A DNA stretch of 64,000 bases from Oidiodendron maius Zn (taxonomy: Eukaryota > Ascomycota > Leotiomycetes > Myxotrichaceae). The stretch is from NCBI GenBank assembly GCA_000827325.1, contig KN832883.1:720552-784551 (forward strand). Direction: 5' to 3'. Below the pieces are notes generated by a model, which did not search any database, was not told where the DNA came from, and saw only the letters and a list, made by a program, of their open reading frames with translations. Position numbers and translations under genes: made by a program. Below are positions 1 to 64,000 of the stretch, in pieces. Position 1 is the stretch's first letter; each line of letters opens with the position of its first letter.

Positions 1-291
1 TCAATCCAACACGGCATTCCCTAGATGAGAGCAATTAGTAACTTATTGGGTAATTTGAGAGAATGCCATATGCTGATATACCTGGCCAGTATCGATAATG
101 ATTCGAGACCTGCCGGTCCCCACTAAATAGGTGTTTGTGCCTTGCAGGTGCATGTTACCTGGGTTCCCGCCTAGTATCCTCGTAACTCGATCTGTGACAT
201 CTTCAACATCTGGCAGGTACGGCAGATTTGCTTCTACGCCAGAGAGGTACTCTTGCCAGAAGGCCTTATCGAATGGCATTTTGAGAGCCAT
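1..291 (-). CDS. Metallo-beta-lactamase-type thioesterase, 5' part (atrochrysone carboxyl-ACP thioesterase-like)
   Basis: Partial gene running off the left edge; exon 1 is 291..82 and exon 2 begins at 20. The 61-base intron (81..21) has GTATAT, a TTACTAAT branch point and TCTAG. Splicing gives DTGQ-GMPCWI, the usual continuation in this family. The visible N-terminus ([20 protein letters not shown], then IIIDTGQ) is the first strand pair of the beta-lactamase fold; the HxHxDH zinc motif would lie outside the window. Described relatives release atrochrysone carboxylic acid from NR-PKSs that lack their own thioesterase, which fits the TE-less PKS at 19-25 kb. It is divergent from the Zn2Cys6 regulator, with which it shares a 967-base upstream region. 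Family call firm; substrate is inferred from context. Confidence 0.88.
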
Positions 292-1258
292 TGCTGAGGA
301 GTGTGAGTCTGCGCCGATCGGACTATAAAAGAGGCGGGGAAGTACTATATGTATAGAATGAATAGTGCTAGTTTTCGAGCATGCCTGTCATGTTTGGCAG
401 CCCGTAGATTAGTCACTGTATCCCCACGGGATGTTGCACAGCGAACCTTCAGCGCTCTAAAGTCCGACTCTCTTACATACAGGCTACATCACTAATCCCC
501 TCCTGGTAGGATTTTACAATTATTCACCGTAATAAAGACGCATACGCCACCCAATACGCGCGTCTTGGTTTCCAGGTTATTCAAGGTGCATGCCAGACTC
601 TAATAGGAAGCCACGGCGGAGGTCAAATATTAACTTACTTTCGGACACATTAGGTGGGCCGGTTCTAGGTCTCTCTCCCATATAATCATGTCCACCGTTG
701 CTTGATGTAGCTCTGGACGGCACACAGTGACTAATAATAGGATATTAAAAATACATTCCGCGGGTTGTAATCCGAGACGTAGATCAAAGAAGGATCGTAA
801 TCCTAACTCGCCAGTTGTGAGGTGCCATGCCTTAAAAGTGGACACAGCGCATTCACTAAGCCGGGCGGCTATTCCATTAAGGTAGGTTACACGGCCACCT
901 CGTGTTTTTATTTTGTGTCTAGATCTTCTGGCCATTCTAATTGATTGGCGGCCGAATACGAAAATAAAGGGGCGAGACTGTTACTTACGCACTTGTCCGA
1001 AAGGCGGCAGGCTGGGCGGAAAAAGAACATTCCTTTAGCATATAATTCGGACTCTTGGGACACGGAATTGGTTCGCACTTAAAAATAGTGTGCTTTAGTT
1101 GATTAGACCAGATCAAATGCGGCGTAATGTAAAATTCCTTCCGCGTCTTGGCATGTGCGGCAATTAAAGCTTGGCATGCTGAACTTCGTAGGACGTGCCT
1201 TCGCGTCCGAAAGGTAGCAGGACGGCGGAATTTGCGGTATATAAAAATATATTGATAT
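292..1258. promoter_or_regulatory. Divergent intergenic region between thioesterase and Zn2Cys6 regulator
   Basis: 967 bases separate two divergently transcribed cluster genes, so both promoters should lie here. A TATAAAA-like string stands near 325 on the thioesterase side, and ATATAAAAATATATTG lies just before the regulator's ATG. Short open frames within it have no recognisable similarity and I treat them as noise. Confidence 0.4.
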
Positions 1259-3993
1259 ATGGAAGCGGTAGGAGTCAAAAATATTCGAGAGCTACTCGAA
1301 TACCGACAATTAATGGAGGAAAGCAGGTCGAAAACGGCCACAAGGCACTCATGCCAACGGAAGCGGCCGGCAGCACCTCCACAGCTCAGCTGCGAGCTTT
1401 GTCGAGAGAGAAAAGTCAAGTGCGACAAGCTAGAACCTTGTACCAATTGCATTTCATCTGGTGTTATCTGTGTGCCGATTCACCGCCTACGATTGCCGCG
1501 TGGCGTCCATGCCCGCTCCCGCCGGGCATCACCGCCAGCACCAACTGTGCATGTAAAGGCTCACAGCACCAATGCTGAGCTTAATGAGAACAGTCTCAGT
1601 AAATGTATTCAGAGACTTGAGTCCCTCGTAGACAGCCTGGGCTCAACGACGACTAGAGCGGAATGTATATCATCGGGGTACAACCAAAGGCAGGTAAGTT
1701 GGCGTTGAATCTCGCTGAAGACACTGATAAAATCATGCTGAAAATATCTCCTGTAGTCTATTAAAAGCTCGCCAATATCGAATGTCACTCCAGTACATGC
1801 GAGTCCCAGGGCGTCGGAGGCAGCAATTTCCAGAGGTGGCCAGAAACAGACTATCTTGATACCGCAGCCCGATCACTCGTGGGCCGACTTAGTTGATGAG
1901 GTAGGAAGGATCTCACACACACAAGGATAACGCAAGCATCCATCTATTCTGGCCAGTATGCTGACCCGGCCGCCGTAGATAAGTGAACTCCATGATGAAA
2001 CGACTTCAAACGAAGAGGACGAACACAACCCACAACAACTATACTCTACCCAGGCCAACTTGACCGACAGCGGCATTGGTGTTCTGGGATTGGGCGCATT
2101 ATGTGACACGCCGCTTATCCCCAATCACTTCACTCCCAGAGTCTCAGTCAGTGTAAGTCAGATGTGTCTGGTCTATCTCCGGCAGGTAGACCCGGTTATC
2201 AAGATTCTTCATCGGCCGTCCCTACAGGGGTGGTTGGTACGAGGAGAAGGATACCTAGGTTACCCATCTGGGCATGCCTCAGTCGACGCTCTGAGCGCGG
2301 CAGTATGCTACTCTGCAGCGAGCAGCATGACGGAAAATCAGTGCCACGCATCCTTTCATACCAACAAATCTACCGTCGTAGCAGACTATAGAAAGGCATG
2401 CGAGGCTGCGATGCAGAGGGCGGACTTACTAGCGACACGAGACATTACTGTCCTTCAGGCGTTTGTGTTATATCTCGTGAGTGTCTATATATATCTTATA
2501 AATGCATAGTGACAGAGAATTTGGAGCTGATATTTTGCTATTGTTTGGTGCTAAAGATTGCAAGGAGATCAGAGGACCGTAGCAGAGCCGTGTGGACTCT
2601 AATCGCAGTGGCTGTCAGCATTGCGAAGTCCTTATGCATCTATCGAGATCCAGAAATGGCGGCTGGACGTGAGGAGAGCTTCTTCGATCAGCAGATGCGA
2701 AGGCGGCTGTGGCTCACTACCTGCCTGATAGACTTCCAGGCCTCGTTTGGTCTGACCTCCGAGCCACTTATCAGCCTCGAGGAAGCAACTTCTTCTTTTG
2801 TCCTACCACGACACGTCAATGACGCTGATTTCGACCATACTACGCAATACCCAATTCCTGTTAGAGAGGGGTTGACCGACACGACTTTTGCACTCGTCAC
2901 ATACCATGCACAACTCAGCGGACGCTTGCTTAACTCTGTTGCGGTGGAGAAGAGTAGGACTGAAAATTTTGGCATAGCCAACGGACAGCACGCAGCATCA
3001 ACGTCGTCTAATAACGCGTCGAACATAGAAGCGGAACGACAGCAGCACGCACAACGATTCAAGCAAGAAGCACTCAAGCTCTTACACTTCTGCGACCCTG
3101 AATCATCTCCATACGCCTGGTTCACTTGGCACGGGACACAGTGCATCCTGGCTGGGGTGCAGCTATTCGAACTACGCCCACTGCAGTGGGCACGGATAGG
3201 CGAACCAGTGCCGCTGCAGAGTGCAGAGGATGATTCAGAACTGCTACAGCTAACACTCCGATTTCTCGAGAAGGCGCAACTGATGTTGACCGATCCCCGC
3301 GGTGAGGGCTTCCGCTGGTATATCGTAGTTCCGTGGCATGCACTGGCAATAGCCATCGCCCAGTGCTACGTGTGTACCGACACCGCCCTCGTTCGCCAAG
3401 TCTGGCCACTTATTGAAGCGTCCTACCACCACCTCGAGATCGCCACTGCGAAGAGTGCTAGCGGAATGCAGCAGCATCCTCTGGGAAAGCTAATGCACCA
3501 GACACGGGAGAAACTGGAGGGGTTTCAGCACTTTGATCATATTGCAATAGAAAATACATACTTCAGCAATACTGGCGTGCCCGCAGAGATCACGCACTTA
3601 GGAGCAAATGCTGTTCTAGTTGAAAAATCAACTCTCTCACCTTGGTCGACAATCCCTTTACCTAGCAATTCAGATTCCATCACTGGGCCTGCTTATTCCC
3701 CACCAGCGGCGCTACTCCCACAGCAAAGATGGAGCCCGTCATGGCAATCTCTCCAGGGCCACCCTATGATCACCTCTACGCCTACATTATCAATGACAGG
3801 ACTATCTCCTTCACCACAAGACATCCTAGACCAATCTTGGAGGCCGTTAGAGGAGCTTGTACCAGGTATTCACTTAAATGAGTTTGCAATTCCCGGCTTG
3901 TATTGTGAAAATAGGCCAGTGAAATCTCTCATGATAGCACCTTATTTCATCGCAAACAACGAGGCATTGGAAGCATGGGAGACCTTGGCTTAG
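1259..3993 (+). CDS. Zn2Cys6 transcription factor with fungal-specific TF domain
   Basis: Model join(1259..1693, 1757..1900, 1979..2476, 2557..3993), 837 residues. All three introns (63, 78, 80 bases) have GT-AG borders and keep phase. Residues 45-71 hold CX2CX6CX5CX2CX6C (CELCRERKVKCDKLEPCTNC...), the binuclear zinc cluster that binds DNA. From about residue 255 the fungal transcription-factor middle homology region follows (VYLRQVDPVIKILHRP; later RAVWTLIAVAVSIAKSL). It probably acts in the nucleus as the pathway-specific activator of the neighbouring cluster; whether it controls the PKS genes, the RiPP genes or both is not visible. The start is uncertain: an in-frame ATG at 1313 would remove 18 residues. 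Confidence 0.88.
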
Positions 3994-4329
3994 GGGTTTA
4001 CGGGTATGTCATCCTAATATTTGACAATCAGGATGAGCCTCTAGAGCCCGTGGTTCCTGTGGTATGATTTATCATGGCGTACATTAAGGTAAACGGCAAC
4101 TGGCTTGCCTAGCGAACTAGACTTCAGTTTTGAAACAATTCTATGTTTTACAGTAAGTGACCTCGATGTTTATCTCAGCCAGGTGCAGCCTTGCCCACAA
4201 GACAGATTCAACCTCACTGGCTTAGATTCTGCAGAGATCTAAAGTAATGGAGAGCATAGACGCGCAGACATTCACGCTCTATGCGTACCAGAGAGATTCA
4301 AGTGAGGACTGTATAGCCTAATATACGTC
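3994..4329. other. Intergenic, no gene seen
   Basis: About 340 bases between the regulator's stop and the HET relic. I see no coding signal; it should hold the regulator's 3' untranslated region. Confidence 0.4.
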
Positions 4330-5262
4330 GAACCATTTCCCAGGCGCCGAAAAACAGTGCAGTGCGAGATCAAAGAGTTCCCTTTGCAGAAACGTATACC
4401 ATTCGAAGCTTTGTCATATGAATGGGGCGTGGAGATCGTAGGCAAAACTCTTGACCTCCCATCTTGGGTCCCCAACTAGCAGACCTTCCGTCGATCCGAA
4501 GAGGCTTCCACGGCGTGGATTTTATGCTCATGTCCGCAGATGGTTAAACCAAAGTGAGAAGGCGAGACGTCGGCGACCCAGCTCGTCTCATGCCTCAAGG
4601 TATCCAAATCGGCCACATCAAAACCGTGGGGATGTGTAACAAACAGCTCCACCGAACCACGGGCCTTCGAATTCGTGCACCACACACAACTCAAGGAATT
4701 CGAGCAACTCCCTACTCACGCCCGCACCACTAACATAACTTCCCTTTACCAGTTCACTGATGAGCCAATCCAACTAGCCTACATGCGAACACGCTTCTGC
4801 TCCGACTTTCCCTACCGCCATTTCAACCCCTCCTCCCATTTCATCGACCTGCGCACTGGCGAAGTCGCCTGGTTAACAGTCTCGGGAATCCTCTTCACCG
4901 CCAGCCCCCCCCTCCTCCTACGCGGATCCCGGGAACCAAAATTCTAGCGTCAACGAAGATATCAAGTCCTCTTTGCTCCAGCAGTCAGCGAATAATGTCT
5001 TCACCACCACAGAAACCGGAAATATGGGCATGGCTCTTCCGGTTGTACAGGTTGACGACATTGTCTTTGTTTTGATTAAGGGGAGGTTCCCAGTGGTTCT
5101 CCGATCGGCGGAGGGTGAGACAGATACGACAAGTGCAGATCCGGATGTGCACAATTTTGTGTGTCTCTGCTCCCTTCACAGCTTAACAAATGGGAAAGCC
5201 CGGAGACGGCCGGTGGATTCATTCCTACTCGGCATTACCGCAGAGCATGATCACGAGCAGTC
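4330..5262 (+). pseudogene. Decayed heterokaryon-incompatibility (HET) domain gene
   Basis: Pieces of a HET-domain protein can be read in order but in different frames. First comes FEALSYEWG near 4405-4431, the family's ALSYxWG motif. Next is INQSE near 4548, the end of the usual WIDAxCINQ motif, after a stretch that no longer reads as protein. A conserved-looking middle follows at 4675-4947. The C-terminal signature is near 5049-5210 (DDIVFVLIKGRFPVVLR, then a degraded version of the usual YVHGxMxGE). Stops and frame changes separate the blocks and splice sites do not repair them, so I call it a pseudogene. Intact HET proteins trigger cell death after fusion of unlike strains. Confidence 0.65.
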
Positions 5263-8200
5263 ACGCTGGTGGCTGGCATTCAGGTCAGGAGTTGCTGACA
5301 ACCACCGGATTGCATGAGTTTATTGTTGTGTAAATAGTTCTGTATATCATCTACTAATAGCTACAAACTACGACAAATGGCTATAAGTTATCACCTCAGG
5401 CACTCACTCCAATCTATGGCGCGTTGTAAGTTATTTCAAAAATTCAATTTAGGCTTTGTATCCTTTTTAATAATAAAAGCTTCATTTCTTTTTCATCATT
5501 TAACTCCGTGAAAACCTCCACAATCCGAGTCTTCCCCCACGTCGCTTGAAATATCTCTAATCTCCGCTGAGTAATGTGGCCTGACTTTGACCTTTACGAC
5601 CTCACAATAGGCGCATCTCGGGATACCACAGTCTGGATTGGGGCAATTTTGAGTTGTGATAGAGTTCCCGGAATGTCCGCATGCACACTAAAAGATTGTG
5701 AGCACAAGCGAATAGTTTGAGCCGTCAATTAGGGAACGTATATGAAAGGGGGGTTGTAACGTACACAGCGCCAAATAAAGACTGCTCGCTTCTTGGGCGG
5801 GCCCATTGTTGGGGTTGCCTGACGCTCTAGCTTCGAGAATTGGGCAAGATGATAAACGCTACCCTTGTTTCGGAATGATATGAGAGCTGTATTTAGGCAA
5901 TGGGCAGTGATGCTACACTGTAACTCGATGTTATCCCTTACTGCCAGATCGCAGGGTAGAATATAGCAATTGGGAATCGGATGACAACCAGGCAGGAATA
6001 GTCTAATTTGACAATTGACGAAGACGCTTCTGAATCACGAAGTTGTTGCCTTTGAGATTCATATCGGAAGATATATAGATAGCCATTGTAATGTACTAGT
6101 AGTTAAAGGGGAAATGCGGTTGAAGGTGGTGACAAGGTCCTGACGCAAGTCATTTTGTAATTCAAATAAAAGATGGTTCTAATGTTATCTAGCGCTCACG
6201 CCTAGTAATGAAGCTTAGTCCGCGACCTTGTGAGATGAATGTGACCTTTGGAGGCCTCCAACCACCTTCCACCTATGGAAGGGGTATCGTCAATTGGAAT
6301 ACATGGTTCAACCAGCTTATTATGCATAACAGCTCGTGCAGCTGCGTATTATGAAACTCAGAAAGTGCGACTCAGGGCAAGTCTCTCTAGCAGGTAACAT
6401 CCGGATCGACTTCCGAAATTAATGCAAGGGTTCAATCGATAATGTCGAGCAGCCGATTAAGTTTTGTGTGATGGGCCTCCGCCACATTCGTCACAAGGCC
6501 CCGCTATATCCTTACTGGCCAATTCGAAGGTTTTCGGGGGAGCTTTCCCCGGATCAATAGCCCGTCTCTATCCACTCGCTGGGAGGAGGCCTCCAGATCA
6601 GGGGCAGGGCTGCATGGATCCTGACAATGGCCAACTAATGGGCAGCCATGGCAGGCGTCTCTTATGCACTGTACCCTCGCACACGTGATCAACTGCATAT
6701 ATTTGTCGCTCTTGCGAAGTCGCGAAGCTGCCACATTTTCACATCAGCAAAATCTTTCCGAGCTATCACATTGCAACCGCAGCTATTGAAGTTTGTTTTC
6801 TTTTCCGCCCCGCTGCTCACCTTGTGTGCCAGTCAGGATAGGTCTGGCTTCACGCACCTTATTATCCGTATCGAACTTTGTATTTGGGCATCCTTCGTCC
6901 CATAATCTTTCGGAAGTTCCTGCACAGAGATGTGACAATCCAAAAAGAGCTCGACAGCCATAGTTAAGAAAGATTACGCTGGCAGAATCTTCCCACACAA
7001 GCCTGTCTAGCGGATATTGAGGGGCCATCAAACGATTTCCGATGTATCGTCTTCTCAAGATCATGGTCGAGGAAACTCTAGCCGATCCACAACTATCAAT
7101 CTCGAAAATTATAGCCTCTTTCATGACAGGATATTTCTATCATTATCCCCGGCTACCTGGGCACCTTCTCCGCTTCCGCGATCTCCCGATCCCCACCCAA
7201 ATTGAACACTCCATATTCAGAAAGAGAGCGAGATTTTGCGGTCAATCACCCGACCCCTCCACCAATCAGCAATCATTCTCCTCAGGATTTCCATCTTTCT
7301 CCTCCTGTCCGCCCTCTACAGCTCAGCGAGCTTGCAGTTTAAAGAGCAGCAGTTGAGCGCCCGCGTCCGCGATCTTCCTGTGTACCTAAAACCAGGCTTC
7401 CAACAAGCACTGTTAACAACTTTTATTGTAGCTTTACACGCCCAAGGCGCATGTCTCTGCGAGTATCGAGGACAACACGGATCTGCGATAGAAGGGCAAT
7501 CTAGATAGCATTCGAGATCGTTTCGTGGTGCTGGAGCTTGGCTAGAGCAATCTCTATCCCACGCCAATAATCTTCGCCCTGCCCGAGAATTTTTCTGGAG
7601 GCTATACCGAGACTCCTGCCGCTCAAACCTTACTCTCCCAAGAGGGTCTGGTGTTTCAGCATCAAGAGCACAACCAGCGTTACGAGTGCGATCAGTGTGG
7701 CAGAGTCTATCTCCGTCACTGCGATCCGATGTCACAGGGGTCGACCTTATTTACCTTTGCCACCTCGATTACGGCTGCTTCCACACTGTGGTTGTTGAAC
7801 TGATTGGGCAGTAATATAACATAAGGGTTCAATACAACAGGTTTTGTATTAAGTGCACTAAATTGACTGGATAGCTAACTACAATATGTGCATACTCTCT
7901 AATATATAGATCCGAAGCCCCTTCTGAGGTTCTATCTTTAGGCTTCACTCGTGCCGTGCGGGGTTACAAACAATATCATGTGCAAGCTAGCATCGGAGCT
8001 CATATTCTCGTAGTGACGTGGATTGCAGTGGCGTTCTTCTTGGGCAGCGCTCTCATCCCGGTATTCAGCTCGTGCCACTACTTCGGTCGCTCATGTACCA
8101 CGGAAACCGTCCTAATCATGGTGCCCAGACGGAGAAGTCTACTTGGTCGTATAATAAGGTTAGCGCTTTGTTGGCGCAGAAGAACAGCAGCTTCTGGCGT

Positions 8201-8920
8201 CCGTTCCAGGGACGGTTTCCGAGCCCCTGGGTATAATCTCTCGGAAGCAGGATGCTTATGAGCCCTTTCATCATGTTTGATATTGTAGAATTTTATAGTA
8301 ATAATAATAACCTGTTTATAAGTACGTATTACAAGAATACGCCCTTGCAAGTAGAGGCGTATACGGATTTCATTACGCCCACACAGCCGTACTATACTGT
8401 ATCTGTAATTTTTCTAGGTGCGTAAGGAATAAAGTCACTGTATTATAATAAACTACACCTGCATTGTATGCAGTTATATTCCTCACACTGCTCAGATTGC
8501 ATGCCCTTTCCAGCCTCCAATGATATCGAAGGAAATAGAGCTTTTTACAGCTAAATCAGCGTCCTCAAGCATGGCCAGCGTCCCAGCAATATAATATTAA
8601 CACCGGAGCTTAGTCTAATTGGACATCAGGCACCCAATACACACACGACACAACGCATCATATTCAGTAGTTAGATGACATTGATTCTGAGTAATATTAC
8701 GAGTGATTTCTTTTACTATACAAAATACGACAGTTAGGAGGTACCGGCAGAAATTCCCAAATAGGCTTAAATTGATATTTTCTCTATCAAAAAGAGTGAT
8801 GGCACGTATCATAGGTCTCAAAGCCAAGGTCTTAAGCCTAAAGGAACTGCCTCTCCACAGCTCCATCATTTCACTCCTTCATTTTCATACATTTTACTCT
8901 CACATATATCTCCTTCTAAA
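5263..8920. other. Long non-coding stretch with possible gene debris
   Basis: About 3.7 kb without a convincing gene. Near 7640-7740 a reading with CDQCGRVYLRHCD resembles a broken C2H2 zinc finger. Near 7236-7340 and 7960-8100 there are short hydrophobic readings (for example ILLRISIFLLLSALYSS) that start and stop without a gene model. A short palindrome, CCTTCCACCTATGGAAGG, lies near 6266. I read the region as decayed sequence between cluster genes. Confidence 0.35.
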
Positions 8921-9753
8921 ATGACCTCGTCAAATCTACTCCACACATGCATTGTCGCGTGTTTCTCCTCGGCCGTAACCATCATAACTCTTCTTCTCCT
9001 CATCCGCCCCGGTTATGATAATATAATTACCACCGTTGTCGACCGTGTGCGGACCTCATCTTCTGTTTCTGCCGCCGCCGGCAGCCATTGCCCTAAGCCG
9101 AAAGAGTGTCCCGCTCTCACTCCATCGCAAGAGCTCTTCCCGACAAAATTCGTCAAAGACCCATGGATGCATCAGATTTATAGCAGGAATGGTGCTTCAA
9201 ACAAAACGGAATTTTGGGATTCACTGCTCACACCAAATGGAGGCTTCCTAATGGTCGACTTGCAGGACCATAAGAATCATAGCATTGGGGTATCGATGTT
9301 TCATCAGCTACACTGCTTAAGTATGATGTGAGTATTTTATATTGCTGGTTAAACTATAAAGAATCTAATTAATGATTCATGACTAGTCGAGCCGTTATCG
9401 TGACCGGCGAGATGCGTAGGCATCCCGTTGAAAGTCGTAATATGAAAGAGATGCAAGATCACGAACATTTTATGCATTGCTTTGATTACATTGTTCAGGT
9501 AGCTCCACTCAAATGCCTTCCATCTTATCCATGATTCTAATGGAGCATACAGGCTATACTGTGCTCAGCAGATGATGCGTTGGAAAGATCAATTAACATA
9601 TTGGACGCGGGGGGTGAAGAGGAGGATGGAATCAACGGTATGGGGCAGACGCACCAATGTCGCAATGCTACGCTACTCTATGACTATGTGCTGCAATCTG
9701 AGCAAGTCCCCGTTAAGGTGGATTCACTTGGCAAATATTCTGTATTCCCATGA
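8921..9753 (+). CDS. UstYa-family (DUF3328) oxidase-like protein 1
   Basis: Model join(8921..9327, 9387..9498, 9553..9753), 239 residues; both introns keep phase. One membrane helix lies at about residues 10-28, then a lumenal domain. It has both family HxxHC motifs: HQLHC at 128-132 and HFMHC at 163-167 (the latter followed by FDYIVQ), and the late MGQTHQCRN block. In dikaritin pathways UstYa-type proteins are needed for oxidative cyclisation of the precursor peptide, and the two motifs are thought to bind a metal. With two further canonical copies and a repeat precursor within 8.5 kb, a role in modifying that peptide is likely. The family also acts in non-RiPP pathways, so the substrate is inference. 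Confidence 0.92.
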
Positions 9754-11549
9754 GCACCAAAATTTATCAAGGAGTCAGTAGAAAATTGATGTATTGGATA
9801 TGAACATGTTTTACGAATAGGGACATGAGCTGGCTTATGCTCGAGCCGCAGAGGAACAACTGTGACTTAGCAGAGATCAGGACACTTCACCCGTGGCTGC
9901 TAATCAATGCAAACTGGTAAGTGAAGGACGTTTGGGTTGTGGAGGGTGGATGCAACACGCTGGGGTATCTGCGTTCACAGTGCAGAGATTTCAACATGTT
10001 TATCACTTAACCATGCGGGATTGCACTCACTGGCGTTTGGATGAGGGAATTGTGAAGGTCTAGCCTTCAATACGTGCAAATCTCGTATTGTCGCATTTGC
10101 AAGATGCTCTGAGGGGCAATTCGGCCCACATCGCGGCCATGCTAGATTACTATGTGCCGATATCACATAAGAAAGTCCTCAGAGTAGTCTAATATAGCCT
10201 CGATAATGCGTCAGGCAGGATCAAAAGGCCCACCACAGGATTTCAATTTTTCTAGTGAATACGATAATCCGTCTTAGGCGCAGCAAGCCCTCGCCTAGAC
10301 GACATGATGCCTTCACCGACTAGAGGCCGAGCTGATCGGTGATTACCTAGAAAGGAAGGAGACTCCCTGACACTTCACCGTCCGAAAAAATGGTTCGAGG
10401 CAAAGACTGCAAGGCGATTAGTAATTACCTAAAGAGGAAAGCGACAAGACAGTGGCGGCAGGACTTGAGAAAAACCAACCGGTCTCCATTTCTGCAAGAT
10501 TAATTAGTCAAAAAGAGGAAAGATGGAAGCGGTATACCTAAGTCTGGAGACGGTTTAGTTGTGGCCTCTACTAATCTTCTTTGCGAGCTGTACGGTATCA
10601 AGATGGACAAGTGTGACATTTCTTGTGTGCTTATTGCCACTTTTCTCCCCGCCCGTCCTTCGCCGAGATCCCCGCTAGCTACTGCTGGGACATCTTCAGG
10701 CCGTTATTACTCTCAAAACATTGTATTCATTACAAATGTGCGATGTGAAGACACTTTAGTTTATACTATAATACGCGGTTGCTAATAATGGCAGGTAAAC
10801 TTGAGCACCTTTTCCCGAACGGCCCTAGGATAAACTCCACAAAATGATGCTGCAGACCAGGAAGTGTATGCCGAAGAGAAAACGGACCAGAATGTCTGCC
10901 GCAGTTAACGCAGCATGGTGATTCCGAATGAAGTTAGACAACCTTATCCTATCACCTTGCGTGCCGCAAACGCCAAAATGATGGCGGTAGGACGTCACAC
11001 TTTACACTATATTAGGCTAAGTTGAAAACCTCTGACAAGGTTCTTAATCCTTATCCCAACAACCATCATCAAATAAACAGCGCTACAGTTGTGACCCCGA
11101 AAGGACAGAAACAGCCACAGCTCTGCTTCTACCTTTATCGCATGTATTGGTAAGATGCACATCTCACGCTGTGATATGACGTCCGAGTGCTTATGGCATG
11201 CGGGCTAACTTATGGAGCTTGGATTTGTAATGGATAAGCAATGCGTGCCACTTCTTTTCATTGGCTGCAGCTATGTTGAAAACTATACAGGTCTTAGAAG
11301 CCCCTCGGTCCGCCTAGCACGTTGGCCGGACCCGGCATGAGCTGAGAGGCACTTGCCACTAAGTAACAATCGGAAACTGATTCGGCACGAATTTCAACTA
11401 GCAATGCAGTAGAGTCTCGCACCAGAATCCTTGTCATTACGTTACTATCGCTGCCATTGGGTCTATCTTTTGTACCAAGTAGTTGGTTAGCGCTCCTGAT
11501 ACTCCACCGAGAACAACCAGGATACCTTCGTGTCATGTGCCCTCTCTCC
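9754..11549. other. Intergenic, no gene seen
   Basis: About 1.8 kb between the convergent UstYa genes 1 and 2. Only short, unrelated open frames are present. The part from about 10220 to 10560 contains similar purine-rich strings (for example GATTACCTAGAAAGGAAGG and AATTACCTAAAGAGGAAAG), perhaps degraded repeat sequence. Confidence 0.35.
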
Positions 11550-12765
11550 TTAGGGCGGTCTCGGCCAGACCTTGGAATCGGCTGGCATCGGATACCCAGT
11601 CGCCGGTGGAGGCGGTACCTCATGCTCCTCAATCCATCTGGCCACGGTATCGAGGTCACGGCATTTGTGCACTGTATTAAAATTGGCAAAGGGATCCGGG
11701 ATATCCTTTACCCAGTGGTGCGGGATGACGCCCACGTCAGCGCTGCACATGATATTCTGCCGAAGCATTTCAAAGCAGTGGTCTAATAGGTGCGATCAGC
11801 TGACTGTCCATTGCAATAGTGTGTGGATACTCACTGATGTGCACTTGGACGGTAATCGGTCTGTCGTTTAACCAGGTTGCCCATTTTTTGTTTTCTGGTC
11901 TTTCATAGTACTCCCTGTGATATGCTTGCCGAATCACGTTCAAACACTATCCCTCCGTCAGCTTGCTCGCAGGACAACACCAGTAATTCCAACAGAGAGC
12001 ACTTACATGCATCTTGTGACTAATCTCGAGGAACCCAATATACCCGCCTCCGTAGTCTTCAGTAAACTTGGCAGACCCGTCTAAGTCCATGCCCATTGCG
12101 GCGAATTCGTCGCGGGAAAAGCTGGCGTATTTCACTGGAGCGCTGGTCAGCCGAGGAGTTTCCAGGCCATGGCTGAAGAAGAGGGAAACGATGGGAACTC
12201 CACGAACCAAACTTACCGAACCCCCATTTGTTCCACTCGCGGTCCATGGCTTCATTTGGATCTCCCCAGTGGCCAGAAAACTCAGAATTCTTTCCAAGTG
12301 TGCCTGTTAGGATGTTAGCCTACCGTAGAAGGTTAAGAACGGTCTGGGGTAAATACCATTGAACTTGACGTCATGTAGCTTATTGCTAACTTGATCCATT
12401 ACGGTTGCTAAAACACATTAGAGCCAGTTGGGATGTTATGTCTTAGTGAACAGACAGTAAGTTGAACTGTGCCTCATGCATTTCTCGTCAATGTAAGGCT
12501 GCCATGCTCTTCCGAACAGAAAGGCTCCCACTGCAGTGACCACCAAGATACAGGTCACGGTGATGATAGAGAGGACACCGAAGCGTCGACGCGGATGGTA
12601 AAGACTGTAATCTTCGTCGCGGAGGAGAGCACGCGCACCATCCTGGTTGTCAAGGCTATCTTCGTCAGAAGTTCGTAATGATTTTTCTAAGCTTGCGGAT
12701 GGCACCGCAAAGTACATCTGCGGCCGGCCGAGTGAGCCCTTGATGACTTGTATCCAAGATCGCAT
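11550..12765 (-). CDS. UstYa-family (DUF3328) oxidase-like protein 2
   Basis: Six exons: 12765..12456, 12407..12357, 12303..12217, 12134..12007, 11946..11835, 11782..11550; 306 residues, every join in phase. A cytosolic N-terminus is followed by a membrane helix at about 63-85, the YSTVMDQVSNKLHDVKFNG block typical of UstYa proteins, then HKMHC at 189-193 and HINHC at 228-232. Both HxxHC motifs are formed across introns, which helps confirm the splice choices. The first donor (GTCTGT) is the weakest. The gene ends about 1 kb upstream of the precursor gene on the other strand, so the two are divergent and may share a control region. Likely role: oxidative cyclisation of the precursor peptide in the secretory pathway (inference from family and context). 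Confidence 0.9.
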
Positions 12766-13792
12766 AGTGATGATTCGGATTCAGGATTATTGGGTGGTAG
12801 ACATTGAAAGAGAGTGAGTGATTGAAAGTGAAGACATGTAAGAAGGGGAAGGATATAAGGTGAGGGCTGCAAAGAATTGCAATTGGAGGGTGTAATAAGC
12901 AAAGATTACCAGTCGTTTCCTTTGAGATGCCTGTCTGCCTGTTGCGGAAGGTAGCTTTGTGGTTATTATCTGTTTCCATGCAGAGAAATACGGCATCTTT
13001 CGTCGTTCATACCCCTCACCGTCGGAATTTGAACTGCTGATGTTTGCCTCTGGAAGTGCAGTACTAAATCGAAGTAAATAGCATATTTTGGACTAGTCTT
13101 CATATTACACCGTCTCCTGTTCGCCAATAAATATAGGCCCCAGGCATTTTTGCGCGCAATCCATCCCGTATGCGTCGATATTAAAATCTTCTTGCCAAGT
13201 ACCATACTAAGCCTCTTCAGATCTCTTAAAATAATACGGAGTTCGGCGAGAACTTCAATTGGCTTATAAGTTCTTAGATTAGCATGCATGATTTATGCAG
13301 GATTTTACTTGCCCATCATACGAGGTAAGCGAAGGCAGTGGCTACCAGGTGAGGGGATGCCACTTTAAGAATGAGAATGCCTACCACTCTTCAACATCTC
13401 CGAGAGAACCTCCTCTTTCGTCTTATTCCCACCCCATAGTAGATGAGCGGTGGAACTGTGGAGTTGTGCATGAGAACCAGGAGCCGTGGATGGGTCGACT
13501 TCCTAGGAGACTACCCCACTTGTATAACGAACCATCCAGGGTGTCATCGCGCATGTGGATACATGTCGACGAAATACTATCCATAGCAAGTATCATTTCA
13601 TACAGTCACGAGTGCATAAGTATCCCGCCTTGCCAGACATAAAGGCAAAACCAACAAACGGTGTAGAGATTGATCCACCACGTCGAATCTCAAAATTATC
13701 ATAATCATATTCTAATTCACTTGCCGACGGTACGTCCCTCATGCTCTTATTAACCACAAGCTTCCCACGCTGAGATCATTTAGAAAGACACC
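12766..13792. promoter_or_regulatory. Divergent intergenic region between UstYa gene 2 and RiPP precursor
   Basis: About 1 kb between two divergent genes of the putative RiPP set; promoters of both should be here. Short open frames on either strand show no family similarity and low-complexity composition, and I leave them out. No specific operator could be recognised by eye. Confidence 0.4.
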
Positions 13793-14164
13793 ATGGTTAA
13801 GTTTACCACCACCATCGTTATTGCCTTTGCGTGTCTCGCCGCCGCCGCACCTACCAATGACTACCCCAAGTATGGCTCTGTGGGCGATTTTGAGGCCGTC
13901 AACAAGGGGAAGCGCACAAATGACTACCCCAAGTACGGCTCTATAGGCGACTTTGAAGCAGTCAACAAGGAGAAGCGTACCAATGACTATCCAAAATACG
14001 GCTCCGTAGGCGACTTTGAAGCTGTGAACAAGGAGAAGCGCACAAATGACTATCCAAAGTATGGCTCTGTGGGCGACTTCGAGGCAGTCAACAAGGAGAA
14101 GCGTACCAATGACTATCCAAAATACGGCTCTGTAGGCGACTTCGAGGCTGTCAACAAGGATTAA
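13793..14164 (+). CDS. Repeat-containing secreted RiPP precursor (dikaritin/UstA-like), five core units
   Basis: Single exon, 123 residues, ATG in good context (ACACCATGG). Residues 1-19 form a signal peptide (MVKFTTTIVIAFACLAAAA). The rest is five units starting at T21, T42, T63, T84 and T105. Each reads TNDYPKYGSxGDFEAVNK followed by GKR or EKR; the last ends in NKD. KR at units 1-4 is the site cut by Kex2 in the Golgi, so five 17-21-residue peptides can be released. The units differ only at one V/I and one G/E position. This architecture (signal, multiple identical cores, Kex2 sites, UstYa genes alongside) defines dikaritin precursors. Tyr24, Tyr27 and Phe33 of each unit are candidates for side-chain cross-linking. 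The core is unlike the ustiloxin, phomopsin or asperipin cores I know. A secreted pheromone-like repeat peptide is the alternative. Confidence 0.9.
   Translation: MVKFTTTIVIAFACLAAAAPTNDYPKYGSVGDFEAVNKGKRTNDYPKYGSIGDFEAVNKEKRTNDYPKYGSVGDFEAVNKEKRTNDYPKYGSVGDFEAVNKEKRTNDYPKYGSVGDFEAVNKD
13853..14161 (+). repeat. Five tandem 63-bp coding repeats of the precursor
   Basis: Units at 13853-13915, 13916-13978, 13979-14041, 14042-14104 and 14105-14161 (the last shortened by the stop). Units 1, 3 and 5 start ACCAATGAC and units 2 and 4 start ACAAATGAC; the KR codons alternate as AAGCGC and AAGCGT. Differences are nearly all synonymous. The alternation suggests growth by duplication of a 126-bp pair. 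Confidence 0.95.
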
Positions 14165-14845
14165 GCGTACGGATGCCTCTTAACTTCTCATTGAGATGTT
14201 TGGCTGTATATCCATCAGATAGATGAGAACTGCTTGCGGTTTGAGTTGTACCGGTAGCAGCATATACAGAAATCTACAAAAGCCATTTGCATCCTTCAAT
14301 GATTCTTTTTGGTGGTCTAGTCCATATTGAGTGAAAGCCTAAGCATATGAAATAACGACTAACAGATTCGCAAATAACGGCAGCTTTAGAGAGAACTACA
14401 ACTCGGTGTAAGCCGCCTTAGCGTCGGTCCTGCATCTGCATCAACCCCGCGCTAGCGTCGACCCCACTGCCAGCAAAAATTTCCAGATAAGGCAGGATAT
14501 TCCAGTGATATTGAAACGTCCTCCTGGGCCACTGATCTCAGCATGGTATGTAATGTGCTCGCTGCAAGGTAGTCGTTAGCGCGGATTAACACTGAGCTGA
14601 GAGGCCTTAGATTATCACATTATTGGTGTAAATCTAGCTGTAGGAGGTGTAATTTAGCCAGCTGGGAAATCAACTACGTCCCCAAATGACTCGTATCTCA
14701 GTCACCCAACAAGTCATATCCATGTACCCTCGGCTACCTCCCTGGGTCCAGAAGGCATAGTCCACACAGTCTGTATCTCGCGTTTTACTTTCGCTTCATT
14801 TTGCTAGAAAGCCTCGACTTACACGATACCAGACATTCCCTCACA
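14165..14845. other. Intergenic, no gene seen
   Basis: About 680 bases between precursor and the next cluster gene, both on the plus strand. It holds the precursor's 3' region and the promoter of the next gene. Tandem words such as CTAGCGTCGACCCC and TTAGCGTCGGTCC occur near 14420-14465 without an obvious function. Confidence 0.35.
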
Positions 14846-15598
14846 ATGACAGAGAACTCGTATGTCCAACATGTACGTCTAAAAGCGCAGTTACTAACTG
14901 ACCAATACAGCTCGTCTCCGTCTTGTTCAGAGCCATTCATACCCAAGGGCGACAAACATGAGTTTTCGGAAATTAAGACCAGCGATGAAGAAGACGCCGA
15001 CTTTGTAATCCCTCACGCTCGGCCACAAAGTCGTCTTCGTACAAACTTGTGGTTTATCTTCAAGACCGTCATAATTGTACTAGCTAGCTATGGACTCGTC
15101 CACCTCGGCGTATCGACTGCAGCTAGCATCCGAAGAGCTGCAATGCCGCCGTGCAATTGTGGTTCCTCCATCGCAGAGGCACTCACCCTAGATTGCAAAT
15201 ACGATTCCCTCTCCACCTCCTGGCTCCCACCGCACTGCCGTGATGACGAACTGACTGGCCTCTTTGAAAAGTCCGGCCCTGGCCCAAACGGTGAATGGAA
15301 TTACTACGCCTCCAACTTGAACACATCCAAGATATTCACACTCGAGGAAATGGCACATCTGGCAGAAAAGCCAGACTCAGAACGACAGGCCTGGGCGACG
15401 TTAGAGTGGCATGACAAGCATTGCTTTTTTACATTATTGAAACAAGTACGCGGCAAGGTCAAGATGCAATACACGGGATTTCCGAGCGCAACAGCGCATG
15501 CGGAGCATTGTGCGATGGGCATGGCCGAGGGTCGGCCAGGGAACCAAATTCTTGTTTCAATGAACCCTGGATTTGGAGATGCAAAGCCCGGCGAGTAG
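14846..15598 (+). CDS. Divergent membrane protein with two HxxHC motifs (UstYa-like)
   Basis: Single-exon reading of 250 residues from ATG 14846 (context TCACAATGA). An acidic cytosolic tail is followed by a membrane helix at about 68-89, then PCNCGSSIAEA, a WLPPHCRDDEL block and GPNGEWNYY. Two HxxHC motifs follow: HDKHC at 189-193 and HAEHC at 218-222. The spacing resembles UstYa proteins but the surrounding sequence does not match canonical DUF3328; it belongs to a widespread fungal group of CGC/WLPxHCRD proteins. Lying between precursor and UstYa 4 on the same strand, it is a good candidate for a further tailoring oxidase. The 5' end is ambiguous: 14873..14910 looks like a 38-base intron (GTACGT, TTACTAAC, ACAG). 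Used with ATG 14862 it would also keep frame, giving a start MSNISSSPSC. Confidence 0.8.
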   Translation: MTENSYVQHVRLKAQLLTDQYSSSPSCSEPFIPKGDKHEFSEIKTSDEEDADFVIPHARPQSRLRTNLWFIFKTVIIVLASYGLVHLGVSTAASIRRAAMPPCNCGSSIAEALTLDCKYDSLSTSWLPPHCRDDELTGLFEKSGPGPNGEWNYYASNLNTSKIFTLEEMAHLAEKPDSERQAWATLEWHDKHCFFTLLKQVRGKVKMQYTGFPSATAHAEHCAMGMAEGRPGNQILVSMNPGFGDAKPGE

Positions 15599-16344
15599 AA
15601 GAAGATGATGTGATACCAATCATGTTTGTAGCTTAGTAGAATGAAATGTCGAGAATTCGAAAGCGGGGTTCTTCTCCTCTTCATAAATGCGTTTCATCAA
15701 GGCATGGCAGACACTTGACAGGTGACAAGGGTTACCTCACTCTCTTCGTTTTGTTTGCCTCTAGCTTATACCATCTTTATTGCAATGTGTCAAAATTGAT
15801 ATATTTGCAGACTTCACGATACCCAAAAATTGAATCAATTCGAGCAGGTGTGTAGCCTAGCTCTAGGTACGCTAGCGCTTGAATTGTAGCCGATACCGAT
15901 TGGGGACATAAAAGTATACTCGGTCTGTAATAATTGTGGTGGTAGAGATAGTGGTAGAGAGGGGACTGAACGTGGTAGTGGCCTAATTAGACATAGGTTT
16001 ATCTATCCCTGACTAACTTTCTTTTTGATGCCGTACTTCGTACCCCACCTGTAAACCCAGTCGCACCCTTACAAGCTTCAAGAAAGTTCTAGGCCAAGAT
16101 GTATTAACCTAGCGCTAGCTGCGCGTCTGTGTGGCTTACCAAGGTTAGATCAGCAATATCCCAACTAGTGAACTGATCGTAGGACGCCGCCACACAAATA
16201 AGCCGCAGAAGCTGCACGCTGGCCTTGTCCACCTGATGAGAAGAGGCCGAGGATCAGTTTTCCAATACCTCGCGATGCCCACTTTCCCAAGAGAATTCAA
16301 CGTCCCCTTGCTTTCTTCGCACACCGAATTCTCAATTCGGAGCA
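15599..16344. other. Intergenic, no gene seen
   Basis: About 750 bases between two plus-strand cluster genes; it contains the terminator region of the first and the promoter of the second. No coding similarity recognised on either strand. Confidence 0.35.
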
Positions 16345-17215
16345 ATGCTCGACACTGACCCTGAGAACGAAGTGCCTTTCCTGCCCAAAGATCATGAGAC
16401 CACACGGAAAGCACACCGTGACTACCAGAGCGGCCAAGCAACCCGACGCTTGATTGTCACTGTCGCCTTAGTCAGTGCTTTGGTTTCTGCTGCCGGAACG
16501 GTCATTATGCACAATCTTCTTCCAATATTTTCCATTGCTTCAAGTAGAAGCCCACCGCGACCGGAACTTCTTCCATCTTTGAACCTCCCTCCGCTCGGAA
16601 ACCTTATTCGAACCTATGTCGGCGATCAACGGGCATATTATGATAAAGATCTAAATGTCAGCCGTGAAGCGTGGATGTCGTTGTTTCCTCGTATGTTGCT
16701 TGTCCTTTAATCGCTGTTGTTGATACTGATCGAACCTCAGCGGGAATGGGCTATGTTTCTATGGACAGCATAAAAGACGCGGGAGAAATCCCTCAGCTCT
16801 TTCAGGATATGAGCACGGATGGCTCAGGACGTTTCTGTATTGCTGCATTCCATCAACTCCACTGTCTCGTAAGCCTTCCCATTGCTTCATTCGTCACCTC
16901 TTTCTAAATGCCAACCAGTTCCTCATCTACGCCGACTTTCGTCGCGCCCTGAGTGGTAAACTCACACATCAAGATGCACATGTATTGCAAAATGGGCATT
17001 CTTCACATTGCTTTGATTATCTCCGAGAGAGTATTATTTGCGCCGCAGACAGTGCTCTTGAACCCTTCCGGTCTCCGTTCGATGGTGGCACTCAAGGTAA
17101 CGGCGTCGATGGCTTTGGAACTGTACATCAGTGTCGAGATTTCAAACAGTTATTTGAGTGGGGTGAAAAATTTCGATACAGCGATGGGCATGACGCAGAG
17201 AAATTTGAGGGCTGA
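16345..17215 (+). CDS. UstYa-family (DUF3328) oxidase-like protein 3 (fourth HxxHC protein of the set)
   Basis: Model join(16345..16690, 16741..16868, 16919..17215), 256 residues; two 50-base introns, both in phase. A membrane helix lies at about 36-56. The motifs follow in family order: SLFPPGMGYV, HQLHC at 153-157, HSSHC at 185-189 followed by FDYLRESIICAAD, and DGFGTVHQCRDF near the end. This is the most canonical of the four HxxHC proteins here. Its likely role is oxidative macrocyclisation or another radical-type modification of the neighbouring precursor peptide in the secretory pathway; this is inferred from ustiloxin, phomopsin and asperipin pathways. It marks the right end of the putative RiPP set. 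Confidence 0.93.
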
Positions 17216-17553
17216 TATGGAACGGAAATTCAGCACCTTTCTTGGGGTGGTGTCATTCAATGGCCCGCCTTTTATAACATAGGGATACTATATTGGGTGA
17301 TCTAGAGTGTTAATCTGGTTCAATCCAGTGAGGTTACAATATATTTTTCTCTCAGCTCAACACAGCTCGCCGTCTGAGAAATGACAGCAAGATGAAGCAA
17401 AAGTCGTCAATGAAGAACGGGGACGCAGGGATGGGTATTCAGGTTGAAGACATAATATAGATATTTAAGTACAACTTTTAGGCAGAATTTTTTGACATGT
17501 CTCCTAGAAAGGCCCTGCCGACGGCCGTACTATTTTCAACTACCTAAATAGAC
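17216..17553. other. Short intergenic region between convergent genes
   Basis: 338 bases between the convergent UstYa gene and the acetyltransferase. Nothing coding; both 3' ends fall here. Confidence 0.4.
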
Positions 17554-18333
17554 CTATTTCTTCGGATCCCTCTTCATATACCTAATTATATACCTTCCCC
17601 ATTTCCCGCTCCCTTTGTCCCCCATAACCTCCTCGTCCTCTCTCGGCCTTCTCGGTGCCCACTTATCCAGATCTAGGTCTAACTCCCTCACAACCTCAAA
17701 CCCGAATTTCTTATACGCCTCATACGCCTGATGTGATGAATGCACCCATATAGTTAGGCCCAACTTATCTGCGATAGCATTACCATATTGAAGCAGGGCG
17801 CTGCCTACGCCTTGGGATTGGTGCGAAATCGAAACATGGAGACCGGTGATAAAAATGCAGGGCTTGTCCTTGGGAACGATGTTCGACTGCCAGTGCTCCA
17901 TATCACGGGCTTCGAGAGCTTTGAGACGATCAATTGAGTCTTCCTCCTTTTTCTCTCCGCTATCATTCTTGTCCTGATTTGCCAACTCATCCTTCTTCTC
18001 ATGATGCTCTTTGGTTACCGCTAACTTGTCATCTCCGGGTCCCCTCCAAGGAATCACCGCCTCATCCACGTCTTTAAACGCCCAGCCCGCATGCCCCACG
18101 GTCTCGCCGGTCTCCTCGTCTATGGCTTTGACATAGATTTGCGTTTTTCGGTCAAGGCTATCGAGCATCATGGAGCAGATGATGTCGTACATATGGTATG
18201 GTTTCCGACCTAGGTTTTTCACGGTGGTGTGGGGGTCGACAGCGAAGGCGGAGGAGGTTATCTGAGCGCAGGTGGGGATATCTGCGTAGTTGAGGGGTTG
18301 TATGGAAACAGAGATGCGCTTGCTGGGAGGCAT
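17554..18333 (-). CDS. GNAT-family N-acetyltransferase
   Basis: 259 residues from ATG 18333 (MPPSKRISVSIQPLNYADIP). The frame stays open upstream to 18525, but those residues look like untranslated sequence and the chosen start fits the family. GNAT features are visible: an N-terminal strand-helix (RISVSIQPLNYADIPTCAQI), the GLHVSISHQSQGVGSALLQ acetyl-CoA loop (the Q/RxxGxG/A motif), and the YKKFGFEVVRELDLDL end. A lysine/glutamate-rich insertion divides the domain. Many fungal relatives are housekeeping or detoxifying enzymes, so although it stands between the RiPP set and the PKS I do not assume it belongs to either. Peptide N-acetylation would be a testable possibility. Confidence 0.85.
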   Translation of the reverse strand: MPPSKRISVSIQPLNYADIPTCAQITSSAFAVDPHTTVKNLGRKPYHMYDIICSMMLDSLDRKTQIYVKAIDEETGETVGHAGWAFKDVDEAVIPWRGPGDDKLAVTKEHHEKKDELANQDKNDSGEKKEEDSIDRLKALEARDMEHWQSNIVPKDKPCIFITGLHVSISHQSQGVGSALLQYGNAIADKLGLTIWVHSSHQAYEAYKKFGFEVVRELDLDLDKWAPRRPREDEEVMGDKGSGKWGRYIIRYMKRDPKK

Positions 18334-19221
18334 GGTAGCAATAAAGAGAGTAGACTCTGTTGTAGCGGATAGGTGGGAGGAATAGGAGTAGAACTTTGTT
18401 GGGGTAGAGCCTATAGCGGTGCCTTGGAGGGGTAATACAGTAGAGACCGTCGTAAGCGAGCCGACAATTATGAGTAGCGATAGGTTTACGATAAGATGAT
18501 ACTCAGAATCAAAGGCACAATTCAATTTTTGGTACTACATGTCACCAGCCTGCATGAATCTTTAATCTTAACCAAACACGCCTGTATTTTTATATGTCCT
18601 AATACAAGGTGTCAGACGTCGCTAATTCCAGAGGCTACTCCTGACCAACCCTGACTCCTAACCACCTACCTGTGTATCCTTCTAGCTGTAAAAGAGTACA
18701 GAAACGGTTTGATACCTTACAGGATATTATATAATTTCCCATGGAATCTCATAATACTATTCATCTGTCAGTATATTAAAGGTCTAACGGGTGATATGTA
18801 GCTGGGTGAGATTAGCTGAACTCATAATATTTTACCAAGCGATCCCTACTAAATTTAGGCACCTTCGCTGACCGCTTTTCGCAATTCCCAAAAAGGCTTG
18901 AATGGGAGTCGTGCTACCGACTAGACTTTACCGTATCTACTAAACAGTGGGTATAATAACTGAGCGGAGCTATCTGTGACGAGCTTTGCATCAAAAATCA
19001 CAATCACGTATCGAGTGCTGAATGGTATTGGCCTGGGTCCTCGTCCTCAAAGAGATGCGTCAGAATTCAGGAAAGTTGAGGAAGATAATAAGAAAACAGT
19101 CAATTTTTTAGCAAAAAATCCTTTATAAACGGACAAGTCTAAGTATATATGTCGCAATTTAGTCCACACAACTGACACAAAGCCCTCCAACGCCTGTGTT
19201 CTTTCACCCAAACCTAGTAGA
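18334..19221. other. Intergenic between acetyltransferase and PKS 3' end
   Basis: About 890 bases, AT-rich, no coding signal recognised. It contains the acetyltransferase promoter and the PKS 3' region. Confidence 0.35.
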
Positions 19222-22200
19222 TCAGCAATACTGCTCTAACCAGGAAGTCATGTCCCCAATAGTTGGACACTCAAGGAAGAGCGAGCTTTTCACCTCTATG
19301 CCTAACTCAGCGCGGAATTTCTCTGAAAGGACAAGCGACATGAGCGAATCGATTCCCAGCTGCACAAAACTTGCGTCAGCGGTCAGGTCTCCGATATCCA
19401 GACCAGTCTCGCGAGCCATGAGCTGCAGGCACTGGCCGACCACGCCTGACTCAGTAGGTGTAGCAATTCCTGGTGTATTCCCGCTCGTGGTTGTAACCAT
19501 CTCCGATGGAGGAGTGGGTGGCTGCGTGGGAACCACGACATTGTTTTGGGTGGGAGGCTCTTTGTTCATCGGTTGCATGGAATTTGTTGTCCCGTTGACC
19601 TTAGCCGATGGGGCAGCGACACCAACAGCCGGTACAGAAGGGGGGAGCAGAGAGGATGTAGCAAGTATGCGAGTTGTCTGGGTAGCAGGAACATGATCGT
19701 TATTGACACCATTCGTGTCGGCAGGGGAGAAGAAGCGGTCCATCAGAAGACGTGGGACTCGCCTGAATCTTATCTGTCCAACCATGCCAACAATCTTATT
19801 GTCCTGCAAAATGTACACGTCGCCACCGTACATGTTTCCACCTTCATCCGGCAACTGGAACATACGCACATAACTGCGGTATTTAGCTCCAGGTTCGAGT
19901 GGCTTAAGCAAGCGGAAGCTATCACATCCAGGAGTGACGTAGAAGAAGTCGCGCGAGTTAGACGCATCACTTCCGTTCATTACCAGGCCCGCGAGGTGTG
20001 ACACACTATCAATCCAGTGCGGTGGCGTGTGCCAGTTTCCGTGGCGCTCTGGGATGAGAGTAATATCCGCCATGGCCTCGTGTTCATGCAGCACCACACT
20101 GTCCATGCCGCGATATCTGTCGGCGTAGTCTACCACGTTTTTGAAGAGTGCGTACGCCAGAGGCTTGGACAGCTTGCTAGCAAAACCCTTTGCCGCCATG
20201 TGCTCGAGCACCTCGATACGACCAAGGACGAGGTGTGTGACCCTATCCCACTCCGTGCACCAAATACGGGCATCTTCGAAACGCACGACACCACTCGCAA
20301 AACACTCAGCAGCACGCTCTCCCGTATGAGGGCTAGCATTGAACCATGCCAATGTCATGGATCGTGAAGTAAGGTCGAGATAGGCTTCAACTACAAGTGG
20401 CTGCGAGCTGCCTTTCGTCTTATTGGCAACCTGCGCATGCAAGACCTCGAACTCGCCGAAATTCATGTGTACATCCTTTGCTTGCGGCACAAGCCGGTTG
20501 TAGAGGTACTCACCGATGGTCAATGCCATATCGGTCCAGATGGACTGTGACTGCTGTTAGCTGTGATACTCTTTTAGGCTTGTTCCAAGAGCGCAGGAGA
20601 AAGTGCTAAATTAAATTGACACTGGCCGGAAGAAGTAAATCTACTCACCGAGGTAGCAACGCCACAGTTGTTCATCTTATGTCCGTAGACGGCCTCAAGG
20701 AAATCAGGGTGCTGTAAATCTGAGAGGATTTGGAGAGTAGCTGTTGACTCCTCGACCGTCTCGTATGTGATTTGATGGATAAGTGAGGTTCTCAAAGCAG
20801 AAGTACTCAACGTTGGCGGTCCCAGTGCCTTGCCGTTGCTGCCCTGTCCGCCGTGCTTTAGATGCGCTTTATCAAGAGTCCAGGTACCAATGTAGGGAAT
20901 CCAGTAATTTGTCTCATTCCAGCTGTACTTAGGAAGACTGAGCAGAGTATAGGCTTTCTCGTTGGGTCTGAAATACTCAGCCCAGGTCAGCTTCAGACCT
21001 GCCAGATGCAGCGTGGCAAGGCTCCTAGCCATGGTGGCCATATTATCCTCGTTTCGTCGGCATGACGAGGCCACGCGAGCCTCTGGTATAAGACTGCGAA
21101 CAAAACCTGCACATATGGGATGCGGTCCGACGTCAATCCACAGTGTAGCATCGTCAACCATTCCGAAGTCCTGCCCTGCTTCGACGGCTGCTGCGAAGTC
21201 CACCGTCTCGCGCGCCGCACGACGAAGGTAACCTGCGTTGATCGTCTTGCCATCAAATACAGCACTGCCAAGTAGAGGTGACAACACGGGGATGGTGGGA
21301 GCCTTGAAAGGCACATGTTTAGCAGCGGCCTCGAATGCGTCCAGCACGGCATCCATCTGCGCCGTGTGGAATGCCAAGGGCATCTCTAGTTGGACACACT
21401 TGTGGCTGCTAGCTTCCAGCTTCTGGCGGATGATATCGATATCTTCTCTGGCGCCGCCAATGACAGTGTCTTGGTAAGTATTGCGGCATGACACCTCGTA
21501 CTTGGCGGCTCCGACAAGTTGCTCAATCTCATTGGCTGAGGCACGAACCGACAGCATCGAGTGACTGCCCAGAGTACACCGCTCTTGGATCAACTGGGCA
21601 CGCTTGCCAACGAGATAAAGGGCGTCGGCAGCGGATATGACGCCAGCAACGGCGAAGGCTGCATACTCACCCAGGCTGTGGCCGACGACGGCACTGATAC
21701 GGACACCCAGGAGCGACCAGAAGCGGGCCAGGGCAATCTCGAGCACTACGACGCTAAGTTGGGACAGGACTGGCGAAACAGGCCCATCGTCCTCGTTGAT
21801 GCTGCCATCAATGACAGGGACGATGGAAGGGAAACCGAGTCGCACAACGAGATGGTCAAGTTGCAGGACCTGTTCCCGGAAAAAGGGGAACTCGGCAAAT
21901 AGCTCCCTGCCCATGCCACTGTAGAAGGCACCCTGGCCAGTAAAGGCTAACACCACAGCGGGAGGCTCGGAAGGAACGGGACGCACATCAGTAAGTGTCG
22001 TGTCCTGCAGGGAAGAGCGCAGGAACTTCTGCAGCCCTGTGATGCTGGAGACGGCAGTGGCTGTACGCAGGCTATGGTGCATGCGTCGAGCACATACCGT
22101 ATAAGATAGATCGGCCAGATTTGTTTCTGGGTGCTGGTCCAGAAACGCAAGCAGATTCTCCACGTTTGATTGTAGCGACTTCTTGCTCTTGGCCGAAAGC

Positions 22201-24859
22201 ACGATCGGATGGGTGGATCGCATGTCTGCACTGGCCTGAGTCGTGCTTCTCTCGGGTCCATCCTCGAGGACCAGTGTGGTATTACCACCGTGCGCACCAA
22301 AAGAGTTCACCACGGCAAGTCGCTTCTTTCCCGACGGTCGCGTCCATGGCGTGTTTGATAGGGCTAGGCTGACATTGCGACGTTCAAGGTCTTTGGGGAT
22401 GGCAGGGTTGACCTCTGTCTTGATACCGATATGCGCGGGGATCAAGTTCTTCTGGTACACCAGCAGTGCCTTGAGCAGCGAAGAGATACCCGCAGCGGCC
22501 TCGCCGTGCCCGATGTTGCTCTTAACTGCGCCGAGGTAGAGTCGTTGGTCGGGACGGCGGCGTGGCATGGCCGGTGCAAACACGTCCAACACAGACTCAG
22601 ACTCGACCGCATCACCAGCCTGGGTGCCAGTGCCATGCAGCTCTACATATCCCACATCGAGAGGGTTGACGCCAGCACGACGTAGCGCTTGGCGGTAGTT
22701 GTCCTTCTGGGCCCCGGCGTGCGGGTGCGTGATTGATATGGCCTCAGCTGAATGATTTGTGCTGGCCGACAAGACTACTGCAAGAATGTTGTCATTATCG
22801 GCCTCAGCATCCTCCAGCCGCTTGATAACGACGGATCCGACTCCGTCAGCACGGCAATACCCATCGGCATCCTTGTCCCAGACTTTGCACTGCCCTGTCT
22901 TGGATAGGAAATGGCCGTTGCAAAGGCCAGCGTAGTTGTCTGGGTCCGTGATTACGTTCAGTCCTCCGGCAAGCACAGTATCGGCCTCGCCCGCCCACAA
23001 CGCCGAACAGGCAGCATTCACGGCTGCCAGCCCGCTGGAGCAAGCCGTGTCGATGTTAAAAGACGGGCCCGCGAACTTAAAGAAGTAATTGATCCGTCCA
23101 TTAGCAAACGCTCGCTCACCACCGGGCACTGCGTACGTGCTGATATTCTGTGAAGCGTTAAGCTCACGCCAGTCATCGCTGGCTTGCCCATAGAATGTGC
23201 CAATACGCTCTGATCGAGAAGATGGCGTGCGGCCGGGGACAAGACCTGCCATTTCCATGGCTTCATAGGCTGTAACGAGTGCCAGGCGATGCATTGGGTC
23301 CGTTTGCTCGGCCTGTGATCATGTTAGAATACTAGTAGTACTATATCCCTTCGTCTACTTATGTGGAACATACCTCTCTTGGAGACATGTTAAAGAAACC
23401 GGCATCAAAGAAACCCGGACGGTCCATGAAGTTACCATATGGTGTCTGCGTTGCGTTCTCTACCTTACCCTCCGGGTCAAAATGCGTCTCCAAGTCGAAT
23501 CGGTCGGCAGGCACGGTCGTGTGCACATCCCGACCTTGCTCAAGCAGCTCCCAGAAGAGCTCTGGGTCATTTGCGCCACCAGGCATTCGGCAGGCCATAC
23601 CAACGATGGCCAGTTTTGAATCAGCATATGACCGGGGCTGACGAGCACCGTATTCCTCGAGTGACCATGACACCATGTCGAGACGTGAGAGCTCCATAGG
23701 AGGAAATTCTGCCTCAACGGATGCTAGAATTCCTTTCAGGACGAGAGAGTTACGGAAAGAGTCGACCTGGCAGTGCGCTGCACCAGATACTGCACAGAGG
23801 ATGCCGGCTGTAACATTATCAAGGTAGATAGTCCCTGTGAGCAGCTCGGTGCCGATCTCCAGGAACAGCTCGCGGGCCGTAGATGCTGCGAACGGCTTTC
23901 CGGTCTGTGACGAGAGCAGGGGAAGTCGCACTGGTCGTGAGACGGGGATAACAGACTCAGAGCTGTTGATAACAATATCAATGCTTTCCTGGCTGTACAG
24001 GTGTGCAGCATGGCAGAGGCCGTCATGGACTGGGAGTGGGAGTGACTTGGAGTAACGAAGGACGTGCGAGTGCTGAAAAGCGGCTCTGAGCCGCGATGGC
24101 GGACCGGTAACGCTGACAGATCCCTTGTCCGCGGCGCTTATGAACACCTTTGTGAGCTCTGGGCTTCCTGTTTCTGCGTTAAACTGTGTCACCTCGGCCT
24201 GAACGGCGTCTTGTGTCATCTCAGTGACAACATGAGCCCAACTCTGAAGTGTACCGTCGGGCTGCGGCGCCTCGAGTTTACGGGAAATATCGTCGACATA
24301 GACACCCAGTCGGAAAGAGACTCGGACGCTCTCAGGGCCGTTCTTAGCCACGTCTGCTATGCTGGTAGATAGAGCAACAGCTGCACCAGCAAGCAGTCCA
24401 ATACTAAGGCCGGCGAGTGTGGCCTTGGATTGGACAAGATCTAATTCAATATCCTCGGCTTCATGATATCTATATGGAGAAAAAGGTTAATACATTAGTA
24501 CCTCTCCATTTTGAAAGACTCAGGGTAAGACCATACCCGATAAACATTCCGAGTTCGAGTACGGTAAGTAACGCACTCTCTACGGCTGCTCCAAGCGCTC
24601 CCTGTCGAAAGTCGCCGAATTCTGCCAAGGTCAAGATGGTATCGAAATGAGGCATCAGGTCCTTCAATGGCTGTGGGAGTTTGGATACCTCATCCTTAAG
24701 AACTGATGTCGACTCCTCGAGAAAGGCGGCGAGTAACCGAAATCGCCTATCTTTGCTGTGCCTGAATAGGCGGCGGAACAACTCTTTCAAGTCATCGTTA
24801 GGGAACTCGTTCCCAAAGTATACTAACTTCGCATGAGTCCTTTCAAGACTCTTCTTCAT
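19222..24859 (-). CDS. Non-reducing polyketide synthase SAT-KS-AT-PT-ACP (atrochrysone carboxylic acid synthase-like)
   Basis: Four exons: 24859..24537, 24469..23374, 23312..20649, 20544..19222; 1801 residues, all joins in phase. Domains: SAT about 1-350 (GLSIG at 128-132, with Ser instead of the common Cys); KS from about 393 (Cys564 in DTACSSG, His699 in HGTGTQAGD, His742 in SNIGHG); AT about 925-1230 (Ser1019 in GHSLGEYAA); PT about 1310-1640 (His1351 in GHKMNNCG, Asp1540 in HWIDSVSH); one ACP (Ser1761 in LGIDSLMSL). It ends right after the ACP, with no TE, Claisen cyclase or reductase domain. This length and layout are those of ACAS-type NR-PKSs, which build an octaketide and depend on a separate beta-lactamase-type thioesterase such as the one at the left edge. 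Expected product: atrochrysone carboxylic acid leading to emodin-type anthraquinones (inference). Confidence 0.95.
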
Positions 24860-25887
24860 CGTGTTGGTTTGACCACAGATCAACCCAGCAGACGTACAGA
24901 CAATAAGTGATGAATTAAACGCAATACAAGACTTTGGATCCAGTATTACATATAGCTTGAGAAGTCGATATAGTGAGTTAAGTACATTTGAAGTCTGCAC
25001 TTCTTTCCGAGACTAATTTATATTACAAAAGCCGGTCCTGCCAATTGTTAAATTTCTTACCGATTGTTACTTCTGGTGGGCTTTTGGATAGCTAATGGAG
25101 TTCATGCGGCTGAGACCTGTGTTGAACTCCTTGCCTTTCAACATGCCACTAACTAATAAGGGAAACAATTATGTCCACCTTCGCCCGCGTATCGTATTAT
25201 AATTAACGTGGCTCTCTCGTGCTGTTATTTTTAGTTACTTTCTCCCTGCTACGGTAGTGTGAATATTGAAACGTTCATGGGTCGAGATTACAGAAAGTTT
25301 GACATAGCGTAGTCTCAATAAAACGTGGCATGCAAAATCCGAACGGTTGAGAAAACCGACGCTAAATTCAATCAACTTTAGGCGCACGGTCTTATCAATG
25401 GAATATAGTGCGAACAATGGCTAATATGTAAAATCCGAGCGACGTGAAGTGTAGAGTGTAGGTGTTGCCCAAAAGCCGAATGCTCCCGAACCATCGCTTA
25501 AATCCACACGGCACACTGACCAGATCCCAGTTACCACACTACCTGTTGCAATGCCAAGTCGGAAGGAATCCTAAAGAACCTATATCAGAGTAGACAGATA
25601 GACATTTCCCGCTGACTCGTAAACTTCCCGTAAAGAGGACGGCAGATGTAAGCTTGCCATAACCTAGAAGCGTAACTCCTACCGATCATATCTTGGCCGA
25701 TAAAGAGCAGATGAACGGCGAACCAGGGAGAAATTTAAAGGGACATTCTCGTCTCATTTTCAGTGTCAGGACTATATTGGAGTAGGACCACACTGCATTT
25801 TGCGATATATCATCACGTCTCACAGCTCAAGTCAAACAACCTAGAAACAATAGCTAGTTGCCTGCGTGGCACAATAACTGGAGCACA
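24860..25887. promoter_or_regulatory. Divergent intergenic region between PKS and prenyltransferase
   Basis: About 1 kb between two divergent cluster genes, holding both promoters. The frame upstream of the PKS start remains open to 25000, but the [20 protein letters not shown] start fits family N-termini. No other gene seen. Confidence 0.4.
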
Positions 25888-27332
25888 ATGTCGCCAGTGT
25901 ATCTCAATGTAAGATAATATTTCCTTTTAGATGGTTATATAAAGCTTCTACTCTGTCAAACTGACAATTCCATCTTCAACAGGGAAAGGCGTCAGGTATG
26001 GATGACCAGCTCCAGGTCTTCAAGGCTCTCACCGCATCCCTTCCCGCTCTAGACGAGCACCAGTCATTCTGGTGGAAAGTCACAGGCCGTCATATGGCTA
26101 TAATGATGCACGAGGCGGGTTATTCAGTAGACCGCCAAATTGAATGCTTGCTTTTCCACCGCCTTACGATTGTCCCCAGCCTTGGACCGCGACCTACTTC
26201 TACAAAACCATGGTTCAAAAGCCGCGTTGGCTCAAGTGCTGGCGACGGTACTCCTATTGGATATAGCTGGAGATGGGGTGTTGGAGGTGCAACGCCATAT
26301 ATCCGTAACTTCGTGGAACCAATAGGTGTGCTCACCGGAACACCCGCCGACCCCTTGAATGAAGTCGCGATGAAGGAGTTTCTATGGAAACTAAGTAAGG
26401 TTCTGCCGGAAGCCGACCTGTCTCTCTTCTGGAAGTTTTCACCTTACATCAGGCCAAATTTGACGGATGAAGAGACACGGCAGAAATTTACGAACTCCGC
26501 TATGCTAATGGGTTTGGAAATGAGTCCTGAATCCAACACATTCGATATCATGGGATATTTATACCCGCTAGTTCCTGCACAGATTAGCGAGCTCCTCGTT
26601 AATATCATGCCAAAGGCAATGCGTGCTGCATACGGCGCCGATGTATGTCTCGACTCACTCAATGCCGTCCGCGACTTCTTGGCCACAGACCCAGACGGAA
26701 TTCAGCTCATCCCGCGAGGCACTACGGCTATTGACTGCTGTAAACCACAAGACGCGAGAGTCAAATGTTATGTGGTAACTCGAAATACATGTTTTGATCA
26801 CATCGCTGCTATAATGACGCTTGGTGGGCGCAAATCTGTACCGGCTGAGATGATGGGCCAGCTTCGGAAATTATGGTATGCTCTCAGAGGGGTTGATCCC
26901 GACTTCCCTACATCAGCCCAACTACCTCCAACTGAGGAAGCAAATGGTGGTGTTGCTGCTAGTCCCTATGGTGCTAGCTTCTATTTTGACATCCAGCCTG
27001 GGCAGCCACTGCCGGGAGTCAAGGCATACTTTGAGGTGGGCAAACATGCCAAGAGCGACATGGCTGCTGCCGAAGCCCTTACCATCTTCCTGGAGAACTA
27101 TGGACGCGGGCGCCATACCGGGGCTTTCTTCAATGTTTTACGCTCTCTGGCGTCTGTTGAAGAGCTGGAGACTCGTCGTGGGGTGCAGGGATTTATCTCT
27201 GCCGCATTTAAGAGAGGCGAGCTCGATATCACCTCCTACCTTAACCCACAGATTTATGGGAGATTTGATGATATCGCGACCGAATTAGAGAAGTCAATGA
27301 TTGTAAGGCAACGAAGGAGCTTGTTTGAATAA
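25888..27332 (+). CDS. DMATS-type aromatic prenyltransferase (ABBA fold)
   Basis: Model join(25888..25908, 25983..27332), 456 residues. A seven-codon first exon (MSPVYLN) joins in phase through a 74-base intron to GKASGMDDQLQ; without it the protein would start at an internal Met. The sequence is DMATS family throughout: FWWKVTGRHMAIMMHEAGYS, IGYSWRWG, EPIG, LSLFWKFSPYI, VKCYVVTRNTCFD, GVKAYFEVGKHAKSD, FFNVLRSLASVEELETRRG. These enzymes move dimethylallyl or longer prenyl groups onto aromatic acceptors (indoles, tyrosine, polyketide phenols) in the cytosol. Divergent from the PKS, it most likely prenylates the PKS product. Prenylation of tyrosine in the nearby peptide is possible but less likely, because the precursor enters the secretory pathway. 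Confidence 0.95.
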
Positions 27333-28270
27333 ATGATTCGGACGGCAATATTTGGGACAGTTGGGAAGCTACATAGAGTAAGAAGACGATTGTTCCTGCT
27401 TTGGAGTGAGCATGGAGCACCTGGGTGGACATGTGAGTAATTACATGGCGTTATTTTAGATTGAATTTATCGAGGTTTTCTAAGAAGTAATAATTGAATA
27501 GCCTGTTATGAAAGAGTGTATCGATATATGTTCGATATGACTTGACAAGAACACTTGTCATGATTGCTTGTTCCAGAATGAGCCTTTCAACATATATATC
27601 CTCTCTTCTTAATATGTTTTCGGAAATCTAAAGACGTAATGTAAGCATTGGCTGCGAATTGGGTTACCAGAATCCAAACCGAATGTTGCGGAGCCCAACG
27701 TCATTTCAATAGACTGCAGCAGGTTTCGTTCTCGAATTGCAATCCTTTCAGTCAAAACTAGCCACCAGATCGATCCCCTACCAGCCCATGGACTTTGTCG
27801 TCCCTCCTAGAGAATACACACCCATGACAGATATTACGGTGTAGTTCGGCGATATTCTGTCCCTCCCCGGCTCACAGCAAGCGGATATTCAACCGCGGTG
27901 GCAGAATCCTTTTCCAGCGACAAGGACACAAGAGTGGATGTACCGAAAACCAGAGCCGAAAGCTTTAAGGTTTTTTAATGCGGGGGAAAATCGGAATTAA
28001 TCTAGGAGAGTGAACAATCTTCCATATACAGTTAGAGAATAGAGGGGTAAATTGCCGGACTTAAGAAATTGCTGCTTTAATTGGCAGTGCATTCAAAAAT
28101 TGGCTGTGGCTGGACAGAACCATTTCCGAGCATAGCAGCCGGATGGAGAGTTGCAGACGATCTCCAGAAAATTATTTATTAATGTTTACGTACAGTGTTT
28201 ACAGCATTGGATTCTGTCTATATAACACGATTACTCTGCTCACGGATGGATACTCTTCGTTGCCGCAGCC
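27333..28270. other. Intergenic, no gene seen
   Basis: About 940 bases between prenyltransferase and tannase-like gene, both plus strand. No coding signal on either strand. Confidence 0.35.
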
Positions 28271-29893
28271 ATGCACACAGCCTTTCTCCTCGTGCTACTT
28301 TACAGCTTTCGGACCACCGCTTTTGAATGCACCAGATCCTTCTTCATTGGAATTCTCCCTCCCAATACAACAATAACTTCTGTGGTGTCAGTTCCAGCCG
28401 GTGGCTCATTTGCAGATCCATCCCCAGAATTTCCTACAAATGATACTGGTCTTCCTGCTCTCTGTGCCATAAAAGTCAATGTATTATCTTCACCAACATC
28501 ATCCTTTAACTTTGGCCTCTTCCTGCCAGAAGCATGGAATTCTCGATTCATTGGATCCGGAAATGGTGGGTTTGGAGGTGGTATAAACTGGAATGATATG
28601 GAAACCAACTCACTGTCAGGATTTGCGTCCATGTCCACAGATACTGGTCATCTCTCTGGAGTGGGAGATGCTTCCTGGGCCTTGAATAATCCCGAGTCCC
28701 AAATTGACTGGGGTTTTCGAGCAATGCACGGGAGCGTTGTCCTAGCGAAAGATCTCACGCGACATTATTATGGGGAAGAAATTAAATACTCGTACTATTC
28801 GGCATGTTCCACCGGAGGGAGACAAGGATTGAAGGAAATTCAAATGTTCCCGGAGGACTTTGATGGTATCCTCGTAGGTGCACCAGCGTGGTGGACCACC
28901 CATCTCCAGACGTGGAGCTTAGAAATCGGACTTTGGAATCTTCCCCTAGATGGTGCCAATCATATTCCATCTTCACTCTTCCCTGTGATATCCGACGAGG
29001 TGTTCAAGCAATGTGATTCCCAAGATGGGCTTGCTGACGGCATAATATCTGATCCTGTTGGGTGCAATTTCTTCCTCGAGGCCCTTCTCTGCACGCCTGC
29101 ATCCAGCAAGTCCGCCTGTCTAACCGCCTCGCAACTACAAACATTATACAAGATATACAGTGATTGGGTCGACCGTAACGACACATTTGTATTCCCACAC
29201 TTTATGCTTGGCTCTGAAGCACAATATGGAGCTCTTGTGGATACGGACAGTGGCGTTGCCTCCCCTCTTGGAACATCATGGGTGTTGAATTTTTTACTTA
29301 ACTCATCTTCCACAGACTATAACTGGGCGAATTTTGGCTACTCTACCGTTCAACTTGCAGATACTATCAACCCAGGTCAAGCGAATGCGGACGACTTCGA
29401 TCTCTCTCCTTTCGCCAGAAGAGGGGGGAAACTGATTCACTATCATGGCTTGAGTGATGGCCTCATACCAACAGGATCCAGCATCTACTTCTACAAACAA
29501 GTTCTCTCTACCCTCCTTCCAAAAGGCGTCTCAGTCCCCGATTTCTATAGATTCTACCTTGTGCCAGGGATGCAACACTGTTCCGGCTCTGTTGGGGACG
29601 CTCCTTGGTATATAGGAGGTGGCGGCCAGCCTTTTACTCTTGGAACAACGGTACATGGCGTTCCTGGTTTTGAGGACTCAAAACATGACGCACTGCTAGC
29701 TCTGATGCAATGGGTTGAGCACGATATTGCCCCTCAAGAAATTGTGGCTACGAAGTATGTAAACGACTCTGTGGCACTGGGAGTAAGGAGGCAAAGACCA
29801 CTCTGTCCGTTTCCGAGCCAAGCAAAGTACCATGGCCTAGGTAACCCAGATCTGGCCACGAGTTGGGAGTGCCAAGCTTTGGGAACTTTCTAG
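28271..29893 (+). CDS. Secreted tannase / feruloyl esterase family hydrolase
   Basis: Single exon, 540 residues, with an N-terminal signal peptide (about 1-17). Tannase-family motifs: NGGFGG at about 99-104, the nucleophile in ACSTGGRQG (Cys179-Ser180), Asp396 in HGLSDGLIP, and His436-Cys437 in GMQHCSG. The paired Cys next to Ser and His match the CS-D-HC arrangement, in which a disulfide joins the catalytic Ser and His neighbourhoods. Length matches fungal tannases and feruloyl esterases (about 520-580). It should hydrolyse esters of phenolic acids outside the cell. It stands beside the prenyltransferase; whether it belongs to the metabolite cluster or is an ordinary plant-degrading enzyme cannot be told here. 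Confidence 0.93.
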   Translation: MHTAFLLVLLYSFRTTAFECTRSFFIGILPPNTTITSVVSVPAGGSFADPSPEFPTNDTGLPALCAIKVNVLSSPTSSFNFGLFLPEAWNSRFIGSGNGGFGGGINWNDMETNSLSGFASMSTDTGHLSGVGDASWALNNPESQIDWGFRAMHGSVVLAKDLTRHYYGEEIKYSYYSACSTGGRQGLKEIQMFPEDFDGILVGAPAWWTTHLQTWSLEIGLWNLPLDGANHIPSSLFPVISDEVFKQCDSQDGLADGIISDPVGCNFFLEALLCTPASSKSACLTASQLQTLYKIYSDWVDRNDTFVFPHFMLGSEAQYGALVDTDSGVASPLGTSWVLNFLLNSSSTDYNWANFGYSTVQLADTINPGQANADDFDLSPFARRGGKLIHYHGLSDGLIPTGSSIYFYKQVLSTLLPKGVSVPDFYRFYLVPGMQHCSGSVGDAPWYIGGGGQPFTLGTTVHGVPGFEDSKHDALLALMQWVEHDIAPQEIVATKYVNDSVALGVRRQRPLCPFPSQAKYHGLGNPDLATSWECQALGTF

Positions 29894-30104
29894 GTAATAA
29901 TAACAGTCCTATGTATCATAGTATAATTGTCCTAAATTATATTCACATCTTTCTCTACTGTTGATATCTATCAACTATATTGTATCATCTGGGCTAGTGC
30001 ATACGGCTTCCATTTAGTAACGTATATCACTTTGAATTAATGAAGAGGACTGGGTAGACGAACTTATAAATTTCTTTCTATCAATCTTTTTAGTAAAGAA
30101 GGTC

Positions 30105-33100
30105 CTATTCAAGAGTATCAAAATTCATCCACATATTATCGCATTGAGTAAAATTTGGCACATCACCACAGCCGACAAGGCTCTCCGAAATCTCCATGCT
30201 AAACTTTTCGAGAAGCCGCCATGCTGCACGATGGCCATTCTTTAATGCAAATTCCCGAGCTCGGTTATATTGCGTGAGGCCAGTACCAATAATCTGCGCA
30301 CCAGAACTGAGGAGAAGCTGCAACATGTCGATACGGCCATGCTCCGCTGCACCTTCAAGTGCAGTTCTTCCACCAATCTTCGCAGGTTCGGCATTTATGT
30401 TTGCTCCTCGCTGTATGAGGAGCTGTGCGATGCCAACGTATCCACCGATTGCAGCGAATTGAAGTGCAGTTGCACCATATCTGTCAAATGGCGGAGCATT
30501 GACATGCGCCCCGTTATCCAACAGAATGTTGACAATATCTACTCTTCCTCTCTTAGTTGCTAATTGTAAAGGAGTTAATTTAACGCCAGGTTGAAGACTT
30601 GGATTTGGATTTGCTCCAGCTTCTATCAGCACTTTTATCAGTGCAAAGTTATTCTTATTTATAGCCACTAAGAGTGCTGATTCATCACTGTTGTTAATAA
30701 TATTATTAGGGTCTGCGCCGCCACACAGAAGCATCCTCACAATGCATAAATCATTACTTGTATCCTGTCTAATCGCAGAACACAGGGCAGACTGTCCACT
30801 TATGAGGCAGAAGTGTATTTGCCGAGCTTAGAGGCAAACACAGTATGCCTCCAAACTTTTTGTTGTAAATTGCATTTGGATCTATCCCTTTTGCAAGGAG
30901 AAATTCAATCATGCTGGGATTTTTCAAATTAATTGCATGGTGCAGAGCGCCACACCCGTAGCCTTTAGAGTACCGCTTGTACCGATGCAAACGTGCCGTA
31001 AGGAGGATTTGCACTAGCTCCAAGCTACCAGATATCGCCTCTACAAGCGACCATTCGTCTGAATCAGCACCAAGCTCAAGAAGGTATTGAACTATCTGCA
31101 GATCGTTATTATGACATGCAGCGTTGAGGGCTGTTTGTCCAGAAGCTGCATTTGGCATGTTTATATCAGCACCAGCAGCAAGCAGAATGTTCATTGCGTT
31201 TGTATCTCTCTTCCTCACAGCTATGAAGAGTGCAGTTTCACCATCCATGCCCAATGGGGCGTCAATTTCGGCTCCTGCCTTGATAATGTCTTGTATCAGC
31301 GGATGATATCCCAAATCGACTGCAGCTGGCAAAACTGAATAGTAGCCTTCGTTGACAGGAGCACCGAAGTCCAAAAGTAGCTTTGCTAATTTTATGTCTT
31401 TCTTGAGTATAGCCGCTAATATCACGTTATTTCCCAATGTCCTATTACTCAAAACACGAGGAGTATCCAGAGGCGCGCCGGCCATGAGGAGCATTTTCAC
31501 AATATTATCCCGATCATATGTTATAGCAGCCCACATTGCTGTGTCGAGAGACTCGAGAGAGGGAACTCGATAGTTGGACTCCTTGTCCAGAAGAAATTTG
31601 AGAATATTCGTATCCCCAGCTTTAATTGCCTCGAAAATGGCATGTTTGAGCTTAGAGGACTTTTCTAACTGAGTTCCGGATTCATTCAGGCTCTGGATCA
31701 GACTCATGTTCCTGAACTGAATGCTCCCTATAAGGGCAGCTGTCTTACACTTTCCCTTCAATTTTTCGTCCGTTATGTCTAGGAGGAAAGACATCAGCGC
31801 GGGATTGTTCTCAACTGCGCTTTCAATAACTGGTACTGTGACGTAGCCTCCAAATATATGCAGCAAGTTCACGATATCAAGGCCGCAATGATATACCGCC
31901 TCAACAAAAGCTGATTCAGTGACACGAGCTCCATTTTCCAAAAGTAATTGGATTAATTCGACGCTTTTCCTTCTCATTGCGACATATAGAACAGTACTAA
32001 TTTCTTCAGCGGCCGTATCTATAGCTGCTCCGTTCGGATCAGCTCCAGCATTTAGCAGAATTCGACCCATTTCGATTACATCTGTATCAGGAATATGGTC
32101 ACCATGCGCTACAGCTATGTAGAGCGGATTGGTCATGTAAGTCCTTTTTCTTATCAAAATATTCACGTCGGCACCAGCAGAGACAAGAAGTTCGACAAGT
32201 TCAACCTGCCCCAACTCCACAGCATTAGCAAGAGGAGATTTTCCGGAGCCAGGGTTGACAACAGCACCAGCATCTAGCAGGATTCGGATAAGCTCAGGGT
32301 CGACATGTACTCTCCCATGCTCGCCATTTTTGCCGCTGTTTTTTAGGACCACCGTTAGGACCGACTCAAGATCTCCATTTCCTATCTCAGAATCAACCTT
32401 CGCTCCTCCGTCAATTAATGCTTTGACTAGCTTCACATTTTTCATGTCACATGCTTGCATAAGAGACGTGCGGCAGTCTCCCCACTTATTATGGCACACC
32501 TGTTCGTTGGGATCAATGCCAAAATCCTTCATTTTCTTAACAGTGCTAACATCTTTGGCGTCAATTGCAAGTCGAAATAAATTCTCAGCAAGGGCCTCGA
32601 CCGTAGGCCCACCAATTGGTAGAAGGTGTTCTATGATATCGACATTGGATTGGCGTCTTATCCACCTATAAACTTCCTCACTAACTTGCGTAGTTGATCC
32701 GAGGAGGTTGTTTGAGACCAGGTAGATTGTTAATTGCAAAAAGCGCAGGACTGGAGACGGCTGTCCTTCTGATATTGCCTTGCCTTCAGCTGTCTGGTTG
32801 CGGAGAAAGAAATTTGCAGGTACCAGTGCTTCTATAAAAGCATTAAAAGGCCAGGACAGATCTTCGACGTGCCTTTCAGTCATTATTTTGAGGAGAGAGG
32901 AAGGAATATATTGCGAGAGGTCTATTAAATCTGACCCTCCAATTTCTTGGATGCATAAAAACGGATTCTCTATTGAACTGTATCAGCAGACTCTCCTTTC
33001 CTTTAATTGAAATCTGTCACACCAAGTTAAAACCGTGTTATAGAACAACAGTCTAACGCCTAATGCACTCCCCACGTACCTGTGTAGACAAGCGCGGAAT

Positions 33101-33698
33101 TAAAATGCCGAATAGGAAGACAGTCCAACAGTACCAGTCCAGTGCTTGCTGGCGGGTTAACGTAGCACTCATTTCTTGACGTTGATATGGATTTATTGAA
33201 TTTTGGTGATGGTGTGCGTATAATAAAACCCCGAGGAGTTGGCGTCGATTGTCCTATTTCTAATTAGAATCCAAAATTGAGAAACGCTAGTCACTTACCT
33301 GGTGGAGGAATTCCACTTGCTGCCGATATGGACCCGTAACGCAGTGTCTCTTTCCTTATTTTTTTTGAGCTTATCAGTTTACCATTCAAGACCACCTCAC
33401 TCTCTTTTCCCTCTTGTTTTCTTTCTGTGAGTTTCTGAGCTACTATCCTCCATTCTTCTGCTGTTCGGTTCTTTCGAAAGTGCCACTTCTTAAACTGGAG
33501 CTCATATTGTGCTTTTCTTCTCAGTCTTAGCGTCCATAATAAGGATTAAAAAGCCATCATAAATGCTTACGTTGCGTAAAATTGATGCATTGTTGCCATT
33601 TCTTGCGCGACCTCAGCAAGACTTAAGGACTGATCTAGGTACAATGTCCGAAGTATGGATTTGAACGCCTCCCAAGTTACCTCAGTCGTGTGATCCAT
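30105..33698 (-). pseudogene. Clr5-domain ankyrin-repeat protein, frameshifted
   Basis: Exons 33698..33571, 33525..33299, 33259..33080 and 32969..30105. The first three encode a Clr5-type N-terminus (VTWEAFKSILRTLY...LSLAEVAQEMATMHQFYAT, then LRRKAQYELQFKKWHFRKNR). From about residue 190 come ankyrin repeats, about 20 by eye (for example GADVNILIRKRT, GADPNGAAIDTA, GADINMPNAASGQTAL). Near 30805 the frame changes: a CC on the coding strand forces LLPHKWTVCPVFCD and a stop, while the next frame continues with SGQSALCSAIRQ and more ankyrins to 30105. A single base removed there restores the frame. So this is a recent frameshift, an assembly error, or two separate proteins. Introns 1 and 2 are short (45 and 39 bases). 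Clr5-ankyrin proteins are common in fungi; their function is mostly unknown. Confidence 0.8.
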
Positions 33699-34768
33699 TG
33701 GAGACAAGCAGTACAAAATATATTTGATATGGAGAGAAATAATAGCTTCGCTGTTTACTCGGAAGGAGTGCTTGCTAACCCTAAGTGACGAGGCTCCGTA
33801 CGAGCAAGTCAGTGGATCCGGGTGAATGGAAGAATCTCACGTGATTTCAGTTAGTCAAGAGCCCTGCGCGCTCCAAAACAGGAGGGAAATTATAGACACT
33901 AATTCCTGCTGCAGAAAATTGTAATAAAAGCCAAAATCGAAATGGGTGAGCGAGATTTAAAAAGAAAAGTGTGAGCCTCACGAGGCCGTGATCAGATTTT
34001 GGATTCCGACTTGACAGGGGGTGGTGCCTCGGGCTAGCGCGGCAGCATCATCCGCGGGCAACAATTGGTCGGATCTGCAACTTCTTAGTGGTGGGAGCCA
34101 AGATCTGTTGGGTGGTCACACCAGGTTGCAATGGCAGCCTCACCGATATCCTCGTGTTTCAGAGTTCGGATTTGCCCAGAATCTGGTCGGGTTTCAGACC
34201 AACTAAGCCGAGTTGGAGGAGGCAGTGTACAAATGGAAGGAAGTCAACCGGAAGGTGTTCGAATAGGAACCACGACAGTGGTTAAAACTAGTAGTAAGCT
34301 AATTCAGAGATCAGAGTGGACAGGTATTATCACGTGATTTTACCCCTCCTTACCTTGCGTCGAGCGAGGGGCAGACGACATACTGTACTCCATTTTTCCT
34401 CTGAGATAGAAGCATAACATGTATGATAAAATCCATCGAATCCTTCCATGTTGCCTCACCATGCTCCCTCCTCCTCTGTTTGTTCCGATTGAGATTGTGC
34501 GTTTCACTGGCAGATCCTTTCTAGCCAATTATGTCTCCCGTTTTGCCTCTGCGACAGAATCTGGTGCGGGCCGGATTCTGGAATCAAAACCAAATCTAAG
34601 GCGAAACCATTTCAGTTCAAATTTAATATCTCGCTCTGCAAGCCTAATGCCTTCTCCTACATATATATCTCTTTGGTATTTCAATAGGAGTTTTCCTCAA
34701 GTCTTAAAGAGACAATCTGTTGATCGCGTACCCTGTCCTCTCTCTTTTGACACTTCTTTTCTCTCATC
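33699..34768. other. Intergenic, no gene seen
   Basis: About 1.1 kb, upstream of the Clr5-ankyrin gene on one side and of a small plus-strand gene on the other. Short open frames lack similarity. A pyrimidine-rich stretch precedes the small gene (34730-34768). Confidence 0.35.
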
Positions 34769-35182
34769 ATGGCTAGAAGCCAAGCTTTCTCCAGGCAGGC
34801 AGCAAATGGATCCCAATACGAGGATGGGTATGTTTATGCACCTTCTTTGCTGTCCATTCCATTTTTCGCTTGTCCCCTTCTGTTCCTCACCGACCTCAGA
34901 ACTATGAACACATAAATGATTGCATGCTGACATTTTCTATTTGGTAGATACTACGGTACAAATGGAGATCACGAGTCTCGCTCGAGCCAAGAAGACGAGG
35001 CTCAAGCACAGTCGACCCGACGGCTCGAAGTCTTCTTTGCAAATCAGAATTCCAGCTCTGGTTCGCCCTTCTCCTGGCGCCGGACGAGCACCTCTTCAGC
35101 AACGAAGAATATACAGACACATCTTCAAGCATTCGACGTAGCTTTTTACGGTAATGATACGAAGCGTGCATTACATAAATAG
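34769..35182 (+). CDS. Small two-exon protein of unknown function
   Basis: Model join(34769..34827, 34948..35182), 97 residues: MARSQAFSRQAANGSQYEDG joined in phase to YYGTNGDHESRSSQEDEAQA. The intron has GTATGT and TTTGGTAG and is 120 bases. The protein is polar, rich in Ser, Gln and Asn, with no signal peptide or membrane segment, ending FDVAFYGNDTKRALHK. I do not recognise a family. The join and the TCATCATGG start context speak for a gene; lack of similarity speaks against certainty. Confidence 0.4.
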
Positions 35183-36906
35183 AAGGGGAGATGTCCGAGG
35201 TCCTGAAAATGGATAGGATTTGGCTCTTGGCCAGGTGAGTTCACCGACTGAGATAAATGCCTTTACACCGATGTTATCCTAGGCTAACTTTATCGTTACA
35301 TAAGAGATTTTGGAAATGGTTTTCTTATTTTCGGCACAGCCGGATGCGGAAGAACGGAAGACCCGGAAGGGAGAGGACAGAACTGGGCAAATCCACGAAG
35401 GATGTGTTGTAAACAACTTTAATCGCTAGTACTTGAGAGTGTTCTTATTTGCAAATGGAATAGTGCCTAGGATCATATAAACATGTGTCTTTCCCCTGCT
35501 AAATGATTCTCAATAGAGACTTTGTCCAGTATATTTCTTAGTCAGGGATAAAGGCTAGATAATTATATTCTCTTATTATTAAACAAGGATGGACGGGTGC
35601 TGGAGGCTTTTCGGCGTTATGGGATCCGCCCTTAAAAAACGGGATCCCGAAACACCGAATCGCAGCTTTTCAAAAACAGCACCCTTAGCCTAGATTCTAA
35701 GTACAGTACTCGTCTAGAGATAGGATATGTATATTATAAACCTCTAAATTCTCATTTTCTACTCCTTTTTATAGAACATACAAGGCGCCTTTATCCTTCG
35801 TACGATAGTACCCTAGAACATCTAGACAGGTAGCTTTAAGTACTTATGTTATAGGTTCTCTAGCTTGAGCCAGTCATTATTATCGTCCTTAATTATAGTA
35901 AATAAGAGTATATGTACCCTCCCCATTACCTAAACCTTGTCTAAAAAGATTTGTAAACATAGTCTCTCTTGTGACTAACTAATGGCTTACTTACAAACTT
36001 AAGTCTTTAGCGCATAACTTTAGAGTTAGTTAGGAAGCTCTTTATTTTAGCAATATACCAACAATAGCCTAGACGCTTAATGGCTATATATATTGCATAG
36101 TCACTAATATCCTTGGATTTAGGAGTACAAGAGGCTATTTGTCTCTAAGGTATATAACGCTAAGAGGGAGATTCAAGTAACTAAGCCTTAAGTGCCCTCC
36201 TATAAGGTATAGAAACTTGACCTTTTCTACTATATTTCTTCCTGTTTTATAGACTAACTCTATAAGCAGTCCCTGCCCAGCAGCACACGATTCCAGTACA
36301 TCGGACCATTCGCGCCAAGTATTGATGTCTATAGAGTGGCACTCAAAGGACGAAGTTTAGTTGGTCTCTTTCTTCAACACGGTATATACTAGATGTAGAT
36401 ATCCGACTTGAAAAAAGCTCAAAAAATAGCTAAGAAGAATAATGCTTCCGAAACTATAAATAAAACAACACCTTGGGTACCAATCGTTGGAATTTTGTCG
36501 ATTTAATTTTGATTGCGAGGTATCCTAATAGTAGTGGGCGGGACATTGTGTCAGGGCTGTCGACTATTTATAGAAACACCAAGCAAACACGTCCAATAAC
36601 TAGACCAGGATCTAATGCAAAGCTGAAATCAAACTAAGATTATCTACTTTCTGTCCCAAGACGTCGCCACATTTATAATAATTAACATTAGCTTGCAAAC
36701 CAAGAAGGAGAGAATATAAGCGAAAGAACTGTAAAAGCGGCATTAGCTGTCTCTTAAAGAAGCCACGGTAAGTTCAGCCGCACTGATCGTCCTTTGATCT
36801 CCCAGTATTTCCAACAAGCCTTTTGCTTCAAAATTTGGCTATCCATTGTTGACTTAATTAGAATTCGCCCTTTCCCCTAGTCCCCTCATTGCCTGCGTTC
36901 AATGCC
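35183..36906. other. AT-rich, repeat-like intergenic region
   Basis: About 1.7 kb dominated by TA-rich words (TATA, TTATAG, CTTAAG) with no open frame of note from about 35400 to 36600. The composition resembles sequence degraded by repeat-induced point mutation. An imperfect inverted repeat lies inside it (listed separately). I found no recognisable transposase fragment. Confidence 0.4.
35595..35684. repeat. Imperfect inverted repeat, about 90 bp
   Basis: Outer ends are GGGTGCTG (35595) and CAGCACCC (to 35684). Inner parts pair as TTCGGCGTTATGGGATCC with GGGATCCCGAAACACCGAA. It could be the terminal part of a decayed DNA transposon, a MITE, or a hairpin. Confidence 0.55.
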
Positions 36907-39900
36907 ATGGCCACTAACGCAGACTCGCAATCGGCGGGCGCGGCTGGGACTCAAGATGGAAATCAAGCTGAACGACTAGGAGCCTCCACTAGTGATAATC
37001 AAGCTCCAGTCGTTCCACCCGGGACCGAGTCTCGTATATGGGGCCAAAAGCAAGATGTCGATCTCTACAAAGAGCCAGGATTTGTATTGCGCAGCCCACA
37101 GCCGCACCCAGATGGAAGGAGAGACGACTGTGATGTAGAGTGAGTTTCAAACTGTATATGATGTAATTCGAAAGCCCTCTGACTTTTTTTTTTTAAGTTT
37201 TGTCATAGTCTCAGGAATCGGTGCCCATCCTATTGATACTTGGCGAGCCAGAAAATCACATCAACAAAATCGGCCAGTCATTGAACCCAGCAAGGAACAA
37301 GCGCCAACTCCTACCTCAAGAGAACTCTGGAAAGCGGCGGCTATTTTGTCGGCGCATGGGGCTTCTCAAATAATAAACAGAACTTTGGAACATCCTAATC
37401 CTCCTTGGGTAACGGCAGATCTTCGAAAGAGTATTCCTAACGCGCGTGTTTTGGTCTACAATCACGGTCAGCCTGAAGAAGGTGTGACTCTCAAGAGCCT
37501 TGCCTTGAAACTGTTAGATAACCTACTTTCGGAACGTCCGTCATATGCAAGTTTTATTTTATAACAGCGGGAGCTTCTATGTATACTAACGGCCTCTTTA
37601 GCACTCAGTCAGACCTCTCTTCTTCATAGCTCATAGCACAGGCGGATTGGTCGTGAAACAGGCTTTAATAGAAGCCCAGGGTAATATCAAGTATATGCAA
37701 AGCTGTTACGGGGCCACGTTCTTTGGTAAGCAATCATGGCTGAAGGAAGAGACTGCGTTGTGACTTAGGCATGGCTTCTGATACTAATCAGCAACACCGC
37801 ATCACGGATCCACGTATCTTTCCTCGCCTGCCTTTGCGAGGTCTATGCAAAAGTCGCTATCATTGATCTGGCCTCTTCCAAATACAGTTCAAAGGGAGTT
37901 GAGACTATATAATATACTTTTAGAGACTGCAGATCAATCTTTCCGCGATATTGCTGCAGAGTAAGTAAGACATATATCTCTCTACTAGATACTTGGGCTA
38001 ATCTGCTCTATACAGTCTCCAGATTTCTACTTTCACCGAATCCGTCGATACACTCCTGTCTTTCTCCGACGATAATGAACGCAGAGAGTTATCGGCTCCA
38101 ATAGTGACACTCAGATCGGCAATGCTAGATGTTCACCATGAAGTTCATAATCAGCTTTTGAATGACCACGCTCATTGCGCAGCATTTGAGGGAGATGATT
38201 CTTATCAAAAGTCGCTATACCTAGCGAACTTGGAGAAAGCTGTTCAAAGGGTAGCATCGCTCTTTCCAAGAGGTAGCTCTGTAGACCTGGACCTACTTCG
38301 CAAGGTTCATATCGAAGTCCATGGCTTTTACACAAAAAATAATGAAGTAGCCATGAACCAGAGAGAATCGTTTCAGATGTGGTCAACAAGAGTTTTACTC
38401 GGATCATTCCTCAAGAAAGGTCCTTCTCAGTGCCTGCATGATCGTTTCTCAGAAATAAAACCTCATGCACCTCCCTCAGCACTACGCACCACCAAGCTAA
38501 TAACTTCAAGAGCAGAACCTCTAGACGAAAGTGATGGGCCAACTCTTGGTAACCCCCACGTATGCGATTTCGTTGAAAAGAGACCCTCTGACAATACGCC
38601 CAAGTAGAGTCACAAATGGACCCCATGCCAATGGCACCATTCTTTGAAGCAATTACGCCTACTTCAGCAACAGATTCTTCTGCAGCTGAAGCAAACGGCC
38701 CCGCGACAAGTAACGACAGTGCCAAAAAGACGACAGAAAGCCTGATTTGGGTACATTTGCCATATAACAATCCACATTATGTGGCTGTGAGATATTGTAT
38801 TCCTTTTGCATTATTACCGCATGCTGATAATTCTAGGACGTTTTACGTTGCATTGAGCGCCAGACTGGCGACAGCTATACCCAAAAGTTATTGGGCCGGG
38901 ATAATTGGCAGAGAAGACACGTCTTGGGCCACAGCACTGAATATCATGCTTGTTTTGTGAGGCCAGGCTGTACTTGTCTGGTATCGGATTTTGGTGAGTT
39001 CAATGTCGTGACGTTGGCCTCCAAAGTTGACTGATTTGTCAGAGGCTCAGGCCCAGACGGGATCCATGCCAACCAAGCAGCCCACGCTGATCTCTCTATA
39101 CTTTCCATACCTCCACTGGGACTCATACAAGAGAATGATCAAGAGAAGGGACATCATAAAAGAACGAATCCTCCAAGGGCGATCGGAGCCTGCTCCTTTA
39201 AAAGTCGCTAGGTTTGACATGGAGACCAAAGTTGCTTGGAAATATCTTGGCTACGACCCCCCTTTCAACTGCGCTCGGACATTGGATCAATACGGCTATC
39301 CGGATCTTCTGGATCCTCGACACAGAGATGACTATCAAATCTTGTACAGAAGGACCCAGGAAAAGATACCCAACCCTTCAGATTGGAAATTTTCGCGACC
39401 TCGTGGACTAGAAGCTCATCTTGAGCGAATAGGCGAAATTTTCAGTCGAGTTAGTCAAGAATTCGAAGCATTTAACGCCTGGCAATCTAAGTTTGACAAT
39501 ATATTGGACGGGAAAGTGCTGATGGTTGAGCAAGTCTGGCTCTGGGTTCCGGATACAGGTATGGCTCATTTTCCAATCATGCATCCTTTAAATTGATCAA
39601 TCTGACCAAAGTCAGGCGCCGTCGCGTCTTTCTTTCCCTCAGTAAGTTCCTTTCCCCGATCTCTCTCCTTACTTGAAGTCTTTAACAGCCATTCTAACAG
39701 CACTAAAGAAAGAAGCGACGCTAATTGGAAGAAAACATTACCATCCTGCAGATCTCCGAAACAATGTTTTCAACGAGATTAATAGTGACATGTCACGTCG
39801 CTGTGAGAATTCCTTAGATCTTGCTGGCCTAATCGTTTTAAATGCTGTCACTCTCCTATTCGAAGGCTCATCTCCCCGCGATGTTGACGTCTTTCGAATC

Positions 39901-40939
39901 TACGAAGAATCTATTAGCATAATTGTAAGATTTTCAAGCATGTTGTCACTCTTCTTGCGCTGACCACTCTTGCCTTGGTACAGATTGAGCACCTCACGTT
40001 GTCGTTTAAATACTTCAAATTTGGAGGTTTATGGGATACTAACGACAAAAATGACGTTCTGAGACCAAGAGAAAGACGAAAAGCTGATGAGCTGCACTAT
40101 CAAAAACAGATAAGGGACAACATATCCTCGTTCATGGAGCTTAGAGAAATCGAAGATGATCTACAGAAACTTGAACGCCTCTTTAAAGAACAATCGATGG
40201 TAATCAGAGACATGAAGTCGGTCTACGATCGTTTGCAGTTTTCTAAATCCGTCGGCATGTCATATCTTCTGGAAGCTTCTACCAAACTCAATGATTACTT
40301 ATATCGAATCGAACAATTGATGAAGAGTGCAGGGCGTGCGAGAGATGATGTGAGAAGAGATGCCAATCAACTTCTTTCCGTTCATGGAGCACTGACAGGT
40401 TGTAGTTGGAGAAGCTTCGCAATATCGATGAGGGCCGACTTTCACGTCTCCAAGCTGATCTGCAAGCGGAGCAATCAAAGGCAGTCATGATCTTCACAGT
40501 GAGTTGTGCGACCTGTTTTACAAAATGTAAGATCTTTGCTCACTCTGATATTTAGATATTCACTATAATATTTGTAAAAGATCTTCTTCCTGGTCTTGAC
40601 TGGCCGGTGCTGACCTCCTTAAAGCTCCCTCTATCCTTTTTCACTGGAATTTTTGGGATGAACACACGGTACGTCACTTGCGAGACTCATTGGAAAAATT
40701 CTAATACGCCACAGTGAATGGGCAGGCCAGTCAACAATGGTGCCACTAGCTACCATAGTTGCTATATCGCGTATAGGTTCCCTGTCCAGTGCTCCTCTTT
40801 AGATTGCTGACGATTTGCGACAGTCCCCATATCCACAATTATCATATGCGGAGCTCTCACTCTGGCCCTGAGCACTCGCTTCCATCTTTGGGCAAGGTCG
40901 ACCGGTGAAACGATACTCAATTTTAGGGGAACTATTTAA
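36907..40939 (+). CDS. Serine esterase (alpha/beta hydrolase) fused to CorA-like Mg2+ transporter domain
   Basis: Sixteen-exon model, 1074 residues: 36907..37139, 37198..37546, 37602..37725, 37792..37960, 38016..38548, 38608..38786, 38837..38993, 39043..39558, 39616..39641, 39679..39924, 39984..40349, 40406..40498, 40556..40573, 40625..40668, 40715..40770, 40824..40939. Every join keeps phase. N-terminal half: lipase/DUF676-type hydrolase with FVIVSGIGAHPIDTW, nucleophile Ser in FFIAHSTGGLVVKQAL, and ATPHHGS. C-terminal half: fungal CorA-like pattern WVHLPYNNPHYV, YFPYLHWD, VEQVWLWV, a coiled region, then IFLPLSFFTGIFGMNTREW with the GMN signature, and a second membrane helix (STIIICGALTLALST). 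The two halves join through a 59-base intron (38549..38607). Intron 2 has a GC donor; intron 9 (37 bases) is the least sure join. Function unknown. Confidence 0.8.
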
Positions 40940-41954
40940 GTCTACAACAGGCGACAGAGCTGGAAGCTCGGGAGTAGAGGGCTATTAAACTCTCAAACAG
41001 CCTCTGCTTCAGTGAATATATGCATTGTCTATATCAAGCACTGAGTTGCAAACCGTATCAGTGTTAGTAACTATGATGATTCTCGGCTAATTATAAAAAC
41101 ATATAGTTCAGACTGAAACTAGTTTTGTATCTTACTATAAACTAGTTTAGTATATTAGTAGTTTGTTTATTTATTATTTGTTTATTTGTTTATTACTCTA
41201 TATAGTATCTTGAGCAGAGGTCAGGTTAGTGTGCAGGTTGTAATCGGATATCAAGGTGAAACTCAAGTAAGCGATACAGAGACAACTAATTAAGCACAGC
41301 GATACTGGAGTAAAGGCCCCTTTATATAGACCTATTCAACCTCTTATTGACTTACATGAATCCTCTGAATCCTGAAGCTTTGTCGTGTAGCGTGGACACA
41401 CCCATTCCTAGTGCGTTATCCTCGTCCAGCCCGAGGCGCTAAGCTTCAATTTACCGTGTTCGGTGTTTCAAAGCTTGGTGCGAGAAACAATTGATATCAC
41501 TGCGACGAACTGCATATTTTGAGGATTTCTATCCCAAGCAAGAAGCCGAGAGAAGGGGGGAGGGCGGGTTGAGCACGAATTAAACTGTTTCTATAGCAGT
41601 AAAGCGTCCCTACAGATAATAGAAAAGAAAAAGGACGACACTGACTGTGTTATTACTGCTGTATGATTTACCAGATATGTTGTATTAATAGTTATGATAA
41701 GCTGCAAGGCCACCACTGGTAATTCTAATTCCCGCCAAGCTTACCTGTCCGGTTTTTATCGCTGTGCCACAGAGTGCATTTAGCCTAGAGGAAATTTTAC
41801 GATGGCACGGGCCACCACCAAGGACTTCGAGTCATCCGGCACTTTTTGTTCGCGATAACTTCATCCTCTCGCCTTCCTTGTCTTGTACCCGTGCAGTTGA
41901 ACCGTCCTTCCTCTGCTTGCGTAATTATACTCGTACCACACTCGTTTAAGTAAT
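40940..41954. other. AT-rich intergenic region
   Basis: About 1 kb with a low-complexity TTTATTTATTATTTGTTTAT run at 41160-41200 and no coding signal. The promoter of the wall-protein gene is at its right end. Confidence 0.35.
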
Positions 41955-43074
41955 ATGCGCAACACTCGCTTCCTACTCGCAGCGGGATTGTCGACAGCCA
42001 TCCCCTATGTCGTTGGCACGTCACAACCTCAATCGCGGGATGTGAGTCCAGATCGTGAGTATTACCCCCAACCCATCTCAAATCATATTTCTCATAGTTA
42101 CAATAGCTTATTCGTGTTCAAATATCGTGATTGATATCGTCAATCAAACCGATATCGACTTTTACGCCTCATGTTCCGACTTCTCTGAAGACATTCTATT
42201 TTTCATCGACCACAATTTCACAGGACCATTCGAATTACCAAAAATCAAGTCCGTCCCTGAAATTAGTTCAGGATACCTTGGACCAGACTTATCAGGATCA
42301 GATCGAATCGATGATGGGGTCACGAGTGTTTCGATGCCTGATTTAGTGAACGTGACAAGTGGTGGAGTTTTATTCGGGTATATTAAGAATTTGACTAGCA
42401 TTTCATTTCCGTAAGCTACAATCTCTTGCTTGTCTCTTGTTCTTTGCAGGCCAAACTGAACATAATACCTCGAACGGTCGCTGATAAATAAACAGGAACC
42501 TTAGCCTTATCACCAAAGACTTCGTGATATTCGGCGACACACAACTCAGCAATGTGAGCCTTCCATCATTGGAATTTGTTACCGGTGGGGTATTACTCAA
42601 TGGAGAGTTGGACAAGTAAGTTTTACCTTTCCTGTCCTAACAAACGTACTCACAACACTCAAGTATCTCTCTCCCGAAGCTGAAATCCGTTGCGTATATG
42701 CGAGTAGAGTCAACAGGAAGTCTTGACTGCGTGGCTCTGGGCAAGAGTCTTTTTTCTCTTGTCTTTACGCCAGGTAAATACGATATGTACGCTGGGTTCA
42801 CTTGTTGGACTGGGCATGCAGGCAATAGTTATAACTCTTCCGATTCAACCTCGACTCCAGCTAGTACTACTTCCACCCCCTCAAATAGTGCAAGCATGAC
42901 GTCTGGGACTTCAACAAGCCCAGATTCTTCCACAAAGTATGTTTGACTCTTATAGAAAGAGTTGTATGGTATACTAATAGAGATCCTAGGACCAATGGGG
43001 GAATTATATTGCAAGTCAGATTCCTAGAATTGCTACTTTGTTTCGCAACAATGGTATTCCTGGCGGCATTTTGA
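41955..43074 (+). CDS. Ecm33/Sps2-like GPI-anchored cell-wall protein
   Basis: Model join(41955..42054, 42107..42410, 42496..42615, 42664..42936, 42990..43074), 293 residues, all joins in phase. Signal peptide (MRNTRFLLAAGLSTAIPYVVG), then receptor-L-type repeats (LPKIKSVPEIS, MPDLVNVTSGGVLFGYIKNL, LPSLEFVTGGVLLNGELDN, LPKLKSVAYMRVES), two Cys near the end of the folded part, and a Ser/Thr-rich stalk (STPASTTSTPSNSASMTSG). A hydrophobic C-terminus (LLLCFATMVFLAAF) is typical of a GPI-anchor signal. It is shorter than classical Ecm33 (about 400). Described relatives sit at the plasma membrane and wall and are needed for wall integrity. N-glycosylation sites are frequent (NQT, NFT, NVT, NLT). 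Confidence 0.85.
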
Positions 43075-43250
43075 TTAAAGCGAAACTTGCGGAAGTTTTT
43101 TTACACTCCGAACCACCCCCCGCCCCCTCGGGGGTCTGCACGTGACCCAATTCTGCGTGAAATAGGGATAATACTAGGGGCTGCGAATGGGATATTCCCG
43201 GTGGTGAAAGCTACGCTTTTGTATTCTATATTCTATAGAAGTTGTTTTTA

Positions 43251-43266
43251 TGGGGGCTAGCCCCCA
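43251..43266. repeat. Perfect palindrome TGGGGGCTAGCCCCCA
   Basis: Sixteen bases identical to their reverse complement; it could form a short stem or bind a dimeric protein. No gene starts or ends within 170 bases. Confidence 0.6.
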
Positions 43267-44595
43267 AATCCCAAGGCCTGACTACGTTCGAAGGTTATAC
43301 CAATTGATTACTTCTAAATGTATGGTCTAAGTCCCGATCGACTCCATTGTGGGAATTTCAGCCCCGTATACCTTAGAACTTGAAGCCCTATCAGCTCTAG
43401 CATCATCGATCTGGGGCACGGGGTTAATCAACTTCCGACATGTATACAGATCTACCCCAAGTCTAATCAAAACCTATTAGCTGGTGCTGTATTATATTCA
43501 CTGCTGTTTACGACTAGCACCTATGCAACCACATAATCTGAAGGTTCCATATCGAAATGTGGCTGCTTATAAAGGCTTGCATTGGCTTCTTTGATGCTGG
43601 GACTTTAGGCCCAGATTCCCTCTTGCTGTGGTTTCCATCTAATGTTCCGGGAATACCTATCTTCGCTCAACCACTGGAACAAGCTGCGGCGACAACAAAA
43701 GTTAATGCACAGCAAACCTTGCTTCTAAAGCATCGAACGCTGAGTGGTGGGCTACTATTTACACTTCCTGACGTTTACCTGTTAGTACTACCCTACAATA
43801 AGAGCTATACTTTCATGTCGATCCTCTAGTTTTCCCTACGACCCAGCTAACACCTCCCTCAAGTTCGATATCGCTGATGAAACTATGCAATTGTCTTTCT
43901 AATGTCGATAATATGTCTATATCCCAAACCCCTTTAAATGACTGCTTGGCGACTGCGTCTTAGGAAAGGCTTAAAACAAGCGCTGCTTAGATATTGGGAA
44001 GGGACTTTCAAATTAAGGTTACTCTACCCATTGTCTAATCCTATGATAATATAGGAGACACTATTGAGATAGGACAGTATGCCCGATTTCACCTTGTTGA
44101 AACCTGCAGAAGCCTAGATTATAGTTATTTGCCTGCGGCTTCTATGAAGCGTTCGCTAGTTAAGGCTATTAATGTAGTAATGTAATCAAAAGTTGAAATT
44201 GAAAATCCGTGTGGCTTTGTGTAGACAAAGCAAACTACTAGAATCCCTTAGTCAAGGAGGTTTCGTTGTCGGTAACCCTTTCCTTTCCTTCCGCTTTTAT
44301 CGCTAGATTTGTCCGAGCTTGATATTGGGGAGATCTGAGGTCCAGCGTTTGTACCGAGCTAAAAGCAAATATCGGGGTATAGCTCTTAGCGATCAGGTGA
44401 CTTCGTTGCATCCTTTACACTCTTCTAGCTCTAGGGCTTCCTATTTGGACCCGGCAATACTATACTGACCCCTAAAATAAGGGAGTCTGATATACTGAGT
44501 CGAATGGTACTACTGGGATTTGATCAAACTGGCTGGTTGTTAAGTTATTTCCAAAAAGTCGATTTGGGCATGCGGAGATGTTTTTAGTATATCAG

Positions 44596-44714
44596 TACTA
44601 TCCCCCCCTAAATAAATGTAACAGTGGGTCTACAGAGCACAGACATTCTACCATACAAAACTCCCCGGCCAAGAGGTCCCACTATTACATTTATTTAGGG
44701 GGGGGGGGATAGTA
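44596..44714. repeat. Inverted repeat with C/G-run ends, MITE-like
   Basis: The left arm 44596-44628 (TACTATCCCCCCCTAAATAA then ATGTAACAGTGGG) matches the reverse complement of 44678-44714 except for the length of the C/G run and one base. The loop is about 50 bases. Near-perfect arms suggest a young small element or a strong hairpin. Confidence 0.65.
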
Positions 44715-44972
44715 GGTATTGGGGAGAAATTTGAGGGAGGGTGTATAAGCGACATAAAATCGGGCGTTAGGTTATCAACATGACGTGGTCTTAGTAACCC
44801 CGAAAAAACAAAGCCGCCAAGCGATGACCCCAAACCCTGACATCGAGCACCTGCTAGTTCCACGAAGTACAGTATCGTGCCTAACGACCTGCGAATGGCT
44901 ACTGCAGCTTCTCTACCACATACGGACTGATATAGTCATCCTGCCCCACAATTTTCCGCTCTGGCCTTGTAT

Positions 44973-46586
44973 ATGGCGTCCACGGCCGTTCGGAACAGTG
45001 GCGAGGAGACCAGCCAGGCTGGTCGCCGCCACAGGCCACCGCTTACAGAAAAGCGTAGACAACAGAATAGAGATTCGCAACGGACGTATCGTAAGTACTT
45101 AGGGATGTAAAAGGCTTCATACATCTCTAAAATTAAACTAGGAGAGAAACGAAAGAAACTTGCGCAGGAAGCAAAATTAGCCGCCAAGTCGAGACCAGAG
45201 CCAGTTGTTCATTGCCCACGCCAATTGGTTGCAAAACCTGATAGTAGTTCTCTCACCTTGGCTGCGGAGAATACCACATGCTCTAGTGAGCTTCAATTAC
45301 AGTCACCAGAAGGCCTACCTCAAGCACAGAATCTGCTGTCTGGTGCAGCCCTTTCGGACGTGCATGAAGTAGATTTAACATCATATCTTCCAGGCTTTGC
45401 CAATGACTGGGTGGATGACCAGAATTGTAGGCCCACAGGGGGTTCTAATCCATGGCCACAGCTTGGTCTTACTAGTAACGAGTTAGCGATCTCATCCGAG
45501 CGCCCCACCGACTTGACGCCACTTCACGATATCAATTGGGCCGCTGTCGATAACTTCCCTAGCGCATTTGCAAACACTGAATTTGTCAATCGTACGGTTT
45601 ATTCTCCCCAAAGCCTTCCTCGGGCGTTGCCCGTGACTAATGAGGACACGAATGATTCTCATCTAAGTAAGGAACCGCTGTTAGATCTCTCAGAGCAGTT
45701 TACCATGGCAACTCCGCTAGTGCTTGAGTATGGATCGACCGTCGCAACTGACGACATTACCAATGAGCCATCGACTCTATCAACACTTGAGCCGTCAACT
45801 GATTGGCTGGGAGCTTCTAGCTCGACGAGCAGCGTTTCGAGGGCAGACTCTCCCGTAACCGAGATTTTAGGTCAAGTAGGGCTCGATGAAACGGAGGACA
45901 ACAAACGGCTTTTCAGGACTGCTTCGAAACACGAATATAACCTGGTGGATATATTCCAAGCTGGCCTTCAAGTACTAGGAAGAAGCAGTTCTCCAAAGCC
46001 AAAACAGTCTGGCTTTTCGCCTATTCTTCCTGACCCTTACAAAAACCGACTGGCTGTTGCTCGCATCACCACGCTGCAGGCGTATCTCGCCAATGCCGAA
46101 GCGCTTGGCTACCTAATCCCTGAATTGTACTGCAAAATATCACCATCTATTTTCCACCACCCTAAGCTCAAGACAGCCACAGAGATCAATGGTTTTCGAG
46201 ATACTATCTCCTACAGGATACCTTTGCATTTACGCCCCATGCATGCTCAAATCCAATACGCACACCCTCCGTTTATGGATCTTCTTCCATTTCCCTCGGT
46301 TCGTGAACGGGCAGTATTATTTTCGTCTTTTACTCCGCCTCTGATCGACGTGGCAGAGCTCAAGGCGGATATCCTTAATGACGGTTTAATCTGCTGGACC
46401 AAAAGCAAGAAAGGTACTGGGCAGCCATGGGATATGCGTAGCTGGGAAGCTGCGGAATGGTTCTTGAAGAAATGGTGGATGTTGGTGGGAGGTGAGGAAG
46501 ATGACATCCAGGAACATACCAAATGGTGGCGAAATCTAAGAGGACACGATAGGTCTCTTGTAACTCGACCTGCAGCCACATATTAA
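44973..46586 (+). CDS. bZIP-type transcription factor with DUF3425 domain
   Basis: Model join(44973..45090, 45142..46586), 520 residues. The short first exon gives MASTAVRNSGEETSQAGRRH and most of a bZIP basic region, completed across the intron: RRQQNRDSQRTYR followed by EKRKKLAQEAKLAAK. The leucine zipper is weak, as in this family. The C-terminal third is DUF3425: AVARITTLQAYLANAEALGY, RIPLHLRPMHAQIQYAHPPF, MDLLPFPSVRERA, then MRSWEAAEWFLKKWWMLVGG. Without the first exon the protein would lack DNA binding. A nuclear regulator; target genes are unknown, and the nearest candidates are the SDR and alcohol dehydrogenase to the right. Confidence 0.87.
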
Positions 46587-46994
46587 AGTTGTTTATATTA
46601 ATCATTCCCATGCAGCTCTCGCTCACGGCTCATTGGATTACTGGGTAATCGCCGACTCGCTTGGAGGAGATTCTTCGATTCATTGGCTCATCTGCTCCAC
46701 ACGGCTGATTAATCGCCAACTTAGTTGCGTGAGTGGGTTGGTTACGTGACCAAATTATTACTCCAGATGATTGGTTGAATTCCCAGTAATCAAGTTGGCA
46801 TGATAATCACAACGGCATCATGACACCCTCAGGATTTCAAAGCGCAGGTTATTCAGACGGCATGCTTCTCTCCGACAGCCTATATAATCGCCTGCTTCTC
46901 ACGTTCAAAGGATTTGCAAAAAGGCACTTCATACAATATCAACCTCCAGTTTTCAATTTGACATATCTCTTCCTCTAATACGAACTCTTTCGCC
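46587..46994. other. Intergenic
   Basis: About 410 bases holding the promoter of the SDR gene (TATATAAT near 46880). Nothing coding seen. Confidence 0.4.
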
Positions 46995-48173
46995 ATGACT
47001 TCTCACACAGAATACGGCGAGAAAACAAATGCTTCAGAAGTAGTCGAAGCATTTAGCGGGCAAATAAAAGGAAAAACAAGTTGGTGCCACCTTTGCTTCT
47101 AGTCATGATTGCTTCTCACCGGGTCTAGTTCTCATCACAGGCATCGGCCCCGCGGGTATCGGCGGCGAAGCAGCAACAGCAATCGCCTCTCAAGGCCCTG
47201 CGCTTCTCATTCTCGCCAGTCGCACGCTTTCCAAGATTGAAGCCGTCGCTGAAGTAATCAAGACCTCCTACCCCACTGTGGCAACCCGAGCACTGGTGGT
47301 CGACTTTGCGTCCATTAAATCCGTCCGCGAAGCCGCAGCAAAGGTTACCGCTTATCCAGAACCTACCATTGATATCTTCATCCACAATGCCGGTCTCATG
47401 GACCTGCGCCAAGAACATCGAATGAGCGTCGATGGGATAGACGAGCACCTCGCGGTTAATTTCGTTGGTGGCTTCCTTTTTACGAATCTCATCTTGAACA
47501 AGATCGTTGAAGCGGGGAGGATCAAGGGTGAGGCTCGCATCGTCATTGTCGCGAGTAGCGCATCTCCGATTTCGCCTATCCGCTTCCACGATCTTAATGT
47601 TGAGAAGGCAGCAACAGATGTTCCGGAGGAAGAACGCCCGAATTTAACTATCTTGGAGCAACTCCGAATCCCTACAGACACCAAATATATTCCATTTGTT
47701 GCATATGGGCAGTCCAAGACGGCGTCAATTCTGTTCGCAGTTCTACTAGGGGAGTTATTGAAGGGGAAAGGCGTGACAGTAAACACATTACATCCTGGCG
47801 GTAGGATATTTCCCGCCTTTATTTTCCCCAGGCCTGAATACTGAATGACTGGAATAGCTATCCGCACAGAGCTGCAACGCACGACCACCGACAAAGACCT
47901 AGGCGCGTCTGCTACAATGATGTATTGGAAGACCTTGAGCCAGGGCGCCTCCACCACATTGGTTGCGGCGTTTGATCCAGCTCTGAAGGGTAATGCCAGC
48001 CATGGTTTTTCTATTCCGAGATGAATTGGCTGACTATGATCGTAGATAAATCAGGCGTGTATCTGGAGGATTGCCAGGTTAAGCAAGCAATGCCATTTGC
48101 GACTGACTTGACCATTGCCAAGAAGTTGTGGAAGGTCGGGGAGGAACTTGTAGGGCAGAGGTTTGATATCTAA
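46995..48173 (+). CDS. Short-chain dehydrogenase/reductase
   Basis: Model join(46995..47079, 47129..47800, 47858..47989, 48046..48173), 338 residues, all in phase. The glycine-rich NAD(P) motif TGIGPAGIGG follows ILI directly after intron 1. HNAG and NFVGGFL mark the Rossmann core; the catalytic Ser is in VASSASP and the YxxxK motif is YGQSK; NTLHPG continues after intron 2 as AIRTEL. This is the pattern of retinol-dehydrogenase/WW-oxidoreductase-like fungal SDRs. Substrate unknown. The next gene is a zinc alcohol dehydrogenase on the same strand. Confidence 0.9.
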
Positions 48174-48875
48174 GCCATTCTTGCGCCTCACAGCAAATAC
48201 GGCACTCGCGATCCATTGCAATGCAATAATGGGAGTTCTTAGGTAGTGGCGGGAGGTGACACTTGTTCTGTCGACCTATTTGTAGCTGCCACTGTATCCC
48301 AATACTATGCCTAATATGGAAATGCTTTATCTAAGGAAAAGAAAATGTAGTTGCAACTCAACGGTGTGTCTCGAAGTTGTCGTAAAAATCATGGACGCAA
48401 TTGCTGCCCTGCTCAGTGAAATTTCAGCTGTTTATCTTGAAATGCTCTGTATGACTAGAAGCCTATTTGCTCACATCAGATTCTGTTACCATTATGGAGA
48501 CATTTCGGAGGATACACACATTTATACGAACGTTATGTAGCTTGCAGCTTACAATTCTTGACCAGGGCTGTGCAAAGTCTTCTGCCCAAATATATGTACA
48601 GCCATGGAATGAGTGCTTATTGAATGCTCGGCAGGTATCTATTTGGCCGGTGAATACGACTAAGCTTATAGAAGATGTTCAGTAAAGCGAAAATGAATGC
48701 CGAAAACGGCGTTAGTTCATCTTACTGTCTTCGAATTTATGACGTGAGATATTACAAACCAAAATTACATCGCATGGTATATAAGTAGGAGAGAGTGAGG
48801 TATATTATTATATTTCTATAAGATACATAAATACTAAATTGCAATTTTTAAATCTTGTAACGATACTTCTCAGAA
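48174..48875. other. Intergenic
   Basis: About 700 bases between SDR and alcohol dehydrogenase; AT-rich near the right end (TATATTATTATATTTC) where the promoter should lie. No gene seen. Confidence 0.4.
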
Positions 48876-50218
48876 ATGTCTTATTTAAAGCATGGCGTGA
48901 TGAAGGCAGTCAAGTGGGAAGGTGAAGTGGAATCTGTGAGCGTCAAGGAAGTTGAAATCCCGAAGATCCGTCATCCTCTAGATGCCATTGTGCGTGTCAC
49001 CAGTGCAGCAATATGCGGTACTGACCTGCATACTTTCCGCGGCCGCATTGACATGGATATCGGCCTAACTTTCGGCCACGAAACCATGGGCATCATTGAG
49101 GAGGTTGGCAGCGATATTACGACCTTGAAAAGGGGCGATCGAGTTGTCATTGATGATTTTGATGAGAAGGCTAATTCCCATGGCGACTTCGTCTTTAAGA
49201 AAGTCTTCGGCGTAGGCCAGTATGGAGATTTTCCTGAGACGAACGGTGGACAAGCTCAATTTATGCGAGTTCCGAATGCGAATGTCAATGTTCTCGTCCT
49301 GCCACCGGGAGACGAACATGAGCTTGATTATCTTCTCTTGGCAGATATCTGGCCGACAGCTTGGTTCGCTTTGGATGCGGCAGGGCAGGTTCTAGGAGAT
49401 ACAGTGGTTGTTTTTGGTGCTGGTATGTGTTACTTTCTGGATAGATATTCAAGACAAACAGAGACTAATATTGCTTGCACAATTAAGGTCCAGTAGGGCT
49501 GCTCTGTGCATACTCTGCAAAGCTTCGCGGCGCTGTCAGGGTATATAGTGTCGACCATGTTCCAGAGAGACTTGCTCGAGCCAAGAGTATCGGCGCGATT
49601 CCTATCAATTTCGCTCACGGAGACCCCGTAGCGCAAATCCTAGAATTCGAGCCGAACGGCGTGGACAGGACATGCGACTGTGTTGGCTTCGAGTGCATCA
49701 ATGCTGACGGCGACAACGTCGAGAACTTATTGATCACCCAAGCTATTAATGTAACTCGAACTGGTGGTGGTATTGGACTTATTGGAGTTTACACTTCTAC
49801 TGACATCGGTAAGCTTTATCAGTTGTGGTGAATTATTTTCTGACAGAGTTAAGGTGCTTCAACAAAAGATGCCGCGAAGGGCATATTGCGTGTCCCTATT
49901 GGTGACTTTTGGCTGAAGAGTCAGTCCATCAAAGCTGGGTTTATTTCGGGTGTGCCATATAAGCAGCTTCAGGCACTGTTGAAACTTCTCATTGAGAGGG
50001 ATGGCGCGAAGCCCAGCTTTGTGTTCGACCGAGAATTCAAGATCGAGGATGCTCTAGAAGCTTATCGAGAATTTGCGGACCATAAGATCACAAAGGCAGT
50101 TTTTCGGTTCGGTGAGAGGATAAAGGGAAACGGTGAAGATGTTCATACTCATAACGGCAGGGGTTCTCGTGACCCGCTTCAAGGAGAGCCCATTCGCAAG
50201 CGGGCTCGCAGGTATTAG
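48876..50218 (+). CDS. Zinc-dependent alcohol dehydrogenase (MDR family)
   Basis: Model join(48876..49422, 49488..49808, 49854..50218), 410 residues, all in phase. Zinc-site residues are in AAICGTDLH and FGHETMG; the N-terminal GroES-like fold includes VGSDITTLKRGDRVVIDDF. The NAD motif GAGPVG forms exactly across intron 1 (GAG|PVGLLCAYSAKL). The middle IGAIPINF...CDCVGFEC and ending resemble glutathione-independent formaldehyde dehydrogenase-like or threonine-dehydrogenase-like MDRs. The usual four-Cys structural zinc loop is absent. The C-terminus is extended and basic (IRKRARRY). Likely an NAD(P)-dependent alcohol or aldehyde oxidoreductase; substrate not evident. Confidence 0.9.
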
Positions 50219-51746
50219 AGCTCCTGTTGCTTGATGGAACCCAGGATAGTCAATACGGTAGTATCAACAAATAGACAATATATCGTTCCATTATGTATTC
50301 GTATGGGCCTATGGGTTAATATTAAACTCGACTAGAGCAGATAGTGTGTAGGGTTAACTGATTCGGACGATGATATGTCCGGAATAAATCCTGCTTCGCC
50401 GTAAGATGCTTCGTGCATATAGAAGCATAGGCAATAAGGGACGAGATATCACAAGGTGCCACATCTTAATCCGAGATTTAATTCGTGATCAAAGCCAGAT
50501 ACAGGTCAAGTCAAGAACTACTCTCTTTGTCGTCTTGTAATTCTGATATCTTGCTAGGTGTTCACAGAACTGCCTCGTATAGGGCGAGACCTAGCCTTGC
50601 TTGATATCTCACAGGCCACCTACCGGCCTATAACGTGCTCGTAGCACAGGCAAAGCTTAGAGATGGCACCGGCACAAGGTTGTTCTCATCCAGAGCTTAT
50701 AGCCCCCGCAGTCGACTTCGCCATTGCATTCTACTCACTCTACATCTTAATACTCGTTACGTCAAACATACAAGGCAGATTTTGTAAGATCCACTTCAGA
50801 AATTCTGCCTTACCAGTGACAGTGGCCTCGCATAGCATCCTTGCTTGGCAACGTTGTATTCATGCTTCAATGTTAGTCGCCGAGCCCTGCAGGCCGAAAA
50901 TCCCATCACATGAAAACTCCCTAATTTTCATACGATTTCTAGCTCTTGTATTCTCTTGTATCTTTTCAGGAAATATGATTTATCATATCTGCTATGGTCA
51001 TTTAGGGAGATTACAAGTCACATTCTCCTGTTGTACCTGTTCCGTACCTCAAATTTGTCTGTTTCAGGATTAATCTTCTCGAATGGATTGCCGGCGACTC
51101 AGAATACCACAATCAGAACCAGCCGCAATCTGGCACCGGCTGAGAGGTCTCTTACTCGCTGAGCCTCCAAATCGCAGCTATATTACTATCGGCTGCCGGA
51201 ATAAGTGTTGAGGCTTTCCTTGTTGAGCACGTCAAGGGTGCAGCCAGCATCCGTTGATCAGGCAGATTCTGGATTTCGGGTAAGCCGTTTGTGTGAGGCG
51301 AGCCTCGCTAATGGTGTATCGCGACATGTGACATTTTGTACTGTCCAGTAGAGCCATCCAACAAATTTGAGAAATAGGGCTGGTCGTTGCAGGCATCGTC
51401 GGCGATATGACGACAGAGGACAGAGTTCGGACATCGTGTTGCTGCCGGAGGAAGACAGTGTGAGGCCCGACTGGTCCATGAAGTCACAACTCCAAGACAA
51501 GGCGACAAATGATTGGCCTTTATCCTAGCTATAAAATAGGTGGCAGCAGCATGGTGCGGTTGGCATCAGATGCGAAGGTGCAGCGGGTAAGCCTCGTTTT
51601 GGGGGCAAGACGGCCCTTTCAAACCGATATGGGATGAGAAGAAGGTGGTATGTCAAGCTTTAGGAGGCCGATTGCTCATCGCACTTAGACTTTTGATGGA
51701 TATTTTTGGAATTTTTCTCTAACGTGGCCTTTACTATGGTTTTGTT
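50219..51746. other. Intergenic, possibly with a decayed membrane-protein fragment
   Basis: About 1.5 kb. A 136-residue open frame at 50663-51073 (MAPAQGCSHPELIAPAVDFA..., with the hydrophobic stretch AIAFYSLYILILV) looks like the start of a membrane protein but loses continuity; hydrophobic readings continue in another frame to about 51120. No family recognised. Confidence 0.35.
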
Positions 51747-54009
51747 ATGGAGGTTCCTAGAGGAGAGACCGTTGAAGTAAAGAATTCGCAATATGACGAA
51801 GAATCTTTAGTGACTTCAAGGCGGAAGCTTCCTGGGGCTAGCTATTCCGTACGTGTTGGCCCATCAAGCAGGTCTATGTCTTCTAATTTTGTTCAGAGTG
51901 ATCAAAACACAGTGCTCAGTCGAACCGCCAGCTCTCTATCAACTCAATGGCGCTGGTCTGTAGATTCATTTTTGAAATGTAAGTCGCTTTTGTTCACACA
52001 TATTCTTGCATTTGCTTACTGACTCCTCAGGGACACCATCTGTCCGTAAATCCAAGACTATTTTAAGCCCAGTTTCAGTTCCAACCTCTCAAGAGTCAGA
52101 TGAATTTCTCTTCGCCCTGACAGGAGAAAGATTTCGGCCGCCAACCCTCGAAGTCGCCTGTCAATGGTATACATCATTTCTCGAGTCAAAAATCAGAGAA
52201 TCATGGGTCCCACTGTTCCGGCCGGTTCTGATAAATGCACACGTTGCTTCCAACACCCCTAATAACAAAGATTTATCCCGGGCCTTTAAAATGTTGACAA
52301 CTATACTTGCAGTCTTAGAGAAAGATGACCTTGCTCTTATTGAAGTTGTTGACAAGTTATACAACGGGAAGATCTTAGAAGAAGCCGATCCAGATCGTTC
52401 ACAGGCTAGTCAACTAATTTTTGCCGCTCTGGGATGGATAAGTATGTAACGTCGCCCCCATATAAAGGCAGAAAAGAGCTAAAGGATATGTTAAGCATTG
52501 CTCTATTGCCCAGAGCCATACCCGGAAGACAACCTCCTGCAAATCGTCAAGCCCTCTAGCCAACATTCACACCCGAGAAATTCCTATAGGCCACCACGGA
52601 ATAGATCTAAGACATTTACACACTACCAACAAAGCGTTGAGAACATGGACTTCCCCCTCGACAGCCTACTGCGAGGGTTTGGCGAGATTATCCCAGAGCC
52701 GTCAAAAGCGATATACAGCGGGTGCTCCTCTCCTTTATTATTCCACTCGAGGAGCAACACCGAGCTCGAGGTACCACTGCTGTGCTTCCAAACATTGAAC
52801 CGGACGGCGGGCATCAAAATTGAGCTGGTCGACTGCCTCGCCCTGCATTTGGAATTCGACCGCCGGAGAAAGATCCTAAAGATCTTTCGCTTCCCGTCGC
52901 TCTGCCTGATAATGTACTGTAGCCCGACGAAAGCAGCGTTAGCACAGTACGTATGCCCCCAAGAATCAACATTTTAAGCCCGCCTCTCACCCCGTTCCTC
53001 GATAAGTCAGAGAAACTAACCTGCCCGCCTTTCTTAATCGAAAAAAAGACTCTTCAACTCCTCTACCGTTTCTATCCCCCACGGTCTCACGACAGACGAC
53101 CTAACCCACGACTTTTTCAGGGAGGTCCTGTTGACCTACCGTCTCATCTTCGGCCAAACACCAACTTCATCCTCAGACTTCTCTACCATCCTGCCAACCC
53201 TTCAAGCAGACCTCGGGAATATCGACACCACCCCCACCACCGCCAGCAGCAGCAGGAGTAATAACAGCTCAAACCCAACCTTCTCCACCAGTACCTCATC
53301 CATGAGCACAGAAAGTGCCAAAACCGCATACAGTAAAATGAGCAGTAACAGTAAGAACGGCAACCCCAATATCCCCCCAGATCCCCTCCTCCCCCTCCTT
53401 ACGACCCGCTCGCCGACAACCACCAGTGAAGCGGCGGACATCTATGACGTCCTCGATGCGCCCGACCCCAGCATGCAGCACTGCCCCATGGCAGACTTTC
53501 CGTTCTTCGGGCGGCGCCTCGGCGAGGTGCAGGAATACGTGCGTGGGTGCCACCCAACTACCTTTCGGGGGATATGGAATGACAAGAGGGATGCGTTGGC
53601 GTGGTGGACGATTTGGGTTGGTTTCCTTATTTTTTGTTCTTTATTTTGCTATCATTTGGTGCTTTAGATGCTTGTTCACCTTGTTATATTTCAATCCCTC
53701 CCCACTACTCTGCTTAAAATCTAACCTAACGTCCCTTTACAGGCAGTAATAATTGTCGGCGCTATAAGCATCATCTTCGGTTTCACTCAGGTAAATACAG
53801 CAATTCATTCCCTCCCCTCCCCTTCGCCTCTCTTTTCCCTCACCACGCCTCACGCCCAAACCAAAACCACCCGTCTCTCTCCAGAAGCACCACATCACAC
53901 TATGACTAACAAGAAATTTTAAAACGCAAAACAGTCTGTCCTCGGCGCCCTACAAGTCGCATACGCTAAGAAGCAACTCAATTCGTCGGGTTGTTCTTGT
54001 AATAATTGA
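51747..54009 (+). CDS. Conserved fungal protein of unknown function with C-terminal membrane segment
   Basis: Model join(51747..51978, 52031..52441, 52496..52946, 53049..53616, 53743..53790, 53935..54009), 594 residues, all joins in phase. I recognise the pattern from many ascomycete hypothetical proteins: RRWSVDSFLKW near the start, QASQLIFAALGWIT, DFPLDSLLRGFGEIIPEP, IKIELVDCLALHLEFDRR, LKIFRFPSLCLIMYCS, HDFFREVLLTYRLIFGQ, and CPMADFPFFGRRLGEVQEYV. It closes with GIWNDKRDALAWWTIW and a hydrophobic end (AVIIVGAISIIFGFTQ). A low-complexity Ser/Thr/Asn insertion interrupts the C-terminal half. Probably a tail-anchored or membrane-associated protein; function unknown. Confidence 0.8.
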
Positions 54010-54389
54010 TGTGCATGCCTGATCACATGGATATATCATCATAGAAGAAGACAAGAGACTTGGGAAGAGAGGTAAATCACCTATCTGATTCTTTACGAGG
54101 GAGGGTGGGGAGGAGAGGAAAGGAAGAAGGGGAGAGGAGAGGAGGAATTCACAGAAGTGGGCGCGTTGTAACATTCGTCCTATCTACTTATACTTGATGC
54201 TTGCCATAGACGGCACGGATTGCATATAGCACCGATGGAGAGGGAACAAACGGCATAGATGGACGGACTACAGGGTTAGCTAGCTAGCTAAATCAAAACC
54301 TTACTTATCCTTGCTTAGCTGAAGGATATATAAACTAACTTAAGAACAAAGCCAACGATATTTAGAAAATTTAAGTAACAGTAATAATC
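54010..54389. other. Intergenic between convergent genes
   Basis: 380 bases between the 3' ends of two convergent genes, with a purine-rich run (GGAGGGTGGGGAGGAGAGGA near 54100). Nothing coding. Confidence 0.4.
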
Positions 54390-57300
54390 TTATCTGAAGT
54401 ACCCCGGCACCAGAGCATCATATGCATCCTCCTCCTCGACTGGGTCAGCGTTCCCCTCCTCGTCGAGCGCGATGACGACGCCACCCTCGCCCTTGGCTGT
54501 CAGCGTCTTAAGCGCCATGTCAGCTCTGATACGCAGCGCCGTTGCTTCCGCTTGATACGTGCCAAAGGTATCAGCCTCAAGGACTTTAGACGTCTTCCAC
54601 ATTATTCGCGCCATAGTGCCGTCGTCGCGGTTAGGGCTTCGGAGTTGCGCTATGGCCATCGCTTTGTCGAGCCAGCTCCTGAAGACGGGACAAACAGACG
54701 TCAGAATTTCTTTGCTTTCATCCCTCGAACTGAGAGAAATGGAAATGGGAGGCGTTACTTACTTCGCGTTGTCATGGTTCTTCCGCTCGAGCTCCACACA
54801 GCCTAAGCTATAATATGCAGCGGCGGTGATGGGATGAATGGGCGCCGTGGCGAGACCAATTTTTAGGCAGGTTTCGTACGATCTTCGCGCTGTCATCCAT
54901 TTCTGCTGGGCAAAGTCGATGTTGCCATACGCGTAGTGAACACTATACGACTAATTAGCTCTTCTTCCACGTCGGGGATATAGCAACGTACTGTGCCATA
55001 AAATGTGCATCGGCTCCTGACGTCCGGACAAACAGTGCTTCGGACTTAGCGAGGAGGTTGAAGGCCGTCTCGTATTCTCCCCATAGGTAGTGAACTCGTG
55101 ATTGGCACAGATAAGAGTTAGCAAGGAGACTCGCTGCCGAGTCATCGGCCTTGAGACGAATATCTATTGCCTTCATAAAGTATGACATTGCCTCCTGCAG
55201 GTTATCAGAGGCTGATTCGAGGTTGCCCATGTTATGATAAGAGATTGATAACTGTTATTTCATTAGGACCCACATCAAGCGTAGTTGAATATCGTACCTC
55301 CAAGCTGTCGGGTTCCAATTTAGATTCTTGAATTTGAAGAAAAGTCTCCCAGTTCTTTCGACACTCCCTGAGTTGATTAAGTTCGTAGTATGATCCCCCA
55401 GCAGCGTTGCAGATGGATGCATAATCCAGAGATTCTTTATCCTGGCAAGCCATTCGTGCAGTTTCCACTAGACGGATGCATGTATCGTAATCGCTGACTT
55501 CGTACAAGTACCAGGCGCAATTGGTGAGCAAACGGATGAACTTCTGAGAACTATTCGTGTACTGTGTTAGCCATGTCAAATGCGTGGATGAGGTGCAAAT
55601 ACCCCATTAATCTACCGGCAGCTTCAGGCCCGTGAAGCTTGGAGAACTGGAAACTAAGGTGCGCTCCATGGGGAATGTATGCCTGGCAAGCCCCCTGTTG
55701 ATTTAAGAGGTACTCTCCTCGGATTTGCTTAGGGAAAGCTTCATAGACCAGCGCAGTTGCACTGTCAAAGTACGCCTGTAGTTCCTCCATAGAGTGGTAA
55801 TTCATGGCCTCTTGAACCACTCTGTGCGCCCATAGTTCTCTTGATTCCTGCTTGATCAGCTTGAATTTTACCAGTTCCTCAATTGTCGCTTGCAGTAAAG
55901 GCGGGACTGTGATTACGCTGGACAAAGTTGCTTGAGATTCTGGGTCGACATGGTTCGGGTGCTGCTTGCAAAATTGTAGCTTGCCGTCAAGGGCTCTTTG
56001 GTTTTTCGGGAGAAAGAGATCAATCAGAATACCATCTACCTAGTGTTAGCCTGTGACCGGGTCTGGGCCTTTCAAGAGATGTTACCAGGAGATACCAGTG
56101 ACAAGACACTCAAAAGATCGTGTGCATTTCTCGACAAGTGGGTAAAGGTCATGTACCACAGGGAATCGAGAGCGTGCACAATCGAGGTTCGCTCCCCCGC
56201 TTGACGTGGAGGAAGAGTCTTTTTGTGCTCCTTGAATGAATCGTACATCGAAGCAATTGTTAACCCGCCAATATTAGGATTTCTCACCAATTCTGCCGCT
56301 TGCTGGATGGCAAGGGCTAACTAGAAGTATGCATCAGCTCGAACACGTAGATGAAAGTCAGATCTTTGGAACATACACCTCCAAGATCTTTCAGCAAAGT
56401 CTTAGCGGCCGCTTCTTCTGTTCCTTTGATGAGGCCTTTCTTATCCATATCTTGCCAATCGGGCCCAAGAAGTTGCATCAGAAGGCCCCAACTTTGTTTT
56501 TCAGTAAAGGGCTTGATTGTGTCACCCTGTCGCTTGGCATCATTCATGAAGTTGTAATACTTTCTCGACGTAATCCTACCCTCTCGCATTAGCCGTATTA
56601 TTTTCAAAAGTATCCCCAGGAATCTCACAGAATGGCACCAGAAGCACCAAGTGGCCAGTAGCCCCGTAAGATAGATTCGCGTTCTTTGCACGTGGATTAG
56701 TGGTAGAACACATTAAGCTTCACGCCATCCTCGATTGGTGAGCATACCAGCGTTATCAAATATCAGTAGCCATTTTGCCTCTTGTTATGCGGTCAGTTGC
56801 TAACGTTATTTACTATCAGAGCACATACATACTTGTTACTTTGAGCCACTTCTGCACCATAAGTTGATTCTCTTCATGATGTCCTGAACAACATTAGTGT
56901 GAGAAGTCGCATCAGCAGCAAGGTTGCATACCATTTCTATCTGCTCCTGGAATATTAAGCTGAATAGCCATATCGGTGAAACTTTGTCGCAAAGAGAGCG
57001 AAGTTTCACAATTAACCCAAAATATAGCGTCGAACCGAGAAGGGTTTGTATAGGAATATTGCAGCGCAAGATCAGTTTTACCCACACCACGACGTCCATA
57101 AATGGAATACGTTCGTAGACTCGAGTTAGTGGCGGGATCAAGGTATTGATGAATCTTTTCTAATTCCTCTTGTCGGCCGTAGAAGTTTGGATTTGGATTT
57201 CTTGGCAACATCTGGATAGGGAAAGTTGCTGGCTCATCCGGGACAATGATGGGTGCATGTCGCAGGGACAGATTTTTAACTTGGCGTTCTTGATTGGCCT

Positions 57301-58202
57301 GAGAGTAACTGTTTATGTCGTTGAGGTGTTTCACAGCAGCTTCCATGCTAGTCAGGTCGTCGTTAATTTTCAACTCCAACCCTCTCCACGCTTTTGTTGC
57401 TTCGCCATCTACATAAACTCGTCAGCTATATAATTCATCTTCGCTGGCTACTTCGATTTACCTGTCGGGCAGTGGCGGAGGTGTCTAACAGATTCCACAA
57501 AAATTTGCAGCATCCATTCTACCATTGTCAGTACGCCACACAGTAAGGAAACACACTGATATGTCCATACCCAAAACATCCACCATGGCATATCGAGCCT
57601 CGTTGAAGTCATCACAAACACTAAGGCAGCGATTAAAGAGCTCCAGGACGCTTCGGAGTCTCTTAGTCCAACCAGCCGTTCTATTAAGCTTCTCTATGGA
57701 CACACGCGATAGCTACCTCTTGATCAGCATCGACTGAACCACTGGATACCGAACACCGCGTACCTTGATATTCAAGTCTACCAAGCCCCATATTATTGTG
57801 AAATCCCCTTCGTATGGGTTGATGATTTGTGTGAACTTCCCCACAAAAGTGGCTAGGGTCCGTGGAAAAGGCGCAAGATGGCCTAACAGTCGCCTAATCG
57901 CCGGTGATACATTGGGGTCAATAGATTGCTTTCGCAGGTCGGTCTGAAGCGTCTGCCAGTCGGTCGTCTCTGTTACCTTGTCCAAGTCTAATATGGCACT
58001 GTTAGCAGGTCGACAGGGAGAAGGATGACTTGTAGCAAGTCGCGAATATACCTGAGCTAGAAAGGGACTGCTTAGTGGAAAGGACGGCCTCTTCCCATCT
58101 TGTAAAGGTAAAATGTCTCGTGTCACTGGTTGCTTGCTCATCAATACATGAAAACCTAAGTGGGGTTGACTGGGACTTGCCTGAAATCCACATCTTGCTC
58201 AT
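54390..58202 (-). CDS. STAND/NLR-like protein: DUF7708-like, NB-ARC, DUF7779-like, TPRs
   Basis: Multi-exon gene; starts ATG 58202 (MSKMWISGKSQSTP). First exons 58202..58052 and 57987..57764 join in phase (TKQSLSSS-DLDKV). The N-terminal domain resembles DUF7708 of fungal NLRs (DWQTLQTDLRKQ, IRRLLGHLAPF, FTIIWGLVDLNIK). Next is NB-ARC: NFYGRQEELEKIHQYL, P-loop GRRGVGKTDLALQY, IFWVNCE, Walker B KWLLIFDNAE, GAILITSRK, LPLAIQQAAE. A winged-helix-like part follows (VPPLLQATIEELVKFKLIKQ), then TPRs (NCAWYLYEVSDYDTCIRLVE; NSYLCQSRVHYLWGEYETAF) and an acidic tail ending at 54390. Between about 57730 and 57540, and at some later introns, the joins could not be settled; no clear inactivating change seen. 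Such proteins oligomerise on sensing a ligand and act in fungal non-self recognition or programmed cell death. Confidence 0.82.
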
Positions 58203-61200
58203 CTTCTTTCAAGTATTTCACGTCCATTGTGCCGTATTACATTAGGGTAACAAGATGGAATGACTAAGTGGATGCTTGTTGGCATGCCCGCAAAGACATT
58301 AATGTCCATTCCTCATGGAAAGGAGATGAGATTGTCCAACTCCAGGAATGGTTCAAATTATCAACACGAGGACGAGGAGTATTCAGCACTACCATGCCCA
58401 GTGCACAAAATCATCCCGCATGCGGGGTCACGGCCCACTACCCATATTTCCATGTCCATATATAAGGCGTCGGGAGTCAGCCTCACTTTGCTGCCCATGG
58501 GAGCGTGCTGGTGCCGAGTCGGGCGACGTGCATGGCGTCGTAACCCTGCTCACCTTCTACCATCCAACAACAGCTTGTGACAGAGACAGCATGCAGATAA
58601 AGAACTGCAGGGCATCGATTCAGTGAAAGGATAAAGGGCATCCTGAGGCAGACGGGACGTGGGGTGGAGGGGGAGGAAGGGATCGGCATTTCTGATCTAC
58701 ACCACCATGCTTCTAGAAAACACACTAAATTTTATACTTATTGCGCCGGATAAATCTCTTGCAATAGCAGCTGATGAAACGTATCGCAACTGCCTACGGT
58801 TATCTAATGGTTATAAGAACGCTGCGTATATAGGGTATCCACTGATGGCCGTTGACATTTGCACGCCAAGTGTTTCTGCACCGCTTTCCTCCACTATACC
58901 AACAGAGCCAAGCATTGTCGCAAAAACAACAGTTCCACGAAGAGTCATGTTGCCACTACCGTCGCACGTCAAAGTCCGCCCAGGTTATTGCTACCTATAC
59001 GAAGAATGAGTGTTAGCGGAGACACATTATGCAGAGGCCGACGGGAGAAAATTCCGAGCCATTGACGTACCGTAGGTACAAATCTTAGGACACGCGACAA
59101 TCAGCTTGCCATCCTCCGTGGGTGGCTGAGGGCCGGCCCAATGTGTTCGCCACGGCTGTGCCTTTGCCTTTGTGCCTTTCGACAACGGAAACCCCTCGGG
59201 GCTGACCGACTTGAAGAAGTCCTCGACGGCTCGAGCGAGAGGGGATTGAAGGGGGGCGTCTCGGTGATCTGGGACCTCGGGAGAAACCGATCGGGATGGG
59301 GGCTGGATGCCATGGATTATTAGCAGAGCTAGTCGACGGACGAAGTGGAGGAGATAGGGAGAGTACGTCTTGGGGATCTAAATGATCCATATTGTACGAG
59401 CGAGCAAAGGCCAAGTAGGCAATTAATTTGTGCGCCGGGTGATGATGACGGCCGCAGGCGGGCGCGGTCGTGGATTGGGAGCCGTGGTCTTACCAAATTC
59501 TGCCGTAGGGAATGCCCGCTGTGGAGGGGCGCGGGGATCCAGATACCCTGGGGTCGCTATTGTGATTGCGATTCAGAATAAATATTCCAAAGCCAAGAGT
59601 CGCGGCCCACGTAACGATCAAAAGGCACTGACGCGTGTAGGGAAAGGGTCGTACTGTAGGTACTTGCGAGTCTTGGTTGCCTGAATGCGTCTGCCGGTAG
59701 GTCTAGGGAGAGTTGGAGACGTGGAGGGGGATGGGGAGGGGTTGGGGAAGAAGACGGGATGATTGATGGATGGTGGAGGTTGGGGAGGAGAATAAACCAG
59801 GTAAGCGAGACACAACAGAGCCAAATGTGTCGGGAAATGAATAAATGGAGTGAGTGAATAAGACAATGGGTGAGGGGTTTCTGTACAAGGTCATCCCCTA
59901 TCTAGACGATTAGCGTGTGATACCTAGCAGTCTCGATGCCACCACGGTGGGATACAATTGCGACGATACAACTGTACAATCTGTCTGAGACTATTACGGT
60001 ACGATATCGCATTGGACTGTGGGGGGGAGGACGCAGTGGGTGTGGTCTGGTGACGGAGGGCTGCACGGCATAGATAGGGGAAGGATGGGGCAGGTGCAGA
60101 AGGGCAGATTGCAGACGCCGGTAGAGTCACACATGGTTATATGATTAGTACCGTTCTTGTCCTAGAATATTCTAATCTGACTCTACACCGTCCTTCTCTT
60201 ACCATCCGCACAGGAGACGAGGCTGCGAGGCCACACCATCCACCCGACAATCTGGACGAGCGTTTCGCGGGTCCAATGACGGCGCACACACTCAGCCTCG
60301 GAGGGTGGCACTATCTCGGGAGTGCCGCGATGCCTGCCATGGAGCCAGGGGCAGCCATGTAGAGATTGATGCTGTTGATAGAGGGCAAAAGGTTGAGAGA
60401 AAGTCAAGCGTCGTTGCGTCTACAAAGCATTGTCTGTAAAGCGTGTGCAGAGCCCACAAATACCCGTAACCCCAGCGACCCAGCGACCCCTGAGCCCCGA
60501 ACGAATGCCAGAGCCCAAGGCTGAATCCTCTGCTTAGCTCTCTCCTAGGGCCAAAAATGCCTCAGTGGTGCCCAATATCCAATGCCCAATGGCTCGAAGA
60601 TTGCTTCCCCTCCTCTTTGGAGTCGATCTTAGCAATATTTAGGGTGTCGATATTGGTTCATATTAGTCATCATCGTGAATTAGTTGACCACTCACTAATT
60701 TTATAGGGCAGGTCTCACCAATATTACAGCCTACTCTCACTAACTCCACTACCCGACTCGCCATCCAACACCCGTACTTCCTAAAATAGGTAGTCAAAAT
60801 ATGTGCTCACGGCTTGGGTGCTTTGGTAAATGTATAGTATAGTAGCCCTTATTTTATCACGTATAAGTGTTATACTTAGCAAATGGGTGATATCCTATTA
60901 TAAAGAGCAATACAAGTTGTATTCATACCTATATACATTAAGTGAGTGAGTGTACACTGTACAAATAGTGAGTATACAAAGTAAACTACCGAGAATGCCG
61001 TATAACATTAGTAAAATCGACACCAGTGTTGATGTATCCTAAGTCCCCCCACCATTTGTCTCCACCATCTCTCCACTCTCTCGCCTATACTGTACTCGTC
61101 CTAACACTCGTCCTAGTGGACTCTGTACTATGTAGAGTAAGTAGTCCGTGCTTATCTCTCCGTCTCCGCCTCCCGCTTTGTTAAATTCTGGATTCTCACG

Positions 61201-61391
61201 GGGTTATGCCGCGGAGCCGCACCGTTCGGCCCAGACCGCCAACTGCTTACCGCAATCGTAATCGAGCATCTCCTGCCCCGCAGCTCTCGTGATCAACGTA
61301 CGCGATTTTTCTGGTCCCCGTGTTTGTGCTTCACGTTCAGATCTTGTACTCTTACTCTTAGTCTCTATCTAACACCCTCCGGCCTCTCATA
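58203..61391. other. Long intergenic region, no gene accepted
   Basis: About 3.2 kb. From 58260 to 60500 it is fairly GC-rich with many short open frames on both strands, low-complexity and mutually overlapping, none with recognisable similarity. From 60640 to 61010 it turns AT-rich with GTGAGTGAGTGTAC-like repeats. A pyrimidine-rich leader precedes the next gene (61330-61391). Confidence 0.35.
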
Positions 61392-62414
61392 ATGCCCGCC
61401 GTCCAAACCAGCCTGGAGTACCTCCAAAAGCTGCCCCTTTACGACGAGGAGAAACCCTACTGGTGTTTTCTTCCCCCCCATGAACGCTTTGATCCCGACG
61501 TCCAGCGCGTCGACAACCTTGAGTTCCAGGATTATGCGGGCATCACCATCCACGACATCCGTAACACCATTAGCGACTTCAAAATCGATGACTGCGGTTT
61601 TGAAGTCCTGTCCCACCAGAGCAGGTTCACTCAATTCCTCCGTGCAGACGATGTCAAGCACTATCTCGAGGAGACGGAGGATCTATTGACAGACAAGCTC
61701 AACGCTGTCTACGTCAAATGCTACGACTCGCGACTCCGGAAGAATGTCGTCTTTCAGCGCAAGGAATTCGACCTCAACGATCCCCTCCTGACTGAAGGCC
61801 CCGCCCGCGGTGTCCACAATGGTTGGTCACTAAGCAAGTCTTATATTTCAAGCACCCCTTATTAACCATCGCCAACAGATATAACCTACGACTCGGGCCC
61901 AGTCGTCATCAACCGCTATATGACCGAGGACGACAAGCAAAAGTTTCTGAAGCCAGGTTACCGTATCAGAATCATCAAGTAAGTAGTATCGCGCCAGAAG
62001 ACAACTGCTCTGACCCGATACAGCACGTGGAGAACTCTGGTCCCTGTTCTAGAAGATCGTCCTCTCGCCCTGTGCGATAGCCGGTCTGTGGATCCCGAGG
62101 ACCTTGTTGCAACAGATCGCATCATCCCAGACCGAGTAGGCGAGGTGTATTACCTGACCTATAACCCCAACCACAAATGGTTCTGGCTCGAAAAACAGAC
62201 GCCTTCTGAACCTTTCGCCTTTGTCATGTACGACACTAAAGCCGGTTCCCATGCCCGATGTAAGTTCTTCTAAATCAACATCCTGGCTGCCATAACCTAA
62301 TAGCCATTCTCTATAGATTGTCCCCACATCTCATTCGTCAACCCTCGGGCTCCAGAAGGTGCTGTCCCGCGTGAATCCATCGAAACCCGCTCTATTGTCA
62401 TCACTAAAGTTTAA
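61392..62414 (+). CDS. CmcJ/AsaB-like (GA4 desaturase-related) family protein
   Basis: Model join(61392..61821, 61879..61978, 62024..62259, 62317..62414), 287 residues, all in phase. The family pattern is clear: an N-terminal LEYLQKLPLYDEEKPYWCF, NVVFQRKEFDLND, then TWRTLVPVLEDRPLALCD after intron 2, SVDPEDLV, VYYLTYNPNHKWFWLEKQ, and after intron 3 CPHISFVNPRAPEGAVPRES followed by IETRSIVI. These proteins are named after CmcJ of cephamycin biosynthesis and gibberellin GA4 desaturase; fungal members act as oxidising tailoring enzymes in several pathways and many are uncharacterised. No biosynthetic core gene stands beside it here, so its substrate is unknown. Confidence 0.88.
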
Positions 62415-63225
62415 CTAACTCTGTAGCACGACCAAAGCGCGAAGATAGAAGCAGCTTTTCTTCCTAGCTAAAGAAGCTCAACCCAAGTCACTTCACATGT
62501 AATGCATCTTGAAAAGCATCTTCCCTTTATTCAATAGACCTTTCCTCTTCATTAGCGTCTATCAACAGAGAGTGGGTTGCACGGTAGTGTTACTTTCGAG
62601 GCGCTCAGGTTTGTGAAGTATATGCTATGCAGGACGGTGGCTGCGTGTGCCCGGAAGGGAATAAGGCTATTACCAGAGAGCCACCCCGGATTCAAGCTGG
62701 ATAGAGGCAGCTCTGGCGGAGCGTAGACGCAGAAATTCATAACACTAATTTGATGCTGATATTCCGCTTCTTGGAGATTTCAATGAATTCATCGCTTAAT
62801 GTGCAATGCAAGCAAGGCGGATAATTTGAAGATTGCAATATTCTTTTCACATAGGGTTTAAGGTCGGAGGCAAAGAGTGATATTCTTCTTCCTCTCGGTC
62901 GCCCGTCTTTGGACGTAGTGCTCGTCGACATATATACTTCTAGTCGGGCTTTCCCTCCTGCTTTCCACTATCCTGTCTGATCATGCTCCATATCATGCTC
63001 TTCGTCCTTCTTAGATCTATCATTAGCTTTCTAGTCACCGATCTAGAGGGTTCAAGAAGCTTCGCCCTGCATAGTGGCGAATCATCCGGCTATATCTTCA
63101 CGCTTACTCCTAGACCCCTCTATAAAATAGAGCTAGAAGGACAGAAGACTATAAGAATACTATAGATTAAATGTCTTAGCAAATATTAATCTACAACTTT
63201 CCTAGACCAGAGTCAAGCTAGCTTA
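62415..63225. other. Intergenic, no gene seen
   Basis: About 810 bases between convergent genes. Short open frames without similarity only. Confidence 0.4.
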
Positions 63226-64000
63226 CTACCTTTCTCTTTCCCTATCACCTTTCTCTGTTCCTTTGAGCACCCGCTGGTGCATCGCCTCGGCCTCTTCATA
63301 CTTGCCCTGGCTCGACAACACCGAGCCAAGGTGGCTGACGCTGCTGAGCGTAGAGGGGTGCTCTGGCCCCAGTACCCTCTCTCTTGATTTGAGCGCCCGC
63401 CAGTGCATCACCTCGGCCTCTTCATACTTGCCCTGGCTCGATAATACCAAGCCAAGGTGGCTGACGCTGCTGAGTGTGGAGGGGTGCTCTAGCCCCAGTA
63501 CCTTCTGATATCCTTTAAGCGCCCTCTGGTGCATCGCCTCGGCCCCTTCATGCTTGCCCTGACTCAAGAATACCGAGCCAAGGTGGCTCGCGCTGTTGAG
63601 TGTAGAGGGGTGCTCTTGCCCCAGTACCTTCTCATATCCTTTGAGCGCCCGCTGGTGCATCGCCTCGGCCTCTTCGTACTTGCCCTGGTTCGAAAACACC
63701 GAGCCAAGGCGGCTGGCGCTGCTGAACGTAGAGGGGTGCTCTGGCCCCAGTACCCTCTCTCTTGTTTTGAGCGCCCGCTGGTGCATCACCTCTGCCTCTT
63801 CATACTTGCCCTGGATCGAGAATACTGAGCCAAGGTAGCTGACGCTGCTGAGCGTATCAGGATGCTCCGGCCCCAGTACCCTCTCACTTGTTTTGAGCGC
63901 CTGCTGGTGCATCGCCTCGGCCTCTTTATACTTTCCCTGTCTAGACAATATCCAGCTAAGGTTGTCAACGCTGGCGAGCGTATCAGGGTGCTCCGGCCCC
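63226..64000 (-). CDS. Kinesin-light-chain-type TPR protein, C-terminal part
   Basis: The frame is open from the right edge (GPEHPDTLASVDNLSWIL...) to a stop at 63226, so the N-terminal part lies outside. Visible are five full and one partial 42-residue units of the pattern QGKYEEAEAMHQRALKGYEK followed by VLGxEHPSTLxSxSxLGSV. This is the TPR_10/TPR_12 repeat at the C-terminal end of many fungal STAND proteins (usually after NB-ARC or a nucleoside-phosphorylase-like domain). The last unit breaks off as GTEKGDRERER. The units are unusually alike. TPRs of this kind serve as ligand-sensing surfaces; the enzymatic or NTPase part cannot be judged from this window. Confidence 0.88.
   Translation of the reverse strand, partial: GPEHPDTLASVDNLSWILSRQGKYKEAEAMHQQALKTSERVLGPEHPDTLSSVSYLGSVFSIQGKYEEAEVMHQRALKTRERVLGPEHPSTFSSASRLGSVFSNQGKYEEAEAMHQRALKGYEKVLGQEHPSTLNSASHLGSVFLSQGKHEGAEAMHQRALKGYQKVLGLEHPSTLSSVSHLGLVLSSQGKYEEAEVMHWRALKSRERVLGPEHPSTLSSVSHLGSVLSSQGKYEEAEAMHQRVLKGTEKGDRERER
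63226..64000 (-). repeat. 126-bp tandem coding repeats (TPR array)
   Basis: On the plus strand the same words recur every 126 bases: TGGTGCATC near 63271, 63397, 63523, 63649, 63775 and 63901, and GGGTGCTC/GGATGCTC with GGCCCC farther on. High nucleotide identity between units points to recent duplication or gene conversion. Confidence 0.9.

Follow-up and report, generated by a model that had tools for sequence, protein, structure and literature searches.

A five-core Kex2 repeat precursor beside canonical and divergent UstYa-type genes in Oidiodendron maius, a candidate dikaritin-type locus

Dikaritins are RiPPs that derive from Kex2 repeat precursors and are cyclised by an UstYa homologue, and the account in PMC10512285 counts five of them as reported by December 2022. 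Only five reported dikaritins stand against the 1758 precursors with DUF3328 neighbours given in a published survey (PMC7329392). Cleavage by Kex2 after KR has been proposed for the ustiloxin precursor (PMC6514808), and DUF3328/UstY enzymes are described as working in vitro, as having a dicopper site and as making the asperipin-2a link from a Tyr oxygen to the beta-carbon of a Phe (PMC12186524). Proteins of the UstYa family are also reported to hydroxylate, chlorinate and desaturate, and to be present in non-RiPP clusters (PMC12048977, PMC10512285), so the presence of an UstYa gene does not by itself prove a ring.

The window (the whole 64,000-nucleotide stretch of Oidiodendron maius Zn DNA analysed here) carries a gene built like the precursors of these systems. 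An earlier note, made from the sequence alone, had described a 123-residue protein with five units, GKR or EKR linkers and a final D, and both direct translation and Tandem Repeats Finder agree with that description. The features of the gene are as follows.

13793..14164, + strand: precursor, a single uninterrupted open reading frame of 123 residues plus stop
Precursor residues 1-20: signal-like N-terminus, MVKF...AAAAP
13853..13906, + strand: unit 1, TNDYPKYGSVGDFEAVNK, then GKR
13916..13969, + strand: unit 2 (V10I), then EKR
13979..14032, + strand: unit 3, then EKR
14042..14095, + strand: unit 4, then EKR
14105..14158, + strand: unit 5, then D and stop

The body of the protein consists of five 18-residue units TNDYPKYGSxGDFEAVNK, in which x is V, I, V, V and V by direct translation, joined by four linkers of the Kex2-type dibasic kind (GKR once, EKR three times); Tandem Repeats Finder returned the array with a period of 63 bp. 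Of the 13 nucleotide columns that vary across the five 54-bp units, 12 fall on third codon positions (hypergeometric P 6e-7); 66 of the 70 pairwise codon differences between units are synonymous. This concentration of mostly synonymous differences at third positions argues that the array has been kept at the protein level and is no chance open frame. The start of the protein is hydrophobic and ends in AAAAP, its signal character being judged by eye and from the pattern M[VL]K...A[AT]P with which this precursor and the five relatives described below all begin. A search with the precursor (E up to 10) found no second copy in the own genome (45.9 Mb, 58 contigs). Just past the stop, positions 14159-14180 resemble by eye the start of another linker and unit, a resemblance from which the array may once have been longer; the last unit of one precursor relative (P0003) likewise ends in NKD.

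The precursor is directly flanked by two genes that encode paired HxxHC motifs, here called gene 1 and gene 2, and lies near two further UstYa genes and a transcription factor gene.

11550..12765, - strand: gene 1, canonical UstYa, 306 aa, HKMHC and HINHC, six exons (12456-12765, 12357-12407, 12217-12303, 12007-12134, 11835-11946, 11550-11782)
14846..15598, + strand: gene 2, divergent UstYa-like, 233 aa, HDKHC and HAEHC, exons 14846-14859 and 14911-15598
16345..17215, + strand: gene 3, canonical UstYa, HQLHC and HSSHC, three exons, Pfam 83 bits
8921..9753, + strand: gene 4, canonical UstYa, HQLHC and HFMHC, three exons, Pfam 65 bits
About 1388..3993, + strand: Zn(2)Cys(6) transcription factor gene, Zn_clus 36.9 and Fungal_trans 23.8 bits, its end taken from the open reading frame; a possible cluster regulator

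Gene 1 matched the Pfam UstYa family at 156 bits against a cut-off of 25, scored on a model with 11 extra residues; the same model was the query in the search for gene 1 relatives, and the final six-exon model follows comparison with relatives. The earlier note's statement that UstYa genes lie alongside the precursor is thereby borne out, three genes scoring 156, 83 and 65 bits, above Pfam's threshold of 25, in addition to the divergent gene 2. From the 70 UstYa matches in the own genome, the chance of finding one within 2 kb is at most 0.7%. Pfam (E up to 0.01) returned no tyrosinase, methyltransferase, transporter, peptidase or isoflavone-reductase family in window bases 1-33,600, in six-frame scans that read single exons and that short or divergent genes can escape (gene 4 was missed once). 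The contig of the window (C14) had no tyrosinase match, all nine tyrosinase matches of the own genome lying on other contigs.

Further downstream, positions 17698-29872 hold a GNAT acetyltransferase gene and the genes listed here, and may be a secondary-metabolite cluster distinct from the neighbouring peptide cluster.

About 24817-19237, - strand: non-reducing PKS (SAT, KS, AT and ACP domains)
26058-27122, + strand: tryptophan dimethylallyltransferase
28493-29872, + strand: tannase-type esterase

The PKS, prenyltransferase and tannase genes were considered as members of the peptide cluster and left out, as nothing ties them to the precursor. One or more genes for ankyrin-repeat proteins lie at about 30100-33000 on the - strand, and a 126-bp tandem array of about six copies occupies 63259-64000 and reaches the window end.

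Relatives of the precursor were sought among 5.8 billion proteins, in a database clustered at 90%, with E up to 0.001. Five precursor relatives were found among 6838 candidates, and one unit of each is given below.

Trichoderma sp. SZMC 28011: 79% identity over the local match, unit TNDYPKYGKFGEFEAVNN
Precursor on a 103,531-base contig: 78% identity, unit TNDYPKYGSVGEFEAANK
Rhypophila sp. PSN 637: 68% identity, unit TNSYPKYGKAEDYEAVNS
Xylaria polymorpha: 55% identity, unit TNGYIGYGSAEDYEAVNN
Trichoglossum hirsutum: 43% identity, unit TNDYPGYKFDGDTDPL

Over the aligned units T-N-x-Y-x-x-Y is invariant in all six precursors, and KR, preceded by varying residues, ends every linker between units in all six. 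In the Xylaria protein a single Arg, in place of KR, closes the leader, and the annotated Trichoderma protein has 82 residues upstream of the matching Met. Position 13 of the unit is Phe in three precursors, Tyr in two and Thr in Trichoglossum, whose unit has a Phe at position 9 and keeps Tyr4 and Tyr7, just as its locus keeps both flanking genes. The later Phe that had been proposed as a core element is therefore not fixed, being Tyr in two relatives and Thr in Trichoglossum. Since that residue is not constant, the shared Tyr4 and Tyr7 are the best candidates for modification, and these are the residues that conservation singles out for attention. Pfam placed no family over cut-off on the precursor or its relatives apart from MsrA_helical on the Xylaria protein (30 against 23.7 bits), a match confined to 20 residues where the repeats begin, which we took as chance.

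We then asked what accompanies the precursor in these fungi. Relatives of gene 1 (n=22) and gene 2 (n=65) were collected at E up to 0.001 from the database clustered at 90%, and linkage was judged from locus tags and from equal contig size, the latter being an indirect sign of it.

Trichoglossum: GP486_002006 (gene 2), GP486_002007 (precursor) and GP486_002008 (gene 1), all on a 22,121-base contig
Rhypophila: V8F33_012884 (gene 2) and V8F33_012885 (precursor), with gene 1 on a contig of equal size, 54,403 bases
Xylaria polymorpha: CIB48_g664 (precursor) and CIB48_g665 (gene 1)
103,531-base contig: precursor relative and gene 2 relative, by equal contig size

Four of the five precursor relatives thus shared a contig size with a relative of one or both flanking genes, three of these with neighbouring locus tags; gene 1 accompanied three of the five, gene 2 three, and both together two. 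No partner with a matching contig was listed for the Trichoderma precursor, where the clustering at 90% may hide one behind another representative. The earlier note had suggested searching for precursor homologues beside UstYa (DUF3328) genes and had named their consistent absence as grounds for rejection; an UstYa-type gene was linked to four of the five, a canonical UstYa gene to three of the five, and consistent absence did not occur. Relatives of the two flanking genes also coincided in contig size, with 7 of the 22 gene 1 relatives on a contig of the same size as that of a gene 2 relative, including PT974_07853 and PT974_07855 in Cladobotryum and F4805DRAFT_432819 and F4805DRAFT_432822 in Annulohypoxylon. 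Among the named hosts, Trichoglossum belongs to the Geoglossomycetes, and Xylaria (Xylariales), Rhypophila (Sordariales) and Cladobotryum (Hypocreales) to the Sordariomycetes. For genes 1 and 2 the closest named relatives come from Cladobotryum and Trichoderma; many branches were not settled in trees built from 16 of the 22 gene 1 relatives and 16 of the 65 gene 2 relatives. The recurrence of the core motif in two fungal classes together with the two flanking genes points to a candidate minimal set of precursor, gene 1 and gene 2.

Gene 2 itself matched no Pfam family at E up to 1. Both of its HxxHC motifs are invariant in all 25 relatives that were aligned (25 of 65), and with E up to 10 allowed, seven of these gave a PF11807 match, the best at 1.2e-4; two further relatives (P0041 and P0056) carry PF11807 in their database listing. 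A comparison of the gene 2 and gene 1 profiles was weak (probability 1.3%, E 0.041), and it lined up both HxxHC motifs. The predicted model of a Cladobotryum relative of gene 2 (P0008) is good, with a pLDDT of 83.1, and places the two motifs on helices 168-183 and 197-209; of its 82 matches to solved folds at E up to 10, none reached E 0.001. For gene 1, the predicted model of relative P0072 (pLDDT 49.5) was too poor for comparison, and a sequence search of solved structures with both gene families gave no match at E up to 1. The invariant motifs and the PF11807 matches of some relatives suggest that gene 2 encodes a distant UstYa-type protein of a kind mostly missed by Pfam; the weak profile comparison and the absence of a solved-fold match count against it. 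The HxxHC motifs of both genes would suit copper binding.

The association of gene-2-type proteins with repeat precursors is seen again in the own genome. Searching it with gene 2 (E up to 0.01) returned gene 2 and 13 further matches at ten other loci, and of the 13 frames that fit the gene 2 profile there, 12 have two HxxHC motifs and one has a single motif. At seven of the ten loci an UstYa match with separate coordinates lay at most 3 kb from the gene 2 match; the bounded chance for seven of ten loci within 10 kb of an UstYa match is 2.7e-9. We looked for Kex2 repeats with a script that splits proteins at [KR]R sites and asks for consecutive pieces of which half or more are alike. Repeat precursors appeared at four of the ten gene 2 loci and in none of ten control stretches at round coordinates, a modest excess (one-sided Fisher P 0.043), and in one of five 7-kb stretches around UstYa loci that had no gene 2 match. 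In the remaining six gene 2 stretches the script found no repeat precursor; L011, one of these six, had no UstYa match either.

L004, own genome C11:630000-639990, positions 4840-5262, - strand: precursor with DTDESLVNVSY[V/I]VGPEKR units
L005, own genome C13:20000-29990, positions 5677-5997, + strand: precursor with [A/D]AEPEASVDEVYNVATYGIKR units, containing VYNVATYGI
L009, own genome C14:346000-355990, positions 4180-4539: precursor with ALNAVIVDEKR units
L010, own genome C11:185000-194990, positions 4068-4610: precursor with ALNAVKPDSEKR units
L023, own genome C22:445000-452000, positions 5633-6208: precursor with EEMALYDHDKR units, near an UstYa gene, no gene 2 match

L004 and L005 share the layout of the window, with an UstYa frame on one side of the precursor and a gene 2 relative on the other. 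The L009 and L010 precursors each lie between two gene-2-type HxxHC proteins, in stretches where no UstYa match was found, and their units have no aromatic residues, though their leaders do; modification of non-aromatic residues is possible at these two loci. The pattern points to a divergent HxxHC family, mostly unseen by Pfam, that sits beside repeat precursors of the own genome, two of them with aromatic-free units.

Taken together, these observations suggest that the window gene is probably the precursor of a dikaritin-type ribosomal peptide. That it is a Kex2 precursor with dedicated UstYa-type partners we hold to be very probable, and that its core becomes oxidatively modified to be likely. 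In the route we propose from the sequence, the precursor protein would enter the secretory pathway and be cut by Kex2 after each KR. KR ends are trimmed by a Kex1-type enzyme, and such a carboxypeptidase would here release TNDYPKYGSVGDFEAVNKE or a shorter piece. The proteins encoded by genes 1 and 2 would then serve as copper oxidases of the released peptide, the most likely chemistry being an oxidative side-chain cross-link between Tyr4 and Tyr7 of TNxYxxY, for example from a phenol oxygen to a beta-carbon as in asperipin-2a, with no tyrosinase. A small cyclic peptide centred on YPKY could arise by subsequent trimming. Two shared tyrosines three apart and the lack of a tyrosinase make asperipin-2a the closest working model, and the Tyr4-Tyr7 link specifically is a tentative proposal to which we give a little less than an even chance.

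Two alternatives within the dikaritin-type class bear on this last step. The core might be oxidised with no cross-link formed, the UstYa-type proteins hydroxylating or desaturating a linear peptide, which seems to us possible but rather unlikely. Precedents are described for UstYa homologues in phomopsin desaturation (PMC10512285) and in cyclochlorotine hydroxylation and chlorination (PMC12048977), and the two own-genome loci of gene-2-type proteins with aromatic-free units point the same way, because a protein whose relatives lie beside aromatic-free precursors may do something other than tyrosine chemistry and tyrosine may not be a target of gene 2 at all. On the other side, a pair of tyrosines three apart in all six precursors is easily explained as cross-link partners. 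A link from Tyr4 or Tyr7 to the later aromatic at position 13, as the earlier note envisaged, would fit the Phe or Tyr found there in five precursors (three and two of the six, respectively); we consider it improbable in view of Trichoglossum, which has Thr13, with its Phe at position 9, and yet retains both tyrosines and both flanking genes.

Outside that class, the product could be a Kex2 repeat peptide that is secreted in linear, unmodified form and acts like a pheromone or as another signal, with the UstYa genes serving something else. The unit is long, at 18 residues, and strongly conserved in its first part, as would be expected of a receptor ligand, and the survey counts 6120 of 7878 Kex2 repeat proteins with no DUF3328 gene nearby (PMC7329392). 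The immediate flanks of this precursor are nevertheless UstYa-type, such genes lie beside four of the five relatives, chance proximity to an UstYa match at 2 kb or less is at most 0.7% in the own genome, and almost all pheromone precursors in the same survey are described as having no DUF3328 neighbours (PMC7329392); we regard an unmodified peptide as improbable. Repeats by themselves do not prove processing, and the array might instead belong to a structural or cell-surface protein in which the dibasic sites are incidental. This we consider very improbable, given that every linker between units ends in KR across six precursors though the residues before it vary, and that oxidase-type genes lie beside four of the five relatives.

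If the own-genome loci are read together with the trio, gene 2 might stand for a second branch of HxxHC peptide oxidases, one that Pfam mostly fails to see and that acts either alongside a canonical UstYa protein (A+B) or as a pair of its own kind alone (B+B), with B+B pairs modifying aromatic-free cores. The TNxYxxY trio would then be a broadly distributed A+B case, present in both Geoglossomycetes and Sordariomycetes, and its role might be a conserved one as opposed to that of a lineage-specific toxin. We offer this wider scheme as a speculation that is less likely to be right than wrong; if true, the action of B+B pairs on the ALNAVIVDEKR and ALNAVKPDSEKR units would be chemistry beyond the known Tyr/Phe cross-links.

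As to novelty, the unit read directly from the translation upholds the statement that the core differs from those of ustiloxin, phomopsin and asperipin. That the system is undescribed holds in part: short core strings of the window precursor, its relatives and the other own-genome precursors are absent from literature text save for one unrelated match, and supplementary tables, which lie outside the scope of that search, may already list the precursor.

Among described systems, asperipin-2a (AprA/AprY, Aspergillus flavus) is like the window in having a repeat-type precursor, an UstYa-type protein (in its case the cyclase) and, as its four-gene cluster is described, no tyrosinase (PMC6514808), and its core FYYTGY is given with the Tyr-x-x-Tyr spacing that also occurs in YPKY of the window (PMC6514808). 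It differs in its core and in having one UstYa homologue, against three above the Pfam threshold plus a divergent one in the window, and window bases 1-33,600 are without the transporter or isoflavone-reductase family. Ustiloxin and phomopsin, as they are presented in PMC7329392 and PMC6514808, share with the window a repeat precursor, Kex2 sites and more than one UstYa gene; the signal peptide of their precursors has a counterpart in the signal-like start found here. Their cores are YAIG/YVIG and YVIPID and they require a tyrosinase, whereas the window has a TNxYxxY core, no tyrosinase on its contig and no methyltransferase family in bases 1-33,600. Epichloecyclins (GigA) and victorin are likewise described as having multi-core Kex2-type precursors and side-chain rings (PMC9233826), and the ring partners given for them, Tyr-Ile and Phe-Leu, set them apart from the window by description (PMC9233826). 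The window gene also fits the Kex2 repeat proteins of Umemura 2020, of which 1758 of 7878 have DUF3328 neighbours and 838 types are listed (PMC7329392). The window system is a further member of this known Kex2 repeat/DUF3328 kind, with a partner protein that Pfam misses.
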